This document shows, in pieces, positions 1-64,000 of a stretch of 64,000 bases of DNA. Source of the stretch: Dyella acidisoli. Lineage in GTDB: Bacteria > Pseudomonadota > Gammaproteobacteria > Xanthomonadales > Rhodanobacteraceae. The DNA is taken from NCBI RefSeq assembly GCF_030160295.1, contig NZ_BSOB01000025.1, positions 220,305 to 284,304 of the forward strand, in the 5' to 3' direction. The notes under the pieces are model-generated. The model did not search any database. It had not been told where the DNA came from and was given only the letters and a program-made list of their open reading frames with translations. A program made the position numbers and the translations under genes. How positions within the stretch are numbered: the first letter of the stretch is position 1; every line of letters begins with the position of its first letter.

Positions 1-66
1 CCGCACAAAGGAAAGACAAACGCTTCAGCATGGTTGGCCTCAAAGTCGATGAATCAGGGAATGGGG

Positions 67-125
67 ACGCTCTGATCCATTTTACGTGGGTGTCATCGAC
101 GGAAAATGGACCAGGGCCTCCCTGG
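67..125. repeat. Partial copy of a repeat arm plus small hairpins, downstream of the cytochrome c4 gene
   Basis: Bases 67-101 closely resemble 1035-1069 on the other side of the cytochrome gene; both contain CTCTGATCCATT or CTGATCCATT followed by a similar run ending in a CATCGAC/CACCGAC block. Immediately after, TCCATTTT (75-82) pairs with AAAATGGA (102-109), and CCAGGG (111-116) with CCCTGG (120-125). The small hairpins lie 3' of the minus-strand cytochrome gene and could act as its terminator, but no T-run supports this strongly. Confidence 0.5.
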
Positions 126-146
126 GACAACGCGGCCAACAGGAAG

Positions 147-959
147 TTACGGCGATGCAGCGGCCGTGCCATGGTCGGCGACGTGCAGGCCTTCGATATA
201 GCTGGCCAGCGCCGCGATGTCCTGCGGGTCAAGGTTCTTGGCGACGGTCGGCATGATCTGGGCGTGAGCCTCGTGGCCCCAGGTCGTGCCGCTCTGGAAA
301 TCTTTCAGCTTGGCTTCGATGTACTGTGCATGCTGGCTGGTGAGCTGCGGATACATCGCACCGGGATTGCCGCGGCCGTCGATGCTGTGGCACGCCATGC
401 AGGCCGGAATGCCGCGATCCGGATCACCTTCGCGATAGAGTTTCTGGCCGCGTTCGACCAACGCTTGATCGGCCACGCCGGGCAGCGGCTGCTTGCCGGC
501 GAAATAGGCCGCAATGTCGCGCATGTCCTGATCGGACAGCGGCGTGGACATGCCGAGCATGATGGCGTTCTGGCGCTCGCCGGATTTGAAGTTATGCAAC
601 TGGTGCGCGATATACATCTCGTGCTGTCCAGCGAGCTTCGGATACTGCGGATCGGTGGAGTTACCGTCCATGCCGTGGCAGGCACCGCATGCGGCAGCCT
701 TGCCCTGGCCGGACGTGGCGTCACCTGGTTTGGTGGACATCATCCAGTTGTCATCGTGCGCAGCTGCGGCGGTAGGCGTTGCGGCGGCCGGCGCGGTGGC
801 TGCAGAGGCGGGTTTGGTGGTGGAGGCGGCTGCGGCCGGGGCTTTCGTGGCGGCCGGGGCTTTGGTGTTCTGCGCAAACGCGACGCTGGCGGAAAGAGCA
901 ACAACCAGGGCTACTGCATTCAAGACAGCGGGCCGGCAACCGGCGAGCCGAAAACTCAT
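147..959 (-). CDS. Dihaem cytochrome c4 (periplasmic)
   Basis: A 270-residue exported electron carrier of the cytochrome c4 family, which passes electrons to terminal oxidases. An N-terminal signal peptide (about residues 1-29, ending near AFA-Q) is followed by an unusual Ala/Thr/Pro-rich segment (about 32-68). Two haem c motifs follow: CGACH at 91-95 and CMACH at 187-191, each in a similar c-type domain, as expected for c4. The start is supported by a GGAGG about 10 bases upstream. It is divergent from engB, a common gammaproteobacterial arrangement. The low-complexity linker is longer than in typical c4 proteins and may act as a spacer from the membrane (inference). Confidence 0.93.
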   Translation of the reverse strand: MSFRLAGCRPAVLNAVALVVALSASVAFAQNTKAPAATKAPAAAASTTKPASAATAPAAATPTAAAAHDDNWMMSTKPGDATSGQGKAAACGACHGMDGNSTDPQYPKLAGQHEMYIAHQLHNFKSGERQNAIMLGMSTPLSDQDMRDIAAYFAGKQPLPGVADQALVERGQKLYREGDPDRGIPACMACHSIDGRGNPGAMYPQLTSQHAQYIEAKLKDFQSGTTWGHEAHAQIMPTVAKNLDPQDIAALASYIEGLHVADHGTAAASP

Positions 960-1031
960 ACACTTGCCTCCAGGAAATACTGCTATTGACGTACGGTGCG
1001 CACCCTCAGCGTACCGTGACTGGCAGAACTA

Positions 1032-1240
1032 AAGGATGATCTGATCCATTCTGCGTAGGCGTCACCGACCCTGTCTGTTCGCATCTCTTCGGTCCATCGT
1101 CTCGACAGACGGCCAGTCTGCCTTCCTCGCTCCTCAAGGCAGGGTACATCCATGTACCCTCCCCGCGTGCGCCGATGGCCCTGTGACCTGCGAACAGACA
1201 GGGCCGCTGCCACCTATGCAGAACGAATCAGAGCATCCTT
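1032..1240. repeat. Long imperfect inverted repeat (about 68-bp arms) in the cytochrome c4/engB spacer
   Basis: The 320-bp spacer between the divergent genes holds no ORF but a large palindrome. Arms 1032-1099 and 1173-1240 align over 68 positions with about 14 mismatches and share perfect blocks such as CCCTGTCTGTTCGCA. The loop contains two nested perfect palindromes, CAGACGGCCAGTCTG (1106-1120) and AGGGTAC/GTACCCT (1141-1160). The core resembles that of the trxA-rho spacer element at 52675-52689. It may be a mobile palindromic repeat or a structured RNA; either way it lies across the expected promoter region. Confidence 0.75.
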
Positions 1241-1279
1241 AAATTATCCCCACCCCATCCAAGCCGGTCAAACCAGTCT

Positions 1280-1936
1280 ATGCCTATCAATCCGCTGCAG
1301 GGCGCACAATTCGTGCTTGCCGCCCATCGCATCCAGCAACTACCTGCCGACGAAGGCGCCGAGGTGGCGTTCGCCGGCCGTTCCAACGCGGGCAAGTCCA
1401 GCGCATTGAATGCATTGACCGGCCAGAAGAGTCTGGCGCGCACCTCGAAAACGCCGGGGCGCACGCAGCAGATGGTCGCCTTTTCTTTGCCTGTGGTGGT
1501 GCGCGGTGAAACGTCGCAGCCACTGGAAACGCGCCTGATCGATCTGCCCGGCTACGGTTACGCCAAGGTGCCCGATGCCCTGCGGGACCACTGGCGACAT
1601 GAAATCGACAAATATTTGCACGTGCGCCGCAGCCTGCGTGGCGTGGTACTGATCGTGGACATCCGTCATCCCATGAAGGAGTTCGACCGGATGATGCTGG
1701 ACTTCTGCCTCGCCACCGTGTTGCCGTGCCATGTGCTGCTGACCAAGGCCGACAAGCTGTCGCGCAATCAGGCGAGCCAAGCGCTGACTGCACTGCGCAA
1801 TCAGATTGGCGCGAACACACCGGTGACGATGCAGGTGTTTTCAGCGCCAGACGGCACGGGTGTGGAGGAGGCGCGCGCTGCCGTCATGAATTTGCTGGAA
1901 GGCCATGAACGCGCCATCGTCGCACAGCGCGACTGA
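1280..1936 (+). CDS. engB: Ribosome-biogenesis GTPase EngB/YsxC (YihA)
   Basis: A 218-residue GTPase needed for late large-subunit ribosome assembly. The G1 P-loop GRSNAGKSS lies near residues 31-39, the G3 motif DLPGYGYAKV near 93, and the G4 motif TKAD near 155, all diagnostic for the TrmE-Era-EngA-EngB family, EngB branch. Length is typical. The chosen ATG begins with MPINPLQGAQF, which leads directly into the conserved N-terminus; no strong Shine-Dalgarno is visible. It is divergent from the cytochrome c4 gene across the long palindromic spacer. Confidence 0.95.
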   Translation: MPINPLQGAQFVLAAHRIQQLPADEGAEVAFAGRSNAGKSSALNALTGQKSLARTSKTPGRTQQMVAFSLPVVVRGETSQPLETRLIDLPGYGYAKVPDALRDHWRHEIDKYLHVRRSLRGVVLIVDIRHPMKEFDRMMLDFCLATVLPCHVLLTKADKLSRNQASQALTALRNQIGANTPVTMQVFSAPDGTGVEEARAAVMNLLEGHERAIVAQRD

Positions 1937-1940
1937 TCCG

Positions 1941-2014
1941 TAGGTTGGAGCGCAAACTCCAACATCGCCATGTATGCGGATACGAGTGTTGGGGTTTGCA
2001 CCCCAATCTACGCG
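1941..2014. repeat. REP-like palindrome pair (GTAGGTTGGA family)
   Basis: Two short stem-loops, GTTGGAG-CGCAAA-CTCCAAC and GTTGGGG-TTTGCA-CCCCAA, lie face to face between the convergent engB and GAF genes. The flanking GTAGGTTGG and its complement CCAATCTAC form the outer ends. A half copy recurs at 40931-40954. The placement suggests a REP/BIME-type element that can serve as a convergent terminator. Confidence 0.6.
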
Positions 2015-2499
2015 TTGACGGCTTCCATGAATACCGCGCACAACGCTTCCATGCCTGCACGATCTTCGTCGTCGAAGCGGCCGATGGACGGACTGTCCAC
2101 GTCCCACACACCCAGCAGCGTGCCATCGGACTTCACCAGCGGCACCACGATTTCCGACTGCGATGCCGCATCGCAGGCAATGTGACCGTCGAAATCGTTC
2201 ACGTCACGCACAATCTGTGTTTGGCGCGTCTGTGCCGCGGTGCCGCATACACCTTTGCCAAGTGCAATGCGGATACAGGCCGGCTTGCCCTGGAACGGTC
2301 CAACCACCAGTTCTTTGCCGTCATAGAGATAAAAGCCGGCCCAGTTGAAGTCGGGCAGGCTGTGGAACACCAGGGCCGCGAAATTGGCTGCGTTGGCGAT
2401 GAGGCTGGGTTCGCCGGCCAGCATGCCGCGGGCCTGGTCCGCCAGGTCGGCATATAGCTCGGGCTTGCTAGTTGCCAGGGCGTTTTTGATCTCGAACAT
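2008..2499 (-). CDS. msrC: Free methionine-(R)-sulfoxide reductase, GAF-domain type
   Basis: A 163-residue single GAF-domain enzyme that reduces free L-methionine-(R)-sulfoxide, with electrons from thioredoxin. The conserved motif VCGTAAQ and the block DVNDFDGHIACDAASQSEIVVP are diagnostic. Cys75, Cys85 and Cys109 occupy the positions of the three family cysteines. I chose ATG at 2499 (MFEIKNA), the family N-terminus; the frame is open further upstream, but those residues do not resemble the family. It is convergent with engB, and its 3' end overlaps the palindromic repeat by a few bases. Confidence 0.9.
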   Translation of the reverse strand: MFEIKNALATSKPELYADLADQARGMLAGEPSLIANAANFAALVFHSLPDFNWAGFYLYDGKELVVGPFQGKPACIRIALGKGVCGTAAQTRQTQIVRDVNDFDGHIACDAASQSEIVVPLVKSDGTLLGVWDVDSPSIGRFDDEDRAGMEALCAVFMEAVNA

Positions 2500-2576
2500 G
2501 ACGTATGGACTCGATTGCTGCAGACTGACTGGCCAAAGATGGGTTGTCCGCGGCCTGGGCACAAGGGGAATCGATT

Positions 2577-3281
2577 ATGAGCGAGCAGCACGATGCTGCG
2601 CACAATGGGCGTGTCGAGGCGCACCGGCTGGATGGTTTCATCGACGCGGCCTTCGCTTTTGCGGTAAGCGTGCTGGCCATCGCGGGGGCCGAAGTGCCGC
2701 ACAACCTGCACGATCTTTTGCAGGCGCTGGACCGAATTCCGGCTTTTGCCTGCAGCTTCGCCACGCTGATGATCTTCTGGCACCGCCATGTACGTTGGCG
2801 AGACCGCTTCCGGTTGCACGACACGACCAGCATGATGTTGAGTCTGATGCTGGTGTTCTTCGCGTTGATTTTCGTTTATCCGCTGAACATGTTGTTCCAG
2901 GCGATGTTCAGTGCATTTTATGCGGCCTTCGCGCATCAGCAATTGTCGGGTGCACCGACCATCAACAGCGTGCACGAAGTGAAAGCACTCTACATTTGCT
3001 ACGGCTTGGCCTATGCCTGCATGGCAGCGTGTCTTGCAGGCCTTTATCGCCATAGCTTGCGCAAGGCACATATGTCGCATGCGGAGCGGATCGAAGCACG
3101 CCAGTCTTTCTACACGCAGACAGGCTCGATCTACGTGGCCTTGCTCTCATTGTTTGCGGCGCTGGTCATTCCCGAGACGTCGGCATGGACGGCGTTGCCG
3201 GGGTGCCTTTATATCTTGTTGAGCCCGATGTACTGGATAGCAGGGCGTTGGGCGAAACGAGCCAGGGCGAGTGCTGCATGA
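2577..3281 (+). CDS. TMEM175/DUF1211-family membrane protein (putative potassium channel)
   Basis: A 234-residue integral membrane protein with about six hydrophobic segments. Its first segment reads RLDGFIDAAFAFAVSVLAI, the position of the FSD motif of TMEM175 channels, and WHRH and a mid-protein FFALIFVYPLN match the family layout. In the signature FSDxxFAI the serine is replaced (FID), so channel selectivity is uncertain. The ATG at 2577 is preceded by AAGGGGA. Its TGA overlaps the bioD start in ATGA, so the two are probably co-translated, although no functional link with biotin is known. Confidence 0.75.
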   Translation: MSEQHDAAHNGRVEAHRLDGFIDAAFAFAVSVLAIAGAEVPHNLHDLLQALDRIPAFACSFATLMIFWHRHVRWRDRFRLHDTTSMMLSLMLVFFALIFVYPLNMLFQAMFSAFYAAFAHQQLSGAPTINSVHEVKALYICYGLAYACMAACLAGLYRHSLRKAHMSHAERIEARQSFYTQTGSIYVALLSLFAALVIPETSAWTALPGCLYILLSPMYWIAGRWAKRARASAA

Positions 3282-3952
3282 GCTCGTCGCTGTTCGTGGC
3301 GGGCACTGACACTGGCATCGGTAAAACCCATGCGGCTTGCACGTTGATTCACGCCTTGCGCGCGTCGGGCCTGAGCGTCTGCGGTATGAAGCCGGTCGCG
3401 AGCGGTTGTGTCGAGACCGCACACGGTCTGCGCAATGAGGACGCGCTGGCGCTGCAGGCCGCGAGCAGGCCTGCGCCCGCGTACGAAGAGATCAATCCCG
3501 TCGCCTTGCGTGAACCGCTGTCTCCCCACTTGGCCGCTGCTCACGCCGGCGTGACGATTGCGTTGCCGCCGCTGCACGCGGCGTTTCAGAAACTATCCAC
3601 GCGTTACGACATGGTGGTGGTCGAAGGCGTGGGCGGCTGGCGAGTGCCATTGGCACCGGGCTTGCTCGCCTCGGAGCTTCCCAAGGCCTGGGGGTTGCCG
3701 GTGGTGCTGGTGGTGGGGCTACGGCTTGGCTGCCTCAATCATGCACTGCTCAGTGCTGAGGCCATCCAGGCGGATGGTTGCCGGCTGGTCGGCTGGATTG
3801 GGAACTGCATCGACCCAGAGATGGCTGCGATCGAGGAGAATATCGCCACGTTGCATGCGTTGCTGCCGGCACCCTGCTTAGGGCTCCTGCCGTATGGCAT
3901 GCCGCCGGAACGAGCGTGGAGCCTGTTGGACCAGGCAGCGCTGCGTTTTTAA
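3278..3952 (+). CDS. bioD: Dethiobiotin synthetase
   Basis: A 224-residue ATP-dependent carboxylase that closes the ureido ring of dethiobiotin from 7,8-diaminopelargonate in biotin synthesis. The N-terminus carries the P-loop GTDTGIGKT at about residues 8-16, and KPVASGC near 38 and VEGVGGWRVPL near 113 are family landmarks. Translation starts at the ATG that overlaps the stop of the upstream TMEM175-like gene by 4 bp. No other biotin genes are adjacent. Confidence 0.93.
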   Translation: MSSSLFVAGTDTGIGKTHAACTLIHALRASGLSVCGMKPVASGCVETAHGLRNEDALALQAASRPAPAYEEINPVALREPLSPHLAAAHAGVTIALPPLHAAFQKLSTRYDMVVVEGVGGWRVPLAPGLLASELPKAWGLPVVLVVGLRLGCLNHALLSAEAIQADGCRLVGWIGNCIDPEMAAIEENIATLHALLPAPCLGLLPYGMPPERAWSLLDQAALRF

Positions 3953-4013
3953 GGGGAAGCAAGGGCTGCCAGGCCCTCTATGTCAGGAACGGTCACCAAA
4001 AAGGGAGGAACCG

Positions 4014-4364
4014 ATGACCAACCGTAGTCACTACTACCTGCAAATCAATGATCTTGCGCACGCGCGCGGCACTGATTCCTCGCTGAGCTACAGCGGTGCT
4101 GGTCCGAACGATCTAGCTGCCGCTTTGCAGGAAGCTTTGCGTAGCCCGCTGCTGTTCCAGCGCTGGCGCGTCATGCAGCCTGATCCCGATAGTGTGGACG
4201 AGCGACTGGGTATCACCGATCAACTCGCTACGGTGACGGCCAAGGTCGCGGACTTGCACACTGAAGTGAGCGTGATCAGCGATTTGCCGATGAGCATCTT
4301 GCGTCAGCGTTTGAATTGGCTGATCGGCGCATCCTGGCAATTGCACGACGTGCGTCCCGCTTGA
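4014..4364 (+). CDS. Small conserved-looking protein of unknown function
   Basis: A 116-residue soluble protein that I do not recognise. It starts MTNRSHYYLQIND after a strong GGGAGG and has no signal peptide or membrane segment. The middle part (residues 25-55) is LAAALQEALRSPLLFQRWR-like, and the C-terminal half is helical with a heptad-like run (TDQLATVTAKVADLHTEV). The good ribosome site, codon usage like its neighbours and clean ends support a real gene. It follows bioD by 61 bases and may be co-transcribed. Confidence 0.65.
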   Translation: MTNRSHYYLQINDLAHARGTDSSLSYSGAGPNDLAAALQEALRSPLLFQRWRVMQPDPDSVDERLGITDQLATVTAKVADLHTEVSVISDLPMSILRQRLNWLIGASWQLHDVRPA

Positions 4365-4383
4365 TGGCGTAACTTGCATGGCC

Positions 4384-4424
4384 GTCATTCCCGCGAAAGC
4401 GCCTCCGTATTCGCGGGAATGACG
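4384..4424. repeat. Palindromic repeat (CATTCCCGCGAA family)
   Basis: GTCATTCCCGCGAA at 4384-4397 is mirrored by TTCGCGGGAATGAC at 4411-4424 with a 13-base loop, between convergent genes. The same sequence family recurs at 15213-15300. It probably doubles as a convergent terminator. Confidence 0.65.
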
Positions 4425-4436
4425 GTGTAGAGGGGG

Positions 4437-6587
4437 TTACGCCGCATCAGCAGCAACCTTGGAACGCACCGGAAACACCAGCTGCAGCGGGTTGGTGAGT
4501 ATGTAACGCCAAAGCGCGTGGTTGATTTCCCGCCGAGCGCGGCGCTGCATGGGTCTGGCACGCAGGGCCATCTGGAATGCCAGCGTGAAACTTATTGCCA
4601 CGTTGAGCATGGCCATTACCGCTGTGCCCGCCAGCGACCACCAGATTTCGGGCGAGGCGAATGCAGCGCGACCGAGCACACCGATCGACGTACCGATCGA
4701 GCCAGCTGCCACAGTGACGTGGCGCACTTCGTATGGCAGTGCAAAGGCCGTGAGAATCGCTGGCACCAGCCCCAACATCATCCCCAGCGAAAAATTGGCG
4801 ATGACGCCGGCGACATTGCGCTGCGAGAAATTCGCAAACCGTACTGCGCCGCGCTCACCCAGTACGAAACGCAAGCGGCGGTTATAGGAAAACACATCGC
4901 GCAGGCGATGCAGCACGAACCAGTTGTCGGCCCATCCGGCCAGCAAGCTCGACGCCCATAGCAGCACGCCGGTCATTGCGGCCCACACCGGCGTGGCGCC
5001 GAGCAGCGAAAACGAATGGATGATGGCGTGGGCTTTGTCCGGATTCATCAGATTGACGCCAAACAGATAGTGAGCGATCAACTGGAGGGCTAGGCACAGC
5101 GGAAACACGGCCACCAGGTTGCCGAAAATGGCTGCTGCCTGCGTACGGATCAGGGCCACTACCGCCTGCACGAAATCGTCCATACCTTGCGGTGTGCCAA
5201 TTCCATCCAGCTTCTGCGCCAGCATCGGTGCGGTCATCGCCGGCTGTTTGGTGGCTAGCGTGAAATGCAGGAAATGCATCAACAGGAACGCCATGGCGTA
5301 ATTGAAGCCTGCAAAGAAGCCTTCGACCATCGGATGCATGTGCAGGCTGAAGATGAAGAACTTGATGTAGACCGCTGCAACCATCACCAAGCCGCCGCCG
5401 AAAGCCGCCCACAACATATGCAGATAATTCTTGCGGTCATACGCAACGTAATGTTCGCCGTCCTGTGCGCTGCGGTCGACCACCTTGCGCGCCAGTAGCG
5501 AAAAATTGCTTCGTATCAGGCTACCGACGCTGTGGCTGGCATGGTTGGCCGCGATGAGATCGGCAAACAGGCTGGCAATAGGCTGGGCCGAGTCGCCATG
5601 CTGTCGAATGGCCAGCCAGGCTTCGAGCAATCGTTCAGTGCGCGTGATGCGTGCGCGCATCCGTTCGAGCTGGAACACGATATCGATACTGACACCGTTC
5701 TCATCCAGATGTGCGTGCACATCACGCAGCGAACGAACGCATTCGTCCAACAGTGCGCGCAGATAGTTCACTTCCTGCAGCAGCGTCTGGCTGATGCGAT
5801 GCGGTTGGCGCTGTGCTTCTGCCTCGACATCGCGTTCGGCGGCCGTTTCGACAGCGAGCATCGCGCGAGGGAGTTTGTAGAACGGCAAGGCATCAAGCCG
5901 CTGCTCGCTGAGGCGCGTGCGAATCGCTTTCGACAAGCCAGTCGAGCCGATCTGCCCGATGAGATTGTGAAGAGCGCCCTGCAGTTCGAGCGAGAGACGT
6001 GCGTAGGGTCTTGATGGTGGGGCTTCTGCAGCGATGACTTCGCCCTGGGTCGATGCTCGATAGGCAAATAGCTCGCTCAGCTTCTCCAGCAATTCGCGCG
6101 GCAGTGCGGCGACCCATTGCGCATCTTCAGCGGAAGGGAAGATCAGCGAGAACAGGGACGACAAATCACGGCTGTTCGGTGCGGGCGGGATCAAGGAATC
6201 CTGCAGACGTTCGAGTAGCGCACCGGTGAAGCCGGAGTGGGCCGGCATGCCCGAATCGCACAACAACGCCATCGCATCCATATCGCGCAGGATGCTCTGT
6301 AGGGTGAGCGCAACGCGCACCTTCCATTCGGGATTGCGATCGAGCAGTTGCAGCAGATAGCGCAACCGCACATGCGGCGGATATTTCGGTACTTGATCCT
6401 GTTGTGCCGCTTCGCCACTGGCGACGGCACCCCCGCGATGCAGCCAGTGCGAGATCTCGATCAGCCATTCATTGCGTGCAGCCAGTTCCGCTTGCGGATC
6501 GGCGTGTGCCAGCAGCGCGTCGATCTGCCGGCCCGTGCTTAGCGCATCACGCCATTTGCGCCAGAATTTCGCGATAGAAGTGAACAT
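4437..6587 (-). CDS. 'Site-specific recombinase Gcr' family membrane protein (function doubtful)
   Basis: A 716-residue protein matching the Pfam SpecificRecomb family (gonococcal Gcr-like). The N-terminal about 370 residues are soluble, helical and charged. The C-terminal half (from about residue 390) has six or more strongly hydrophobic segments, for example LHMLWAAFGGGLVMVAAVYIKF and FAGFNYAMAFLLMHFLHF. No tyrosine- or serine-recombinase catalytic motif is visible, so the recombinase label looks inherited rather than demonstrated. An AGGAAGGA lies upstream of the chosen ATG. The gene stands alone, convergent with the small unknown gene. Confidence 0.75.
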   Translation of the reverse strand: MFTSIAKFWRKWRDALSTGRQIDALLAHADPQAELAARNEWLIEISHWLHRGGAVASGEAAQQDQVPKYPPHVRLRYLLQLLDRNPEWKVRVALTLQSILRDMDAMALLCDSGMPAHSGFTGALLERLQDSLIPPAPNSRDLSSLFSLIFPSAEDAQWVAALPRELLEKLSELFAYRASTQGEVIAAEAPPSRPYARLSLELQGALHNLIGQIGSTGLSKAIRTRLSEQRLDALPFYKLPRAMLAVETAAERDVEAEAQRQPHRISQTLLQEVNYLRALLDECVRSLRDVHAHLDENGVSIDIVFQLERMRARITRTERLLEAWLAIRQHGDSAQPIASLFADLIAANHASHSVGSLIRSNFSLLARKVVDRSAQDGEHYVAYDRKNYLHMLWAAFGGGLVMVAAVYIKFFIFSLHMHPMVEGFFAGFNYAMAFLLMHFLHFTLATKQPAMTAPMLAQKLDGIGTPQGMDDFVQAVVALIRTQAAAIFGNLVAVFPLCLALQLIAHYLFGVNLMNPDKAHAIIHSFSLLGATPVWAAMTGVLLWASSLLAGWADNWFVLHRLRDVFSYNRRLRFVLGERGAVRFANFSQRNVAGVIANFSLGMMLGLVPAILTAFALPYEVRHVTVAAGSIGTSIGVLGRAAFASPEIWWSLAGTAVMAMLNVAISFTLAFQMALRARPMQRRARREINHALWRYILTNPLQLVFPVRSKVAADAA

Positions 6588-6734
6588 CGGTCAACATCCT
6601 TCCTGTCGTTGTTCATTCGCGCAAGGTCAGGTGTTACCACATCTGGCTGCGAACGGGACAGTCCTTTGTCTCAAAAGCTCCGATTTACGCGATATCGGCT
6701 TTCACCCCTGCGGCACGCAGGGGGGCGCTACGCG
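6588..6734. other. Spacer with a GC-rich hairpin
   Basis: The only structure I see is CCCCTGCG-GCA-CGCAGGGG (about 6705-6723), a short stem 3' of ispA on the minus strand. It lacks a T-run on that strand, so it is at most a weak terminator. Confidence 0.4.
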
Positions 6735-7640
6735 TCAATGCTTGCGTTGCTGAATGTAGTCGGCCAGCCATAGCAGCGGTTCGGCGTGACCGGACAGGCC
6801 GCGGGCCGCTGCGCGCGCCTCGTCGAACAAAGCATCCGCGCGCTGCCTGGCTTGCTCGAGCCCCAGCAGGGACGGGAACGTGGATTTGTGCGCAGCCAGA
6901 TCCTTGCCGGCGGTTTTGCCGAGGGTGGCGGTGTCGGCGATCTGGTCGAGCACGTCGTCCTGAATCTGGAACGCCAGGCCGATGCGCTTGCCATAACGCT
7001 CCAGCGCATGCGTGGTCACTTCGGAAGCATTGGCTGCGATGCCAGCCAACTGGCAGGTGACCAGGATCAGCGCGCCGGTCTTGCGGGCATGCAGTGATTC
7101 CAGTTGCGCGAGCGTGAGGGTCTTGTTTTCCGAGGCCATATCTACGGCTTGGCCGCCGACCATGCCCAGCGAACCGGAGGCATGTGCGAGCGCGCGGATC
7201 ATGCGCACTTTTTGCTCTGCATCGAGTTCCATGGTGTTGGCCAGCACTTCGAAAGCGGATGTTTGCAGCGCATCGCCGACCAGGATGCCGATGGCTTCGT
7301 CATACGCTTTGTGCACGGTAGGGCGGCCACGGCGCAGATCGTCGTTGTCCATCGCGGGCAGGTCGTCGTGCACCAGCGAATAGGCGTGAATCAGTTCCAC
7401 CGCGCAGGCTGCGGCATCGAGCTTTTCGGCAGCCACGCCCAACGCTTCCCCGGCGGCGTACACCATCAATGCGCGAAGGTGCTTGCCACCCTCGCAGGCA
7501 TAACGGATGGCATGGTGCAGCCGCTCTGGATCGGTGGCGGCGGGCGCGAGAAGAGCGTCCGTGGTGCGTTCCAGCCGTTGCAGATAGGCCGGCACGCGAT
7601 CGGCGAAAGCGGAAATCTCGGCGGGGGACGTAAGGCTCAT
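6735..7640 (-). CDS. ispA: Farnesyl/geranyl diphosphate synthase (short-chain prenyltransferase)
   Basis: A 301-residue trans-prenyltransferase that condenses DMAPP/GPP with IPP to make FPP, the substrate of the squalene synthase encoded at 12.6-13.8 kb. The first aspartate-rich motif DDLPAMD is at about 92-98, followed by DLRRG; the second is QIQDDVLD in the C-terminal half; the lengths fit bacterial FPP synthases. The IPP-binding loop reads GGKHLRA rather than the common GGKRLRP, a mild deviation. xseB and dxs, which flank ispA in many gammaproteobacteria, are absent, in line with IPP coming from the mevalonate pathway here. It is downstream of copD on the same strand. Confidence 0.9.
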   Translation of the reverse strand: MSLTSPAEISAFADRVPAYLQRLERTTDALLAPAATDPERLHHAIRYACEGGKHLRALMVYAAGEALGVAAEKLDAAACAVELIHAYSLVHDDLPAMDNDDLRRGRPTVHKAYDEAIGILVGDALQTSAFEVLANTMELDAEQKVRMIRALAHASGSLGMVGGQAVDMASENKTLTLAQLESLHARKTGALILVTCQLAGIAANASEVTTHALERYGKRIGLAFQIQDDVLDQIADTATLGKTAGKDLAAHKSTFPSLLGLEQARQRADALFDEARAAARGLSGHAEPLLWLADYIQQRKH

Positions 7641-7774
7641 TCGAAATCCGATCAGAAGCGGGTAGGGAACGTGAGGTATGCCCCTAATTTGGGCAGACAG
7701 ACTGCAATTTTAGCATCGCGAAGGTAAGGGATGCCTTGACTCATGCCGCCTGCGCGGAATGGGTCAGGTCATCC

Positions 7775-9430
7775 CTAAGCTTCCCGATACCAGAGCAGGA
7801 TCACGCCCACCAGCATGAAGCAGATCGGCCATACCCAGCCCGCGATACGGCCACCGCGGCCCGGCAGGCGCAGCTCCAACCAGCGCGCCCAGCCCGATGA
7901 GACGCCGGCTAGCGCCAGCGGCGTGTGGGTCAGCTCAATCAGCAATTGATCCTTCACGTTCGAAATCTGATGGCTATGCGTGAGCAGCATGGCGCCGCCT
8001 ACCGACACCAGCAGCGGGAATACCAGCGCCGCCTTCGGGCTGTGCAAGCGACCCGTGCGCACCGCCCATTCGAATAGGCCGAACATAATGATCAGCGCTA
8101 CGAAGAAGCGATGTTGCGCCACCTCCACATCACGCCACGCTGCCCAGAAGCCTTCCTGGCCCATCGGCCATACTTCGGGATCCGAGCGCACCAGCAGAAA
8201 GCCCGCCATCAGCAAGAACAGCAGTGGCCAGTGTCTGAGCCATCGCACACCCGCGCGATTGAGCAAGGCGAGCAGGCCGATCACCAAGACGAAGATGCCG
8301 GCCCAGTGATGGTTGTATTCGGACCAGGCAATGTCCTCGGCGTTGCGCGGCGCCAGCACGCCGGAGCCCGGAATGATGGCTTGTGCAGCGGCCTGATGAC
8401 GTTGCTCGGCTTCGTGGTCCAGTTGTGCCTGCGCTTGCGAGACAGCGAGCTGATCGTGATCGGGTGAAGTGAGTCGAGGCCATGCCGGCGCATTGCGCAC
8501 GGCAATTTCGTGCAGCGTGACGCGATCATTCGTGAGATCGACGGCAGGTGGTACCGACGTCAGCGATGCCGCAGCAAAGAAGATGGTGAAGCCGATGCCG
8601 ATTTCCACTTCAGCGAAACGGCGCAGGCGAATCACGGATGCATCCTGATTCTTGCGCAGCCGCTCGGTCACCAGCAGATTGCCCAGGCCGAGCAGCAGCA
8701 GCGCGACGAACATCGCGATCTTCGCACCCACCATCACGCCGTACGCGGTGCCGTAGAAGCCTTGCACATCGCCGATGTAAAACACGCTCATGATCGTGCC
8801 GGAGATGATGATGCTGGCTACACCGATCATCGACATGCGCGAAAAGCGTGCGCCGACGACACGCCAGCTGTCCACGTTCTGCAATTTGCTCAGCGCCAGC
8901 ACAAAGCAGGGGATCGCGCCGATCCAGATGGCCGCGCCGAACTGATGCAGTCCTTCCACGAACAGCAGCAGCACGTTGTTGTCGAGGCGCGCGTATGCAT
9001 GCGTGGTGAAGGTGGCCGCGGTGAGTTCCGCGGCGCCGAGCAGCAGCGGCAGGACGGCACCCAGCAACCCGCGGGACATGCGTTCGCCCAGGCATGGAAT
9101 CAGCAGTAATGCGCACACGGTCTTGATCGTGCCCGCAATCGCGAACGGTGCCTGCATGACATCAAGGAAGGTAAGGCCGACGGTGGACTTCACCACGGCC
9201 ACTTGTAGCCCGACGCCCGCGATTTCGGCCAGGATCAGGCCGATGGCACTGTAGATGGTCAATCGTGCTACGCGCCGTTCCAGATCTGCGCCTTGCGGCA
9301 ACAGATGCGCAAAGGGGCGCACGAGGAAAACCAGGAACAGGATGCCGCCAAGCGTCATCGACTGCGCGACGATGGTGAAACCGTGCAGGATGATGCTGAG
9401 GTAGCCAAAGATGTCGACGAGAAGTTCCAC
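7775..9430 (-). CDS. copD: Copper resistance protein D family membrane protein
   Basis: A 551-residue polytopic inner-membrane protein with about 12-14 hydrophobic segments. It belongs to the CopD family, which together with periplasmic CopC takes up or handles copper. It lies 3' of copC on the same strand. A large hydrophilic insertion (about residues 320-360, rich in Gln, Ala and His) separates two membrane blocks; bacterial CopD is often about 300 residues, so this is the long form. The start appears to be GTG (MELLVDIFGYL). A REP palindrome pair separates it from copC. Confidence 0.85.
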   Translation of the reverse strand: MELLVDIFGYLSIILHGFTIVAQSMTLGGILFLVFLVRPFAHLLPQGADLERRVARLTIYSAIGLILAEIAGVGLQVAVVKSTVGLTFLDVMQAPFAIAGTIKTVCALLLIPCLGERMSRGLLGAVLPLLLGAAELTAATFTTHAYARLDNNVLLLFVEGLHQFGAAIWIGAIPCFVLALSKLQNVDSWRVVGARFSRMSMIGVASIIISGTIMSVFYIGDVQGFYGTAYGVMVGAKIAMFVALLLLGLGNLLVTERLRKNQDASVIRLRRFAEVEIGIGFTIFFAAASLTSVPPAVDLTNDRVTLHEIAVRNAPAWPRLTSPDHDQLAVSQAQAQLDHEAEQRHQAAAQAIIPGSGVLAPRNAEDIAWSEYNHHWAGIFVLVIGLLALLNRAGVRWLRHWPLLFLLMAGFLLVRSDPEVWPMGQEGFWAAWRDVEVAQHRFFVALIIMFGLFEWAVRTGRLHSPKAALVFPLLVSVGGAMLLTHSHQISNVKDQLLIELTHTPLALAGVSSGWARWLELRLPGRGGRIAGWVWPICFMLVGVILLWYREA

Positions 9431-9441
9431 GGGAATGCCCG

Positions 9442-9526
9442 GTAGGTTGGGTTAGCGCAGCGTAACCCAACATTTCTAAAACGAAGCGGCGGTATTGTTG
9501 GGTTACGCTGCGCTAACCCAACCTAC
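9442..9526. repeat. Paired REP palindromes between copC and copD
   Basis: Two copies of a 31-base unit, GTAGGTTGGGTTA...TAACCCAACA, lie in opposite orientations at 9442-9472 and 9496-9526. Each folds into its own hairpin (TTGGGTTA with TAACCCAA around GCGCAGCG) and the two can pair with each other, the classic BIME layout. A related unit is at 45624-45664. It sits inside an apparent copC-copD transcript, where it could stabilise the copC message. Confidence 0.85.
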
Positions 9527-9542
9527 GCAGTTAGGCGCAGGA

Positions 9543-9908
9543 TTACTGCTTCGCCACCACCGTAAACGGCAGATCGCCGCGCGTGATGTGACCATCCAGT
9601 GCAAGTGCTTGCCAGCGCAGCGTGTATGCGCCCGGCGTCAGATCGGCGCTGGTGTCGAGTTCATTGCTCTTGCTGTCGGCAACGATGGTCAACACCGTTT
9701 CGGTCTTATCGGGGCCGATCAGCACAAGGCGCGAACGGTGTTGGTCGATCTTGCTGTTGTACTTGAACATCATCTGCACGTGGCCGGCAGCCAGCGTGCC
9801 ATTCGGCTTAGGCGTACTGTCGAGCAGGATGGCATGCGCAGAGGCTGCCATGCTGACGAATGCGCACGCGGCGGCGACCAGGAAGGATCCAAAACGATGC
9901 GAGGACAT
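9543..9908 (-). CDS. copC: Periplasmic copper-binding protein CopC
   Basis: A 121-residue secreted CopC-domain protein. The signal peptide (about residues 1-24) ends ASA, so the mature protein would begin His-Ala, the N-terminal histidine that binds Cu(II) in CopC. The cupredoxin-like features include LLDSTPKPNGTL, the block FKYNSKID and the C-terminal DGHITRGDLPFTV. Its start is 21 bases from the hpnG stop on the same strand, so sqs-shc-hpnG-copC-copD may be one transcript. Confidence 0.92.
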   Translation of the reverse strand: MSSHRFGSFLVAAACAFVSMAASAHAILLDSTPKPNGTLAAGHVQMMFKYNSKIDQHRSRLVLIGPDKTETVLTIVADSKSNELDTSADLTPGAYTLRWQALALDGHITRGDLPFTVVAKQ

Positions 9909-9929
9909 GGTGGGAGTTCTCCAGACGGA

Positions 9930-10667
9930 TTAGCGATGCCAGCCCAGCGTCGGCCCCGTCGCTTCGGCGGCGGCGCGCAACGCCTGCGTGGCGCGTTGCA
10001 TACGTGAGTATAGTCGGGGCAGCTCGCGCACAAGCGACGGCTGCTGGCAAAAGGCCACCATCAGACGCCATGGGCGCGGACGCCCCCAGGCATCGACGCT
10101 GCCATTCAGTGCTTCAGGAATGGCATCGTTCACTTCGTCGACGATGGCACGCAGCACGACGAACGGCAGGCCATGCTCCTGGGCAATCGCCGCAACGGCG
10201 GCGCTTTCCATGTCTACTGCAAACGCCGTGTAGTGCTGATGAGCGGCACGCTTGGCTGCGGAGGTCAGCAACGGCGAGGTAACGCTGAGCAGGGCGCCTT
10301 CCATATGGAGCGGCGCTGGAGCGGCAGTGAGCTGCTGTTGCAGACTGGCGCGCCAAGTGGAATCCGTCACATACGCGCGGCCTTCGTCATCCAATACGCG
10401 TTCCGGACAGAACAGCGCTCCGTTGTGCAGTTGGTCGTTGAGCGCTCCTGCTACGCCGAACACGGCCAACGCAGTTGCGCCGGCTGTAACCAATGCTTCC
10501 GCAGTGTGGCGCGCAGCCTTCGGTCCCATGCCGCTTATGCACAGCGCGGCGCCGTTAGTCAGTGCTGTGATGCTGCCTGGCGTTGCGGCGTGCGAAGTGA
10601 GTGTTTTGGCTTCCGATGCCAGCGCGACGACGATGCCGATGGCGCGAATGGCCGCGTTCGTGCTCAA
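9930..10667 (-). CDS. hpnG: Hopanoid-associated nucleoside phosphorylase HpnG
   Basis: About 245 residues of the PNP/MTA-nucleosidase fold. In the hopanoid pathway HpnG removes adenine from adenosylhopane to give phosphoribosylhopane. Landmarks are IGIVVALASEAKTL at the N-terminus, ALCISGMGPKAA (phosphate/nucleoside site) and AVDMESAAVAAIA with the conserved Met-Glu that binds ribose. The frame stays open far into shc, but the best start is the TTG at 10667, which overlaps the shc stop in TTGA and leads straight into the fold. Confidence 0.88.
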   Translation of the reverse strand: MSTNAAIRAIGIVVALASEAKTLTSHAATPGSITALTNGAALCISGMGPKAARHTAEALVTAGATALAVFGVAGALNDQLHNGALFCPERVLDDEGRAYVTDSTWRASLQQQLTAAPAPLHMEGALLSVTSPLLTSAAKRAAHQHYTAFAVDMESAAVAAIAQEHGLPFVVLRAIVDEVNDAIPEALNGSVDAWGRPRPWRLMVAFCQQPSLVRELPRLYSRMQRATQALRAAAEATGPTLGWHR

Positions 10668-12637
10668 GCCGCGGCCGATTGCTGCAACTGACGGTAGCGA
10701 GACAGCGCCCATAGCGGGAAGTACGCGGTGTAACCGTGATACTTGAGGTAATACACGCGTGGGAAGCCCGGCGCATTGTGCGAGGGGTGGAACCACAGGC
10801 CCTCGGCGTGCTGGTTGGCGAGCAGGAAATCGATGCCGCGACGCACCGACTCCGCATGCACTTCGCCCACCGCCAACTGCGCGAGCAAGGCCCACGCCGT
10901 GGATTGCGGTGTGCTCGCACCATGGTTGCTGCCGCGCAAAGCCGGATCGATGTAGCTATCGTTGGTTTCACCCCAGCCGCCGTCGGCGTTCTGGCGCGAG
11001 CGCAACCATTCCACTGCTTTGCGGATGTACGGCTGCTGCGGATCCTCGCCCGCCAGTGCGATGCCGGCCAGCACACTCCAGGTGCCGTAGATGTAGTTGC
11101 TGCCCCAGCGCCCCCAGAAGCTGCCGTCTTCCAACTGCGTGGTACGCAGATAGTCGATGCAACGACGCAGCACTTCGCGATCTTGTGGACGCGCCACCAC
11201 GCCCAGCGCTGCAACGATGCGACCCGATACATCTTCGGTCGGCGGATCGAGCAAGGCGCCGTGATCGGCGAAGGGAATCGCATTGAGGTAGTAGTACGTG
11301 TTGTCTGCATCGAACGCAGCGAAACCGCCGTTTTTCGATTGCAGGCCGATCATCCAGTCCATGGCGCGATCGATGTTCATGCGATGGCGGCCGGGTTCGC
11401 CGCGACGACGATCCTGGATATGCAACAGCGCCGCGGCGACGGCGGTGTCGTCGATATCCGGGTAGTACGCATTGTTGTACTGGAATGCCCAGCCACCTGG
11501 TGCCAGATCCGGCGCACGCACGGCCCAGTCGCCTTTCAGTTCCAGTTCCTGCTTCGAAACAAGCCAGTCGATCGACTTGTCGATGGCACCCTGCGTTTGC
11601 GCGCCATCGCTGGTATGCATCAGCGTCAGCGCACTCCACACGGTGTCCCAGATCGGCGATACGCAAGGCTGGCAGTACGCTGAGCCGTCGTCGCGATGCA
11701 CCACCAGCTTCTGGATCGAACGCAGGCAGGTTTGCCGTGCAGGATGGTCCTTCGGATAACCGAGCAGAGCCATCGCTTCAAGGCTGTTGACCATCGGCGG
11801 GAAGATCGCGCCGATGCCATCTTCGCCGTTGAGGCGCGGCATGAACCAATCCACGGCTTTCTTGACGGCGCGCTGCCGAATCGACTTCGGCATGAAGCGG
11901 TCGGCGAAGCGACCGATCTTATCCAATACAAGAAAGGTGCGATTGAGCAGGCCGCCGCGAACGAAATAGTGGTGTTCTTGCTCCGGCGGCGTGACGAACA
12001 GCTCGCGGATATGCACTTTGCGCGGATTCGCTGCCTTGGCCTTCAGCGAGCACAGAATCGTTAGCGGCACCAGCGTGGTACGCGCCCAGTACGAGATCTT
12101 GTCGATATGGAACGGAAACCAGCGCGGCAGCAGCATGATTTCCACCGGCACGTACGGCGTAGCGCGCCACGGTACCTGTTCGAACAGCGCAAGCAGGATG
12201 CGCGTGAACACGTTGGCCTTGGCGGCGCCGCCTTGCGCAAGGATCGCCTTGCGCGCGATGCGCATGTGCTCGGCTTCCGGATCGTCGCCCGCTGCCTTCA
12301 GCGCGTAATACGCCTTCACCGTGGCCGACAGGTCGAGCGCGCCACCGTGATATTGCGGCCAGCCGCCGTGTCCGTCCTTCACCTGGGTGGCGCGCAAGTA
12401 GCGCGCCATTTTTTCCTGCAGCACATCGTCGATGTCATCCATGAAATGCATCATCAGGATGTATTCGGCGGTGATGGTGCAGTCGGACTCCAGCTCGAAG
12501 CACCAATGGCCATCCTGGTGCTGACGCGCCAGCAAGGCGACACGGCCACGTTCGATCGCATCATCCAGTCCGCTCGCGGCGGCGTTCTGGAAAAGATCGG
12601 TGGTGGTCGTGGTCGTCTTGTGTGTAAACGAATTCAT
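10664..12637 (-). CDS. shc: Squalene-hopene cyclase
   Basis: A 657-residue monotopic membrane enzyme that cyclises squalene to hopene/hopanol. The catalytic acid motif DIDDTA lies at 394-399 (the DxDD motif of cyclases). Several QW-type repeats are visible, such as QDGHWCFELE near 41-50, DGSFWGRWG and ADGGWGETNDSY in the C-terminal half. The length matches the family. The start ATG overlaps the squalene synthase stop by 4 bp (ATGA) and the stop overlaps hpnG, so three steps appear translationally coupled. Confidence 0.97.
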   Translation of the reverse strand: MNSFTHKTTTTTTDLFQNAAASGLDDAIERGRVALLARQHQDGHWCFELESDCTITAEYILMMHFMDDIDDVLQEKMARYLRATQVKDGHGGWPQYHGGALDLSATVKAYYALKAAGDDPEAEHMRIARKAILAQGGAAKANVFTRILLALFEQVPWRATPYVPVEIMLLPRWFPFHIDKISYWARTTLVPLTILCSLKAKAANPRKVHIRELFVTPPEQEHHYFVRGGLLNRTFLVLDKIGRFADRFMPKSIRQRAVKKAVDWFMPRLNGEDGIGAIFPPMVNSLEAMALLGYPKDHPARQTCLRSIQKLVVHRDDGSAYCQPCVSPIWDTVWSALTLMHTSDGAQTQGAIDKSIDWLVSKQELELKGDWAVRAPDLAPGGWAFQYNNAYYPDIDDTAVAAALLHIQDRRRGEPGRHRMNIDRAMDWMIGLQSKNGGFAAFDADNTYYYLNAIPFADHGALLDPPTEDVSGRIVAALGVVARPQDREVLRRCIDYLRTTQLEDGSFWGRWGSNYIYGTWSVLAGIALAGEDPQQPYIRKAVEWLRSRQNADGGWGETNDSYIDPALRGSNHGASTPQSTAWALLAQLAVGEVHAESVRRGIDFLLANQHAEGLWFHPSHNAPGFPRVYYLKYHGYTAYFPLWALSRYRQLQQSAAA

Positions 12638-13803
12638 TGATGCTGTACTTCCTGTACATCAGCCGGTTCGCGCCACGCGAGATCGACGATGTGCGGGATG
12701 GAGCGCTTGGGCCAGGTGCGGGCGGGCGTGGAGGGTTCGCTCCATTCGGCCGTCAGCGGGGTCAGCGGCAGGCCGCGTGCGGTCGTGGCGAACAGCCAGC
12801 GCAGGCCGGCGTTCGACTTGCCCAGCAGACGCGTAAGCAGGATGGTGCGTGCCACCGCCTTGCGCGAGATCTTGACCTGCGTGCCGGCAGAGAAATCGAG
12901 ATTGTTCTGTAGGTTGCGCAACGTGAGCAGCGCCATGCCGATGGCCCATAGGCAGAAACGGCGAATGCCGGCGTGCTTGGTGGGAATCAGCAGGGTGTAA
13001 TCGAGCGCCTGACGCAGATGCGCGTGTGCGATACCCACGAGCTCGGACATGGTGGCCGCATAGCCGGCATTCTGCTTGCCTGCTTGTAGCGTTGCGAGCT
13101 TCACGCCGTGAAGCGCAAACATGTCCTGCGGCAGCCAGCAAGCGCCGCGTGTGCGGTCTTCCCACTGGTCCTTGAGGATGTTCACCATCTGCAGGCCCTG
13201 GCCGAACGACACGGCCAGACGCAGCATGGTGTTGCGGTGTGGCGCCAGCAGTGGCTCGAAATCGACGAATAGCTCGGTGAGCATTTCGCCGACCACGCCG
13301 GCTACGCAGTAGCAGTAGCGATCCAGGTCATGCAGCGTCGGCAGGCCTTGCAGGCCGGCCTTGCGCTGAAAGTCGTGCATGCCGTGCGACATGATGCGCA
13401 GGCATTTCACGATCGATGTCTGTTGCGACGGCGAAAGGCTGCGCGTCACTTCCAGCACCAGCGGCAGCTGCTGCATCAGATCGCGTTCGGCTTCCAGCGT
13501 GCTGTTCGACAGCAGCGGTGCGACTTCGTCCGCCACATCCTGTGCATCGGCATCACCGGTGACCGCATCGACGAACGCGTTTTCGAACGCGCGCTTTTGC
13601 TCGGCCGACAGTGCCGGCTCGTCTTCGATGGTGTCCGCGATGCGGCAAAGCAGATAAGCATTCGCGACGGCGCGCCGCAGCTCCGGTGGAAGCTGCGGGA
13701 TGGTCAGCGCAAAAGTTCGGGACACCTTCGGCAGGATCGCGTCCTGGTAAGTGTCGGCCTTCGCGCGTTCGGTGCCGGCGGTAGCAGGGTTCAATTCGAT
13801 CAT
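12634..13803 (-). CDS. sqs: Squalene synthase (eukaryote-type farnesyl-diphosphate farnesyltransferase)
   Basis: A 389-residue trans-isoprenyl diphosphate synthase of the squalene/phytoene synthase family that joins two FPP to squalene. The aspartate motifs are DTIED (57-61) and DQWED (212-216), and YCYCVAGVVGEML (163-175) is the signature block. Length and motif wording are those of one-enzyme squalene synthases rather than the HpnC/HpnD pair, and no hpnC, hpnD or hpnE is present. No C-terminal membrane anchor is obvious. ATG at 13803 gives the family N-terminus; the frame is open further upstream. First gene of sqs-shc-hpnG. Confidence 0.9.
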   Translation of the reverse strand: MIELNPATAGTERAKADTYQDAILPKVSRTFALTIPQLPPELRRAVANAYLLCRIADTIEDEPALSAEQKRAFENAFVDAVTGDADAQDVADEVAPLLSNSTLEAERDLMQQLPLVLEVTRSLSPSQQTSIVKCLRIMSHGMHDFQRKAGLQGLPTLHDLDRYCYCVAGVVGEMLTELFVDFEPLLAPHRNTMLRLAVSFGQGLQMVNILKDQWEDRTRGACWLPQDMFALHGVKLATLQAGKQNAGYAATMSELVGIAHAHLRQALDYTLLIPTKHAGIRRFCLWAIGMALLTLRNLQNNLDFSAGTQVKISRKAVARTILLTRLLGKSNAGLRWLFATTARGLPLTPLTAEWSEPSTPARTWPKRSIPHIVDLAWREPADVQEVQHQ

Positions 13804-14198
13804 GGATATGCCTCGAGCACCGGAATTATGACACACCCATACGGGTACGAATCCGACATGTTGGTTCCATGCGCGACGTTTACGCGGGCAGATGGCTTGG
13901 ATGATATGCGCACGATGCGGCTGGCTCGGGGCTGGCAGGGTGGGGTGGGCATCGCAATATGCTGAAGCACATAGGGTGCATGGACAAGTCTGCATCGTTC
14001 CAGAAGATGCAGCTCAGACCCTCAGCGTTGAAATGCTCATGAAAGGATGGCGACGGAAGGACGGTGTGCGCCGACCCGAGCGCTGCAGCATCGGTATGCG
14101 ATTTTCATCCATAATCGCCGGATGACCATCCCAACTTCTTCGAAGGCGCGTGTTCTCGTTCCCTGCGCGCCATGGTTCGTCATCAGGGTGATTGCATC
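13804..14198. promoter_or_regulatory. 395-bp divergent spacer between the sqs operon and hpnA
   Basis: No convincing ORF. Both the sqs-shc-hpnG unit (minus) and hpnA (plus) must be transcribed from here. I see an AT-rich block near 14100-14115 (ATTTTCATCCATAAT) that could supply a -10 element for hpnA, but no clear -35. No riboswitch or repeated element is evident. Confidence 0.35.
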
Positions 14199-15179
14199 GT
14201 GAGAGCGCTGGTTACCGGAGCCACCGGATTCGTCGGTTCGGCGATGGCGCGCCGTCTGTTGCGCGACGGCCACAGCGTCCGCGTGCTGGCGCGTGCGGGC
14301 TCGAGTCGCAGCAATCTCCAGGGCCTGGACGTGGAAGTGGTCGAAGGCGACCTTACCCGGCCGGAAAGCTTGCTGCCCGCTTGCGATGGCTGCGATGCGC
14401 TGTTCCATGTTGCCGCCGATTACCGCTTGTGGGCACCTGATCCTTCGGAACTCTACCGCGCCAATGTTGATGGCACGCGCGCGATTCTGGAAGCGGCCAA
14501 GCGTGTTGGCGTAAAGCGCATCGTCTACACCAGCAGCGTGGCCACGCTGGGCATTCCCAAGGACGGCACACCTGGCGGTGAAACCACGCCGGTCACCGTG
14601 GACGACATGATCGGCCACTACAAGCGCTCCAAGTTTCTGGCCGAGGAAGTGGCCCGGCAGCTCGCGGCGGAAGGCACACCGGTAGTGATCGTCAATCCGT
14701 CCACGCCAATCGGTCCGTACGACATCAAGCCCACGCCCACCGGCCGCATCGTGCGTGACGCGATGGCAGGACGCCTGCCGGCCTATGTCGATACCGGCCT
14801 CAACATCGTGCACGTGGAAGACGTGGCCGAGGGGCATTGGCTGGCGCACGAACACGGCGTGGTCGGCGAGCGCTACATCCTCGGCGGTTTCAACATGAGC
14901 CTGCGTGAAGTGCTGACCGAGATCGCCGATATCGCCGGGCGCTCGCCGCCGAAGGTGCGTCTGCCGCACGCAGCGGTGATGCCGGTGGCTTATGTTGCCG
15001 AAGCCTGGGCCAGGGTGACCGGCATGCATCCGATCGCTACGGTCGAAGAAGTGCGCATGTCCAAGAAACGCATGTTTTTTACCAGCGCCAAGGCAGAGCG
15101 TGAGCTGGGGTATACAGCGCGGCCGGCGCGCTTGGCGCTGGAAGATGCGGTGCGGTGGTTTCAGCAGCAGTCGCACTGA
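14199..15179 (+). CDS. hpnA: Hopanoid-associated sugar epimerase HpnA
   Basis: A 326-residue extended SDR (NAD-dependent epimerase/dehydratase) found in hopanoid loci; its exact substrate is not established. The Rossmann motif TGATGFVGSAMARRLL is at the N-terminus, the catalytic YTSS...HYKRSK gives the YxxxK pair, and VNPSTPIGPYDIKPTPTG is the family block. The preferred start is GTG at 14199 (MRALVTG), with AGGGTG just upstream; ATG at 14172 would add nine unsupported residues. It is transcribed away from sqs-shc. Confidence 0.92.
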   Translation: MRALVTGATGFVGSAMARRLLRDGHSVRVLARAGSSRSNLQGLDVEVVEGDLTRPESLLPACDGCDALFHVAADYRLWAPDPSELYRANVDGTRAILEAAKRVGVKRIVYTSSVATLGIPKDGTPGGETTPVTVDDMIGHYKRSKFLAEEVARQLAAEGTPVVIVNPSTPIGPYDIKPTPTGRIVRDAMAGRLPAYVDTGLNIVHVEDVAEGHWLAHEHGVVGERYILGGFNMSLREVLTEIADIAGRSPPKVRLPHAAVMPVAYVAEAWARVTGMHPIATVEEVRMSKKRMFFTSAKAERELGYTARPARLALEDAVRWFQQQSH

Positions 15180-15212
15180 AGTTGCCTGCTCGCTCAATAA
15201 CCCACACGGGCC

Positions 15213-15300
15213 GCCATTCCCGCGAAAGCGGGAATCCATTTTTCTCTGATGCGAAAAGCGAGGATGGATTCCCGCTTCCGCGGGAATGACGGCCCGTGTG
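15213..15300. repeat. Palindromic repeat pair (CATTCCCGCGAAAGCGGGAATCCA family)
   Basis: The left unit CCATTCCCGCGAAAGCGGGA (from 15215) and a right unit containing GATTCCCGCTTCCGCGGGAA are inverted copies that each form a hairpin. The outer ends ACACGGGCCG and CGGCCCGTGT also pair. It lies between convergent hpnA and the diiron gene and can act as a bidirectional terminator. It is related to 4384-4424. Confidence 0.75.
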
Positions 15301-15315
15301 GATTACGCCGTAGGT

Positions 15316-16323
15316 TTATTTCTTCTGCTTGCGCCGCTCGAAAAACCGCAATACCGGCAACGCACACTTCACCAGGAACGGCATCGTAGTCGGCCGCAGC
15401 AGGCGTTGATCGTAGCCTGCAAAACGGCGATCGTTTTCACTGACACACGTTGCCATCAACTCCGCCACGCTCAAATCCTGCTCCGTCATGGACTGCGCGC
15501 CGGTGACGGTGAAGTTGTTATCCTGCGCGTGTTCGTTGCCGTCGCCATCCAGGCTCTTGGCGAGTTCCATGCGTTCCATCCCGAGGAACCACCACACGCG
15601 GAATACTTTCCATTCGAAGGCGATGCGCTGGAGCAGGTTGAGGTTCCTGCGATGCCACGCCACCCAGTTGGCGAACAACAGGATATGCCGGCATTCCTCC
15701 TGCATCACCGGCTCGAAGGTGTCGATCAGTTCGGGCGGAAACAGGCCTGAATCATGTGCCACCTTGAACAAGCCGAACGCGAAAAAGCTATCGATGCATT
15801 CGCTGTAACCCGTTACCAGATAGGCCCATTCCGGGTCTTTCGGATATTCGTACGGCGGCTCCGGCACCAGCGGAATGCCGTAGTGCTGCACCATCTTGGA
15901 AAGCACTTCCTTGTGGCGGTTTTCTTCCCACGCGTTCTGCGCCAGCGCGTTGCGCATCTCCGGATCGGTGATCGTGCGCGCGTAGGCAGCCATGCGCAGG
16001 CGGGCCTTGCCCTCGGTCTGCACGGCGATATCCCAGATCGGCAGCGAGGTGATGCGATGCAGGGCCGCTTCATCCAGCGTCGGCCATTTGAGCACCGACG
16101 GCCGATACGGGTTGAAGGTTTCTTCGAACATGCGGCACATCATCTGCTTGTGCATGTTCGAGCCGTACTTGAGACGTTCCCGCTCATTGCTCGACCAACG
16201 CCGCGTGCGCGTCTCGGATGCGGCGATGGTGGCTGCATCCGGCTCCCCTTCGGGCAGCACCGGCTCGTGATAGCCGGGCACTAGTGCTTCTGGGTCAAAA
16301 GCGTCGTGTTCGAACGTCATCAT
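15316..16323 (-). CDS. Ferritin-like diiron protein in the hopanoid operon
   Basis: A 335-residue, mostly helical protein with a complete diiron-carboxylate ligand pattern: Glu104, Glu134-x-x-His137, Glu175 and Glu210-x-x-His213. That E/ExxH/E/ExxH spacing is typical of ferritin-like oxygenases and R2-like proteins, not of storage ferritin. There is no signal peptide; the C-terminus ends in a basic RRKQKK tail that could favour membrane contact. Its start overlaps the hpnL stop by 4 bp and hpnK-hpnL are likewise coupled, so a role in hopanoid modification is likely (inference). The reaction is unknown to me; an O2-dependent hydroxylation or desaturation of the hopanoid side chain would fit. 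Confidence 0.8.
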   Translation of the reverse strand: MMTFEHDAFDPEALVPGYHEPVLPEGEPDAATIAASETRTRRWSSNERERLKYGSNMHKQMMCRMFEETFNPYRPSVLKWPTLDEAALHRITSLPIWDIAVQTEGKARLRMAAYARTITDPEMRNALAQNAWEENRHKEVLSKMVQHYGIPLVPEPPYEYPKDPEWAYLVTGYSECIDSFFAFGLFKVAHDSGLFPPELIDTFEPVMQEECRHILLFANWVAWHRRNLNLLQRIAFEWKVFRVWWFLGMERMELAKSLDGDGNEHAQDNNFTVTGAQSMTEQDLSVAELMATCVSENDRRFAGYDQRLLRPTTMPFLVKCALPVLRFFERRKQKK

Positions 16324-17345
16324 TGGTTCTCTTCAGATGGACGGCTGACCCGGGTGGAAGAACCCGCATACAACCTGCGCGTTTCGGCCCATTGCCAGGA
16401 GATCAGTGCCGGCACGCCGAACGCCACTTCGCGCATACGCTTGACCAGCGACAACGCAACGGCCGCTTCTGCCGGCAGGCCGATCATGTTGCCGAACAGC
16501 ACCAATCCGCCTTCTTGCACGCCAAGGCCGGCTGGCACTACGAAAATGATGTGACGCAGCGCCTGCGTGACGGCTTCAATCGCAATCGCATCCCATACGC
16601 TGATCGGATAGCCGAGCAAATGCAGCGCCAGCCAGGTTTCGAAACTGCCCACCACGTAGCCGAGGAACTGCCAGCCGGTCGCCACGATGAGGCGCAGCGG
16701 GTGCGAATATTGCTCGCGAATCTCCAGATCCAGATTCGTGCCGTCGATGAGTTCAGTGAGCTTGGAACGGCCGCCCAGCAATTTCTCCGCGAAGCCTTCC
16801 AGGCGCGAAAACACTTTGCCGTGGCGCAGGATGATGATCAGGAAGATCGGCAGCGGCAGGCTCGCGGCGAGGGCGGAGATCACCGTGCTGAAGGCACTGA
16901 TGCTTTGCGTCAGCTCGATCAGCAGGATGATGCCCAGCGCGGTGAACAGATACTGGTTCACCAGGGTCAGCAACACTTCCATGATCACGCTGGCCGCAGC
17001 AGCGGCACCGCCGATGCCGCGCCATTTCACCAATCGTATGCCGATGATCTCGCCGCCGATGTTTGCCACTGGCAGCAGGCGATTGCTGGCCTCGCGGATG
17101 GCGGCCACCCAGAAGAGAAACGGCAACGTAGCTTGCCGCTGCGGATCGCGCGGTGCGATCAATACGCGCCAGCCGATGACGTCGAACAACAGCGGCAGTA
17201 CATGGAACGGCAGCAACCACAGCAATGGCCAGCCGGCGCGATCGATGGCTGCGGCGATTTCGCCCCAACCCTGATGCGCCACCAGCGCGATGGCGACACC
17301 CAAACCGAGGATGCCGGCGATATAACTGAGCAATTTCATGTTCAT
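16320..17345 (-). CDS. hpnL: HpnL-type flippase-like membrane protein
   Basis: A 341-residue integral membrane protein of the lysylphosphatidylglycerol-synthase transmembrane (flippase-like, UPF0104) family with about eight hydrophobic segments. HpnL is conserved in hopanoid loci and is thought to move or handle hopanoid or lipid intermediates; the substrate is unproven. The segment VPAGLGVQEGGLVLFGNMIGL near the C-terminus is the family landmark. It is coupled by 4-bp overlaps to hpnK upstream and the diiron gene downstream. Confidence 0.88.
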   Translation of the reverse strand: MNMKLLSYIAGILGLGVAIALVAHQGWGEIAAAIDRAGWPLLWLLPFHVLPLLFDVIGWRVLIAPRDPQRQATLPFLFWVAAIREASNRLLPVANIGGEIIGIRLVKWRGIGGAAAAASVIMEVLLTLVNQYLFTALGIILLIELTQSISAFSTVISALAASLPLPIFLIIILRHGKVFSRLEGFAEKLLGGRSKLTELIDGTNLDLEIREQYSHPLRLIVATGWQFLGYVVGSFETWLALHLLGYPISVWDAIAIEAVTQALRHIIFVVPAGLGVQEGGLVLFGNMIGLPAEAAVALSLVKRMREVAFGVPALISWQWAETRRLYAGSSTRVSRPSEENQ

Positions 17346-18181
17346 GCTGTGACCGCCGCCGGATCGGAGAAGCCATCGCAGAGTTGGTAGCGTTCGGCGA
17401 TCACTTTGCGCACGCTCGGCGACAGCAACGCGGCGAGTTCGTCGGCATGCCGATACGCGGACATGCTGTCGGTAATGTGCCCGTGCGAGGCCGGGTGTAG
17501 ATAGACCTCGGACAGGCCATCTGGCAGCTTGCGCAAAATATCCAGCATCACCGTCTCGTCCATGCCGCCGCTATGGCGGAGGCCGAACACGTGATCGTTG
17601 TAGGCAACGCCCGCGCTATCCAGCCGCCAACGCATCAGCGCCAACCATGGTTTCAGCCACGGACCCATGCCGGGCTCCGAGGGCAGGCGGATGGCGCGCA
17701 CGCCGTATTCGCGTCCGATGGTCAGCATCAGTGTGAGGATGGTGGGATGCAGGTGGAAATGCTTGTGCGCATTGACGTGATCGAGCTTCAGCCCGGTCGC
17801 CGCGAACGCTTCGAATTGTGCGCGAATTTCGTCGGCAAGCTGACGTCGCACATGAGGCAGGAAGAAGAAGCGAAAACCGTTGCGCACCATGTTCGAATCG
17901 AACATGCCTTGACCATCTACCAGGTCGGGAATACGCGATGGTGAAAGCATCGCACGCCCATCGGCGAGTACCAGATGCAACCCTACGGCAAGGCCGGAAT
18001 TCTGTTTGGCGCGCGCCACGGCGTCGGCAACGGCTGGCGCTGCGACCATCAGGCTTGCAGCGCGCAGCACGCCGTCGCGATAGCCGCGTTCCACGGCTTC
18101 GTTGACAGCCTCATGCAAACCGAAATCGTCGGCAGTGACGATGAGGCGCGGACGCGTCGTTGGCGTGGCAGAGATTGGCAC
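17342..18181 (-). CDS. hpnK: Hopanoid deacetylase HpnK (YdjC-like)
   Basis: A 279-residue YdjC/ChbG-fold carbohydrate deacetylase. HpnK removes the acetyl group from N-acetylglucosaminyl-bacteriohopanetetrol made by HpnI. The metal-binding motif TADDFGLH is at the N-terminus, GLHLVL follows, and DHVNAHKHFHLHPT supplies the His cluster. The start is GTG at 18181 (MPISATP). It is the first gene of the hpnK-hpnL-diiron unit, with an extended palindrome just upstream. Confidence 0.9.
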   Translation of the reverse strand: MPISATPTTRPRLIVTADDFGLHEAVNEAVERGYRDGVLRAASLMVAAPAVADAVARAKQNSGLAVGLHLVLADGRAMLSPSRIPDLVDGQGMFDSNMVRNGFRFFFLPHVRRQLADEIRAQFEAFAATGLKLDHVNAHKHFHLHPTILTLMLTIGREYGVRAIRLPSEPGMGPWLKPWLALMRWRLDSAGVAYNDHVFGLRHSGGMDETVMLDILRKLPDGLSEVYLHPASHGHITDSMSAYRHADELAALLSPSVRKVIAERYQLCDGFSDPAAVTA

Positions 18182-18206
18182 GGTGTCTAAAAAGTGTCCC
18201 GCTTAA

Positions 18207-18298
18207 AACGTCAATCCGGCGCAGGCCGGAATCCAGTATCGAGAAACCGCAAACGTCGCGTTCCCTGACTGGACTCCGGTCGGCGCCGGAATGACGGA
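18207..18298. repeat. Palindromic repeat (CAATCCGGCGCAGGCCGGAATCCA family)
   Basis: Two inverted units lie between hpnJ and hpnK: GTCAATCCGGCGCAGGCCGG at 18212 and, about 45 bases on, its inverted relative containing GGCGCCGGAATGACGGA. Both can fold singly or together. It separates hpnJ from hpnK on the same strand and may terminate or process the transcript there. Confidence 0.7.
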
Positions 18299-18302
18299 TG
18301 GA

Positions 18303-19730
18303 TCAGGCTTCGTGTGCGCGCAAGAAACGGAAGAACTCCACGCCTTCACGCAGACGGCGCTTCATCATGTCCCAGCTCATCAGCATTTCTTTCACGATTT
18401 CCCAAATCTTCGACGGGCGGAAATAGAAAGCCCGGTAGAACTTCTCCACGCCGTGGAAAATTTCCTGCTTCGACAGATGCGGGTATTCGATCAGCGCCAA
18501 CTGCACGCCCTTGTCGTTGACGAGGTTGACCGCTTCGTTTTCCTTCAGCCAGCCGTTCTCAACCGCCTGCTTGTACAGCGAGGTGCCCGGGTACGGTGCC
18601 GCCAGCGACACCTGGATGGTGTGCGGATTGATTTCCTTGGCGAACTGGATCGTCTTGTCGATCGTTTCTTTCGTTTCGCCCGGCAAGCCAAGGATGAAGG
18701 TGCCATGGATGGTGACGCCGAGCTTGCGACAGTCTTCGGTGAAGCGGCGCGCGATGTCGGTGCGCAGGCCCTTCTTGATGTTGTGCAGAATCTGGTCGTC
18801 GCCCGACTCGTAACCCACAAGCAACAGGCGCAGACCGTTTTCCTTCATGATCTTCAGCGACTCGTAGGGCACGTTCGCTTTCGCGTTGCAGGACCAGGTC
18901 CAGCCCATGGCGCCAAGGCCGCGCGCGATCTCATGCACGCGCTCCATGTTGGAGCTGTCGGTGAAGGTGTCGTCGTCGAACATCAGCTCCTTCACTTCGG
19001 GCATGTTCTCCTTGATCCACTTCGCCTCGGCCAGCACGTTCGCGGCCGAGCGCGTGCGGTAGCGATGGCCGCCGACCGTTTGAGGCCACAGGCAGAACGT
19101 GCACTTGGAGCGGCAGCCGCGACCCGTGTAGATCGACACGTACGGATAGTTGAGATACCCGATGAAGTAATTGCTGATCTTCAGGTCGCGCTTGTAGATC
19201 GGCGCCACGAAGGGCAGATCGTCCATGTTCTCGATCATCGCGCGCGGCGGATTGTGCTGCACGGTGCCATCAGCCAAGTGGTAGCTGATGCCGGTGATGC
19301 TTTCGAACGGACGGCCTTCGGCTACTTCCTTGCAGGTGTAGTCGAACTCTTCGCGTGCCACGAAATCGATCGCGCGTGATGCGGTGAGCGAACCGGTGGG
19401 GTCCACCGCGACCTTCGCGCCGACCAGGCCGATCAGTACGTTCGGCTTGCGCTCCTTGAGCAGCTCGGCGAACTTGGCATCGGTGGGGAACGAAGGCGTG
19501 CTGGTGTGGATGATCACCAGGTCGTAACCCTCGGCGATCTTCAAGCTGTCTTCCACCGAGATCTCGTCGGCAGGCGCATCGAGCACGCGCGAGTCGGGGA
19601 CCATTGCCGCCGGCTGCGCCAGCCAGGTGGGATACCAGAAGCTCTTGATCTCGCGTTTGGCCTGGTAGCGCGAACCGGCGCCGCCATCAAAGCCATCGAA
19701 GGAAGGAGCTTGCAGAAAAAGCGTTTTCAT
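18303..19730 (-). CDS. hpnJ: Hopanoid radical SAM enzyme HpnJ
   Basis: A 475-residue radical SAM protein with an N-terminal B12-binding-like region (about 1-170), then the Fe-S motif CRSKCTFC with Cys206, Cys210 and Cys213. In Burkholderia HpnJ converts glucosaminyl-bacteriohopanetetrol to the cyclitol ether. GLPGETKETI and the block LVGYESGDDQIL are typical of this B12/radical SAM group. A GCAGGAG lies about 9 bases upstream of the ATG. With HpnI and HpnK it completes the cyclitol branch. Confidence 0.93.
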   Translation of the reverse strand: MKTLFLQAPSFDGFDGGAGSRYQAKREIKSFWYPTWLAQPAAMVPDSRVLDAPADEISVEDSLKIAEGYDLVIIHTSTPSFPTDAKFAELLKERKPNVLIGLVGAKVAVDPTGSLTASRAIDFVAREEFDYTCKEVAEGRPFESITGISYHLADGTVQHNPPRAMIENMDDLPFVAPIYKRDLKISNYFIGYLNYPYVSIYTGRGCRSKCTFCLWPQTVGGHRYRTRSAANVLAEAKWIKENMPEVKELMFDDDTFTDSSNMERVHEIARGLGAMGWTWSCNAKANVPYESLKIMKENGLRLLLVGYESGDDQILHNIKKGLRTDIARRFTEDCRKLGVTIHGTFILGLPGETKETIDKTIQFAKEINPHTIQVSLAAPYPGTSLYKQAVENGWLKENEAVNLVNDKGVQLALIEYPHLSKQEIFHGVEKFYRAFYFRPSKIWEIVKEMLMSWDMMKRRLREGVEFFRFLRAHEA

Positions 19731-19804
19731 TACGGAAGACTCCTGCGGGGGCGTTCAGTGCCCGGGGACAGCAGATAGTTCAGACATTCAATCGGCTAAA
19801 TAGT

Positions 19805-20956
19805 CTACGGCGCTGAACCGTCGCCACGTGCATGCAATACCTGACCGCGCCATCTTACCTGCCAACCGGCGAGGGCGGCTGCCCATTCCATCAGCAATAA
19901 GGTGTCGCGGAGGGGAATCAACAGGACTTCATGCCAGGCGAAGGCTTGATCGCTGATGCGCCGCTGCAAAAAGTGTAGCAAAACCCGCGCGGCGCCACCG
20001 AGCAGAGTTAACCCCGCGGTGATCGGCCCTGGTGCCAGGGATAGTCCCAGCAGCAATAACGGTGACGTAAAACACACAAACGTCATGGCGAAACCGGCGG
20101 GTGCAATCGAACGGATGGTGCGCAGCCAGCGCAGTTCGTGCGACCACAAATCTTTCAGCTTGCTTTCGCCGACATCCGTGCCGACGACCACATCCGACAG
20201 CACCGTGCGCAATCCGGCGCGGCGGGTCAGCTCGCCCAGCCAGAAATCGTCGGCCAACGTGTCGCGCAGTGCTTCGAAACCGCCAATCGTCTGCAACACA
20301 TCGCGACGCAGGGCAATGGTCGAGCCGAATGCAAAGCGCGTGGAACCGAATGCATGTGAAAGCTTCACGGAAGGTGCGAACCAGTCGTCGATGAATAGAC
20401 GGCCGAGCCGCGACCAGAACGAAGGTGTTGGGATGCCGTAGTAGAGGCAGGTAACGATACCCACGCCGGGATCGGCCAGCGGTGCGGTGACACGCGTCAG
20501 ATAGTCGGGCCTTACATGGATATCTGCATCGGCCAGCACCAGCAAATCATGTTGTGCATGCGGCAGCATGTTCATGAGATTGCTGACCTTGAAGTTCGCG
20601 CCATGCACGCGCGGATCGACGGCCAAGGCGATGGAACGCTGCGGGAATTCCAGGCGCAGGCGCTCGACCACGGCGATAGCCGAATCATCCGGATCGCGCA
20701 CGCCGAACACCAGTTGGTAATCCGGATGCGTCTGCAGGCAGAAACTGCGCAGGTTTTCGTACAGCCTGGGCTCGGCACCATGCAGCGGCTTGAGTACACT
20801 CGCCGGCTGCGGCGGGTTGGCAGTGGGAGCTTGGCGTGCCTTTCGCAATCCTTTCATCGCAGCCCATAGCGCGACCCAGGCATAGCCTGTCGCGGCAAAT
20901 GCGAGTGCGATGCCTAATGCACGAGGCAAGGTGTCGACCAACCAACTCAAGGACAT
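19805..20956 (-). CDS. hpnI: Hopanoid glycosyltransferase HpnI
   Basis: A 383-residue membrane-bound family-2 (ceramide-glucosyltransferase-like) glycosyltransferase. HpnI adds N-acetylglucosamine to bacteriohopanetetrol. An N-terminal hydrophobic anchor (about 8-35) is followed by SVLKPLHGAEPRL, the DxD-type motif LADADIHV, and ELRWLRTIR (a Q/RxxRW-like motif); two to three hydrophobic segments close the protein. ATG at 20956 was preferred over an in-frame TTG seven codons upstream. It runs 5' to hpnJ on the same strand. Confidence 0.9.
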   Translation of the reverse strand: MSLSWLVDTLPRALGIALAFAATGYAWVALWAAMKGLRKARQAPTANPPQPASVLKPLHGAEPRLYENLRSFCLQTHPDYQLVFGVRDPDDSAIAVVERLRLEFPQRSIALAVDPRVHGANFKVSNLMNMLPHAQHDLLVLADADIHVRPDYLTRVTAPLADPGVGIVTCLYYGIPTPSFWSRLGRLFIDDWFAPSVKLSHAFGSTRFAFGSTIALRRDVLQTIGGFEALRDTLADDFWLGELTRRAGLRTVLSDVVVGTDVGESKLKDLWSHELRWLRTIRSIAPAGFAMTFVCFTSPLLLLGLSLAPGPITAGLTLLGGAARVLLHFLQRRISDQAFAWHEVLLIPLRDTLLLMEWAAALAGWQVRWRGQVLHARGDGSAP

Positions 20957-21038
20957 AGACGTTAATGCTACCGGCAATCAGTCGACACGAAGCGTGCCCA
21001 CATGGGGGCCGTTCCTCGATCATGCAAGAGGGCGCGCG

Positions 21039-21584
21039 ATGAGTGGGCGATGCCGTACGTGGGCGGGTGCGCTGGTTTTTGTGCTGTTGTGCAGCCTCTC
21101 TGGTCATGGCAATGCGGCCCCTTATGCGCCGACACCGTCAGACATCGTCGGTGATTGGCTGGTGGAAAGCCGCGACGCCGTCATCCACATCGAACAGGTC
21201 GGTGACGAATACCAGGGCTACATCCTTTGGCAGCTGCATGATACCTACGGCCCGGAGGATGGCCCGGCGCTCAATGGCAAGATCGTTACCGATCGCAATA
21301 ACCCCAATCCGGCCCTGCGTGCGAGGCCGTTGACCGGGCTCAGGTTACTTACCGGCCTCAAGTTCGAGCCGGACAGCGAAAAGTGGGAGCACGGCCATGT
21401 CTATAACTCGGACGATGGCCGCATTTATAATTGTTGGGTTCGGCTGCGCAGCCTGAACCGGTTGCAGCTGCATGGCTACATCGGTATCAGCCTGTTCGGC
21501 GGCAGTACCGTGTGGAGTCGGGTCACCATGAGGACGCCCGCTTCAGGCCAATTGCCGTTCGTGCCGGATACGCCGGACAAGTAA
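21039..21584 (+). CDS. DUF2147 periplasmic protein
   Basis: A 181-residue secreted protein. The signal peptide (about 1-27, ending GNA-A) is followed by a DUF2147 domain: IVGDWLVESRDAVIHI, GKIVTDRNNPNP, and WEHGHVYNSDDGRIYNC. The fold is lipocalin-like and no activity is established. The start ATG at 21039 has AAGAGG upstream. It heads the mevalonate genes, 55 bases before mvaD, and is divergent from hpnI. Confidence 0.82.
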   Translation: MSGRCRTWAGALVFVLLCSLSGHGNAAPYAPTPSDIVGDWLVESRDAVIHIEQVGDEYQGYILWQLHDTYGPEDGPALNGKIVTDRNNPNPALRARPLTGLRLLTGLKFEPDSEKWEHGHVYNSDDGRIYNCWVRLRSLNRLQLHGYIGISLFGGSTVWSRVTMRTPASGQLPFVPDTPDK

Positions 21585-21639
21585 CGCATCCGGCTGTCCA
21601 TACGAACGAGTACCGAGTTTCTTTCCCCAGCGAGACGTC

Positions 21640-22667
<1,028 letters not shown>

Positions 22668-22668
<1 letters not shown>

Positions 22669-23759
22669 TGGAAGTCACCGCCAGCGCTCCCGCCAAGCTG
22701 GTTCTCCTCGGCGATTACGCGGTACTGGAAGGCGCGCGCGCACTGGTACAGGCCGTGGATCGTCGCGCCAACGTACGTATCGTTGCGCGCGAGGATCATG
22801 CATGCGACGTGTATGCACCCGATCTTGGCATCCACGGCGCGCGTGCACTGATCGATCAGAACGGCGAGTGGCAGTGGCAGTGCGATGAAGCAAGCAAGGC
22901 CAAGCTGACGCTGGTCGATCATGTGTGGCATGGCATGCTGCGCGAAGGCCTCGTGCCGACGTCGGGCAAAGGTTTCGATCTGCATCTTGATACGTCCGGC
23001 TTCTTTCATACGGACGGCGTCTCGAAGCTCGGGCTTGGTTCGAGCGCCGCGCTGACCGTGGCGCTTGCTTCAGCCTTGGCAACGTATGCCGGTCACGATG
23101 AGGTGATCGCCGATCGCACGCAATGGATGCGCCGGCTGCTGCACATGCATGGCGATTGGCAAGGTGGCCGCGGCAGTGGTGTCGATGTGGCGGCAAGCGT
23201 GGCGGGTGGCTTGATCGGCTATCAGCTGGTTGGTCAGGCGCGCGAGCCCACTTACGAAGCCATGTCGACGGATGGCCTGCATTGCCTGTTCGTGTGGTCG
23301 GGCCAGTCCGTGTCCACCAGCAATTCGTTGCTGCGGCTGGCGCAATGGCGTCAAGGCCATGCGGACCAATATGCCGCGCATATGAACGAACTGAGCACCG
23401 TTTCCGTGGCTGCGATCGATGCGCTGAAGCGGCAGGACATGCCATCTTTCATTGGCCTTACAAAAGAATACGCCCTGGGGTTGCAGCGTTTTGGTGCCGC
23501 GTGTGGTCTGGAAATCTATTCTCCCGCACAAAAACAGCTGGCCGATATGGCTTCCGGCACCGATGTCAGCTATAAGCCTTGCGGCGCGGGCGGCGACTTC
23601 GGAGTTGTTTTTGCCGAAAACGCGGAAAGGTTGGCGACATTTGGACGCGTCATTGTTTCGGCCGGTATGCACGTCGTACCCCTGGGGCTTGATTCCTGTG
23701 GGGTTAGTTGCCATATGCGCCCGGATGCGACCTTTTCCCCCGCAAGGATTTTGACGTGA
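22668..23759 (+). CDS. mvaK2: Phosphomevalonate kinase
   Basis: A 363-residue GHMP kinase. It begins MEVTASAPAKLVLLGDYAVLEGARA, the family N-terminus; the ATP loop is SKLGLGSSAALTVALASAL (about 125-143), and the C-terminal KPCGAGGDFGVVFA is the GHMP motif 3. It is assigned as phosphomevalonate kinase because mevalonate kinase is present in the following fusion gene and the decarboxylase is the preceding gene. ATG at 22668 overlaps the mvaD stop (TGATG). Confidence 0.88.
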
Positions 23760-23853
23760 TCACAGCCCCCCACTGCGTTATGGCGCGTGTGCCGTATGCC
23801 AAGTCGTAACGCAGAGCCTGTGACTTTCGACCTATCACGGAGTGCTTAAGGCT

Positions 23854-26136
23854 ATGAGCGCCGAATCTTCGAGTGCCGAACGGTCCCGATTTCCCGCTTT
23901 CTACAAACTCTCGGTATCCGACCGCGTACGCATCATTCATGAGCGTGGCTGGCTGTCGGCCGAGGATTATCAAGCGCTCGTCTCCGGCGAGCACACGCTG
24001 AAGATCCACAAAGCCGACAAGATGATCGAGAACGTCGTCGGCGTGATGGGTCTGCCGGTTGGTCTTGGTCTCAACTTCCTCGTCAACGGCCGCGATTACA
24101 TCGTGCCGCTGGTGGTGGAAGAGCCCTCCATCGTTGCTGCGCTTTCATCCGCTGCGAAACTGGTGCGCGGCACTGGTGGCTTCACCGTTGAAAGCACAGA
24201 ACCGGTATTGATCGGCCAGGTACAGGTGGTGGACGTGCCGCATCTGGCGCACGCCAAATCGGCGCTGCTGCAGCGTAAGGATGAAATCCTCAACCTCGCC
24301 AACAGCCTGCACCCGCAGATGGTGGCGCGCGGCGGCGGCGCACAGGATCTGGAAGTGCACGTGCATCCGCGCCCAGAAGGCGGCGATATGCTGGTGCTGC
24401 ACCTGCTGGTCGATACGCGCGACGCGATGGGCGCTAACCTGGTCAATACCATGTGCGAAGGCATCGCCTCGCTGGTGGAAACGATGACCGGCGGGCGCGT
24501 CTTTCTGCGCATCCTGTCCAACCTTACCGACCGATCGATGGTGCGCGCGCGTTGCGTGATTCCTGCGGACCAACTCACCGGCAAAGGTTTCGAAGGTGAG
24601 GAAGTTCGCGACGGTATCGTGCTCGCAAACGAATTCGCCAGCATCGATCCGTACCGCGCAGCCACGCACAACAAAGGCATCATGAACGGCGTGGATGCCG
24701 TGGCGCTCGCCACGGGTAACGACTGGCGCGCGATTGAAGCGGCGGCACATGCCTATGCCGCGCGCGGTGGCCGTTACACGTCGCTCACGCGCTGGTACAA
24801 GGGTGAGAAGGGCGAGCTGATCGGTGAACTCGACATTCCCATGAAGGTCGGCACGGTCGGCGGTCCGCTGCAGTCCAATGCCACGGTGGCGCTCAATCTG
24901 CGCCTGCTCGGTGTGAAGACTGCGCGCGAGCTGGCCGAAATCATGGGTGCGGTGGGCCTCGCGCAGAACTTCTCGGCATTGCGCGCGCTGGTCACCGAAG
25001 GTATTCAGCAGGGTCACATGACGCTGCATGCACGCAGCGTTGCCGTGGCGGCAGGCGCCACGCCGGAAATCTTCGACACGGTCGTGGAGCGCTTGGTGGA
25101 AACTGGCGAGATCAAGATCTGGAAGGCGCAGGAGATCGTCGAACAGGTGCGCAAGGAGTCGCGCGGCGTGCCGGCCACAACGGCTGAGCATCCATCGGTC
25201 GATCACCGTGCTTGCGGTCACGGCAAGATCATCCTGCTCGGCGAGCACGCAGTGGTGTATGGCAGCCATGCCGTAGCCGCGCCAGTGCCGCTAGCGGTGC
25301 GTGCAGTGGCGCAAGACACCAAGTCAGGCGGCGTCGACATGTTCATTCCGCGCTGGGGCGTGGAATACCGCCTGCACCGCGATCCGGCGCACCGCGATTC
25401 GTTCCAGCGCTCACTCGGCATCATCTTTGATGAGCTGCAGCTCACCGATCGCTCGATGCGTATCGAAGTGTTCCCGAATGTGCCGCGTGCGATGGGTCTG
25501 GGTGGTTCGGCGGCGATGGCTGTCGCCGTGATCCGTGCGCTCGATCAGCACTACAAGCTGAACTTGAGCGATGAAGAGATCAATGCCCTGGCTTTCCGCT
25601 GCGAGGAAGTTGCGCACGGTTCGGCCTCGGGCATCGACAACACGGTTGCTACCTACGGCAAGCCTCTGCTGTATAAGCGCGCCGGCAAGAAGGGCGAAGC
25701 GCCGATGGTGCAGGAACTGCATCTGCCCAAGCGCATCCCATTGGTGATCGGCATCAGCGGCAAAGAAAGCCTTACCGCGGTGACGGTCGGCAAGGTACGT
25801 ACGGCGTGGCAGCGCAATCCTGCGTTGTACGACGGCATCTTCCAGCAGATCGACGCACTCACGCTGCAAGGCGTGGAGGCGATGCAGCAATACGATCTGG
25901 AACGCCTGGGTGATCTGATGAACATCTGCCACGGCCTGCTCAACGCGTTGCGCGTATCGAGCTGGGAAGTGGAAGAACTGGTGCAAATCGCGCGCGAACA
26001 TGGCGCGCTGGGCGCCAAGCTTACGGGTGGTGGTGGCGGCGGTTCGATCGTCGCACTGTGCCCGCAGAACCGCGAAAAGGTAGCGGCAGCGATTCGCGAT
26101 GCCGGCTACCAGGCGATGGAGGTCGACATTGGATAA
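23854..26136 (+). CDS. Fused class II HMG-CoA reductase / mevalonate kinase
   Basis: A 760-residue bifunctional protein. Residues 1 to about 440 are a class II HMG-CoA reductase: ENVVGVMGLPVG, the glutamate loop EEPS, the lysine in THNKGIMNG, the aspartate of DAMGAN, and the catalytic histidine in LHARS. From about residue 450 the protein is a complete mevalonate kinase: GKIILLGEHAVVYG, GLGGSAAMAVAV and KLTGGGGGGS. The joint is a short linker (about 435-450) with no stop or frameshift, and both halves keep all the catalytic motifs I can check. It reduces HMG-CoA to mevalonate and phosphorylates it. ATG at 23854 has CACGGAG upstream. Confidence 0.94.
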   Translation: MSAESSSAERSRFPAFYKLSVSDRVRIIHERGWLSAEDYQALVSGEHTLKIHKADKMIENVVGVMGLPVGLGLNFLVNGRDYIVPLVVEEPSIVAALSSAAKLVRGTGGFTVESTEPVLIGQVQVVDVPHLAHAKSALLQRKDEILNLANSLHPQMVARGGGAQDLEVHVHPRPEGGDMLVLHLLVDTRDAMGANLVNTMCEGIASLVETMTGGRVFLRILSNLTDRSMVRARCVIPADQLTGKGFEGEEVRDGIVLANEFASIDPYRAATHNKGIMNGVDAVALATGNDWRAIEAAAHAYAARGGRYTSLTRWYKGEKGELIGELDIPMKVGTVGGPLQSNATVALNLRLLGVKTARELAEIMGAVGLAQNFSALRALVTEGIQQGHMTLHARSVAVAAGATPEIFDTVVERLVETGEIKIWKAQEIVEQVRKESRGVPATTAEHPSVDHRACGHGKIILLGEHAVVYGSHAVAAPVPLAVRAVAQDTKSGGVDMFIPRWGVEYRLHRDPAHRDSFQRSLGIIFDELQLTDRSMRIEVFPNVPRAMGLGGSAAMAVAVIRALDQHYKLNLSDEEINALAFRCEEVAHGSASGIDNTVATYGKPLLYKRAGKKGEAPMVQELHLPKRIPLVIGISGKESLTAVTVGKVRTAWQRNPALYDGIFQQIDALTLQGVEAMQQYDLERLGDLMNICHGLLNALRVSSWEVEELVQIAREHGALGAKLTGGGGGGSIVALCPQNREKVAAAIRDAGYQAMEVDIG

Positions 26137-26728
26137 CACAGAACTGGAACGCCAGGAGTGGCGTGATTCCAATGAGGTGGTGTCGTTCGACGACGAGCCG
26201 TTGGTGCTGGTCGATAGTGACGATCGCGAGATCGGTTTCCTCGACAAGGCATCGGCGCACGTCGGCAAGGGCACGTTGCATCGCGCGTTCTCGCTGTTCG
26301 TGTTCAACACCAAAGGCGAATTGCTGCTGCAGCAGCGTGCACCGGGCAAGCGTTTGTGGCCGGGTTATTGGTCGAACACCTGTTGCAGTCATCCGCGCCG
26401 TGGCGAAACGATCGACACCGCGATCCATCGTCGTTTGAAGGAAGAACTGGGGCTGGCCTGTCCGCTGCAGTACCTGTTCAAGTTCGAGTACCAGGCGCAA
26501 TTCGATGCGGACGGTGCCGAGCACGAGCTGTGCTGGGTGTATGCCGGTCGCAGCAACGATGCGCCGACGGTGAACGTGAATGAGATTTCAGGTCTCCACT
26601 ACATCGCACCGGATGCGCTGGACGCGGAGATCGCAGCGAAACCTGAAGCCTTCACGCCCTGGTTCAAGATCGAGTGGGAACGGATTCGTCGCGAACATCC
26701 CGAAGTGTTCGCACCGCTCAAAGGTTAA
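26129..26728 (+). CDS. idi: Isopentenyl-diphosphate delta-isomerase, type I
   Basis: A 199-residue Nudix-fold enzyme that interconverts IPP and DMAPP. The active-site cysteine lies in SNTCCSHPRRGE, with REL/EE Nudix residues in AIHRRLKEELGL and the catalytic glutamate in EHELCWVY. The most likely start is TTG at 26129 (MDNTELERQEW), inside the last codons of the fusion gene, with GGAGG six bases upstream; the overlap implies coupled translation. Confidence 0.92.
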   Translation: MDNTELERQEWRDSNEVVSFDDEPLVLVDSDDREIGFLDKASAHVGKGTLHRAFSLFVFNTKGELLLQQRAPGKRLWPGYWSNTCCSHPRRGETIDTAIHRRLKEELGLACPLQYLFKFEYQAQFDADGAEHELCWVYAGRSNDAPTVNVNEISGLHYIAPDALDAEIAAKPEAFTPWFKIEWERIRREHPEVFAPLKG

Positions 26729-26869
26729 CGGCCGAGCGGGGCTGGCCATGCCGTCCCGTTCGAGTGACTTATACTGTACTGAACAGGTAAGATTTCCAAC
26801 GCCGCCATTGCAAGCGCCCGCCTAGTCCGGCAGCCAGCATCAGGCGTACTGACATTCCGGAGAAATCCC
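26729..26869. promoter_or_regulatory. Spacer before hpnH
   Basis: 141 bases without an ORF. A TTATACT run near 26767-26773 could be a -10 element for an hpnH-hpnB promoter; the strong ribosome site CCGGAGA (about 26858) precedes the TTG start of hpnH. No terminator is obvious, so read-through from idi is possible. Confidence 0.3.
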
Positions 26870-28012
26870 TTGGGTATCCCTCTTATTCAACAGACCACCA
26901 TCGCTCAATACATCATCAAGAAGAAGCTGAGCGGTCAAAAGCGCTACCCGCTGGCGATGATGTTGGAGCCGTTGTTCCAGTGCAATCTGGCTTGCGCGGG
27001 TTGCGGCAAGATCGATCAACCGAAGGAAATCCTGCAAAAGCGCATGAGCGTCGAACAGGCGCTGGCTGCGGTGGACGAGTGTGATGCGCCGGTCGTTTCG
27101 ATTCCCGGCGGCGAGCCGCTGATCCACAAGGATCTGCCGAAGATCGTCGAAGGCATCGTCGCGCGCAAGAAGTTCGTGTACCTGTGCACCAACGCGATCC
27201 TGATGCCCAAGCACATCGACGAATACAAGCCGTCGCCGTACTTCACCTGGTCCGTGCATCTGGATGGCCTCGAGAAGCAACATGACAAGTCCGTGTGCAT
27301 GGATGGCGTGTTCGAGAAAGCTGTCACTGCAATCAAGCTGGCGCTGTCGAAGGGCTTCCGCGTGACGGTGAACTGCACGCTGTTCAACAGCGAGCCGCCG
27401 GAAGAAGTCGCCGACTTCTTCGACTATGCGATGGAACTGGGTGTGGAAGGCATCACTGTGTCGCCAGGCTACAGCTATCAGCACGCACCGCGCCAGGACG
27501 TGTTCCTGGGCCGCACCGAGAGCAAGCAGCTATTCCGCGACATCTTCAAGATTGGCAAGGAACGCAAGCGCAAGTGGGCGTTCAACCAGTCGGCGATGTT
27601 CGTGGATTTCATCGCGGGCAATCAAAGCTACCAGTGCACGCCGTGGTCCAACCCGACCTACAACATCTTCGGTTGGCAGAAGCCGTGCTACTTGCTGGTC
27701 GATGAAGGCTACGCCAAGACCTACAAGGAATTGATGGAAGACACCGAGTGGGAGAAATACGGTGTAGGCATCAATCCGAAGTGCGACAACTGCATGGCGC
27801 ACTGCGGGTTCGAAGGTACGGCCGTGAACGACATGTTCGCGCATCCCTTGAAGGCGCTGAAGGTGTCGATGTTCGGTCCGCGCACCGATGGCCCGATGGC
27901 GCCGGATCTGCCGGTGAAGTACGGCAATCGCGCTGACGCCACCGCGATCCACATTCCGATCAGCTCGATCCAGCGCCGCAGCGCAGAGACGGGTACCGAA
28001 GCGAACCATTAA
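26870..28012 (+). CDS. hpnH: Adenosylhopane synthase HpnH (radical SAM)
   Basis: A 380-residue radical SAM enzyme that adds the adenosyl group to hopene to form adenosylhopane, the first side-chain step. The Fe-S motif is CNLACAGC (Cys38, Cys42, Cys45), followed by IPGGEPLIHKDL, and a C-terminal cysteine-containing region CDNCMAHCGFEG. The start is TTG with a good Shine-Dalgarno. The product is the substrate of HpnG, encoded 16 kb away on the opposite strand. Confidence 0.96.
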   Translation: MGIPLIQQTTIAQYIIKKKLSGQKRYPLAMMLEPLFQCNLACAGCGKIDQPKEILQKRMSVEQALAAVDECDAPVVSIPGGEPLIHKDLPKIVEGIVARKKFVYLCTNAILMPKHIDEYKPSPYFTWSVHLDGLEKQHDKSVCMDGVFEKAVTAIKLALSKGFRVTVNCTLFNSEPPEEVADFFDYAMELGVEGITVSPGYSYQHAPRQDVFLGRTESKQLFRDIFKIGKERKRKWAFNQSAMFVDFIAGNQSYQCTPWSNPTYNIFGWQKPCYLLVDEGYAKTYKELMEDTEWEKYGVGINPKCDNCMAHCGFEGTAVNDMFAHPLKALKVSMFGPRTDGPMAPDLPVKYGNRADATAIHIPISSIQRRSAETGTEANH

Positions 28013-28036
28013 GCGTCAAAGAAAGCGTCGACAACG

Positions 28037-29146
28037 ATGGGCATAGTGCAATGGGTTGCCGCGTCGTTGCCGGCGCTAATGTGGGTGGGTTTGCTGCTGG
28101 TACCGTGGCGACCCTGGAGCACCCGTGAGCGCATCGAGGCCGACCCGCATACCGGGTCGGTCGACCTCAGCCAGATTACGGTACTGATTCCCGCACGTAA
28201 CGAGGCCGATGTCATCGGCCTCACGCTTGCCGGCCTGCAAGCACAAGGCAATGGCCTGCAAGTAATCGTGGTGGATGATCAATCCACCGACGACACGGCA
28301 AAAATCGCCGCCTCCTTCCCGAATGTAAGTGTGATCAGCGGTCAGGCTCTACCGCAAGGCTGGGCAGGCAAGCTGTGGGCGCTAGAGCAGGGCAAGGCGC
28401 ACGTGCACACGCCAATCACCTTGCTGCTGGACGCAGACATCCAGTTGCAGCCGGGATTGCTACCGGCATTGCTCGCGCACAAGCAACGCGAGAATCGCCA
28501 CTTCGTATCGCTGATGGCGGATCTACGGCGGACCAGCTTCTGGGATCGCCTCCTGCTGCCGGCGTTCGTCTACTACTTCAAGCTTCTGTACCCGTTTTCG
28601 GTTTCCAATTCGTCATCGCGCCTGGTTGCCGCGGCTGCAGGCGGCTGCATCCTGGTCGATACCGAAGCGCTGCAGCATGCAGGCGCCTTCGCCAGCCTGC
28701 GCAATGCGCTGATCGACGATTGCACGCTCGCACGACAGGTGAAGAATGCCGGCTACCGCATCTGGCTCGGCCTCAGCCGTGGCGTGGTGAGCCTGCGCCC
28801 CTACGGCAGCCTGGGTTCCATTCACGACATGGTCGCGCGCTCAGCCTTCACCCAGCTCGGCTATTCCACGCTGTTGTTGGTAGTGGTTACGGCGCTGTTT
28901 GCCATCGCCTATGGCCTGCCTTTCGTGCTGCTGGCGTCACCGGCTACCTGGCGACTGGGCCTGATCGCCTTGGTGGCGATGATGCTGAGCTACCTGCCCA
29001 TGCTGCGCTACTACCACATGCGCCTGGCCTGGGCGCTGCTGCTGCCGCTCGGCGCCGTGCTGTACCTGGGCATGACCTGGAGTTCCGCGATCCGCTACTG
29101 GCGCGGCGTCCGTTCGCGCTGGAAGGACCGTACCTACAGCACTTGA
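28037..29146 (+). CDS. hpnB: Hopanoid glycosyltransferase HpnB
   Basis: A 369-residue family-2 glycosyltransferase with an N-terminal hydrophobic segment and about three C-terminal ones. The catalytic region shows LIPARNEADVIGLTL, VVDDQSTDDTA and LLDADIQLQPG. HpnB is conserved in hopanoid clusters; its precise acceptor and product are not settled. It follows hpnH by 24 bases in a likely two-gene unit. A 73-residue extension visible in another frame is a shadow. Confidence 0.9.
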   Translation: MGIVQWVAASLPALMWVGLLLVPWRPWSTRERIEADPHTGSVDLSQITVLIPARNEADVIGLTLAGLQAQGNGLQVIVVDDQSTDDTAKIAASFPNVSVISGQALPQGWAGKLWALEQGKAHVHTPITLLLDADIQLQPGLLPALLAHKQRENRHFVSLMADLRRTSFWDRLLLPAFVYYFKLLYPFSVSNSSSRLVAAAAGGCILVDTEALQHAGAFASLRNALIDDCTLARQVKNAGYRIWLGLSRGVVSLRPYGSLGSIHDMVARSAFTQLGYSTLLLVVVTALFAIAYGLPFVLLASPATWRLGLIALVAMMLSYLPMLRYYHMRLAWALLLPLGAVLYLGMTWSSAIRYWRGVRSRWKDRTYST

Positions 29147-29268
29147 GGTGCTCTCCACGGCCCCCTGTGCCGTCCGGCAGGCTTGGAAGATGGGAAGGCT
29201 CTGGCTACAGTCGGGAGCTAATCTTTCACGTGCCTGCCTACCGGCGGCCCACTCCTTGGGGAGCCTTT

Positions 29269-31479
29269 ATGCCTCGTCTCCGTCTTCTTGCGATCGCCAT
29301 GTCCGTTGCGCTCGCCGCCTGTTCGCAATCCCATAACGAAAACGGCAATGCGCCGGCTGCTTCCAGCACCGCTCCAGCCAAAGCCTCGACCACGGCCGCT
29401 ACGGAGGCACAGGTGAACAATCCATTCTTCACCGCCAGCACGCTGCCGTACCAGGCACCACCGTTCGACAAGATCAAGGATGGCGATTACCAGCCGGCGA
29501 TCGAAGAGGGCATGAAGCAGCAACAGGACGAGGTCGACAAGATCGCCAACAATCCTGAGGCGCCGACGTTTGAGAACACGTATGTGGCGCTGGAGAAATC
29601 CGGCATGCTGCTCAACCGCGTGATGGCGGTGTTCAATGCGGTCACCGCAGCGAACACCAACGACACACTGCAAAAAGTGCAGGAAGAAGAAGCGCCGAAG
29701 CTGGCAGCGCATTCGGATGCGATCCATCTCAACGGCAAATTGTTCCAGCGCATCCAGGCCGTCTACGACCAGCGCGATTCGCTCAAGCTCGATGCGGAAT
29801 CCCAGCGCTTGGTCGAAGTGGTGTATCGCCAGTTCGTGATGGCAGGCGCCAAGCTGTCCGACGCTGACAAAGCCAAGCTCAAGGATTACAACAAGGAAGC
29901 TGCCGGGCTGCAGGCGCAGTACAACAACAAGCTACTGGCTGCCGCGAAGGCGGGTGCCTTGGTGGTTGACGACAAGAGCAAGCTGGCTGGCCTTTCCAAT
30001 GAGGACATCGACGCCGCCGCACAGGCCGCGAAGGATCGCCATCTCGATGGCAAGTGGGTGCTCACGCTGCAGAACACAACCCAGCAGCCGCTGCTGCAGG
30101 ATCTGACCGATCGCGCCACGCGCCAGGCACTGTTCCAGGCCTCATGGACACGCGCCGAGAAGGGCGATGCCAATGACACGCGCGACATCGTTGCGCGCCT
30201 TGCCCAGTTGCGCGCGCAGCAGGCGAAGCTGCTCGGCTTCCCCAACTTTGCCGCATGGACGCTGCAAGACCAGATGGCCAAGACGCCGGAGACCGTGATG
30301 AGCTTCATGGAGAAGCTTGCACCGGCAGCCGTCGCACGCGCCAAGGTGGAAGCTGCCGACATCCAAAAGCAAATCGACAAAGACCAGGCTGCGCTCAAGC
30401 AACCGACCTTCAAGCTCGAGCCGTCGGACTGGGAGCACTACGCCGAAGAAGTGCGCAAGGCGAAATACGACATCGACGAATCGCAGATCAAGCCGTACTT
30501 CGAACTGGATAACGTGCTGCAGAACGGCGTGTTCTACGCGGCTAACCAGCTCTACGGCCTCACCTTCAAGGAACGCAAGGACATCCCCGTCTATAACCCC
30601 GACGTGCGCGTGTTCGAAGTGTTCGATAAGGACGGCAAGTCGATGGCGCTGGCCTACTTCGACTACTTCAAGCGCGACAACAAGAACGGTGGCGCGTGGA
30701 TGGACAATTTCGTGCAGCAGTCCAAGCTGCTCGGCACCAAGCCGGTGATCTACAACGTCGCCAACTTCACCAAGCCCGCTGCTGGTCAGCCGGCGCTGCT
30801 GTCGACGGATGACGTGATCACCATGTTCCACGAGTTCGGCCACGGCCTGCACGGTCTGTTTGCTGACGAGCAATACCCGACGCTGTCAGGCACGCAGACC
30901 GCGCGCGACTTCGTCGAATTTCCCTCGCAGTTCAACGAACACTGGGCATTCGATCCGAAGGTGTTCGCCAACTACGCCAAGCAGTACCAGACGCATCAGC
31001 CGATGCCGCAAGAGTTGGTTGAGAAGATCAAAAAGGCCCAGCTGTTCAACAAGGGCTACGACATGACCGAACTGGTTTCCGCAGCCATGCTCGACATGAA
31101 CTGGCACATGCTCACCGCCGATGAGCCGAAGCAAGATGTCGATGCCTTCGAAACCACTGCATTGAAGAAAGACGGTACCGACCTCTCCTACGTGCCGCCG
31201 CGTTATCGTTCCAGTTACTTCCTGCATATCTGGAGCAACGGCTACTCAGCTGGCTATTACGCCTACTCGTGGACGCAGATGCTTGCCGACGATGCTTTCC
31301 AAGGCTTCAAAGATCACGGCGGCCTGACTCGCGAGAATGGTGATCGCTTCCGCGCCATGATCCTCTCGCGTGGCAATACGGAAGAACTGGCCAAGCTGTA
31401 CAAGGATTGGCGCGGCAATGATCCGAGCATCGAACCAATGCTGGTCAATCGTGGGTTGAAGCAAGAGCCGACGAAGTAA
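29269..31479 (+). CDS. M3-family zinc metallopeptidase, lipoprotein (peptidyl-dipeptidase Dcp type)
   Basis: A 736-residue peptidase of the thimet oligopeptidase family, M3. The signal peptide ends in a lipobox LAAC, so it is probably a lipoprotein, unlike cytoplasmic Dcp or OpdA. The zinc motif HEFGH is at about 521-525, followed by the C-terminal conserved block QTARDFVEFPSQFNEHW. The ORF is open 298 codons further upstream, but that part overlaps hpnB out of frame and is not real. A good terminator follows the gene. Confidence 0.9.
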   Translation: MPRLRLLAIAMSVALAACSQSHNENGNAPAASSTAPAKASTTAATEAQVNNPFFTASTLPYQAPPFDKIKDGDYQPAIEEGMKQQQDEVDKIANNPEAPTFENTYVALEKSGMLLNRVMAVFNAVTAANTNDTLQKVQEEEAPKLAAHSDAIHLNGKLFQRIQAVYDQRDSLKLDAESQRLVEVVYRQFVMAGAKLSDADKAKLKDYNKEAAGLQAQYNNKLLAAAKAGALVVDDKSKLAGLSNEDIDAAAQAAKDRHLDGKWVLTLQNTTQQPLLQDLTDRATRQALFQASWTRAEKGDANDTRDIVARLAQLRAQQAKLLGFPNFAAWTLQDQMAKTPETVMSFMEKLAPAAVARAKVEAADIQKQIDKDQAALKQPTFKLEPSDWEHYAEEVRKAKYDIDESQIKPYFELDNVLQNGVFYAANQLYGLTFKERKDIPVYNPDVRVFEVFDKDGKSMALAYFDYFKRDNKNGGAWMDNFVQQSKLLGTKPVIYNVANFTKPAAGQPALLSTDDVITMFHEFGHGLHGLFADEQYPTLSGTQTARDFVEFPSQFNEHWAFDPKVFANYAKQYQTHQPMPQELVEKIKKAQLFNKGYDMTELVSAAMLDMNWHMLTADEPKQDVDAFETTALKKDGTDLSYVPPRYRSSYFLHIWSNGYSAGYYAYSWTQMLADDAFQGFKDHGGLTRENGDRFRAMILSRGNTEELAKLYKDWRGNDPSIEPMLVNRGLKQEPTK

Positions 31480-31498
31480 GCGATTCGGCTTATATAAC

Positions 31499-31533
31499 AA
31501 GAAGGGCCGGCATTACGCCGGCCCTTCTTGTTT
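31499..31533. terminator. Rho-independent terminator after the M3 peptidase
   Basis: A perfect 13-bp stem AAGAAGGGCCGGC / GCCGGCCCTTCTT with a five-base loop lies at 31499-31529, followed by GTTTG on the plus strand. It also ends the convergent transporter transcript and is close to bidirectional. Confidence 0.9.
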
Positions 31534-31588
31534 GTGGGGAGCCGATTTGTCGGCCTAGAGTTCCCCTTTTACGAAAAGATAAAGCCTA

Positions 31589-33001
31589 TCAGTTGCCGAT
31601 ATCGCGCAGCCGCTTACCGCTCATCAGATTGCGCTCAATCTGCTCCAGCGTGATGCCCTTGGTTTCCGGCACCAGCCAGAAAGTCAGCACAATGAAGACC
31701 GCGTTGAGTGCCGCATACAAATAGAACGTGGCGGTGTGGCCAATGCTGTTGAGCAAGCTCAGGAAGGTAAAGCCAACGATCATGTTGGCGATCCAGTTGG
31801 TCATGGTGGAGCAGCCAATGCCGAAATCGCGTCCTTTCAGCGGCTGCACTTCCGAGCACAACGTCCAGATCAGCGGACCGGCAGACATCGCAAAGCCCAC
31901 GATGAAGACCAGCAGCATGCCCACGGTGAACAGCTGTGCGCCGTGTGCCGTCGTGCCGGTGCCCATCATGAAGCCGACCACGCCAAGACCGATCGTCATC
32001 ACGGTGAAGCCGGTATAGAGGATAGGCTTGCGGCCCCAGCGGTCGATCAGGCCGATAGCAATAAAGGTCGCCAGCACGTTAGTGAGGCCCACGATCGCCG
32101 TAAACCACATCTGCGCGGAGGTGTCGTAGCCCATGTCCTTGAAGATGCGCGGCGCGTAGTACATCACCACGTTCATGCCGGTGAACTGTTGCATCAGCTG
32201 CAACAGAATCCCTAAGCCGACGGAGCGGCGGAAATTGCTGTTTTCCTGGAACAGATGCCAGCCACGCTGCGGCGTGCGCAGCTGTTCACGGATGTCGTTC
32301 GCTTCGCGTTCGACGATTTCGGGATTGCCACGCAGACGCTGCAGCACGTCCAGCGCCTCCGCATCGCGCTGCTTCATCAACAGCCAGCGTGGGCTGTCCG
32401 GCAGGAACATCACGCCGAACAGGAAGAGCGCACCGGGAATCGCGATGATGCCCAGCATCCAGCGCCAGTTGCCGTTGTAGCTGAAGGCAGTGTCGGAGAG
32501 GAAGGCCACCAGGATGCCAATGGTGATCATCAGCTGATACAGCGAAATCATTGCGCCGCGGATGTACTCCGGCGCCACTTCGGCCAGATACAGCGGGGCG
32601 GTGAACGTGGCAATGCCAATCGCCAGGCCCAACACCACGCGTGCGGCGATCAAGGTTTCGGGCGACCAGGCGAATCCGCACAGCAGCGATCCGGCCACGA
32701 ACAGCACGGCGCCGAGAATCAGCGAGCGCTTGCGACCCAGCGCAGACGACATCCAGCCGGCTGCCAAAGCGCCAACCGCTGCACCGAACATCATGCCGCT
32801 GACGATCCATTCGATCTGATGGTCGGAGACGCCGAAGTCATGCTGGATGAACTGCGTAGCGCCGGAAATGACGCCAATATCCAAACCAAACATCAACCCC
32901 GCAAGCGCGGCGAGCACGCAAGTGAATATGGCGGTGGCTTTGGCGTGAGGCTTGGCATGCGCGTGCGTGGTAACAGGTGGTGAATAGGTATTGGCACTCA
33001 T
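31589..33001 (-). CDS. Sugar porter, major facilitator superfamily
   Basis: A 470-residue, 12-segment proton-coupled sugar transporter of the GalP/XylE/AraE group. Landmarks are GRKRSLILGAVLF (between segments 2 and 3), PDSPRWL, the QQFTGMNVVMYYAPRIF sugar-binding helix, GRKPILYTG and VPETKGI. The start is ATG at 33001, with CCGGGGAGTC upstream. As the last gene of the galactonate operon it most likely imports galactose (inference). Confidence 0.9.
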   Translation of the reverse strand: MSANTYSPPVTTHAHAKPHAKATAIFTCVLAALAGLMFGLDIGVISGATQFIQHDFGVSDHQIEWIVSGMMFGAAVGALAAGWMSSALGRKRSLILGAVLFVAGSLLCGFAWSPETLIAARVVLGLAIGIATFTAPLYLAEVAPEYIRGAMISLYQLMITIGILVAFLSDTAFSYNGNWRWMLGIIAIPGALFLFGVMFLPDSPRWLLMKQRDAEALDVLQRLRGNPEIVEREANDIREQLRTPQRGWHLFQENSNFRRSVGLGILLQLMQQFTGMNVVMYYAPRIFKDMGYDTSAQMWFTAIVGLTNVLATFIAIGLIDRWGRKPILYTGFTVMTIGLGVVGFMMGTGTTAHGAQLFTVGMLLVFIVGFAMSAGPLIWTLCSEVQPLKGRDFGIGCSTMTNWIANMIVGFTFLSLLNSIGHTATFYLYAALNAVFIVLTFWLVPETKGITLEQIERNLMSGKRLRDIGN

Positions 33002-33070
33002 GAATGACTCCCCGGTCGGTTGCGTTGTGCGGATGTCTTCATCTTCTTCCCAACGCATAAAAAAGCCGGC

Positions 33071-33961
33071 TTACGTGGGCCGGCCTGCAAAACGTGGTTC
33101 GGACATGCCGGTGAAGGGCACCTCGACGGCGAACAGCCCGCCGGCATGCGGTTCTTTTGCTAACGCTTCCGCAGAAAGACCATCGCGGGCGCTGGTGATG
33201 TAAAGCGTATTCAATCGTTCGCCACCGAAAGCGACGCGCGTCGGCTGGCTAGCTGGCACGGTGATGATGAGATCTTCCTTGCCGTTGCGGTCGTAGCGCA
33301 CCACACGGCCGGAACCCCATTCAGCGTTCCACAAGCCGCCTTCGCTATCTACTGCGGAGCCGTCCGGCTCACCTTGCTGGTGCGAGAGATCGATATGTAC
33401 CTGCGGCCCCGTCACGCTATCGCCATAACTGCAGCGATGCACGACGCGCGTCCACGAATCGCAGTAGTACATCGTCGCGCCGTCAGGACTGAAGGCAATG
33501 CTGTTGCTGATGGCTACGTGGCCCAGCGGCAGTTGCTCGAGCTGCAGGTCGGCGTGCAGACGGTAGAAAGCGCCAGCTGCGCGCCGCGCTTCACCACCAA
33601 CGGGTTCGTGCAGTGTGCCGAACACAAAGCGCCCCTGCCGATCGCAAGCGCCGTCGTTGAGGCGTGTCGGCAAACCGGTTTCGACGTCGGTAATGCGGAT
33701 CAGCTTGCTGCTCGCTTCGTGAAAGAACGCAAGCCCGCTGGCGAGTCCAAGCAGCAGCCAGCCATCGTCTTCGCATAGTGCAAACGAAGCCAGACGCTCG
33801 GGCATCGGCCAATGATGTGTACTGTCGTCTGCTGGGCGATAGCGCCACAGCACAGAGGCATGGATGTCCGTCCAATATAGCGACTGGCTGCGCGCGCACC
33901 ACGTCACACCTTCACCGAGCGTGTTTTGCGCATCCAGCACCAGAGACGCTTGCAGGCTCAT
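33071..33961 (-). CDS. SMP-30/gluconolactonase-family lactonase (probable galactonolactonase)
   Basis: A 296-residue six-bladed beta-propeller of the SMP-30/gluconolaconase/LRE-like family, which hydrolyses sugar lactones. LGEGVTWCARSQSLYWTDI, RLNDGACDRQGRFVFGT, and NSIAFSPDGATMYYCDSW with EPDGSAVDSEGGLWNAEWG carry the conserved metal-site residues. It is 4-bp coupled to the preceding dehydrogenase gene, fitting hydrolysis of the galactonolactone that enzyme would make. Confidence 0.9.
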   Translation of the reverse strand: MSLQASLVLDAQNTLGEGVTWCARSQSLYWTDIHASVLWRYRPADDSTHHWPMPERLASFALCEDDGWLLLGLASGLAFFHEASSKLIRITDVETGLPTRLNDGACDRQGRFVFGTLHEPVGGEARRAAGAFYRLHADLQLEQLPLGHVAISNSIAFSPDGATMYYCDSWTRVVHRCSYGDSVTGPQVHIDLSHQQGEPDGSAVDSEGGLWNAEWGSGRVVRYDRNGKEDLIITVPASQPTRVAFGGERLNTLYITSARDGLSAEALAKEPHAGGLFAVEVPFTGMSEPRFAGRPT

Positions 33962-34716
33962 GCCCAGCCGCCGTCGACGATGAAGTCATGGCCCGTGCAC
34001 ATCTGGCTGTCATCGGCAGCAAGGAACAATGCCGCGCGTGCAAGATCATCTGCACCGAGATGACCGGGCATGCACTGCTTGCGGCGGATTTCCTCTTCAC
34101 CCGCTTCATCCAGCCACAACTCGCGCTGCTTCTCGGTGATCACCCAGCCGGGGACCAGTGCATTGATGCGGATGCGATCCTGGCCAAGTTCACGTGCCAA
34201 TCCGTTGACCAAGCCACGCACCGCCGACTTTGCCATCGCATACATCGGATAGCCGGCGTTCTTGATCATCCAGCCAGTGGAGCCCAGGCAGATGATCGAG
34301 CCACCACCGAGTTCGCGCATGCCAGGCACCACGGCCTGCGTCGCGAAATATTGATGACGCAGGTTTACGGCGATGCTCTGCTCGAACTCTTCCGGCGTGG
34401 TGTCTTGCAGGCGGTGGCGTCGATCGTTGGCGGCATTGTTGATCAATACGCTGAACGCACCGATTTCCTGGCTGGCTGCGGCAATCGTCTTGCGCAATGC
34501 CGTGATGTCGGTGACGTCGCAGGGCAGGGACAACGGCGCGTGGCGAACATCCGTCAGTGACGCGTTGAGCGCCGCCGCACTTTTTTCGTCGATATCAAAA
34601 AAAGCCACGCGCGCGCCTTGCTGCGCGAAATGCGCAACGAACGCGGCGCCGATGCCGGTAGCGCCGCCGGTGATCAGCACCGAGCGGTCGACCAAGCTGG
34701 GATAGGTGGCAAACAT
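33958..34716 (-). CDS. Short-chain dehydrogenase (probable galactose 1-dehydrogenase)
   Basis: A 252-residue classical SDR. Rossmann motif TGGATGIGAAF (about 16-26), NNAAN, and catalytic GSTGWMIKNAGYPMYAMAK giving the YxxxK pair. The ATG at 34716 is used; the frame is open upstream but overlaps the dehydratase's end. The substrate is inferred from the operon: oxidation of D-galactose to galactono-lactone, upstream of lactonase and galactonate dehydratase. Confidence 0.85.
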   Translation of the reverse strand: MFATYPSLVDRSVLITGGATGIGAAFVAHFAQQGARVAFFDIDEKSAAALNASLTDVRHAPLSLPCDVTDITALRKTIAAASQEIGAFSVLINNAANDRRHRLQDTTPEEFEQSIAVNLRHQYFATQAVVPGMRELGGGSIICLGSTGWMIKNAGYPMYAMAKSAVRGLVNGLARELGQDRIRINALVPGWVITEKQRELWLDEAGEEEIRRKQCMPGHLGADDLARAALFLAADDSQMCTGHDFIVDGGWA

Positions 34717-34742
34717 GGATGTGTTCGGTCTCTTGGAAGAAA

Positions 34743-35891
34743 TTACCATTCGGCCACACTGCCGTCGTCGTGACGCCAGATCGGATTGCGCCAGCGGTGT
34801 CCCACGGCGGCGCGTTCGGCGACGTAGGCATCGTTCACCTCGACACCCAGCCCCGGTCCGGTCGGCATGGAAACATAACCGTTCTCGTAGGCAAATACGC
34901 TGCGATCGGTAATGTAATCGAGCAGGTCGTTGCCAGCGTTGTAGTGAATTCCCAGGCTTTGTTCCTGGATGAAGGCGTTGTGGCACATCGCATCCAGCTG
35001 CAGGTTGGCCGCCAGCGCGATCGGGCCCAGCGGACAGTGCAGCGCCAGCGCCACGTCGTAGGCTTCCGCCATCATCGCGATCTTATGTGTTTCGGTAATG
35101 CCGCCCGCGTGCGAGGGATCAGGCTGGATGATATCGACGCCGCCGGTGGTGAATACGCGCTTGAAGTCATAGCGCGAATACAGGCGCTCGCCCAGTGCGA
35201 TCGGTGCAGGCGAAATCGAGGCGAGCTCGGGGATGCATTCCAGATGGTCGGAAAGCACCGGTTCCTCGATGAACATCAGCTTGAACGGCGCCAGTTCGCG
35301 CATCAGCACCTTGGCCATCGGCTTGTGCACGCGGCCGTGGAAATCCAGGCCGAGGCCGATGTCCGGACCTACCGCATCGCGCACGGCCTGCACGTTCTCC
35401 AGTACACGCTGCACCTTGGCGTGCGTATCAACGAAATGCATTTCCTCAGTGGCATTCATCTTCACCGCGGTGAAACCACGCGCAACGGCGTCCTTCGCGG
35501 CCTTGGCCGTATCGGAGGGACGATCGCCGCCGATCCACGAATACACACGGATGCGATCGCGCACCGGTCCGCCCAACAAAGCATGCACAGGTACACCTAA
35601 ATGCTTGCCCTTGATGTCCCATAGCGCCTGGTCGATACCTGCAATCGCGCTCATCAGGATCGGCCCGCCGCGGTAAAAGCCGCCGCGATACATCACGTTC
35701 CAGTGATCTTCGATGTGGCGCGGATCCTTGCCGACCAAGTAATCGGACAGTTCGTCGACGGCCGCTGCGACCGTATGCGCGCGACCTTCCACGACTGGCT
35801 CGCCCCAACCGCTAATGCCTTCGTCGGTGTCGATGCGTACGAACAGCCAACGCGGCGGAACGAGGAAGGTGGTGAGACGGGTGATCTTCAT
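34743..35891 (-). CDS. dgoD: D-galactonate dehydratase
   Basis: A 382-residue mandelate racemase/enolase-superfamily enzyme that dehydrates D-galactonate to 2-keto-3-deoxygalactonate. The N-terminus ([20 protein letters not shown]) and the segment [20 protein letters not shown] closely follow E. coli DgoD; LDFHGRV, EEP and the acidic loop ALGERLY supply the Mg site; length is identical. Overlaps the aldolase stop by 4 bp. Confidence 0.95.
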
Positions 35892-36523
35892 GCGTTATTT
35901 CCTTGAGCGAGAGTCTTCCAGGCTTGGGTGAAAGCACGGGCACGACGACCGACGTCGTCCGCAGTGCGGCCGGGTGCGTAGAGCGCGGAGCCGAGGCCGA
36001 AGCCGTTGGCGCCCGCGGCGATATAGGGGGCCATGGTTTCTGGCGTGATGCCGCCGACCGGCAGTACCGCCAGATCTCGCGGCAGCACCGCGCGCCATGC
36101 CTTGAGCACGATCGGCGTCAGCTGTTCGGCAGGGAACAGCTTGATCGCGTCGGCGCCGGCCTGGATCGCGGCGAAGGCTTCGGTGGGCGTGGCGACGCCG
36201 GGGATGCAATACATGCCCTCGCGTTTGGCAGCAGTGATCACGCGCGTGTCCGCATGCGGCATCACGATCAGTCGGCCGCCTGCGGCAGCGACTTGCGACA
36301 CCTGCTCGGGCTGCAACACTGTCCCCGCGCCGATCAGGCAGCGCTGCCCCAGTTCCGCCGATAGCACGCGAATGCTGTCCAGCGGTTCCGGCGAATTCAT
36401 CGGTACTTCGATGACGGTAAAGCTTTCCGCAGCGAGTGCACGCCCTATGTCGACCGCTTCTTCCGGCCGAAGGCCGCGAAGAATCGCCACCAGAGGAAGG
36501 GAATCAAGCCACGCGCGAATCAT
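35888..36523 (-). CDS. dgoA: 2-dehydro-3-deoxy-6-phosphogalactonate aldolase
   Basis: A 211-residue class I KDPG/KDPGal aldolase that splits KDPGal to pyruvate and glyceraldehyde-3-phosphate. The Schiff-base lysine lies in [11 protein letters not shown], with the glutamate of PLVAILRG...[10 protein letters not shown] and IGAGTVL. ATG at 36523 gives the typical length; upstream residues overlap dgoK and are not used. 4-bp overlaps on both sides. Confidence 0.94.
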
Positions 36524-37476
36524 GGTGTTACTCCGGAATACGAATGAAGTCTTGCGTCGGTAAGCAGGCCTGCGGCAGAGGCCAACTGCCATAACCCTTG
36601 TACGGAGGCATCTTCGAGTACAGCGGGTACGGCATAGCCGAATTGTCGCGCTGCCAAGGTGTAGCGCTGGCAAAGCGCTGCTTCGCCGATCAAGCACAGC
36701 GGTGCAATCACGCCGTTGTCGCGTTGCAGGGCAATGCGAAATTCCTCACCGATCAGCAGGCCCGACAGGAAATCAGGAACATCCGTCGCGGCCAGTTCGC
36801 CAGCCAGCATCAGCGCACGCGTCGAGAACAGTCGGCCGAATACACCTTCCGCGCCGCTGTCCCGCGCCGTATGCACGCCGCGAACGAAGGCGCGTTCAAC
36901 AAACGATGATGCGGCGAAGTCAGGCAGCCCGGCGCCGAGAATGGAGTGCTTGATCAGTAGCGCATACATCTCGCCTGTCATCACCGTGTCGAATGCGACG
37001 ATGCGGCCATCGACGACGGTGGCCCACTTGCTATGCGTGCCAGGCAATACGAAGCGTGTGTTCGCCTGACAAAGCGGCTGCAAGGCGAGCGCGCCGATGA
37101 TCTGCGTTTCCTCGCCGCGCATGACGTCGGCAGGTACATGTCGGCGCAGACCAGGCGCGATCCACAGTTCGTGACTATCACAAGCGTCCAAGCGCAGCAT
37201 GCCGTGCGCGATGCTTGTGGCATCAGCCGGAAGGTCCACATAAGGCACTTCAAGCCAGCCCTGGCGGCTACCGACCATGCCGGCAGCGACGATCCGGCAG
37301 GCGGGCCAATCGGCCGTCACCGCATGCAATGCCGCGGTAAATCCACCTTCAGGCAGGTGACGGATACCCCATCCTTCCCGACGCGAGGCCACCACTTTGC
37401 CGTCAGCGTCATATAAATAAGCGCGCAGACTGCTGGTGCCCCAATCGAGTCCAATCAGCCGCACGTCCGCCTTCAT
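36520..37476 (-). CDS. dgoK: 2-dehydro-3-deoxygalactonokinase
   Basis: A 318-residue kinase that phosphorylates KDGal at C6. The N-terminal ATPase motif GLDWGTSSLRAYLYD and the later LPGTHSKWATV are family signatures of DgoK. Coupled by 4 bp to both dgoA and the regulator upstream. Confidence 0.94.
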   Translation of the reverse strand: MKADVRLIGLDWGTSSLRAYLYDADGKVVASRREGWGIRHLPEGGFTAALHAVTADWPACRIVAAGMVGSRQGWLEVPYVDLPADATSIAHGMLRLDACDSHELWIAPGLRRHVPADVMRGEETQIIGALALQPLCQANTRFVLPGTHSKWATVVDGRIVAFDTVMTGEMYALLIKHSILGAGLPDFAASSFVERAFVRGVHTARDSGAEGVFGRLFSTRALMLAGELAATDVPDFLSGLLIGEEFRIALQRDNGVIAPLCLIGEAALCQRYTLAARQFGYAVPAVLEDASVQGLWQLASAAGLLTDARLHSYSGVTP

Positions 37477-38186
37477 GCCGATTTCCTTGTGGGGCGCTTG
37501 CCTGTCATGTTGGCGCGCGAATCCACAATCATCTTCTGCATGGCGTCACGCGCCACCTCAGGCTGACGCCGCCGGATCGCTTCAAATACTTGTTGGTGAT
37601 AGGGCAACGAGTATTTGAAATCGCGGCTTTTGCGTGCGGACTGCACAAAAAAAGAACCCAAAGCGGTTTCCACGATGGAAAACAAGGAGATCATCAATTC
37701 GTTGTTGGTGGCGACCAGCACGGCCTCATGGAATTGCAGATCCGCTTCCGCCCATTCGTCGGTGTTGCGTGAGGCTTCCATGGCGCGATAGGCCAATTCC
37801 AGTTCCTTGAGCTGTGCAGCGTCGCGACGACGCGCAGCAAAAGCCGCAGCGGCGGGCTCGAAGATTTCGCGCATCTGCCCCAGCTTCTGCACGAAATCCG
37901 CCGGCGGCATGGAGGCACAGCGCCACGCCAGCACGTCGGCATCGAGCTGATGCCAGTAACGTTCCTCGCGCACACGCGTACCCACTTTCGGGCGCGCCTC
38001 GACCAAGCCCTTGGCAGACAGCACACGCATTGCTTCGCGCAGCGCGGTGCGGCTTACTTCCATTTGCTCGGCAAGGGCCTCTTCACGCGGTAGTGCTTCG
38101 CCCGGCTGGAGCTGGCCGCTCACGATCCTTATCCCCAGTTGCTGGGTGACATGGCCGTGCAAATTGCGGGCGTTGGCAACTCTCAT
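37473..38186 (-). CDS. dgoR: FadR-subfamily GntR regulator of the galactonate operon
   Basis: A 237-residue regulator with an N-terminal winged helix (SRTALREAMRVLSAKGLVEARPKVG, about 46-71) and a C-terminal FCD ligand domain. It is the first gene of the dgo operon and overlaps dgoK by 4 bp, so it probably autoregulates with galactonate or KDGal as effector (inference from E. coli DgoR). It has a close paralogue at 40966-41751. The name follows the context. Confidence 0.85.
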   Translation of the reverse strand: MRVANARNLHGHVTQQLGIRIVSGQLQPGEALPREEALAEQMEVSRTALREAMRVLSAKGLVEARPKVGTRVREERYWHQLDADVLAWRCASMPPADFVQKLGQMREIFEPAAAAFAARRRDAAQLKELELAYRAMEASRNTDEWAEADLQFHEAVLVATNNELMISLFSIVETALGSFFVQSARKSRDFKYSLPYHQQVFEAIRRRQPEVARDAMQKMIVDSRANMTGKRPTRKSA

Positions 38187-38511
38187 GGGCTCTCGTATTC
38201 GGTGACGGAAAGGAGAAGATTGTGTTGCAATGCGAAAGTGCTGCTGCGTACGGTTTGCCGATCACAGATGTCTTCAACGCGTGGGCGGGATGGCTTATTT
38301 GTCATCTCGCTCGCTTATAACACCTGTGTTTTCAACACCCTCAACACCAACCTCAAGTATGCGAACCCCAACCATCACGTCCCCGCTGTCTTCTTTCGAC
38401 GGTCATGCTGCAGCGCGTAAAGTTCCAGTGGCCGCTCGTCTATATAATCATACAATATGCTCAGAAGCGACAGGCCAAATGGCTGCCTGGTTTCGCAAGG
38501 GGATTTGCTTA
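38187..38511. promoter_or_regulatory. 325-bp divergent control region between dgoR and the aldose epimerase
   Basis: No ORF is convincing. A TATAAT at 38443-38448 sits about 64 bases before the GTG start on the plus strand and would suit a -10 element. It overlaps ATAATCATACAAT, an AT-rich imperfect dyad of the size expected for a FadR/GntR-type operator. A repeated AACACC/CAACAC region occupies 38320-38350. The operator assignment is speculative. Confidence 0.4.
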
Positions 38512-39654
38512 GTGAAACCTGCTGTCCTGTTCGGCTCCATCTTCGCGGCAATGACTATGCCGCTTGCCGCGATGGCCGGCCAGGCGACCAGTGCTTCCTT
38601 CGGTCACACGGCGGATGGTCAGGACGTACAGATCGTGACGCTTACCAATAGCCATGGTGTGCGTGCGCGCGTCATGAGCTACGGCGCTTCGTTGCAATCC
38701 CTGTGGGTGCCGGACCGCAACGGCAAACTCGCCGACGTAGTGCTCGGTTACGACACGCTGCAGGGCTATCTCGATCACCGCCAATATTTCGGTGCCACAG
38801 TGGGGCGTTATGCCAACCGCATTGCGCACGGCAAATTCACACTGGACGGCAAGTCATATCGTCTCAGCTTGAATGAAGGCCCGAATTCGCTGCATGGCGG
38901 CGCGAAGGGTTTCGACATGCGGGTGTGGAAGGTGCTCGACGTAAAGGCCGGCGCGCAGCCCAGCGTAACGATGGAATACGTCAGCACGGATGGCGATCAG
39001 GGCTATCCAGGCACGCTGACGATCAAGGCCAACTACACGCTGAGCGACGATAACCAGCTCAAGATCAGCTACCTCGCAACCACGGACAAACCGACCATCG
39101 TCAATCTCTCCAATCACACGTATTGGAACCTTGCGGGCGAGGGTTCCGGCACGGTGATGGATCAGGCGTTGATGATTCCAGGCGACGCAATCACGCCGGT
39201 GAGCGATGCAGCGGCGATACCGACTGGCCAAATGGTTCCTGTAGCGGGTACGCCTTACGACTTTCGCATGGCCAAGCCGATCGGCCGTGATATTCGCGAC
39301 GGCAGTTCGCAACAGCTGTTGTTCGGCCATGGCTATGACATGAACTGGGTGCTCAGCCGCAAGGAAATCGAGCCGCACGTCGTGGCGCGCGCAGAGGATC
39401 CACAATCCGGCCGCGTGATGACGGTATGGTCAGGCAAGCCGGGTTTGCAGTTTTACTCAGGCAACTTCCTCGACGGCACAACGGTAGGCAAAGACCACCA
39501 CGTTTATCGCCAAGGCGATGCCTTCGTACTGGAGCCGCAGCTGTTTCCGGATACACCCAATCATCCGGATTTCGGTTCGGCGCGATTGGCGCCGGGGCAA
39601 ATCTATCGGAACGTGATCGTCTACCGTTTCGGCATCGATCACACTGGGAAATAA
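38512..39654 (+). CDS. galM: Secreted aldose 1-epimerase (mutarotase)
   Basis: A 380-residue galactose-mutarotase-like enzyme that interconverts the alpha and beta anomers. GTG at 38512 (MKPAVLFGSIFAAMTM...) has AAGGGGA 8 bases upstream and gives a clear signal peptide (about 1-22, ending AMAG), so it is exported. Family motifs include FGATVGRYANRIAHGKF, the catalytic His in NHTYWNLAG and catalytic Glu in LEPQLFPDTPNH. It is divergent from the galactonate operon and would supply galactose anomers. Confidence 0.92.
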   Translation: MKPAVLFGSIFAAMTMPLAAMAGQATSASFGHTADGQDVQIVTLTNSHGVRARVMSYGASLQSLWVPDRNGKLADVVLGYDTLQGYLDHRQYFGATVGRYANRIAHGKFTLDGKSYRLSLNEGPNSLHGGAKGFDMRVWKVLDVKAGAQPSVTMEYVSTDGDQGYPGTLTIKANYTLSDDNQLKISYLATTDKPTIVNLSNHTYWNLAGEGSGTVMDQALMIPGDAITPVSDAAAIPTGQMVPVAGTPYDFRMAKPIGRDIRDGSSQQLLFGHGYDMNWVLSRKEIEPHVVARAEDPQSGRVMTVWSGKPGLQFYSGNFLDGTTVGKDHHVYRQGDAFVLEPQLFPDTPNHPDFGSARLAPGQIYRNVIVYRFGIDHTGK

Positions 39655-39732
39655 GAATCGGGTCAAACCGAATCGGCAGTGAGGCAGTAACGCGCTGGAC
39701 CGTTGTTGCAAAAAATCAAAGGGTGGATGCCA

Positions 39733-40893
39733 ATGATGCGGACGAGACGGCTAGGGTGCCTGACTTTGGCGCTGCTGCTCGGCGTCTCCGTGGTGCATGC
39801 CGCGGAGACGAAGCGCTGGACGACGACTCAAGCCAATGCCTGGTATGCAAAGCAGCCGTGGCCGGTCGGTAGCAACTACATTCCCTCCAACGCAATCAAC
39901 GAGCTGGAAATGTGGCAGAGCGTCACGTTCGATCCGGCGCGCATCGATCAGGAGCTTGGCTGGGCGCAAAGCATAGGCATGAACACCATGCGCGTGTTCC
40001 TGCACAACCTGTTGTGGGATCAGGATCGCGAAGGCTTCAAGAAGCGCATCGATACGTTCCTGACGATCGCCGCGAAGCATCACATCAAGCCGATCTTCGT
40101 ACTGTTCGACTCGTGCTGGGATCCCGATCCCGCGCTCGGACCCCAGCATCCGCCCATTCCCGGCGTGCACAACTCCGGCTGGGTGCAGGCGCCAGGCACG
40201 AAGGTGCTGGATGATCCTTCGCAGTATCCGCAGTTGGAAGCCTATGTGAAGGATATCGTCGGCAGCTTCGCGCACGACGAACGCATTCTTGCCTGGGACC
40301 TATGGAACGAGCCAGACAACGACGGCGGTGGCAATTACGCGGCGCAGGAGCCCAAGGACAAATTCCAGCGCGTCGAACAGTTGCTGCCACAGGTATTCGC
40401 CTGGGCGCGCAGCCAGCATCCGGTTCAGCCGTTGACCAGCGGTATGTGGCATGACGGTGATTGGTCGAAGCTCGGCGAACTCAATGCGATCGAGCGGACG
40501 CAGCTTACCCAGTCCGACATCATCACGTTCCACAACTACGAATTCCCGGAAGACTTCTTGCGTCGCGTGCAGCAGCTGCGCACGTATGGCCGTCCATTGA
40601 TCTGCACAGAATACATGGCACGTAGCGCAGGCTCGACCGTGGATGGCGTGACGCCGGTTGGCAAGAAACTCGACGTGGGCATGATCAACTGGGGTTTCGT
40701 GTCAGGCAAGACGCAGACGATTTTTCCGTGGGATTCCTGGCAGAAACCGTACACGCTGCAACCGCCAGTGATCTGGTTCCACGATCTGTTCAATCCCGAA
40801 GGTACGCCGTATCGCCAACGCGAAGCAGATATCTTTCGTGCGTTGAGCGCTGCACCGAAGGGCGTGGTGCCAGCGAATGCCGTCATGCCATGA
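39733..40893 (+). CDS. Secreted glycoside hydrolase, family 5-type
   Basis: A 386-residue exported enzyme. The signal peptide (about 1-23, ending VHA-A) is followed by a TIM-barrel GH5-like domain: the acid/base Glu193 lies in WNEP (191-194) and the nucleophile Glu293 in CTEY (291-294). NTMRVFLHNLLW and ITFHNY are further barrel landmarks. The likely polymer is a plant mannan, xylan or beta-galactan; sequence reading alone does not decide it. ATG 39733 fits the AAAGGG spacing better than nearby alternatives. 78 bases after galM. Confidence 0.85.
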   Translation: MMRTRRLGCLTLALLLGVSVVHAAETKRWTTTQANAWYAKQPWPVGSNYIPSNAINELEMWQSVTFDPARIDQELGWAQSIGMNTMRVFLHNLLWDQDREGFKKRIDTFLTIAAKHHIKPIFVLFDSCWDPDPALGPQHPPIPGVHNSGWVQAPGTKVLDDPSQYPQLEAYVKDIVGSFAHDERILAWDLWNEPDNDGGGNYAAQEPKDKFQRVEQLLPQVFAWARSQHPVQPLTSGMWHDGDWSKLGELNAIERTQLTQSDIITFHNYEFPEDFLRRVQQLRTYGRPLICTEYMARSAGSTVDGVTPVGKKLDVGMINWGFVSGKTQTIFPWDSWQKPYTLQPPVIWFHDLFNPEGTPYRQREADIFRALSAAPKGVVPANAVMP

Positions 40894-40930
40894 ACGCAGT
40901 GCGGTGAACGTTGAATTCGACCCTGCTCTC

Positions 40931-40954
40931 GTAGGTTGGAGTGCAAACCCCAAC
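40931..40954. repeat. Half copy of the GTAGGTTGGAG palindrome
   Basis: GTAGGTTGGAGTGCAAACCC is one arm of the family seen at 1941-2014. It lies between the convergent GH5 gene and the second FadR-type regulator. Confidence 0.6.
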
Positions 40955-40965
40955 CTTACGTGCAT

Positions 40966-41751
40966 TCACACTTTCCGACGCTTACTGCTCAGGTTTTCCT
41001 TCGTATCGGAAATCACCTTCTGCATCGACTTGTGTGCCGCCTCGGAATCCTTCTCGCGAATAGCCTGCAGCACCGCGCGATGTTGTGGCAGCGAGTATTT
41101 AAAATTGACTGCTGTATGCGCTGACATCGTGAAGTAACTGCTCAGCGCGGTTTCGATCACCGAGAACAGCGAAATCAGCAGTTCGTTGCCGGTGGCGGCG
41201 AGAATCGCTTCGTGGAAATCGATGTCGGCGGTGGTCCAGGATTCCGGATCGTGGGCCGCTTCCATGGCGTCGAAAGCGGTCTGCATGCGCTTCAATTGCG
41301 CGACGCTGCGGTGGCTGGCTGCGCTCGCCGCAGCAGCAGGTTCGATGATCTCGCGCATCTCCGAGAGCTTCTGCACGAAGTCCGCGGTGGGCATCGAAGC
41401 GCAGCGCCATGCCAGCACGTCTGCGTCGAGCTGGCTCCAGAAACGCGCATCGCGTACGCGGGTGCCGACCTTGGGCCGCGCTTCCACCAGTCCCTTTGCC
41501 GATAGCACCTTCATCGCCTCGCGCAGGGAGGTGCGGCTTACGTCCATCTCTTCGGCCATGGTGGCTTCGGGCGGTAGCACTTCACCTTGCTTGATCGCAC
41601 CGCTGACGATGCGCTGCCCGAGCACCTGCACGACGTGCCCATGCAGATTGCGCGCCGTCATGGGGCCTGCGCCGTTGCGAATGCGCCGCGAAAGCACGGG
41701 ACGAGCGGTTCTGGTGGCGTTGCCATCCCTGCCGCCTCGAAAAGATGCCAT
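40966..41751 (-). CDS. FadR-subfamily GntR regulator, paralogue of DgoR
   Basis: A 261-residue regulator, strikingly similar to the protein encoded at 37473-38186: both share the N-terminal ARNLHGHV, SRTxLREAM-VLSAKGLVEARPKVGTRVR and the FCD layout. A winged helix precedes an FCD ligand domain. ATG at 41751 has a strong AAGGAG 9 bases upstream, adding about 30 residues before the conserved part; ATG at 41661 is the alternative start. Convergent with the GH5 gene. It probably senses a related sugar acid. Confidence 0.87.
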   Translation of the reverse strand: MASFRGGRDGNATRTARPVLSRRIRNGAGPMTARNLHGHVVQVLGQRIVSGAIKQGEVLPPEATMAEEMDVSRTSLREAMKVLSAKGLVEARPKVGTRVRDARFWSQLDADVLAWRCASMPTADFVQKLSEMREIIEPAAAASAASHRSVAQLKRMQTAFDAMEAAHDPESWTTADIDFHEAILAATGNELLISLFSVIETALSSYFTMSAHTAVNFKYSLPQHRAVLQAIREKDSEAAHKSMQKVISDTKENLSSKRRKV

Positions 41752-41922
41752 TCAGCCGATCTCCTTCAGTGCCACACCGTGGAATGGGTCCGCCCGATAG
41801 ACAAACCAGACCGTTCAATAATCGCAGCGGAACTGCGCCAGTCTGAGCGGTTTTTTCAACTCTGACGGAGATGATGACACGTTTCCAGGAAGCGGCTACA
41901 ACCGGCTGATGTGAAGGACCTA
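41752..41922. promoter_or_regulatory. Spacer between the FadR paralogue and the AraC regulator
   Basis: 171 bases without an ORF. It contains the promoter of the FadR-type gene (minus strand). I see no repeat or terminator. Confidence 0.3.
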
Positions 41923-42879
41923 TCAGGCAGCGGGGCGCAACGAACGGCCGGCTGTCGGCGAGTGCAACGGGATGCCGGGGTAAAGGTTTACGGAGGCACG
42001 GATGCGGCCCGGGCAGATACCGCTGACTCGTTTGAACAGTCGCCGGAATGCAGCCTCGCTGCGGTAACCCAGTTGTTCCGCGATGGTGGCCACCGACAAC
42101 TGCCGGTCGTGCAACAGGCGTTCGGCAACACTGACTCGCCACTGGGTGACGTACTGCATGGGCGGCATCTTCATCAATTGCACGAAACGCTCGGCGAAGG
42201 CCGAGCGCGACATGCACGCAAGCGAGGCCATGGCCTGCATGGTCCATGGATGTCCGGGGTGCTGGTGCACGGCCTGCAGCACCTTGCAGATGCGCGCGTC
42301 GCCAAGCGCTGTGAACAGACCGCGACGGTCGGCGTTGCGTTGGGCGTAGTCGCAGATCGCCAGCGTGAACAGGGTATCGGCCAGCTTGTTCAAAAGCACC
42401 TGGCGACCGGGTACGCCGCTTCCGGTGATGGCGATCATCATGGCCGACAGGTTGCGAAACAGCATATCGGCCTGAGCGGCGCGGACGACGAAACAGGGCG
42501 GCAGGGCGTGCTTGAGCGGATGCTGGGCGTGGCTGGAAAAGTGCAGTTCACCGCAAATCATGCTGGTGCTGCGGATGTCGCCGTTCGGCGTGGCGCGCAG
42601 TTGGTGCGGATCACCGTGCGGAAATACGACCAGGTCGCCAGGTTCCAGCAGCAGGGAAGCATCCAGCACGTCGCTTTCGACCTCGCACTGGCCGGCGCCG
42701 ATCAGGTGGAACACCCCATATGGAAAGCGCGGTTCGTCGATGAAACGGGAGCCGCATTGATACAGCTCGTCCATCACGTCGACCCGCAGCATCGACTGAT
42801 TGAGCAGCGCTTCCAGGGCCGGTTCCAGCCGTGGTGAACAGGCTTCGCTGGAGAAAGTGCAGGTATGCTCGATGTACAT
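41923..42879 (-). CDS. AraC-family transcriptional regulator
   Basis: A 318-residue regulator with an N-terminal cupin-like sensor (about 1-160; PYGVFHLIGAGQCEVE, EPGDLVVFPHGDPH) and a C-terminal AraC helix-turn-helix pair (about 215-310; SRSAFAERFVQLMKMPPMQY, LGYRSEAAFRRLFKRVSG). It matches the cupin_6/AraC type that often controls sugar or stress genes. It lies 58 bases 3' of bufC on the same strand and could be part of that transcript; its own promoter is also possible. Confidence 0.88.
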   Translation of the reverse strand: MYIEHTCTFSSEACSPRLEPALEALLNQSMLRVDVMDELYQCGSRFIDEPRFPYGVFHLIGAGQCEVESDVLDASLLLEPGDLVVFPHGDPHQLRATPNGDIRSTSMICGELHFSSHAQHPLKHALPPCFVVRAAQADMLFRNLSAMMIAITGSGVPGRQVLLNKLADTLFTLAICDYAQRNADRRGLFTALGDARICKVLQAVHQHPGHPWTMQAMASLACMSRSAFAERFVQLMKMPPMQYVTQWRVSVAERLLHDRQLSVATIAEQLGYRSEAAFRRLFKRVSGICPGRIRASVNLYPGIPLHSPTAGRSLRPAA

Positions 42880-42937
42880 GAGGCAATACTTCCGTGCTGG
42901 ACGCTATGCCAGCTATTCGGGCGAAGCATTGCCGCGG

Positions 42938-43711
42938 TTACATCGTCCCCAGGTCACGCAGCAGGCCGGCCCCGACCCAGGCTTGCAGGAGTGCCACCAT
43001 GCGGCTCATGGCGGCGGTTTCGCCGTGATATTCGGCGAGGATGGCGCATAGCGTGGCGAAGGATTCGCCACGCTGGACAGCGGTCAGCACCTGCGATTCG
43101 TCCTCCTCCAGCCGGCGATAGTGGATTGACATGGCATGGCGCCACACCAGGATGCGGCGAGGCTTTGCGTAGCGGCGCAGGTGTGGCCGCGTGGTTCCAT
43201 GATCAGCCGCGCGCCGAAAGGTATCCACGTTGTACGCGCAGGACAGCACTTGCAGGTTGCCTTGCGGTACCAATTGCAGGGTCGCCCATGCTTCCGGCGG
43301 AATGGTTGCAAGCTGCGTTATGTCGATGCTCGGTTCATCGGTTGCATCGAACGCGGTGGAAATGGCCCAGTCCAGCCGGGCCATCTCGGCAAGCTGCGGT
43401 TTGTCGTGGCGCTTGTTTTCCAGAAAGCCTGCCAAACCGGTGCCATACCAGCGGATGTTGAAATGGTTGGATGGATGCGTTTCCACGTACGTATCGAGCA
43501 ACGCATCAAAGCCACGGCTGACCATGCTGCTCAGCCCGACAAATTCGTTCTTCAAGGCGTCGCGCAGACGTATGCGGTAGCCATGCTGATAAACCGCCAG
43601 CCGGCTGTGTACGTCGGCAATGGCATCGCTGCGGACAGAGGATAGTGGTGAGGTTTGTGCAGTAAGCACGGCTTGCTGCATCTGCTGCTGGATGGCTTGC
43701 AACGTGCTCAT
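42938..43711 (-). CDS. bufC: Bufferin-maturation partner BufC/HvfC (DUF2063)
   Basis: A 257-residue DUF2063 protein, the partner that recruits the precursor peptide to the DUF692 enzyme in bufferin biosynthesis. SRLAVYQHGYRIRLRDALKNEFVG near the N-terminus and HPSNHFNIRWYGTGLAGFL are diagnostic. ATG at 43711 overlaps the bufB stop by 4 bp (ATGA). A longer reading frame into bufB is an artefact. Confidence 0.9.
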   Translation of the reverse strand: MSTLQAIQQQMQQAVLTAQTSPLSSVRSDAIADVHSRLAVYQHGYRIRLRDALKNEFVGLSSMVSRGFDALLDTYVETHPSNHFNIRWYGTGLAGFLENKRHDKPQLAEMARLDWAISTAFDATDEPSIDITQLATIPPEAWATLQLVPQGNLQVLSCAYNVDTFRRAADHGTTRPHLRRYAKPRRILVWRHAMSIHYRRLEEDESQVLTAVQRGESFATLCAILAEYHGETAAMSRMVALLQAWVGAGLLRDLGTM

Positions 43712-44577
43712 GCTGCATCCCGCAACAAGGGTTCGGCCAGCGCGCGGGCGTGTTCGAGTTCGGCCAGCAATTCGGCCAGCGGCGGGAAGTGATCGTCGCG
43801 TTCGATCATGGTCGAAACACGGCCGAAACGGCGCACTGCTTCCAGATAGAGATCCCACACAGCGTTGGAAACAGGTGCATCGTGCGTATCGACGATCAGC
43901 CGTTCGCCTTGTTCGTAACCGGCGAGGTGGAACTGCTGCACGCGCGAAACGGGGATGCCGCGCAAATAATCCAGCGACGAAAAGCCGTGATTCATCGCGC
44001 TGACATGGACGTTGTTGACGTCGAGCAAAAGCAGGCAATCGGCGCGCTCGGCGACTTCGGCGAGGAATTCCCATTCGGTGAGCTGGGATTGCGCGAAGCT
44101 CACATAGCTCGAAACGTTTTCCAGCAGGATGCGGCGTTTGAGGCGATCCTGCACTTGCTTCACGCGGCCGACGACGTGGTCGAGCGCCTCTTCCGTATAC
44201 GGCAGCGGCATCAGATCGTGCAGGTTGATGCCTTGCACGCCGGTCCAGCAAAGGTGATCGGAAACCCAGGCCGGTTCCACGCGTTGCGCCAGCGCGGCCA
44301 GTCGCGTGAGATAGTCTTCGTCGAGCGGATCGGTGCTGCCGATCGACATCGATACGCCGTGCATCACCAGCGGATAGCGTTCACGGAAGCGATCGAGCCA
44401 CACCAGCGGCAAGCCGCCGTCGACCATGTAGTTTTCCGATACCACTTCCAGCCATTCGACCTGCGCTGGTTGTTCGAGCAGTGCTTCGTAGTGCTCAACG
44501 CGCAGGCCAAGTCCATAACCGAGGTAGGGGAGTGCGTGGGTGCGTGCTGCTGTCATGGCATGGCTCGTTGTCGGCAC
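43708..44577 (-). CDS. bufB: DUF692 multinuclear-iron enzyme BufB/HvfB
   Basis: A 289-residue TIM-barrel MbnB-like (DUF692) oxidase. Family members use two or three iron ions to convert precursor cysteines (to oxazolone/thioamide in methanobactin, thiooxazole in bufferins). Metal-ligand motifs include EHYEALL, ENYM, HGVSMSIGS, SDHLCW, LLDVNNVHVSA, FHLAGYEQ and VDTHDAP. The outermost start is GTG at 44577 with a purine-rich ribosome site; ATG at 44556 is an alternative seven codons in. Confidence 0.92.
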   Translation of the reverse strand: MPTTSHAMTAARTHALPYLGYGLGLRVEHYEALLEQPAQVEWLEVVSENYMVDGGLPLVWLDRFRERYPLVMHGVSMSIGSTDPLDEDYLTRLAALAQRVEPAWVSDHLCWTGVQGINLHDLMPLPYTEEALDHVVGRVKQVQDRLKRRILLENVSSYVSFAQSQLTEWEFLAEVAERADCLLLLDVNNVHVSAMNHGFSSLDYLRGIPVSRVQQFHLAGYEQGERLIVDTHDAPVSNAVWDLYLEAVRRFGRVSTMIERDDHFPPLAELLAELEHARALAEPLLRDAA

Positions 44578-44608
44578 CTCTCCCTCTCCCCGAAAGGGAG
44601 AGGGAGAG
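44578..44608. repeat. Perfect 13-bp stem-loop between bufA and bufB
   Basis: CTCTCCCTCTCCC / GGGAGAGGGAGAG with a 5-base loop lies between bufA and the bufB start. In the minus-strand mRNA its 3' arm is GGAGAGGGAGAG, exactly the region of the bufB ribosome site. The same family occurs at 60707-60729, so it is also a dispersed repeat. Confidence 0.85.
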
Positions 44609-44618
44609 TGACGTCACA

Positions 44619-44891
44619 TCACTTCTTCACGGCAGCCTGTGCTGCTTCGCAATCAGCCTGAGTCTTCTGCATGGTGAAGCCCTGGCCCTTGCACGAGTTC
44701 TGGCCTTTGCACGAATTGGTGGCCTGCTTGCAGGCGCCCTGACCTTTGCACGAGGACGAATTCACGCACTTGACCATCGCGTTGTCGCCGGCGGGTGTGC
44801 TGCCGACTGGTGAGGCCGAAACTGCAGCGGCGGCGAACAGACCGGCCACCATTACGGCCATGGCGCTGGCATTGACTGTCTTGATGTTCAT
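44619..44891 (-). CDS. bufA: Bufferin precursor peptide, BufA2 type (copper-binding RiPP)
   Basis: A 90-residue secreted cysteine-rich peptide. A signal peptide (about 1-26, ending SAS) precedes six cysteines: Cys42, Cys48, Cys54, Cys61, Cys67 and Cys81. The pattern CKGQ-x-x-C repeated as SSCKGQGAC, NSCKGQNSCKGQGF is diagnostic of BufA2. Bufferins are post-translationally modified on cysteines by BufB/BufC and buffer periplasmic copper. A GGAG lies upstream of ATG at 44891. First gene of bufA-bufB-bufC. Confidence 0.93.
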   Translation of the reverse strand: MNIKTVNASAMAVMVAGLFAAAAVSASPVGSTPAGDNAMVKCVNSSSCKGQGACKQATNSCKGQNSCKGQGFTMQKTQADCEAAQAAVKK

Positions 44892-45144
44892 ATCTATGGC
44901 TCCAAGAAGTTGTAGACGCCGCAAGGCGGCACAGGGGAAATAATTCGTCCGCCACGCAGGGGAACTGCGATTCCGGACGCCTCACATTGTGCTGCTCCGA
45001 TCCATCGGTCGCTGCACCCGTGCATCCCGCATTTATGCCCGATCGTCCAGTGGATGCCTGGCAAGAAAGTCTGGACGTCTGGATATGGTGGGCGTGGGCG
45101 AGCCCGCGCATCATGCGCTTACTTCAAGAGCAGGAATATGTGCA
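44892..45144. promoter_or_regulatory. 253-bp divergent spacer between bufA and doxX
   Basis: No ORF. It must drive bufA (minus) and doxX (plus). A small GCCGCAAGGCGGC hairpin (44919-44931) lies in the bufA leader. I looked for a SigF-type GTAACC/CGAA promoter, described for some bufferin loci, and found no clear match. Confidence 0.35.
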
Positions 45145-45606
45145 ATGCGTCATTACGTGGCTACGACCGCTTCGCGTCTGCTTGGCATCCTGCATGCTTG
45201 GCGCTGGCTGGGTCCGTTGGTGGTGCGGCTGGTATTCGGCTACTTCTGGCTGGAAACCGGCATCGCCAAGGTGCATAACCTGGATGGTTTCACCCAGCGC
45301 TTCGTGGGCTGGGGCATCCCTCATCCGGCTTTCAGCGCGGCCCTGTCGGCCTGGACGGAGCTGGTCGGCGGACTGCTGCTGATGCTGGGCCTGTTCACCC
45401 GATTGGTCACCATCCCGATGATCATCAACATGATCGTGGCGGTAACGCTGGTGGTATCGACCAACCTGATGGGATTGGACGACTACGTCGAAGCCGACGA
45501 AGTGGTCTACTCGCTGATCTTTTTCTGGTTCCTGATCGCGGGGCCGGGGAAGGTGAGCCTGGATACGCTGATTGCGCGCTGGCTACACATCCGCACGTAC
45601 GAGTGA
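45145..45606 (+). CDS. DoxX-family membrane protein of the bufferin locus
   Basis: A 153-residue, four-segment DoxX-like inner membrane protein. ARLVFGYFWLETGIAKVHNLDGF-like N-terminus and the helix WTELVGGLLLMLGLFTRL are typical. DoxX proteins accompany DUF692/DUF2063 genes in many bacteria (HvfX); function unknown. ATG at 45145 has AGGA 9 bases upstream. Divergent from bufA. Confidence 0.85.
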   Translation: MRHYVATTASRLLGILHAWRWLGPLVVRLVFGYFWLETGIAKVHNLDGFTQRFVGWGIPHPAFSAALSAWTELVGGLLLMLGLFTRLVTIPMIINMIVAVTLVVSTNLMGLDDYVEADEVVYSLIFFWFLIAGPGKVSLDTLIARWLHIRTYE

Positions 45607-45623
45607 TCGGTGACGCGGTGACG

Positions 45624-45664
45624 TAGGTTGGGTTACCCCGGACTTGATCCGGGGGTAACCCAAC
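45624..45664. repeat. Palindrome between doxX and the LysE gene
   Basis: GTTGGGTTACCCCGGA and TCCGGGGGTAACCCAAC form a 16-bp stem with one bulge and a five-base loop. The outer GTAGGTTGGGTTA shows membership in the REP family of 9442-9526. It can terminate both convergent genes. Confidence 0.75.
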
Positions 45665-45665
45665 G

Positions 45666-46304
45666 TCAATGCTCAAGGAACGAAAGCAGCAGCTTGCCTG
45701 CAATGCCCCACATCACCAAGGCAATGAGCACGTCCAACACGCGCCACGCCATCGGCTTGCGGAACAGCGGCGCCAGCAGGCGCGCGCCATATGCAAGGCC
45801 GAAGAACCAGATGAACGAAGCTGTGGCTGCACCGATGCCGAAAAACGCACGCGGCCACGGTGCGGGCCATGGCGCGGCCAGGCTGCCGATCAGCAGCACC
45901 GTATCGAGATAGACGTGTGGATTGAGCCAGGTAAAACCAGCGCACGTGGCAAGCACCCGCCATACGCTGCCGGTATCGTTATGCGCGTCGGCAGTAAGCA
46001 CTTCCGGATGGAAGGCACGCCGCAATGCCTTGATGCCGTACCACGCCAACACCAACGCACCCACGCACGCCACGACCATCAGTAGTCGCGGGTGCTGTCC
46101 AACGGCCGCACCTAAACCACCCACACCGGCCGCAATCAGCACGGCATCGGATAGTGCGCAAAACAGCGCTACCGGAAACCGATGCGATTGCAGCAAGCCC
46201 TGCCGCAGCACGAAGGCGTTCTGTGCCCCGATCGCGATGATCAGCGAAGCGCCGAGCAGCAGCCCGGCGAGAAGCGGTGCGTGCGAAGAGGCTGCTGCGA
46301 TCAA
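45666..46304 (-). CDS. LysE/ArgO-family amino acid exporter
   Basis: A 212-residue LysE-family exporter with about six hydrophobic segments. [17 protein letters not shown] and the later [20 protein letters not shown] are ArgO/LysE landmarks; substrate probably arginine or lysine. The start is TTG at 46304, overlapping the gshA stop (TTGA), with AAGGAG 9 bases upstream; coupling to gshA is therefore likely. Confidence 0.88.
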
Positions 46305-47668
46305 TACGCAAACTCCTTGAAGACGGGGTCCACGCTGCCGTTCCATTCACTGTGGAACAGCTCCAGCTTGCGTTCGGCAGGTGTCTGGTTGGCTTCCACG
46401 ATTTCGATCAGCGGTTCGAGGAAGATGCTTTCGTCCACGCCGTTGCGATTGAGCCGATGGCGGCGCTTGAGTCCATGTGCGGCGATACGCAGCGCTTCGC
46501 GCGCCAAGTCGCGCACGGTGCCGCCGCGGAACGGCAGCTTGATGGCGTGTTTCGGCACGCCATCGCGCAGGGCATGGCGTTCTTCGCGGGTGAAATCCTT
46601 CACCAGTTCCCAGGCCGAATACAGCGCCTCGTCGTCGTAGAGCAGTCCGACCCAGAAGGCCGGCAGTGCGCACAGGCGATTCCAGGGGCCGCCATCCGCA
46701 CCGCGCATTTCCAGGTACTGCTTCAGGCGCACTTCGGGGAAGGCGGTGGTGAGGTGGTCGCCCCAGTCCTTCATGGTGGCGCGCACGCCAGGCAATTCCT
46801 CGAGCGTGCCGGCCATGAAGCGTTTGAAATCCTTGCCGGCCAGATCGATGTAGTGGCCATCCTGGTAACTGAAGTACATCGGCACGTCGAGCATGTAATC
46901 GACATAGCGCTCGTAGCCGAAACTGTCTTCGAAGACGAAATCGAGCATGCCGGTGCGATCCGCGTCGGTATCCGTCCACACGTGCGAGCGATAGGACAGA
47001 TAGCCGTTCGGCTTGCCCTCGGTAAACGGCGAATCGGCGAACAGCGCAGTGGCGATCGGTTGCAGGGCGAGGCTGGTGCGGAACTTGCGCACCATGTCGC
47101 CTTCGCTTTCGAAATCGAGGTTCACCTGCACGGTGCAGGTGCGGGTCATCATGTCCAGGCCGAGCGAACCGACCTTGGGCATGTACTCGCGCATGATCTT
47201 GTAGCGCCCCTTGGGCATCCACGGCATTTCATCGCGTCGCCACTTGGGCTGGAAACCCATGCCCAGGAAGCCGAGCCCGAGACCATCGGCTACGGAGCGC
47301 ACTTCTTCCAGGTGGGTGTTCACTTCGCAACAGGTCTGGTGGATGGTTTCCAGCGGCGCGCCGGAAAGCTCCAGCTGGCCGGCCGGTTCCAACGTGATGT
47401 TGGCCTTGTCGCGTATCAGCGCCACGGGTATCTCGCCTTCGCGGGCGATGTCCCAGCCGTAGCGTTCGGCAATGCCTTCGAGCAACGCACGAATGCCGTG
47501 CTCGCCTTCGAATGTCGGCGGGCTTAAATCGTTGGTGCGAAAGCCGAACTTCTCATGCTCGGTGCCGATGCGCCACGCTTCGTGCGGCTTTTCGCCGGCA
47601 GCGAGATAGTCGATCAATTGCTGGCGACCGTAGATCGGGGTGCTTTTGACGGCACTGGGTATGGACAC
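46301..47668 (-). CDS. gshA: Glutamate-cysteine ligase
   Basis: A 455-residue ATP-grasp-independent ligase that makes gamma-glutamylcysteine, the first step in glutathione. [31 protein letters not shown] and [12 protein letters not shown] are plant/alphaproteobacterial-type GSHA signatures rather than the E. coli type. The start is GTG at 47668 ([14 protein letters not shown]). The stop overlaps the exporter start. Confidence 0.9.
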
Positions 47669-47803
47669 GGGGCAAGCCTCACGGGAAGAGCCCCCGACTA
47701 TGGAGGCAGTGCAACGCCGCAAAAAGGGGGCGGGGATGAAAAAATTGTACGGGACGGTACAGCTAAAGAATAGACAGCGTCGAGATGGCCTCAGCGCGAA
47801 TCG

Positions 47804-49315
47804 TTAGCCTGTTCCCTGTTCCTCATCGCCCGCTTCCAGAAATGTCACGCGCATCCGCGCTCCTGTCCCTTCATGAGCATCCAGGATTTCGAATCGCGCA
47901 CGATGGCTGCGGGCGATTTCTTCGACAATCGCCAGCCCCAGGCCGCTGCTTTGTCCGTCGCTGCCGGCAGCACGATAGAAACGCTCGCGCACGCGCTCGC
48001 GTTCGGCAGGGGGAATGCCGGGGCCGCTGTCTTCCACTTCCAAATAGGCGGCGCCGTCGTGTCGACCACAACGCAGCGTGATGCGGCCGCCGTCCGGCGT
48101 GTGGCGGATGGCGTTGTCGAGCAGGTTGATCAGCAATTCATGCAGCAGCCAAAGCACGCCATGCACCTGGGCAGGCTCGCATTCCGCACCCAGGTCGATG
48201 TTGCGTGCGATCGCGCGATCCAGCATGGAATCGGCCACGGTGCCGATCAATGCTTCGAGCTGCACGTCGGCGAAATCGCCGGGGTTGTGCGCGGAAGGTT
48301 CGGCGCGCGCAAGGGCGAGCAACTGGTTGGCGGTGTGCGCCAGGCGATCCACGCTGTCCTGCAGGCGTGCGATGCGCTCCTGCTGGGCTTCGTCGCTGGT
48401 TTCGCTGCCTAGGACTTCCAATTGCGCCTTCAGGCCAGTCAGCGGCGTGCGCAATTGATGCGCGGCGTTGGTGAGGAAATGCTGTTGAGCCTGCGCCGCG
48501 TCGCGCACTGTCAGCAGCAGCGTGTTGAGCGATTGCACCAGCGGGCGCACTTCGTTCGGAATCGGTTCCAGCGGCAGCGGCTGCAGTGATTGCGGTTGCC
48601 GGTGCGTGATCCGTTCGCGCAGGCGATTGATCGGACGCAAGGCGACAGTGATGCCCAGCAGGCACAAGCCCAGCACCAGTACGAGTTGGATGCCATCGCT
48701 TATGCCAATGACCGTATCCAGCCGGCGCACGCCACGATCGCGGCGATGCACGGTTTCGCCCACAGTGACGATGACCGGCTCGCCACTCACTTGCGTGCGA
48801 TAGCTGACGACGCGCAGCGCCAATTGTTCGTAGGTGACGTCGGTATAGCTGAGGGTGCCGGTGCCCTGTGCGATCGGCAGGTTTTGATCGCCAGCCAGGG
48901 TGTGGCCATCAGGCAGACTGACGCGATAGAGAAAGTTGTCCCGTGCGCCGGGAAACAAGTGCGCCCATACCGTTGGCCGGCCGTTGGGATCGAAACCCAT
49001 CGGCGGCCTCTCGCCAATATCGTCAGGAGGCGGCGCCGCCGGGGGTGGTTCCGTGCCGGGCGGATGCAGTGGCAACGGGCCGAAATCGGGTTTTTCGAGA
49101 TAAATTTGCCCATCTGGCGCACGTTTCAGATGCGCCGCAATCGCCGCCGCCGCACGCGAGAGTGCGCGATCGAAGGCGTCGTACATCGGGGTGACGTAGG
49201 TTCGATGATCCGCCCAAATGCTGAGGATCAGCAGCAGCAGCAACGGCAGCAGCAGATAGCCGAGCAAGCGGCCGCGAATACTCGGCGCGCGTCTGAGTTT
49301 GGACCCCGTAGACAT
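47804..49315 (-). CDS. Sensor histidine kinase (QseC/TctE-like)
   Basis: A 503-residue membrane sensor. Hydrophobic segments at about 17-34 and 207-226 flank a Pro-rich periplasmic sensor (35-205). HAMP-like region 228-260; phospho-acceptor His286 in NAAHQLRTPL; N box NLLDNAIRH; G boxes DSGPGIPP and SSGLGLAIV. ATG at 49315, 14 bases after the response-regulator gene. Signal unknown. Confidence 0.92.
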   Translation of the reverse strand: MSTGSKLRRAPSIRGRLLGYLLLPLLLLLILSIWADHRTYVTPMYDAFDRALSRAAAAIAAHLKRAPDGQIYLEKPDFGPLPLHPPGTEPPPAAPPPDDIGERPPMGFDPNGRPTVWAHLFPGARDNFLYRVSLPDGHTLAGDQNLPIAQGTGTLSYTDVTYEQLALRVVSYRTQVSGEPVIVTVGETVHRRDRGVRRLDTVIGISDGIQLVLVLGLCLLGITVALRPINRLRERITHRQPQSLQPLPLEPIPNEVRPLVQSLNTLLLTVRDAAQAQQHFLTNAAHQLRTPLTGLKAQLEVLGSETSDEAQQERIARLQDSVDRLAHTANQLLALARAEPSAHNPGDFADVQLEALIGTVADSMLDRAIARNIDLGAECEPAQVHGVLWLLHELLINLLDNAIRHTPDGGRITLRCGRHDGAAYLEVEDSGPGIPPAERERVRERFYRAAGSDGQSSGLGLAIVEEIARSHRARFEILDAHEGTGARMRVTFLEAGDEEQGTG

Positions 49316-49329
49316 GCGCCGGCTGCGTC

Positions 49330-49995
49330 TTAAGTGTCGTCGAGGCGATATCCCAGGCCACGTATACCGCGCACAGTGGCGGCTTCGCCCAGTTTCGCGC
49401 GCAGACGGGACACGTGTACTTCGATCGCGTTGCCGGAGATTTCCTCGTCCCAGCTCACGATGGCCTGGATAAGCCGTTCCTTGCTCACCACTCGGCCGCT
49501 GTGATGGGCCAGGCATTCGAGGATGGACCATTCGCGGCGGGTGAGCTCGAGCACACGCCCGCCGTCGTCGATGGCGCGGCGGCCGGCAAGATCGATGCGC
49601 AGGCGTCCCACCACCATTTCGTTGGCGGTGGCAGCGGTGGCACGGCGGATCAGTGCACGGCAACGCGCCGCCAGTTCGGGCAGGGCAAAAGGCTTGACCA
49701 TGTAGTCGTCCGCGCCCAGATCCAGCGCGTTGACGCGATCGTCCAAGCCATCGCGTGCCGTCGCGATCAGTAGCGGCAACGCGCTGCCATCGCGGCGCAG
49801 GCGACGCACCAGGGTCAAGCCATCTTCGCCGGGCAGACCAAGGTCCACGATGGCGAGATCGTAGTGGGTGACGTCCAGGCGGCTTTGTACGGATTCGGCA
49901 TCGGTTACCGGGTCGACTACGTAGCCAGCGGTAGCCAGGCCGCGCACGATGGCATCGGAAACCAAGGGATCGTCTTCAACGAGCAGTATGCGCAT
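49330..49995 (-). CDS. OmpR-family response regulator (QseB-like)
   Basis: A 221-residue regulator: receiver domain with EDD near 7-9, phospho-acceptor Asp in LAIVDLGLPGEDG and Lys in DDYMVKPF, then a winged-helix DNA-binding domain (GRAIDDGGRVLELTRREWSIL, VEVHVSRLRAKL-like). Partner of the downstream kinase. Target unknown. Confidence 0.94.
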   Translation of the reverse strand: MRILLVEDDPLVSDAIVRGLATAGYVVDPVTDAESVQSRLDVTHYDLAIVDLGLPGEDGLTLVRRLRRDGSALPLLIATARDGLDDRVNALDLGADDYMVKPFALPELAARCRALIRRATAATANEMVVGRLRIDLAGRRAIDDGGRVLELTRREWSILECLAHHSGRVVSKERLIQAIVSWDEEISGNAIEVHVSRLRAKLGEAATVRGIRGLGYRLDDT

Positions 49996-50130
49996 ACGAC
50001 CGACGAAGTATTAGGTCGCAAAATCCTATCAGCTAATGCCGCATTTATCTGTCATGTAATAGGAGCAACCGCAGACCGTATCGACCGGGCGCTACAATGC
50101 GCACCCTAAAAATCAGTAGCGCCGTGCCCC

Positions 50131-50472
50131 ATGTCCGAGATCCCTGCTTGCCCGATTTGCCGCAAGGAACACACCTATCCCGATGGCGATCTCTACATTT
50201 GTCCGGATTGCGGGCATGAATGGCTGCAGCAAGCCACAGCCCATGAAGAAGCCGAGCAGATCGTGCGCGACGTGAACGGTAATGTGCTGAAGAGCGGCGA
50301 TAGCGTCATCGTGATCAAGGATCTGAAGGTGAAGGGCGCGTCGATTCCGCTGAAGCAGGGCAGCGTGATCCGCAACATCCGCTTGATCGATGGCGATTCG
50401 GAACACATTGAAGGGCATTCCGACAAGATCAAGGATCTGGTGCTCAAGGTCTGCTTTTTGAAGAAGGCTTGA
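50131..50472 (+). CDS. yjdM: Zinc-ribbon protein YjdM (PhnA family)
   Basis: A 113-residue small protein with an N-terminal zinc ribbon, CPICRKEHTY and CPDCGHEW, then a PhnA-like beta domain (VRDVNGNVLKSGDSVIVIKDLKVKG). The historical phosphonate role is not supported for this family. Stands alone between divergent and convergent neighbours. Confidence 0.93.
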   Translation: MSEIPACPICRKEHTYPDGDLYICPDCGHEWLQQATAHEEAEQIVRDVNGNVLKSGDSVIVIKDLKVKGASIPLKQGSVIRNIRLIDGDSEHIEGHSDKIKDLVLKVCFLKKA

Positions 50473-50508
50473 GGGGCTAGAGCGGATTCAAGTAATTACA
50501 GTGTCGTC

Positions 50509-50588
50509 ACCCCATTGGCGAAAGCTGGGGTCCAGCGCCTTTGATGTGGAAAAGTCACTGGATCCCAGCTTTCGCCAATGGGATGACG
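50509..50588. repeat. Palindromic repeat pair downstream of yjdM
   Basis: CACCCCATTGGCGAAAGCTGG and its inverted relative CCAGCTTTCGCCAATGGGATG lie about 20 bases apart, and each can also fold alone. This is another family of spacer palindromes, with the same outer GTC...GAC ends as 4384-4424. Confidence 0.7.
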
Positions 50589-50616
50589 GCAAGGTAAAGG
50601 TGGTCATCCTGCTTAA

Positions 50617-50650
50617 CGAAAAAGCCGCCCTGTAGGCGGCTTTTTCGTGA
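50617..50650. terminator. Rho-independent terminator between yjdM and rho
   Basis: A perfect 13-bp stem CGAAAAAGCCGCC / GGCGGCTTTTTCG with loop CTGTA (50617-50647) has T-runs on both strands. It ends the rho transcript on the minus strand (20 bases after the stop) and can serve the plus-strand yjdM. Confidence 0.92.
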
Positions 50651-50667
50651 GAGCTTTTACACAATGC

Positions 50668-52452
50668 TCAACGCTTCATCGAATTGAAGAACTCGTCATT
50701 CGACTTGGTGTTCTTCATCTTGTCGAGCATGAACTCCATCGCAGCCAGTTCATCCATCGGATGCAACAGCTTGCGCAGGATCCAGATCTTGGCGAGCAGA
50801 TCGGGTTCGATCAGCAGATCCTCGCGGCGCGTGCCGGAGCGATTGATGTCGATGGCCGGATACACGCGCTTCTCGGAGATACGGCGAGACAAGTGCACTT
50901 CCATGTTGCCGGTGCCCTTGAACTCTTCGTAGATCACCTCGTCCATCTTGCTGCCGGTGTCGATCAGCGCGGTGGCGATGATGGTGAGCGAGCCGCCTTC
51001 TTCCACGTTACGTGCGGCGCCGAAGAAGCGCTTCGGACGCTGCAGTGCGTTCGCATCCACACCGCCGGTAAGCACCTTGCCGGAGCTCGGCACCACGGTG
51101 TTGTAGGCGCGGGCTAGACGGGTGATCGAGTCGAGCAGGATCACAACGTCTCGCTTATGTTCGACCAGGCGCTTGGCGCGCTCGATCACCATTTCGGCAA
51201 CCTGCACGTGACGCACGGCCGGTTCGTCGAAGGTGGAGCTGATCACTTCGGCGCGCACGGTGCGGGCGATTTCGGTGACTTCTTCCGGACGCTCGTCGAC
51301 CAGCAGGATGATCAGGTGCACGTCCGGATGGTTGTACTGGATGGCATGCGCGATGTTCTGCAGCATCATCGTTTTACCGGATTTCGGCTGCGACACGATC
51401 AGGCCGCGCTGGCCGCGGCCGATCGGCGCGACCAGGTCGAGAATGCGGGCGGTGATGTCTTCGGTCGAACCGTTGCCGCGTTCCAGGTGGAAAGCCTTGC
51501 GCGGGAACAGCGGCGTCAGGTTCTCAAACAGCATCTTGTTCTTCGATGCTTCCGGCGGATCGCCGTTGATGTCGTCGACCTTCAGCAGCGCGAAGTAGCG
51601 CTCGCCTTCCTTCGGGTGACGCACGCGTCCGGTGATGTAGTCGCCGGTGCGCAGGTTGAAGCGGCGAATCTGGCTGGGCGACACGTAGATGTCGTCAGGA
51701 CCGGCCAGGTACGACTCGTCGGCCGAACGCAAGAAGCCGAAGCCGTCCTGCAGAATTTCCAGCACGCCTTCGGCCCAGATGCCACCGCCCGAGCGGGCGT
51801 GAGCCTTCAGGATGTTGAAGATCACGTCTTGACGGCGTTGGCGCGCGACGCCTTCCTGGATGCCGAGCGATTCGGCGAATTCCAGCAATTGAATCGGATT
51901 CTTGCGCTTAAGCTCAGTCAGGTTGATGACGCGGTCGTTGCTGCCGATGTCGGCATTTTCGTCATCCACCGGCAGGCCATGCGGATTGCGCGGCGGGCCG
52001 CCACCGCCCGGACCCTGCGGACGCTGGCCGCGCTCATGACGGCGGCGGCGGTTGCGGTCGTTGCGGTCGTTTCGATCATTGCGGCGGTCGTTGCCTTGGC
52101 CATGCTGGCCCTGGCTCTGTTGCTGCCCGCCGCCATTGCCGTTGCCACCCTGTTGCTGGGCGTTGTCGCGCGGCTCCTGCGCTTCGCTGCTCTGACCGTT
52201 GCCGTAGCGCAGCGGTTCCTGCGTGGGTGAAAAAGCAGGGGGGGCCTCGGAGCGCGCTTCGGCGGGAGGGGGCTGGCGCTCGACGGCGGGTGCCGGCGCC
52301 TCGCTGGTTCTCTCTCTAGGCGGGCTTGCTTCACCGGCTGGAGCGGCGGATCGGCGTGGCGAACGAGTACGGGTAGGCGTTTCAGTCACAGGCTTTGAGT
52401 CGGCGCGAATGGCGTCGGAAGAATCTTTGCTTTCGATATCGGACACGGGCAA
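50668..52452 (-). CDS. rho: Transcription termination factor Rho with a long disordered N-terminus
   Basis: A 594-residue hexameric RNA helicase, about 175 residues longer than E. coli Rho. Residues 1-170 are low-complexity: Pro/Ala/Glu-rich, then Gln/Asn/Gly-rich, then an Arg/Asp/Asn repeat ([13 protein letters not shown]) and [18 protein letters not shown]. The conserved part follows: [16 protein letters not shown], the cold-shock-like site [15 protein letters not shown], Walker [11 protein letters not shown], and [10 protein letters not shown]. It lies downstream of trxA with a long hairpin in between. Confidence 0.97.
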
Positions 52453-52597
52453 ACCTCACGGGGCGCCGTTGATGACAGGAGGGAGGACGAGCGTTGCGCG
52501 GAACGCGCAGAGGGCCGGACAGCCCCGATGGGAAGGAATCTAACACCCGTCGCGCAGCGCCGTAAAGGGCGGCTGCAGCGACGGTTTATGCGACGGT

Positions 52598-52768
52598 TCT
52601 CAGAGTCCGCCTATGACCCATGAGCGACTCGCGTTGCGCCTGAGCGGTCGCCATGCGGCAGCGCGCGGCTTGACCAGACAGCCAGTCTGGCGCTGCGCCA
52701 CGCGCTACCACCTGACGACCGCTCAAACACAACGTGAGCCACTCATAGGCCATAGACAAACTCTCAGA
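52598..52768 (-). ncRNA. Long structured leader hairpin upstream of rho (candidate regulatory RNA)
   Basis: The 311-bp trxA-rho spacer has no ORF but a large palindrome. Arms 52598-52650 and 52716-52768 align over 53 positions with 12 mismatches; by my count 10 of these would be G-U pairs in the minus-strand RNA, the strand of trxA and rho. The loop carries the nested palindrome CAGACAGCCAGTCTG (52675-52689), which recurs in slightly different form at 1106-1120. This fits a folded RNA or a dispersed palindromic repeat; which is not decidable here. Confidence 0.6.
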
Positions 52769-53090
52769 TCGTCTTGTCGATGATCTGCTTGAGCTGCCCC
52801 TTGCTCACCGCGCCGATCTGGGTGGCTTCCACCTTGCCGTTCTTGAACACCATCAGCGTGGGAATGCCGCGCACGCCATAGGTGCGGGGGGTTTTCTGGT
52901 TGTGGTCGATGTTCAGCTTCACCACGCGCAGCTTGCCGTCATATTCCTTCGCCAGCTCGTCCAGCGCCGGGGCGATGGCTTTGCAGGGGCCGCACCATTC
53001 GGCCCAGAAATCCAGCAATACGGGTGTATCGGACTTCAGCACTTCCTGGTCGAAGTTGTCGTCGCTCGTATGGGTAATCAATTCGCTCAC
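52764..53090 (-). CDS. trxA: Thioredoxin 1
   Basis: A 108-residue thioredoxin with active site WCGPC (Cys33, Cys36), cis-Pro in [12 protein letters not shown]. Conserved gammaproteobacterial order rhlB/trxA/rho. It is the probable electron donor of the msrC-type enzyme in this window among others. Confidence 0.97.
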
Positions 53091-53450
53091 CGTGGGTCTC
53101 CAGGGCTAAGGCGGGGTGGGGTTAAGACCGCGTGCCAATCATCAGTTACACTAGTGGAAGTGCCCATGGGGCGCGGGTCGATCCGGGAAGTGGAGTCAGT
53201 GCCGTTGCGGCATGTCTTTCATTCCAGCGTAAGTCGGGACGCGATTCAAGCGATTCAAGGGCACCCCAGCCACCGCCCGGCCGGCATAGGTGAAGCCCGC
53301 TTCACAAGCCGCTTCACCTATGCCGGAGGGGTGTAGCCATCCTATCGACGCCTGTTGTGCGTCGCATCCATCCACCGTCCCAAGGTTGCCAGACTGACTG
53401 CGGGACCGGGCCCAGGCGCTCGATCGCCGGCTCGTACCAGATTCCCTTTC
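53091..53450. other. 360-bp divergent spacer with a perfect palindrome
   Basis: No ORF is convincing. CCGGCATAGGTGAAGC (53281-53296) and GCTTCACCTATGCCGG (53311-53326) form a perfect 16-bp inverted repeat with a 14-base loop. Promoters for trxA (minus) and rhlB (plus) must lie here; I cannot place them. Confidence 0.5.
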
Positions 53451-55118
53451 ATGTCCCAAACCGTACTTACTGAAACCTTCTTTACCCAATTCGATTTGCA
53501 TCCGCTGTTGCAGCAAGGTCTGGACGAAGCAGGCTTTGCACGCTGCACCCCGATCCAGGCGTTGACCCTGCCGATGGCGCTCATCGGCCGCGACGTCGCC
53601 GGCCAGGCCCAGACCGGCACCGGCAAGACCTGCGCCTTCCTGGTCGCCATGATGAACCGGTTGCTGACCCGGCCAGCCGTGGCCGAACGCAAGGATGCCG
53701 ATCCACGCGCGCTGGTGATCGCACCCACGCGCGAGCTGGCCATACAGATCGAGAAAGATGCCAAGAACATCGGCCGCTACACGGGCCTGCGCACCGCGCT
53801 GATCTACGGTGGCGTCGACTACGACAAGCAGCGTCAGCAACTGAAAGACGGCTGCGACATCATCATCGCCACACCGGGCCGACTGCTCGACTACTACAAG
53901 CAGAACGTGTTCGGCTTCAACGGCGTGGAAGTGATGGTGATCGACGAAGCCGATCGCATGTTCGATCTCGGCTTCATCAAGGACGTGCGCTTCATCTTCC
54001 GCCGCCTGCCGGCGCGCGAACAGCGTCAGGTGCTGCTGTTCTCTGCCACGCTGTCGCATCGCGTGCTGGAGCTTGCTTACGAGCACATGCACAACGCCGA
54101 GAAGCTGACGGTGGAAACCGACAACGTCACCGCCGACCGCGTGCGGCAGGTGGTGTACTTCCCGGCCAAGGAAGAAAAGATGCCGCTGCTGCTCAACTTG
54201 CTTGAGCGCACGAAGGCCGAACGCAGCATCATTTTCGTCAACACCAAGGCAGCTGCCGAACGCATCACCGAGCGTGTGAAGCGCCAGGGCTATCGTGTTG
54301 GCGCATTGTCGGGCGACGTGCCGCAGCTCAAGCGTCAGAAGCTGCTGCAGCGCTTTCAGGATGCCCAGCTCGACGTGCTCGTCTGCACCGACGTGGCTGC
54401 GCGTGGCCTGCATATTCCAGCGGTCAGTCACGTGTTCAACTACGACCTGCCGCAGGATGCCGAGGACTACGTGCACCGCATCGGCCGCACCGCGCGTCTT
54501 GGCGCTGAAGGCGATGCGATCAGTTTCGCCTGTGATCTGTATGCGATGTCGCTCCCGGATATCGAAACCTACATCGGCCAAAAGATTCCGGTAGCCAACC
54601 TGGATCAGGAACTGCTGGTCATGCCGCAACCGAAGCAAATCGATGCGCAGTACGCCGCCGAGGTCGCTGCGGACAGTGCGGAGTTCGGTGACAAGGTCAC
54701 GCCGCGCGGCGACGCCAAGCCCACTGGTTCGCGTGAACGTCGTGGTGGCCGCGGTGGCGAACGCTCGGGTTCTTCCGAGCAGCGGCAACGACGCGACGAT
54801 CGTCCGCGCAAACCGCGTGAAGACCGCCATGCAGCAGCGAGCGAAGAAAAGGCTGCGATTCCTGCACAAGCACCTGCCGCTGCATCTGCAGAGGAAGGCG
54901 CAAGTGGCGAAGGCAAGCGTCGTCGTCGGCGTGGTGGTCGCGGTCGCCGTCGTTCGGGCACGGCGCCAGCAGCCGAGGTTGCCGTCAATCAAGCCGCCGC
55001 ACCGAGCGCCAATCGTCCGTCGCGACAGGTAGTGGCGCAGTCGCCTTCGGGCGAGCAGGCCGCGCCGCAGAAGCTCGGTTTCTTCCGCCGTCTTGCGCGT
55101 TTGTTCACCGGTCGCTGA
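53451..55118 (+). CDS. rhlB: DEAD-box RNA helicase RhlB
   Basis: A 555-residue helicase: Q motif [14 protein letters not shown]...PIQALTLP, Walker [13 protein letters not shown] box, SAT, and [10 protein letters not shown]. The C-terminal tail (about 420-555) is unusually long and rich in Arg, Ser, Ala and Gln with repeated RRRR-type runs ([10 protein letters not shown]), probably RNA-binding and disordered. Normal RhlB is about 420 residues. ATG at 53451; residues encoded upstream belong to the spacer. Confidence 0.93.
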
Positions 55119-55231
55119 ATCATCGCGTACGCCGTCGCGAAATTACGTGGCGGCGCTTTCGCGAAATCTACGCATAACGCCAAGGCATCCCTTATCCTTG
55201 CCGCCATCGGTTTAGGGATACGGGGAATGCG

Positions 55232-55909
55232 GTGATCCGCTTCGATCAAGTCAGCAAGCGTTATGAAGGGGGGCACGAAGCCCTTTCGCAGCTTACGTTC
55301 GAAGTCGCCAAAGGCGAGATGGCATTTGTGACCGGGCACTCCGGCGCGGGCAAGAGCACGTTGCTCAAATTGCTGGCGCTGATCGAACGCCCCACGCACG
55401 GGCACGTCACGCTGGATGGCCAGAATCTTGCCAAAATTGGCAAGGGCGGCATTCCCAAGTTGCGACGCAGTCTGGGCATGGTGTATCAGGATCATCGCCT
55501 GCTGATGGATCGCACCGTGTTCGCCAACGTCGAATTGCCATTGGTGATCGGCGGCATTGCGCCGCTGGAGCGTGGACGCCGCGTGCGCGCTGCGCTGGAG
55601 AAAGTCGGCCTGCTCGATTACGAACGGCAACTGCCGGCTTCGCTGTCCACCGGCGAACAGCAGCGCGTGGGCATTGCGCGTGCAATCGTCGCCAAGCCCA
55701 GTGTGCTGATCGCCGACGAGCCCACAGGCAATCTCGATCCGCAATTGGCTTTCGAAGTGATGAGCCTGTTCGCAGAATTCCAGCAGTTCGGCACTACTGT
55801 GCTGGTCGCCAGCCATGATCTGCCGCTGATCAAGCGTGTGAAGAAGCGCGTAGTGGTGCTCGATCATGGCCGGCTGGTTGCGGACGTTGCTGCGGAGGAA
55901 GTGCTATGA
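55232..55909 (+). CDS. ftsE: Cell-division ATP-binding protein FtsE
   Basis: A 225-residue ABC ATPase: Walker A GHSGAGKST, signature STGEQQRVGIARA, Walker B VLIADEPTGNLD. With FtsX it links divisome activity to peptidoglycan hydrolases. GTG start (MIRFDQVSKRYEGG) with a GGGGA upstream; ATGA overlap with ftsX. Confidence 0.96.
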   Translation: MIRFDQVSKRYEGGHEALSQLTFEVAKGEMAFVTGHSGAGKSTLLKLLALIERPTHGHVTLDGQNLAKIGKGGIPKLRRSLGMVYQDHRLLMDRTVFANVELPLVIGGIAPLERGRRVRAALEKVGLLDYERQLPASLSTGEQQRVGIARAIVAKPSVLIADEPTGNLDPQLAFEVMSLFAEFQQFGTTVLVASHDLPLIKRVKKRVVVLDHGRLVADVAAEEVL

Positions 55910-56877
55910 GCACATCGACCGAAACGCAGCCGCAGACGCCAGTGCGCAGCGAACGCAGCCATCGTCGTCCGTTTTCCAGCTGGCGGGAACATCATGGCTG
56001 GAGCGCAGGTGCGAGCTTGCGCCGTCTGGCCTCCAAGCCGGTTGGCAGTTTGCTCACCATCGCGGTGATGGGCTTGGCGTTGGCACTGCCGCTAGCGTTT
56101 TACATGCTGCTCTCGAACGTGCAATCGCTGGGTAGCGCGCTCGGGCGCAACCAGGTGATCAACGTGTTCCTGAAACCCGATCAGGTCGCGGGCAATGCGC
56201 AGATACTGGCCAAGCAGATCGGGCAGCACGATGGCGTCGCGAATGTCACGGTGAAATCGCCGCAGCAAGGCATGGACGAGCTGAGCAAAATGCAGGGCTT
56301 CTCTGATGCGCTGCATGCACTTGATGACAATCCGCTGCCTTTCGTGCTCGAAGTACAGCCGCAGGACGGTATTTCTGCCGATGCCGCTGCGCGGCTGGTG
56401 GACGACCTGCACGGCATGCAGGGCGTGGACATGGTGCAGGACAGCGGCAGCTGGCGGCAGCGCCTGGATGCGTTGCTCGGTGTAGGCAATCGCATGGTGT
56501 TGATCCTGGCTGCGTTGTTCGCGCTGGCGGTGCTGCTGGTGGTCGGCAATACGGTGCGCGTGGACATCACCAGTCGCGCCGAAGAAATCGGCGTGCTCAA
56601 GTTGATCGGTGCCAGCCGGGCTTTCGTGCGGCGTCCGTATCTGTACGCGGGCATCTGGTATGGCCTGTTCAGCGGCGTGCTGGCGGTAGGGCTGGCCCTA
56701 GCCATCGAATTCGCCCTGGTGGAACCGGTCGCGCGACTTAGTCAGGTTTACGAAGGGAAGCTGCACGTGGGTGGCCTGCCACCGTGGCTACTGCTGGCCG
56801 TGCCCGTCGCCGCTGCTTTCCTGGGCTGGCTGGGCGCACGCCTGGTCAGCGCCTGGCAACTGCGCAAGGCGGCTTAG
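55906..56877 (+). CDS. ftsX: Cell-division permease FtsX
   Basis: A 323-residue FtsX-type permease. First hydrophobic segment about 47-67 (LTIAVMGLALALPLAFYML), a periplasmic loop, and three segments in the C-terminal half (from about 193), including ALFALAVLLVVGNTVRVDI. EEIGVLKLIGAS is the family loop. The N-terminal 40 residues are polar and cytoplasmic. Translationally coupled to ftsE. Confidence 0.95.
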   Translation: MSTSTETQPQTPVRSERSHRRPFSSWREHHGWSAGASLRRLASKPVGSLLTIAVMGLALALPLAFYMLLSNVQSLGSALGRNQVINVFLKPDQVAGNAQILAKQIGQHDGVANVTVKSPQQGMDELSKMQGFSDALHALDDNPLPFVLEVQPQDGISADAAARLVDDLHGMQGVDMVQDSGSWRQRLDALLGVGNRMVLILAALFALAVLLVVGNTVRVDITSRAEEIGVLKLIGASRAFVRRPYLYAGIWYGLFSGVLAVGLALAIEFALVEPVARLSQVYEGKLHVGGLPPWLLLAVPVAAAFLGWLGARLVSAWQLRKAA

Positions 56878-57090
56878 CTGCAACCCAAAAAGGTGGATGC
56901 TATGAGCGGTGAAGCGGGTCGCAGCCCGTCGCACCGCGCTGGGGCACCATAGCCAGGCCTTCCGTGACCTCAGTTGTCATACGGCTGTTTTTTCTGGGCC
57001 GGCTAGAATAGGCGCACTTCAGGCGCAGGGGGCGCCTGCCGATTGTCTATGCACGGAAGCCAAGCAAGACCGGGATGGTGGGGTTTTTTG
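56878..57090. other. Spacer between ftsX and the double-receiver gene
   Basis: 213 bases without an ORF. TGTCATACGGCTG and GGCTAGAATAGG near 56975-57011 could form a promoter for the downstream gene; no terminator is clear. Confidence 0.3.
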
Positions 57091-57939
57091 ATGAGTGCAA
57101 GCATCAGCAGCCGTGATCTCAGCGCCGCACCGCGCGTGCTGGTGGTGGACGGTTCCAAGGTCGTCCGCCAGTTGATCACGCGCGTGCTGCAGAAAGAGTT
57201 GCCGCAGGCGGTCGTGGTGGATTGCGGCTCCGGCGCCGATGCGCACCGGCTGCTGCAGGACGGTGTGTTCGACTTCATTACGATTTCCTTGCGCCTGCCC
57301 GACATGGATGGGCTGGAGCTGGCGCGCTACGTGCGCGAGTCGGCACCGCAGGTCTACGTACCCATCGTGGTGGTGTCCGGCGACGTGGACGATCGCCTGC
57401 ATCGTCGCGCCCTGGGCGAACACGTTACCGATTATTTCGACAAGTCGCTCGGTTTCCAGGCGCTGGCGGAATTCATCCGCGGCTACGTGCGCCCGGAGAG
57501 TGCTGCCGAAGGCGTGGTGCTATACGTGGAAGACAGTCGCGTGGTGGCGCTGGCCACACGCCGCATGATGGAAAAAATCGGACTCACCGTGCGTCACGTT
57601 GTCAGTGTGGAAGATGCGTTGGTCTTGCTCGAAACCGAACGTGAGCAAGGTGCCGTGGGCGCGGACGTGGTATTGACCGACGTCAGCCTCAAAGGCGAAT
57701 TGACCGGCGGCGATCTGCTGCAACGTATCCGCACTGAGTTCGGCTACGGCAAAGGCAAGCTGCCGGTGCTGGTAATGACCGGTGATGAGAATCCCGACAA
57801 TCAGGCTGCATTGATTCGCGCCGGCGCGAACGACTTGGTAGAAAAGCCGGTCGAAGAAAAACTGCTGATTACCAAGCTCTTGTTTCAGTTGCGCGTGGCA
57901 CAGCATCTGCGTGCGCGGGAGAGTGCTGGGGCGTCCTGA
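57091..57939 (+). CDS. Double-receiver response regulator with a degenerate first receiver
   Basis: A 282-residue protein of two receiver domains and no output domain. The first (about 14-132) lacks the acidic pair (D20-G21) and has Ser66 where the phospho-acceptor Asp is expected, so it is probably not phosphorylated. The second (about 142-270) is intact: E147-D148, Asp197, Thr230 and Lys252. ATG at 57091 is preferred over an upstream in-frame ATG at 57043. It could be an adaptor or phosphate sink. Confidence 0.85.
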   Translation: MSASISSRDLSAAPRVLVVDGSKVVRQLITRVLQKELPQAVVVDCGSGADAHRLLQDGVFDFITISLRLPDMDGLELARYVRESAPQVYVPIVVVSGDVDDRLHRRALGEHVTDYFDKSLGFQALAEFIRGYVRPESAAEGVVLYVEDSRVVALATRRMMEKIGLTVRHVVSVEDALVLLETEREQGAVGADVVLTDVSLKGELTGGDLLQRIRTEFGYGKGKLPVLVMTGDENPDNQAALIRAGANDLVEKPVEEKLLITKLLFQLRVAQHLRARESAGAS

Positions 57940-57990
57940 TCCAAGCAGCGATCTGCCGCTGCGATCATCCATCTACTTGTCGGAAACATC

Positions 57991-58111
57991 CCCTCCCCTA
58001 CGTGTAGTAGGGGAGGGATAGGGTGGGGTGAAGCAATCTCGCGTTGGATTCAAATGGAGCGTCAAGCTCGTACAACCCCACCCCAACCCTCCCCTGCCAA
58101 GCAGGGGAGGG
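57991..58111. repeat. Paired GC-rich hairpins 3' of pilU
   Basis: CCCTCCCCTAC-GTGTA-GTAGGGGAGGG (57991-58017) and CCCTCCCCTGC-CAA-GCAGGGGAGGG (58087-58111) are both perfect 11-bp stems. Between them GGGTGGGGT and ACCCCACCCC also pair, so the whole can fold as one. Convergent with pilU and the double-receiver gene. Confidence 0.8.
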
Positions 58112-58157
58112 GGTTACATCTTGCGTAGCTGAAATATCGCGCTCACTAGGTAGGCGC

Positions 58158-59273
58158 TTAAAAACCCAGCCCATACGGATCGTTGCCCGCCAGTTCCGCC
58201 GTCTCGGCATTACCGCCTTCGGACAAGCGAATCTTCAACGCCAAGCCATCGCGCGAGTCGGCCTTCGCCAGTGCTTCTTCCAGCTCGATACGGCCGCTCT
58301 TGTACAGCTTGTAGAGCGACTGATCGAACGTCTGCATGCCTTCCTGCAGGCTGCGATCCATGGCTTCTTTCACTTCATGGATCTGGCCGCGGCGGATCAT
58401 GTCGCGGATCAGCGGCGTGTTGAGCAGCACTTCCACCGCCGGCAGGCGACGGCCGTCCTTGCCACTGACCAGGCGCTGGCTGATCACCGCACGCAGGTTC
58501 AGTGCGAGGTTCATCAGCACGTTCTTGTGCGCTGATTCCGGGAAGAAGTTGAGGATGCGTTCCAGCGTCTGGTCGGCGTTGTTGGAGTGCAACGTCGCCA
58601 AGCACAAGTGACCAGTTTCGGAGAATGCGATCGCCGCTTCCATCGTGTCGGTATCGCGGATTTCGCCGATCATGATCACGTCCGGCGCTTCACGCATCGC
58701 GTTGCGCAGGGCCTCGTGATAGGTGTGCGTATCCAGGCCTACTTCGCGCTGGTTGACGATCGACTTCTTGTGGCGATGCAGGTATTCGATCGGATCCTCG
58801 ATAGTGAGGATGTGACCGGACGAATGACTGTTGCGATGATCGAGCATCGCCGCCAGCGTGGTCGACTTGCCCGAACCGGTGGCACCCACAACCAGGATCA
58901 ATCCGCGCGGTTCCATGATCAGGTCGCGGAAGATCGTCGGCAGTTGCAGCTGGTCGATGCTGGGAATCTCGCTCTTGATCGCGCGGATCACCATGCCGAC
59001 TTCGCCGCGTTGCTTGAACACATTGATACGGAAGCGTCCGGCCTCTTTCACGGCCAGCGCCATATTGAGTTCCAGGTCACGCTCGAACTGTGGCACCTGT
59101 CCCTCGTCCATGAGCGAATAGGCGATTTTTTTCACCATACCGCTGGGTAGCCCGGTATTGCCGAGCGGGTACAACTTGCCCTCGACCTTGATGTTCACCG
59201 GGGCACCCGTCGTCAGAAACATGTCCGACGCGCCCTTGTCCACCATCAACTTGAGGAAGTAACCGATATCCAC
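58158..59273 (-). CDS. pilU: Type IV pilus retraction ATPase PilU
   Basis: A 371-residue hexameric ATPase of the PilT family. Walker A GATGSGKST, Walker B DVIMIGEIRD, the His box TLHSNNADQTLERI; C-terminal extension NAETAELAGNDPYGLGF is typical of PilU. pilT, often adjacent, is not in the window. It is divergent from the DUF4398 genes. Confidence 0.94.
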   Translation of the reverse strand: MDIGYFLKLMVDKGASDMFLTTGAPVNIKVEGKLYPLGNTGLPSGMVKKIAYSLMDEGQVPQFERDLELNMALAVKEAGRFRINVFKQRGEVGMVIRAIKSEIPSIDQLQLPTIFRDLIMEPRGLILVVGATGSGKSTTLAAMLDHRNSHSSGHILTIEDPIEYLHRHKKSIVNQREVGLDTHTYHEALRNAMREAPDVIMIGEIRDTDTMEAAIAFSETGHLCLATLHSNNADQTLERILNFFPESAHKNVLMNLALNLRAVISQRLVSGKDGRRLPAVEVLLNTPLIRDMIRRGQIHEVKEAMDRSLQEGMQTFDQSLYKLYKSGRIELEEALAKADSRDGLALKIRLSEGGNAETAELAGNDPYGLGF

Positions 59274-59357
59274 CTTAAAGACCCCAGATTTTTACGCATT
59301 GCATTCAAGGATTATGCCTGCCCACAATACGCCTTGACGCTCCGAGAGGAATGAGTG

Positions 59358-60050
59358 ATGGTCCACATATTTTCCCCGTTGGCGGTGCGTAAAAAGCGCA
59401 TCCCGGCGGCGGTGCTGGCAGCTTTGCTGGCTGTAACGCTGAGTCTGGGCGGCTGCGCAAGCGTACCGCCGCCAGACAATTTGATGAACCAGGCGCAAGC
59501 GCAACTGCAAAGCGCGCGTGATGCTGGTGCACCCGATTACGACCCCGTCGATTTCGGCTTTGCGCAAGATAAATTCCAGCAAGCGCAGCAAGCCATGGCC
59601 AACCGCAAATATGCACAGGCGGCCGACCTGGCCGACGAATCGCGTGCGGATGCGACGTTGGCGCGTACCAAGGCCCAGCTTGCAGCGGCACGTGCCCAAA
59701 TTCAGTCCAAAATGGACGCAAACAGTCGCTTGCGCGCGCAGAACGCCGAAGCGCAGTCGGAAAACGATCAGCACTACCAGCAACAGAAGGCGCAGCTAGC
59801 CGCGCAGATGGCTGCCACGCAGCAGCCGGCCGACGGTCAGGACAATGGCGAGAACGGTGGCAACCCGGCTTCCTCGTCCAGCGCCCCCGCACCGGGTGGC
59901 ATTCCGCCGCTGCCGCCGCAAGCCCCGATGCAGCAGGACATGCCGGCGCCATCTTCCTCGGTGCTGGGCAATCCGCAACAGCAACAACCGGGACAGGGTT
60001 TCCAGACCCTGCCTGATTCTGGCCAGCAGCAGAACCCGGGAGGCCAGTGA
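59358..60050 (+). CDS. DUF4398 lipoprotein
   Basis: A 230-residue protein with a lipobox (SLGGC, about 29-33), then a DUF4398 domain (PDNLMNQAQAQLQSARDAG, DKFQQAQQAMANRKYAQAADLADE), coiled-coil region, and a Pro/Gln-rich C-terminus (from about 160). Predicted envelope role; function unknown. ATG at 59358 has GAGAGGA 7 bases upstream. One-base overlap with the next gene. Confidence 0.88.
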   Translation: MVHIFSPLAVRKKRIPAAVLAALLAVTLSLGGCASVPPPDNLMNQAQAQLQSARDAGAPDYDPVDFGFAQDKFQQAQQAMANRKYAQAADLADESRADATLARTKAQLAAARAQIQSKMDANSRLRAQNAEAQSENDQHYQQQKAQLAAQMAATQQPADGQDNGENGGNPASSSSAPAPGGIPPLPPQAPMQQDMPAPSSSVLGNPQQQQPGQGFQTLPDSGQQQNPGGQ

Positions 60051-60694
60051 TGAAAAACGCCATGTCCAAGAAATTCCGTTGGTCGAGCATGTTGTCGATC
60101 ATTGCCGTGTCGCTATTGACCCTGTTCGCCAGCGCCGCCGTGCAGGCGCGTAAGGACGACATGGATGTCGACCGATTGACCAATAACTTGAATCAGCTGG
60201 CCGCCGATCCGAACCTTGGCATCTATGCCCAGGCCGACCAGGCGCTGGCGCGCGATGCCATCAACCAGCTTACCCAGGCCAGCTCGCACGACCGGCCGCA
60301 CGCGCTGTACATCGCTCAACGCCGGGTCGACCAGGCCAAGGCCGCGGCGCAATTGCAGGCGTCGCAGCGCCAGGTCAACCAGCTCGACCAGGAAAACGCC
60401 CAACTGCAACTGGAGCGCAGCCGCATCGACGCCACGGCCGCGCAGCAACAGTTGGATATCCAGCGCATGCAGTACCAGATCGCTCAGCAGGAAACCATGC
60501 GTTTGCAAGCGCAAGGCCAGGCTGCTGCGGACCAAGCCGCCCAAGCCAAGGCTGAAGCCGACCAAGCGCGCAGGCTCGCCGCAGCCCAAAGCAAGGTGGC
60601 GGCGGCTGCCCGACACCAGGCTGATCTAGCTGCCAAGGCAGCCAAGGCGCTGCGTTCTCAGATGCAGGATCAATCGTCTGGTGGCGGTAAATAA
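60050..60694 (+). CDS. DUF4398-like coiled-coil protein
   Basis: A 214-residue exported protein. Signal peptide or anchor (about 12-33), then LNQLAADPNLGIYAQADQALARDAINQL and a long Ala/Gln-rich coiled coil (85-200). It overlaps the previous stop by one base (TGATG). In related bacteria a peptidoglycan-binding OmpA-domain protein often follows; here it does not. Confidence 0.8.
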   Translation: MKNAMSKKFRWSSMLSIIAVSLLTLFASAAVQARKDDMDVDRLTNNLNQLAADPNLGIYAQADQALARDAINQLTQASSHDRPHALYIAQRRVDQAKAAAQLQASQRQVNQLDQENAQLQLERSRIDATAAQQQLDIQRMQYQIAQQETMRLQAQGQAAADQAAQAKAEADQARRLAAAQSKVAAAARHQADLAAKAAKALRSQMQDQSSGGGK

Positions 60695-61072
60695 TGGTGA
60701 CCGACGCCCTCTCCCCTTTGGGGAGAGGGTTGGGGTGAGGGGCCAGCCTCGCCCGGTGGTTTGATTGTCTCTTTGCTTAGAGAGCAAAAAGACAAAACAA
60801 ACCGCCTCTCTTTACGACTTTTTGACCACGCCCCGCGCTCCCATGCGCCTTGCAAAGGGGTGCTTGCGCCCCTGCTGAGTGGAGAGTAGGGTCGAAGTCG
60901 CCACGGCCTTCCAGCTGCCGTGGCCTACCGACTGAATCATGCGCATACCTGTCATTTCCCTGTCACCCATCCCCCAATCCAGGGGCGTGGGTTTTGGTCA
61001 TGTGCGCGATTTGCATTTGTTCGCGAGCGCCCCGCGTGGGTGCCTCAAGTCTTACCGCGAGGAGGTTGGATC
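60695..61072. other. 378-bp spacer with several hairpins
   Basis: CCCTCTCCCC-TTT-GGGGAGAGGG (60707-60729) follows the DUF4398 gene as a terminator-like repeat. TTGTCTCTTTGCT / AGCAAAAAGACAA (60764-60796) is a 13-bp stem with one mismatch. GCCACGG / CCGTGGC (near 60899-60923) is a third. No ORF is convincing. Confidence 0.5.
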
Positions 61073-61303
61073 ATGTTCGAAGATCAGCAGCGTGACGCTG
61101 TCGAAGCCCTGATGAAAGCCGACGCCGAGTTCCGTCGGCTCTACCAACGACACAAGGAGCTCAACAGCAAGGTGGACAATGCCGAAATCGGCGTTCTCCC
61201 TGTTGACGACATGACCCTCACTTCGATGAAGAAAGAAAAGTTACATATCAAAGAACGCTTGCAGAACATGTGGGATCACCGGCAAGACCAGGCCATCCAC
61301 TGA
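61073..61303 (+). CDS. YdcH-family small protein (DUF465)
   Basis: A 76-residue helical protein, MFEDQQRDAVEALMKADAEFRRLYQRHKELNSKV, with family block MKKEKLHIKERL. Function unknown. Strong GAGGAGG upstream of ATG at 61073. A clear terminator follows. Confidence 0.92.
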   Translation: MFEDQQRDAVEALMKADAEFRRLYQRHKELNSKVDNAEIGVLPVDDMTLTSMKKEKLHIKERLQNMWDHRQDQAIH

Positions 61304-61325
61304 TCCACTAAGCGTCAAATACTAC

Positions 61326-61358
61326 AAAGCCCCGGAGCGGAAACGTTCCGGGGCTTTT
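61326..61358 (+). terminator. Rho-independent terminator after the YdcH-type gene
   Basis: AAAGCCCCGGA / TCCGGGGCTTT is a perfect 11-bp stem (61326-61336 with 61347-61357) with a 10-base loop and a short T-run. Confidence 0.9.
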
Positions 61359-61455
61359 CATTGGGAATGAAGCATCGGCTCGCTCCTGTCACGTCACGCC
61401 CGTTATGATTGCCTTTCATATATCGGCACAGACACCACTCTCCTACGGAGCCTTC

Positions 61456-62826
61456 ATGACGGTCAACGCAAGCGTCCTCGAGCTGATTGGCAACACTCCC
61501 ATGGTGCGCGCACAGCGCCTGGATACCGGGCATTGCGAGTTGTTCCTGAAACTGGAAAGCGCAAACCCGGGTGGCTCGATCAAGGACCGCATCGGCCTAT
61601 CGATGATCGAAGGCGCGGAAAAAGCCGGCAAAATCAAGCCTGGCGCCACGCTGGTCGAGGGTACCGCCGGCAACACTGGCCTGGGACTGGCACTGGTCGC
61701 GCAGGCAAAGGGCTATCGCCTGGTGCTGGTCGTGCCCGACAAGATGAGTCGCGAAAAGATCTTCAACTTGAAAGCCATGGGCGCCGAAGTGGTGCTCACG
61801 CGTTCGGACGTCGCCAAGGGGCATCCGGAGTATTACCAGGATATGGCCGAGCGCATCGCGCGCGAAACGCCCGGCGCCTATTTCATCAATCAGTTCGGCA
61901 ACCCCGACAACCCCCGCGCGCATATCGAAACCACCGGCCCGGAAATCCTTCGGCAGATGGACGGCAAAGTTGATGCGGTGGTCGTCGGCTGCGGTTCTTC
62001 CGGCACCATGACGGGCTTGTCGCAATACTTCGCCAAGAACTCGCCGAACACGCAAATCGTCCTGGCTGATCCGGTCGGTTCCATTCTTGCGCAGTACATC
62101 AACGAAGGTGTGCTTTCCACCAAGTCCGGCAGTTGGATGGTGGAAGGTATCGGTGAAGATTTCCTGCCCACCATTAGCGATTTCTCGCGCGTGAAAAAAG
62201 CCTATGCCATCTCCGACAAGGAAAGCTTCCTTGCCGCGCGCGAACTGCTCGCAAAAGAAGGCATTCTGGGCGGCTCTTCCACCGGTACGCTGCTGTCCGC
62301 CGCACTGAAATACTGCCGCGAGCAGACCGAGCCCAAGCGCGTAGTGACACTGGTATGCGACACGGGCAACAAATACCTGTCGAAGATGTACAACGACTAC
62401 TGGATGCTCGACAACGGCTTCATCGACCGTGAGCAGCATGGCGATCTGCGCGATTTGCTGCTGCGCCCGTTCTCGCGCCGCGACACCGTGGTGGTCGGTG
62501 CGAATGAGCTGCTGATGACGGCTTATACACGCATGAAGCTTTATGACATCTCTCAGCTGCCGGTGATGGATGGTCAACGCATCGTCGGCATCCTCGATGA
62601 ATCCGATGTCTTAATGCATGTACATACTGATGAAATGCGTTTCCGTGACAACGTAGCTACGGCGATGATCAGCGATCTGCAAATGCTCGACGTGCGCTCA
62701 CCGATGCAGGCATTGCTGCCCGTGTTCGAGCGCGGTCACGTCGCTATCGTCATGGACGGTGAGCAATTCCTTGGTCTGATCACGCGCATCGACTTGTTGA
62801 ACTATCTGCGCCGCAAAGTGCATTGA
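61456..62826 (+). CDS. cbs: Cystathionine beta-synthase
   Basis: A 456-residue PLP enzyme that condenses serine and homocysteine to cystathionine. The PLP lysine is Lys43 in GGSIKDR, with the glycine loop GTAGNTGLG; two C-terminal CBS domains (about 335-456) are regulatory. ATG at 61456 (MTVNASVLELIGNTPM) has TACGGAG upstream. The nearby O-acetylserine sulfhydrylase branch shares this fold but lacks the CBS domains. Confidence 0.92.
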   Translation: MTVNASVLELIGNTPMVRAQRLDTGHCELFLKLESANPGGSIKDRIGLSMIEGAEKAGKIKPGATLVEGTAGNTGLGLALVAQAKGYRLVLVVPDKMSREKIFNLKAMGAEVVLTRSDVAKGHPEYYQDMAERIARETPGAYFINQFGNPDNPRAHIETTGPEILRQMDGKVDAVVVGCGSSGTMTGLSQYFAKNSPNTQIVLADPVGSILAQYINEGVLSTKSGSWMVEGIGEDFLPTISDFSRVKKAYAISDKESFLAARELLAKEGILGGSSTGTLLSAALKYCREQTEPKRVVTLVCDTGNKYLSKMYNDYWMLDNGFIDREQHGDLRDLLLRPFSRRDTVVVGANELLMTAYTRMKLYDISQLPVMDGQRIVGILDESDVLMHVHTDEMRFRDNVATAMISDLQMLDVRSPMQALLPVFERGHVAIVMDGEQFLGLITRIDLLNYLRRKVH

Positions 62827-63055
62827 TAGTTCTCTCCCTCCCATGCGAAGTAGGGGGGTACTTTCTCTTCTCCTCCTGCAAGCAGGAGGAGGTGGGGCTG
62901 TACGAACTTGCCTCGATACAAATGTACGAATGCGCTTCCAATCCCTTTTGTAAGGGACATGTCTCGCCTAAAGTGAACCCTGCGAGCGAAAGCCTGTCGA
63001 AACGGCCAATCGTCAAAGTCGCCGCCTTCACAACGCCTGCAATAGGAAATAGACC
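62827..63055. other. Spacer before glmS
   Basis: 229 bases without an ORF. CCTCCTGC-AA-GCAGGAGG (62872-62889) is a repeat-like hairpin; a second, imperfect CTCCCTCCC/GGGGGGTA pair lies 30 bases before it. The hairpin may terminate cbs. Confidence 0.5.
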
Positions 63056-64000
63056 ATGTGTGGAATCGTTGCCGCCACTGCCCAACGCGATGTCGCGCCA
63101 CTCCTGATCGCAGGCCTTAAAGCACTCGAATATCGCGGCTACGACTCTGCCGGCTTGGCCGTATTGGAAGACGGCGAAGTCCATCGCGTGCGTGCCAAAG
63201 GCAAAGTGCGCGAAATGGAATCGCTCTACCTCGCAGCGCCGTTCCCCGGTGGCACCGGCATCGCGCATACCCGCTGGGCAACCCATGGCGTTCCCAATGA
63301 AGTGAACGCACATCCGCACATGATCGGCCGCGTCACCATCGTGCATAACGGCATCATCGAGAACTACGCAAAGCTGCGTACGGATCTGCAAGTCAAAGGC
63401 TATGTGTTCACTTCCGAAACCGATACGGAGGTGATGGCTGCCTTGATCGACCTGCATCTAACCCAAGGCATGAAACTGCGCGAAGCGGTGCTCGCCACCG
63501 TGCGCGAACTCGAAGGCGCCTACGCCATCGCCGTCATTGACCGCGATGAGCCAGGCCATGTTGTCGGTGCGCGCCGCGGTGCACCGCTGCTGGTTGGTGT
63601 GGGCATCGGCGAGAATTTCCTTGGCTCCGATGCACAAGCACTGGTGCAAGTCACCAACAAGATCATCTACCTCGAAGAAGGTGACATCGTCGAGATCAGC
63701 CGCGAAAACGTGCAGGTCTACACCTTGGATGGAAAAGCGGTCGAGCGCGGCATCCAGGAAAGCGAACTATCCGCCGATGCCGTGGAGCGCGGCGAATACC
63801 GCCACTACATGCAAAAAGAAATCTTCGAGCAGCCACACGCCGTGGCCAATACACTCGAAGCCCGCATCAACGCACACGGCGTATTGCCAAACGTCTTCGG
63901 TATTGATGGCGACGAGTTGTTGGCGAAAGTAAAAGGCGTGCACATCGTTGCTTGCGGCACCAGCTATCACGCCGGCCTGGTGGCGAAGTATTGGATCGAA
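63056..64000 (+). CDS. glmS: Glutamine-fructose-6-phosphate aminotransferase (N-terminal part, cut by window end)
   Basis: The first 315 residues of GlmS, which makes glucosamine-6-phosphate for cell-wall and LPS synthesis. MCGIVAAT places the Ntn nucleophile Cys at position 2; EYRGYDSAGLA, HTRWATHG and HNGIIENY are glutaminase-domain motifs; the isomerase domain begins at about 250-300 (HIVACGTSYHA). No stop is reached; the gene runs past the window. No ribozyme is expected upstream in a gammaproteobacterium. Confidence 0.95.
   Translation, partial: MCGIVAATAQRDVAPLLIAGLKALEYRGYDSAGLAVLEDGEVHRVRAKGKVREMESLYLAAPFPGGTGIAHTRWATHGVPNEVNAHPHMIGRVTIVHNGIIENYAKLRTDLQVKGYVFTSETDTEVMAALIDLHLTQGMKLREAVLATVRELEGAYAIAVIDRDEPGHVVGARRGAPLLVGVGIGENFLGSDAQALVQVTNKIIYLEEGDIVEISRENVQVYTLDGKAVERGIQESELSADAVERGEYRHYMQKEIFEQPHAVANTLEARINAHGVLPNVFGIDGDELLAKVKGVHIVACGTSYHAGLVAKYWIE

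What the first reader, a model, noticed from the sequence alone, without database searches (positions are those of the whole stretch)
15316..17345. Uncharacterised diiron protein coupled to hpnL: candidate hopanoid-modifying oxygenase
The protein carries a full E/ExxH/E/ExxH ligand set (Glu104, Glu134, His137, Glu175, Glu210, His213), typical of O2-activating enzymes, and its start overlaps hpnL in a translational chain with hpnK. Known Hpn steps do not need it, so it may add an oxygen-dependent change to the hopanoid. I am not aware of a described reaction; this is the strongest candidate for an undescribed activity in the window.
Basis: partly seen in the sequence, partly recalled or inferred. 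Interest (0 to 1): 0.75.

Follow-up and report, generated by a model that had tools for sequence, protein, structure and literature searches.

The report
Likely hopanoid double-bond-making diiron enzyme
A gene in this bacterium's hopanoid cluster encodes an unnamed iron enzyme whose pattern across genomes fits the missing enzyme that puts double bonds into hopanoids, the bacterial counterparts of cholesterol.

Summary
ORF 15316-16323(-), 335 aa ("X"), overlaps hpnL by 4 nt, as hpnL overlaps hpnK. All six proposed ligands (E104, E134, H137, E175, E210, H213) are invariant in 43 aligned sequences. An AlphaFold2 model (pLDDT 87.7) puts them on four successive helices and ranks with O2-activating diiron proteins. 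No NCBIfam model or Pfam cut-off is met.

X is a patchy accessory of hopanoid producers. In the own family 38 of 233 genomes have X; all 38 have squalene-hopene cyclase, and 0 of 184 genomes without it (over cut-off) have X. It lies in hpn clusters of several Gamma-, Beta- and Alphaproteobacteria. A sister family, X2 (29-32% identical), also occurs in hpn clusters, sometimes beside X, once fused to it. X occurs with and without hpnJ, so it is not simply a cyclitol-ether step.

Best reading: an O2-dependent hopanoid-ring desaturase, X probably making Delta6 (X2 perhaps Delta11). A 2025 survey calls these genes unknown. Acetobacter (49 of 49 genomes of one genus), Asaia and B. cenocepacia carry X, and unsaturated hopanoids are reported there. 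No chemistry was tested, and phenotyped strains could not be checked by name. I favour -2 H over +16.

The parts
15316..16323 (-). X: unnamed ferritin-like diiron protein, 335 aa; candidate hopanoid-ring desaturase
16012..16014 (-). codon of ligand Glu104 (helix 97-115)
15913..15924 (-). codons of Glu134..His137 (ExxH, helix 121-148)
15799..15801 (-). codon of ligand Glu175 (helix 164-192)
15685..15696 (-). codons of Glu210..His213 (ExxH, helix 197-226)
16320..16323 (-). ATGA overlap of hpnL stop and X start
16320..17345 (-). hpnL, flippase-like membrane protein
   Evidence: TIGR03476, 339 bits, cut-off 196
17342..18181 (-). hpnK
   Evidence: TIGR03473, 384 bits, cut-off 233
18303..19730 (-). 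hpnJ, radical SAM
   Evidence: TIGR03471, 835 bits, cut-off 578
19805..20977 (-). hpnI, glycosyltransferase
   Evidence: TIGR03472, 459 bits, cut-off 310
14172..15179 (+). hpnA
   Evidence: TIGR03466, 505 bits, cut-off 368
12634..13995 (-). squalene synthase family protein (start may lie further in)
   Evidence: Pfam SQS_PSY 199.5 bits; below the NCBIfam cut-offs
10664..12637 (-). shc, squalene-hopene cyclase
   Evidence: TIGR01507, 796 bits, cut-off 431
9930..10895 (-). hpnG-like phosphorylase (ORF start probably too early)
   Evidence: TIGR03468, 172 bits, just under cut-off 187
26870..28012 (+). hpnH, adenosyl-hopene transferase: implies extended hopanoids
   Evidence: TIGR03470, 536 bits, cut-off 225

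Best explanation
X is a probably soluble, perhaps membrane-associated, non-haem diiron enzyme that uses O2 and two electrons to remove two hydrogens from the pentacyclic ring system of hopanoids. Most likely it makes the ring-B Delta6 double bond (bacteriohop-6-ene polyols). The sister protein X2 probably acts on the same class of lipid at another position (Delta11 is the obvious candidate). Shown here: the ligand set, predicted fold, near-restriction to hopanoid producers, recurrent hpn-cluster linkage, separability from HpnJ, and a genus- or species-level match with reported producers of unsaturated hopanoids. Inferred: metal content, O2 chemistry, desaturation rather than hydroxylation, position, substrate stage and electron donor.
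For: Six diiron ligands invariant in 43 of 43 sequences. Four-helix model, pLDDT 87.7; all 50 structural rows shown are R2, R2-like oxidase, protein 60, VlmB or sMMO hydroxylase entries. X where hopanoids are made: 38 of 38 in the own family, 0 of 184 without cyclase over cut-off; 50 of 50 named genomes tested; 25 of 27 in the alphaproteobacterial sample; 3 of 3 other gamma hits. X in hpn clusters of separate lineages. X is accessory: 11 of 49 cyclase-positive genomes of the own family, and 16 of 20 tested X-negative Acetobacteraceae, have cyclase without X, as expected for a patchy modification. X and HpnJ separate both ways: 13 of 53 X/X2+ genomes have no HpnJ over cut-off, and 12 of 27 X-negative ones have it. 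This fits a change of the ring system, since Delta6 is reported on BHT and aminotriol (PMC12583986) and, with the position assigned by analogy, on cyclitol ethers (PMC8560942). Two paralogous families in hpn clusters parallel two known double-bond positions, Delta6 common and Delta11 rarer; in the genus of Acetobacter sacchari X is in 49 of 49 genomes and X2 in 5 of 49. PMC12583986 Table 3 gives 82% unsaturated hopanoids in A. pasteurianus and 58% in Asaia siamensis; five of the 80 X loci kept are Asaia (found by X, so no rate). B. cenocepacia carries X (52.6% identical) and makes hopanoids annotated as bacteriohop-6-ene.
Confidence: 0.55

Rival explanations
1. X is a hopanoid side-chain hydroxylase that makes the extra hydroxyl(s) of bacteriohopanepentol/hexol (C-31, C-30).
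For: The genes for pentols are also unknown (PMC12583986 section 4.1.2.6, passage). Acetobacteraceae and B. cenocepacia make pentols as well as unsaturated products. Diiron enzymes of this fold do hydroxylate (recalled).
Against: In Table 3 pentols are frequent in strains with 0-1% unsaturation (Sphingomonas mali 90%, Nitrospirillum 44%, Enhydrobacter 77%) while Afipia broomeae has 43% unsaturation and 0% pentol, so the traits separate; X was not looked up in those strains. The 'sterol desaturase' of that paper (two thirds of Rhodospirillales, half of Sphingomonadales, no Hyphomicrobiales) fits pentol distribution better (my inference). Two ring double bonds match two paralogues.
Confidence: 0.2
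2. X carries out an oxidation within the cyclitol-ether (HpnI/K/J) head-group pathway.
For: In the window and many Rhodanobacteraceae X lies downstream of hpnIJKL or hpnKL; in this family HpnJ is in 10 of 10 X+ genomes tested and 1 of 11 cyclase-positive X- genomes.
Against: 12 of 25 alphaproteobacterial X+ genomes lack HpnJ over cut-off, one of them with X, an X2 copy (interrupted by a stop) and cyclase within one 20-kb stretch of a 5.4-Mb contig (G715). Some of the 12 may be assembly gaps: G656 and G1032 show partial matches of 132 and 137 bits. 11 of 16 X-negative Acetobacteraceae have HpnJ. HpnI, K and J are described as the three steps to the ether (PMC12583986 section 3.3).
Confidence: 0.07
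3. The hopanoid desaturase is the membrane-bound 'sterol desaturase' family protein proposed in 2019 and 2025, and X does another oxidation of hopanoids or their precursors.
For: Proposed for Methylovulum psychrotolerans (PMC6460317, passages) and Alphaproteobacteria (PMC12583986); that superfamily is known for sterol desaturation.
Against: The 2025 authors say the match is not 1:1 and that Afipia broomeae makes Delta6 hopanoids without it. That gene lies outside hpn clusters in their data. X and X2 lie in them in several lineages.
Confidence: 0.12
4. X is a non-catalytic or stress protein (iron storage, peroxide handling, or a sensor) kept with hopanoid genes.
For: Ferritin-like folds include such proteins; Pfam's weak hits include Ferritin_2 and Rubrerythrin.
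Against: Full E/ExxH/E/ExxH set conserved in two paralogous families; near-restriction to hopanoid producers; paralogues adjacent or fused.
Confidence: 0.06

Closest known systems
R2-like ligand-binding oxidases (R2lox; 6qrz, 7qbk, 4ac8) and ribonucleotide reductase R2 proteins
   Different: 9-14% identity in those rows, no Foldseek match at E <= 0.001 (best 0.012), Z close to the tool's caution for helical bundles; genome context is hopanoid genes.
VlmB azoxy synthase (8wvr) and AurF-type N-oxygenases (PF11583)
   Different: Window protein scores 16.7 bits against AurF's cut-off of 29.6; no amine substrate evident in the step proposed.
Soluble acyl-ACP desaturases
   Same: What X would work like: soluble diiron, O2-dependent removal of two hydrogens (recalled).
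   Different: No Pfam hit to such a family at E <= 1; substrate would be a triterpenoid lipid, not an acyl carrier protein.
'Sterol desaturase' family proteins proposed as hopanoid desaturases (POZ53527 of Methylovulum; WP_003625306.1 of Acetobacter)
   Same: Proposed to make the same double bonds (PMC6460317, PMC12583986).
   Different: POZ53527 is described as an integral membrane His-motif protein and the Acetobacter gene as lying outside the hpn cluster; X has an E/ExxH/E/ExxH set, no predicted membrane span, and lies in the cluster here. No PF04116 hit for X at E <= 1.

Membership tests
Ferritin-like diiron carboxylate oxygenase superfamily | E / ExxH / E / ExxH ligand set | tested here: met
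   Invariant in 43 of 43 sequences; positions checked in the window
Ferritin-like diiron carboxylate oxygenase superfamily | Four long helices, one ligand motif per helix | tested here: met
Ferritin-like diiron carboxylate oxygenase superfamily | Two metal ions bound and O2 activated | not testable with these tools
   Needs protein
AurF N-oxygenase (PF11583) | Score over the curated cut-off | tested here: not met
   16.7 against 29.6 bits
Ferritin_2 (PF13668), Rubrerythrin (PF02915) | Score over the curated cut-off | tested here: not met
   20.4 against 24.7; 15.7 against 22.8 bits
R2-like ligand-binding oxidase | Fold and metal site | tested here: inconclusive
Soluble acyl-ACP desaturase | Pfam sequence match | tested here: not met
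   No such family among the four hits at E <= 1
Soluble acyl-ACP desaturase | Fold match | tested here: inconclusive
   Not among the 50 rows shown, which excludes nothing
Hopanoid (Hpn) pathway protein | Occurs with squalene-hopene cyclase | tested here: met
   38 of 38 vs 0 of 184 in the own family; 50 of 50 named (50 of 80 loci tested); 25 of 27 alpha sample, misses G776 and G956
Hopanoid (Hpn) pathway protein | Clustered with hpn genes in more than one lineage | tested here: met
   Dyella and relatives, Massilia, Caballeronia, Noviherbaspirillum/Herminiimonas, two further gamma and four alpha genomes. Unlinked in most Paraburkholderia and all Acetobacteraceae loci held
Hopanoid (Hpn) pathway protein | NCBIfam hpn model | tested here: not met
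   0 families at E <= 1
Hopanoid desaturase (functional class) | Presence matches unsaturated hopanoids | tested here: inconclusive
Hopanoid desaturase (functional class) | Product -2 H shown by mutant or enzyme | not testable with these tools
   Bench work
Fatty acid hydroxylase / sterol desaturase (PF04116) | Pfam sequence match | tested here: not met
   Not among the four hits at E <= 1

The most novel reading that the evidence does not exclude
X and X2 are the two missing hopanoid desaturases, X for Delta6 and X2 for Delta11: a pair of paralogous soluble diiron enzymes, once seen fused, that act on a pentacyclic triterpenoid. This would be a chemistry so far known for sterols only from membrane-bound or Rieske-type enzymes (recalled), and it would give the first genetic marker for unsaturated bacteriohopanepolyols.
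Probability: 0.38. Interest if true: 0.85.

Novelty: new variant of a known kind. Interest (0 to 1): 0.72.

Why it matters
Unsaturated hopanoids (Delta6, Delta11) are major hopanoids of seven acetic acid bacteria tested in 2025 (PMC12583986 Table 3), occur in Burkholderia and some methanotrophs, and rise in the cold in Methylovulum psychrotolerans (PMC6460317); they are discussed as environmental markers. The 2025 survey states that the genes for the double bonds are unknown. A named candidate with a clear knock-out prediction, plus a paralogue for the second position, makes that question directly testable. If right, it also ties these lipids to O2 through a diiron enzyme, which matters for reading them in the geological record.

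Tried and rejected
Profile search of solved structures gave no relative (one hit at E 0.14, a dynamin-like protein, taken as chance); the single sequence gave a weak hit to a tRNA hydroxylase-like protein at E 0.46. A cyclitol-ether-specific role was considered because of the hpnIJKL neighbourhood and set low on the HpnJ tally. Searching plasmid records for named carriers gave 13 records, all Burkholderiaceae. Paper searches in which no paper that I opened was found to name this gene: hopanoid+hpnL+ferritin (none listed), hopanoid+hpnJ+hpnK+cyclitol, hopanoid+desaturase+unsaturated+Acetobacter, bacteriohopanetetrol+unsaturated+Burkholderia+cyclitol ether, hopanoid+ferritin-like, hopanoid+diiron, hopanoid+Frateuria, two broad searches, and hopanoid desaturase and similar phrases. 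I opened seven papers (PMC12583986 sections and passages; PMC6460317, PMC8560942, PMC5462960, PMC3910546, PMC5100885 and PMC11844350 passages only); the rest I saw only as listings. Only open-licence papers are held; Schmerk 2015 and Cvejic 2000 are not. The Acidobacteria paper had no occurrence of 'unsaturated', and the Frateuria genome paper gave only general hopanoid content.

Full report
What is there. The gene at 15316-16323(-) encodes a 335-aa protein, called X here. It starts inside the stop of hpnL (ATGA, 4 nt), and hpnL starts in the same way inside hpnK. The block reads hpnI-hpnJ-hpnK-hpnL-X on the minus strand. Then come hpnA on the plus strand, a squalene synthase family gene, shc and an hpnG-like gene. 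hpnH lies at 26870-28012. HpnA, I, J, K, L, H and the cyclase pass their NCBIfam cut-offs; the hpnG-like ORF is just under its cut-off and the squalene synthase is below its own. X matches no NCBIfam model at E <= 1 and only sub-threshold Pfam ferritin-like models.

Where X occurs. In the own family (233 genomes) X is in 38 and squalene-hopene cyclase over its cut-off in 49 (4 more have weak sub-cut-off matches, counted as negative). All 38 X+ genomes are cyclase-positive, 11 cyclase-positive genomes lack X, and none of the other 184 has X (Fisher p 4e-34, not corrected for kinship). In a gammaproteobacterial sample of 369 genomes 4 match (one of them is X2-like), and all 4 have the cyclase. 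In an alphaproteobacterial sample of 385 genomes 27 match; 25 of the 27 have the cyclase, and two (G776, G956) had no match. Of the 80 best named loci out of 352 encoding stretches, I tested 50 whole genomes: 50 of 50 have the cyclase. In the Acetobacteraceae sample 158 of 299 genomes match X or X2. Of 20 of the 141 negatives tested, 16 have the cyclase. X is therefore nearly confined to hopanoid producers but is not needed by all of them.

Linkage. In the own family the cyclase gene is within 20 kb of X in 33 of 38 genomes, and X is next to hpnL in 29 of 30 fetched loci (L001, L005-L033). Ten of ten loci of the window type (L034-L043: nine named Dyella and one metagenome-assembled genome under another name) show the same. 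Of 70 other named loci (L044-L113; 21 kb or less) 8 clearly show hpn genes or shc: Massilia, Caballeronia, Noviherbaspirillum, Herminiimonas; a few more show weak hits. Most Paraburkholderia and all Acetobacteraceae loci show none (tblastn with nine window proteins). I fetched 6 of the 13 plasmid-borne hits; 3 of the 6 show hpnA, or hpnI-hpnL-X-hpnJ, and the B. cenocepacia one shows none. In the alphaproteobacterial sample X lies within 20 kb of the cyclase in 5 of the 25 cyclase-positive genomes, and in 2 of the 3 other gamma genomes. One alphaproteobacterial region reads hpnI-J-K-X-X2-L-A...shc; two read hpnA-L-X-(K)-J-I; one holds X2 (interrupted by a stop), hpnH, hpnG, shc, hpnA and X; two gammaproteobacterial ones have X beside hpnL; and one of the own family has X-L-K-J-I...X2. 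The association thus recurs in distant lineages.

Two families. A 65-row tree separates X (50 rows) from X2 (15 rows) with full support. X2 occurs in hpn clusters, directly behind X in a number of Acetobacteraceae loci, and fused to X in one open frame of 650 aa (L100). Seven of the 233 own-family genomes have a second, 33-34% identical match; the three X2 of this kind that I put in the tree nest among Acetobacteraceae X2, which suggests transfer. X2-like genes also occur in 7 of 38 genomes of one gammaproteobacterial family, without hpn linkage in the two regions examined; that is unexplained.

Not simply a cyclitol-ether step. HpnJ (TIGR03471 over cut-off) was sought in 80 genomes, a chosen subset. 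Of 53 X/X2+ genomes 40 have it and 13 do not; of 27 cyclase-positive X- genomes 12 have it and 15 do not. Within the own family the two go together (10 of 10 against 1 of 11), but in Alphaproteobacteria 12 of 25 X+ genomes lack it, including one with X and shc within one 20-kb stretch of a 5.4-Mb contig. Partial HpnJ matches in G656, G1032 and G1103 may be assembly breaks.

Which reaction. The 2025 survey of 54 alphaproteobacterial strains (PMC12583986; I read sections 3.2, 3.3, 3.4 and 3.5.2, the abstract and passages) reports 49-82% unsaturated hopanoids in seven acetic acid bacteria, 37% in Skermanella aerolata and 43% in Afipia broomeae, 0-4% in the other producers. Delta6 dominates over Delta11. 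The authors state that the genes are unknown and that their 'sterol desaturase' candidate does not match 1:1. X is in 49 of 49 genomes of the genus of Acetobacter sacchari, X2 in 5 of 49. Five of the X loci are Asaia. B. cenocepacia carries X, and hopanoids annotated as bacteriohop-6-ene cyclitol ethers are reported from that species (PMC8560942, passages; the position was assigned by analogy). Delta6 occurs on BHT and on aminotriol in Afipia, which fits an enzyme acting on the rings whatever the head group. Pentol formation is the main rival. In that table pentols are common in strains without unsaturation, and Afipia shows unsaturation without pentols, so the two traits separate, but I could not look up X in those strains by name.

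Mechanism proposed. Reduced diiron site plus O2 gives a peroxo-diferric species that takes a hydrogen from C-6 or C-7 of ring B; loss of the second hydrogen gives the Delta6 alkene and water, as in soluble acyl-ACP desaturases (recalled). Electrons would come from a general ferredoxin or similar carrier; I did not search for a donor gene near X beyond the window's hpn block. The basic, hydrophobic C-terminal helix (313-334) could hold the protein on the membrane, and hpnL coupling suggests action near lipid handling. All of this paragraph is inference.

Verdict. The specific assignment as hopanoid desaturase is my inference at about 0.55. It is a new family in a known fold class with, if right, a new substrate class, and it offers a direct test of an open question.

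Noticed in passing
window 23842-26136 (+): One 764-aa frame joins HMG-CoA reductase (res. 5-397, TIGR00532 422 bits) and mevalonate kinase (res. 460-739, TIGR00549 236 bits), both over cut-off: a fused mevalonate-pathway enzyme beside the hopanoid genes.
   Followed up: partly
window 21640-26728 (+): Diphosphomevalonate decarboxylase, a phosphomevalonate-kinase-like protein (below cut-off), the HMGR-MVK fusion and IPP isomerase lie between hpnI and hpnH: mevalonate genes inside the hopanoid region.
   Followed up: partly
G000 C25:230980 and C46:291884: The genome has two squalene-hopene cyclases over cut-off (796 and 700 bits); the second lies outside the window.
   Followed up: no
window 12634-13995 (-): The squalene-forming gene next to shc is closest to squalene synthase (TIGR01559, 130 bits, below cut-off) rather than HpnC or HpnD (58 and 80 bits); hpnC/D/E elsewhere in the genome were not searched for.
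   Followed up: no
L100 9989-11941: X and X2 fused in one 650-aa open frame in Acetobacteraceae bacterium KSS8.
   Followed up: yes
L157 (G136) and L158 (G1051): X2-like genes with no window-type hpn gene within about 10 kb; such genes are in 7 of 38 genomes of this gammaproteobacterial family and 6 of 6 of one genus. G136 also has a second, sub-cut-off cyclase-type match (253 bits).
   Followed up: partly
L165, L166 (G447, G444): X2 of two genomes of the window's own genus is about 75% identical to Asaia X2 and nests among Acetobacteraceae sequences, with no hpn gene seen within about 10 kb: probable horizontal transfer.
   Followed up: partly
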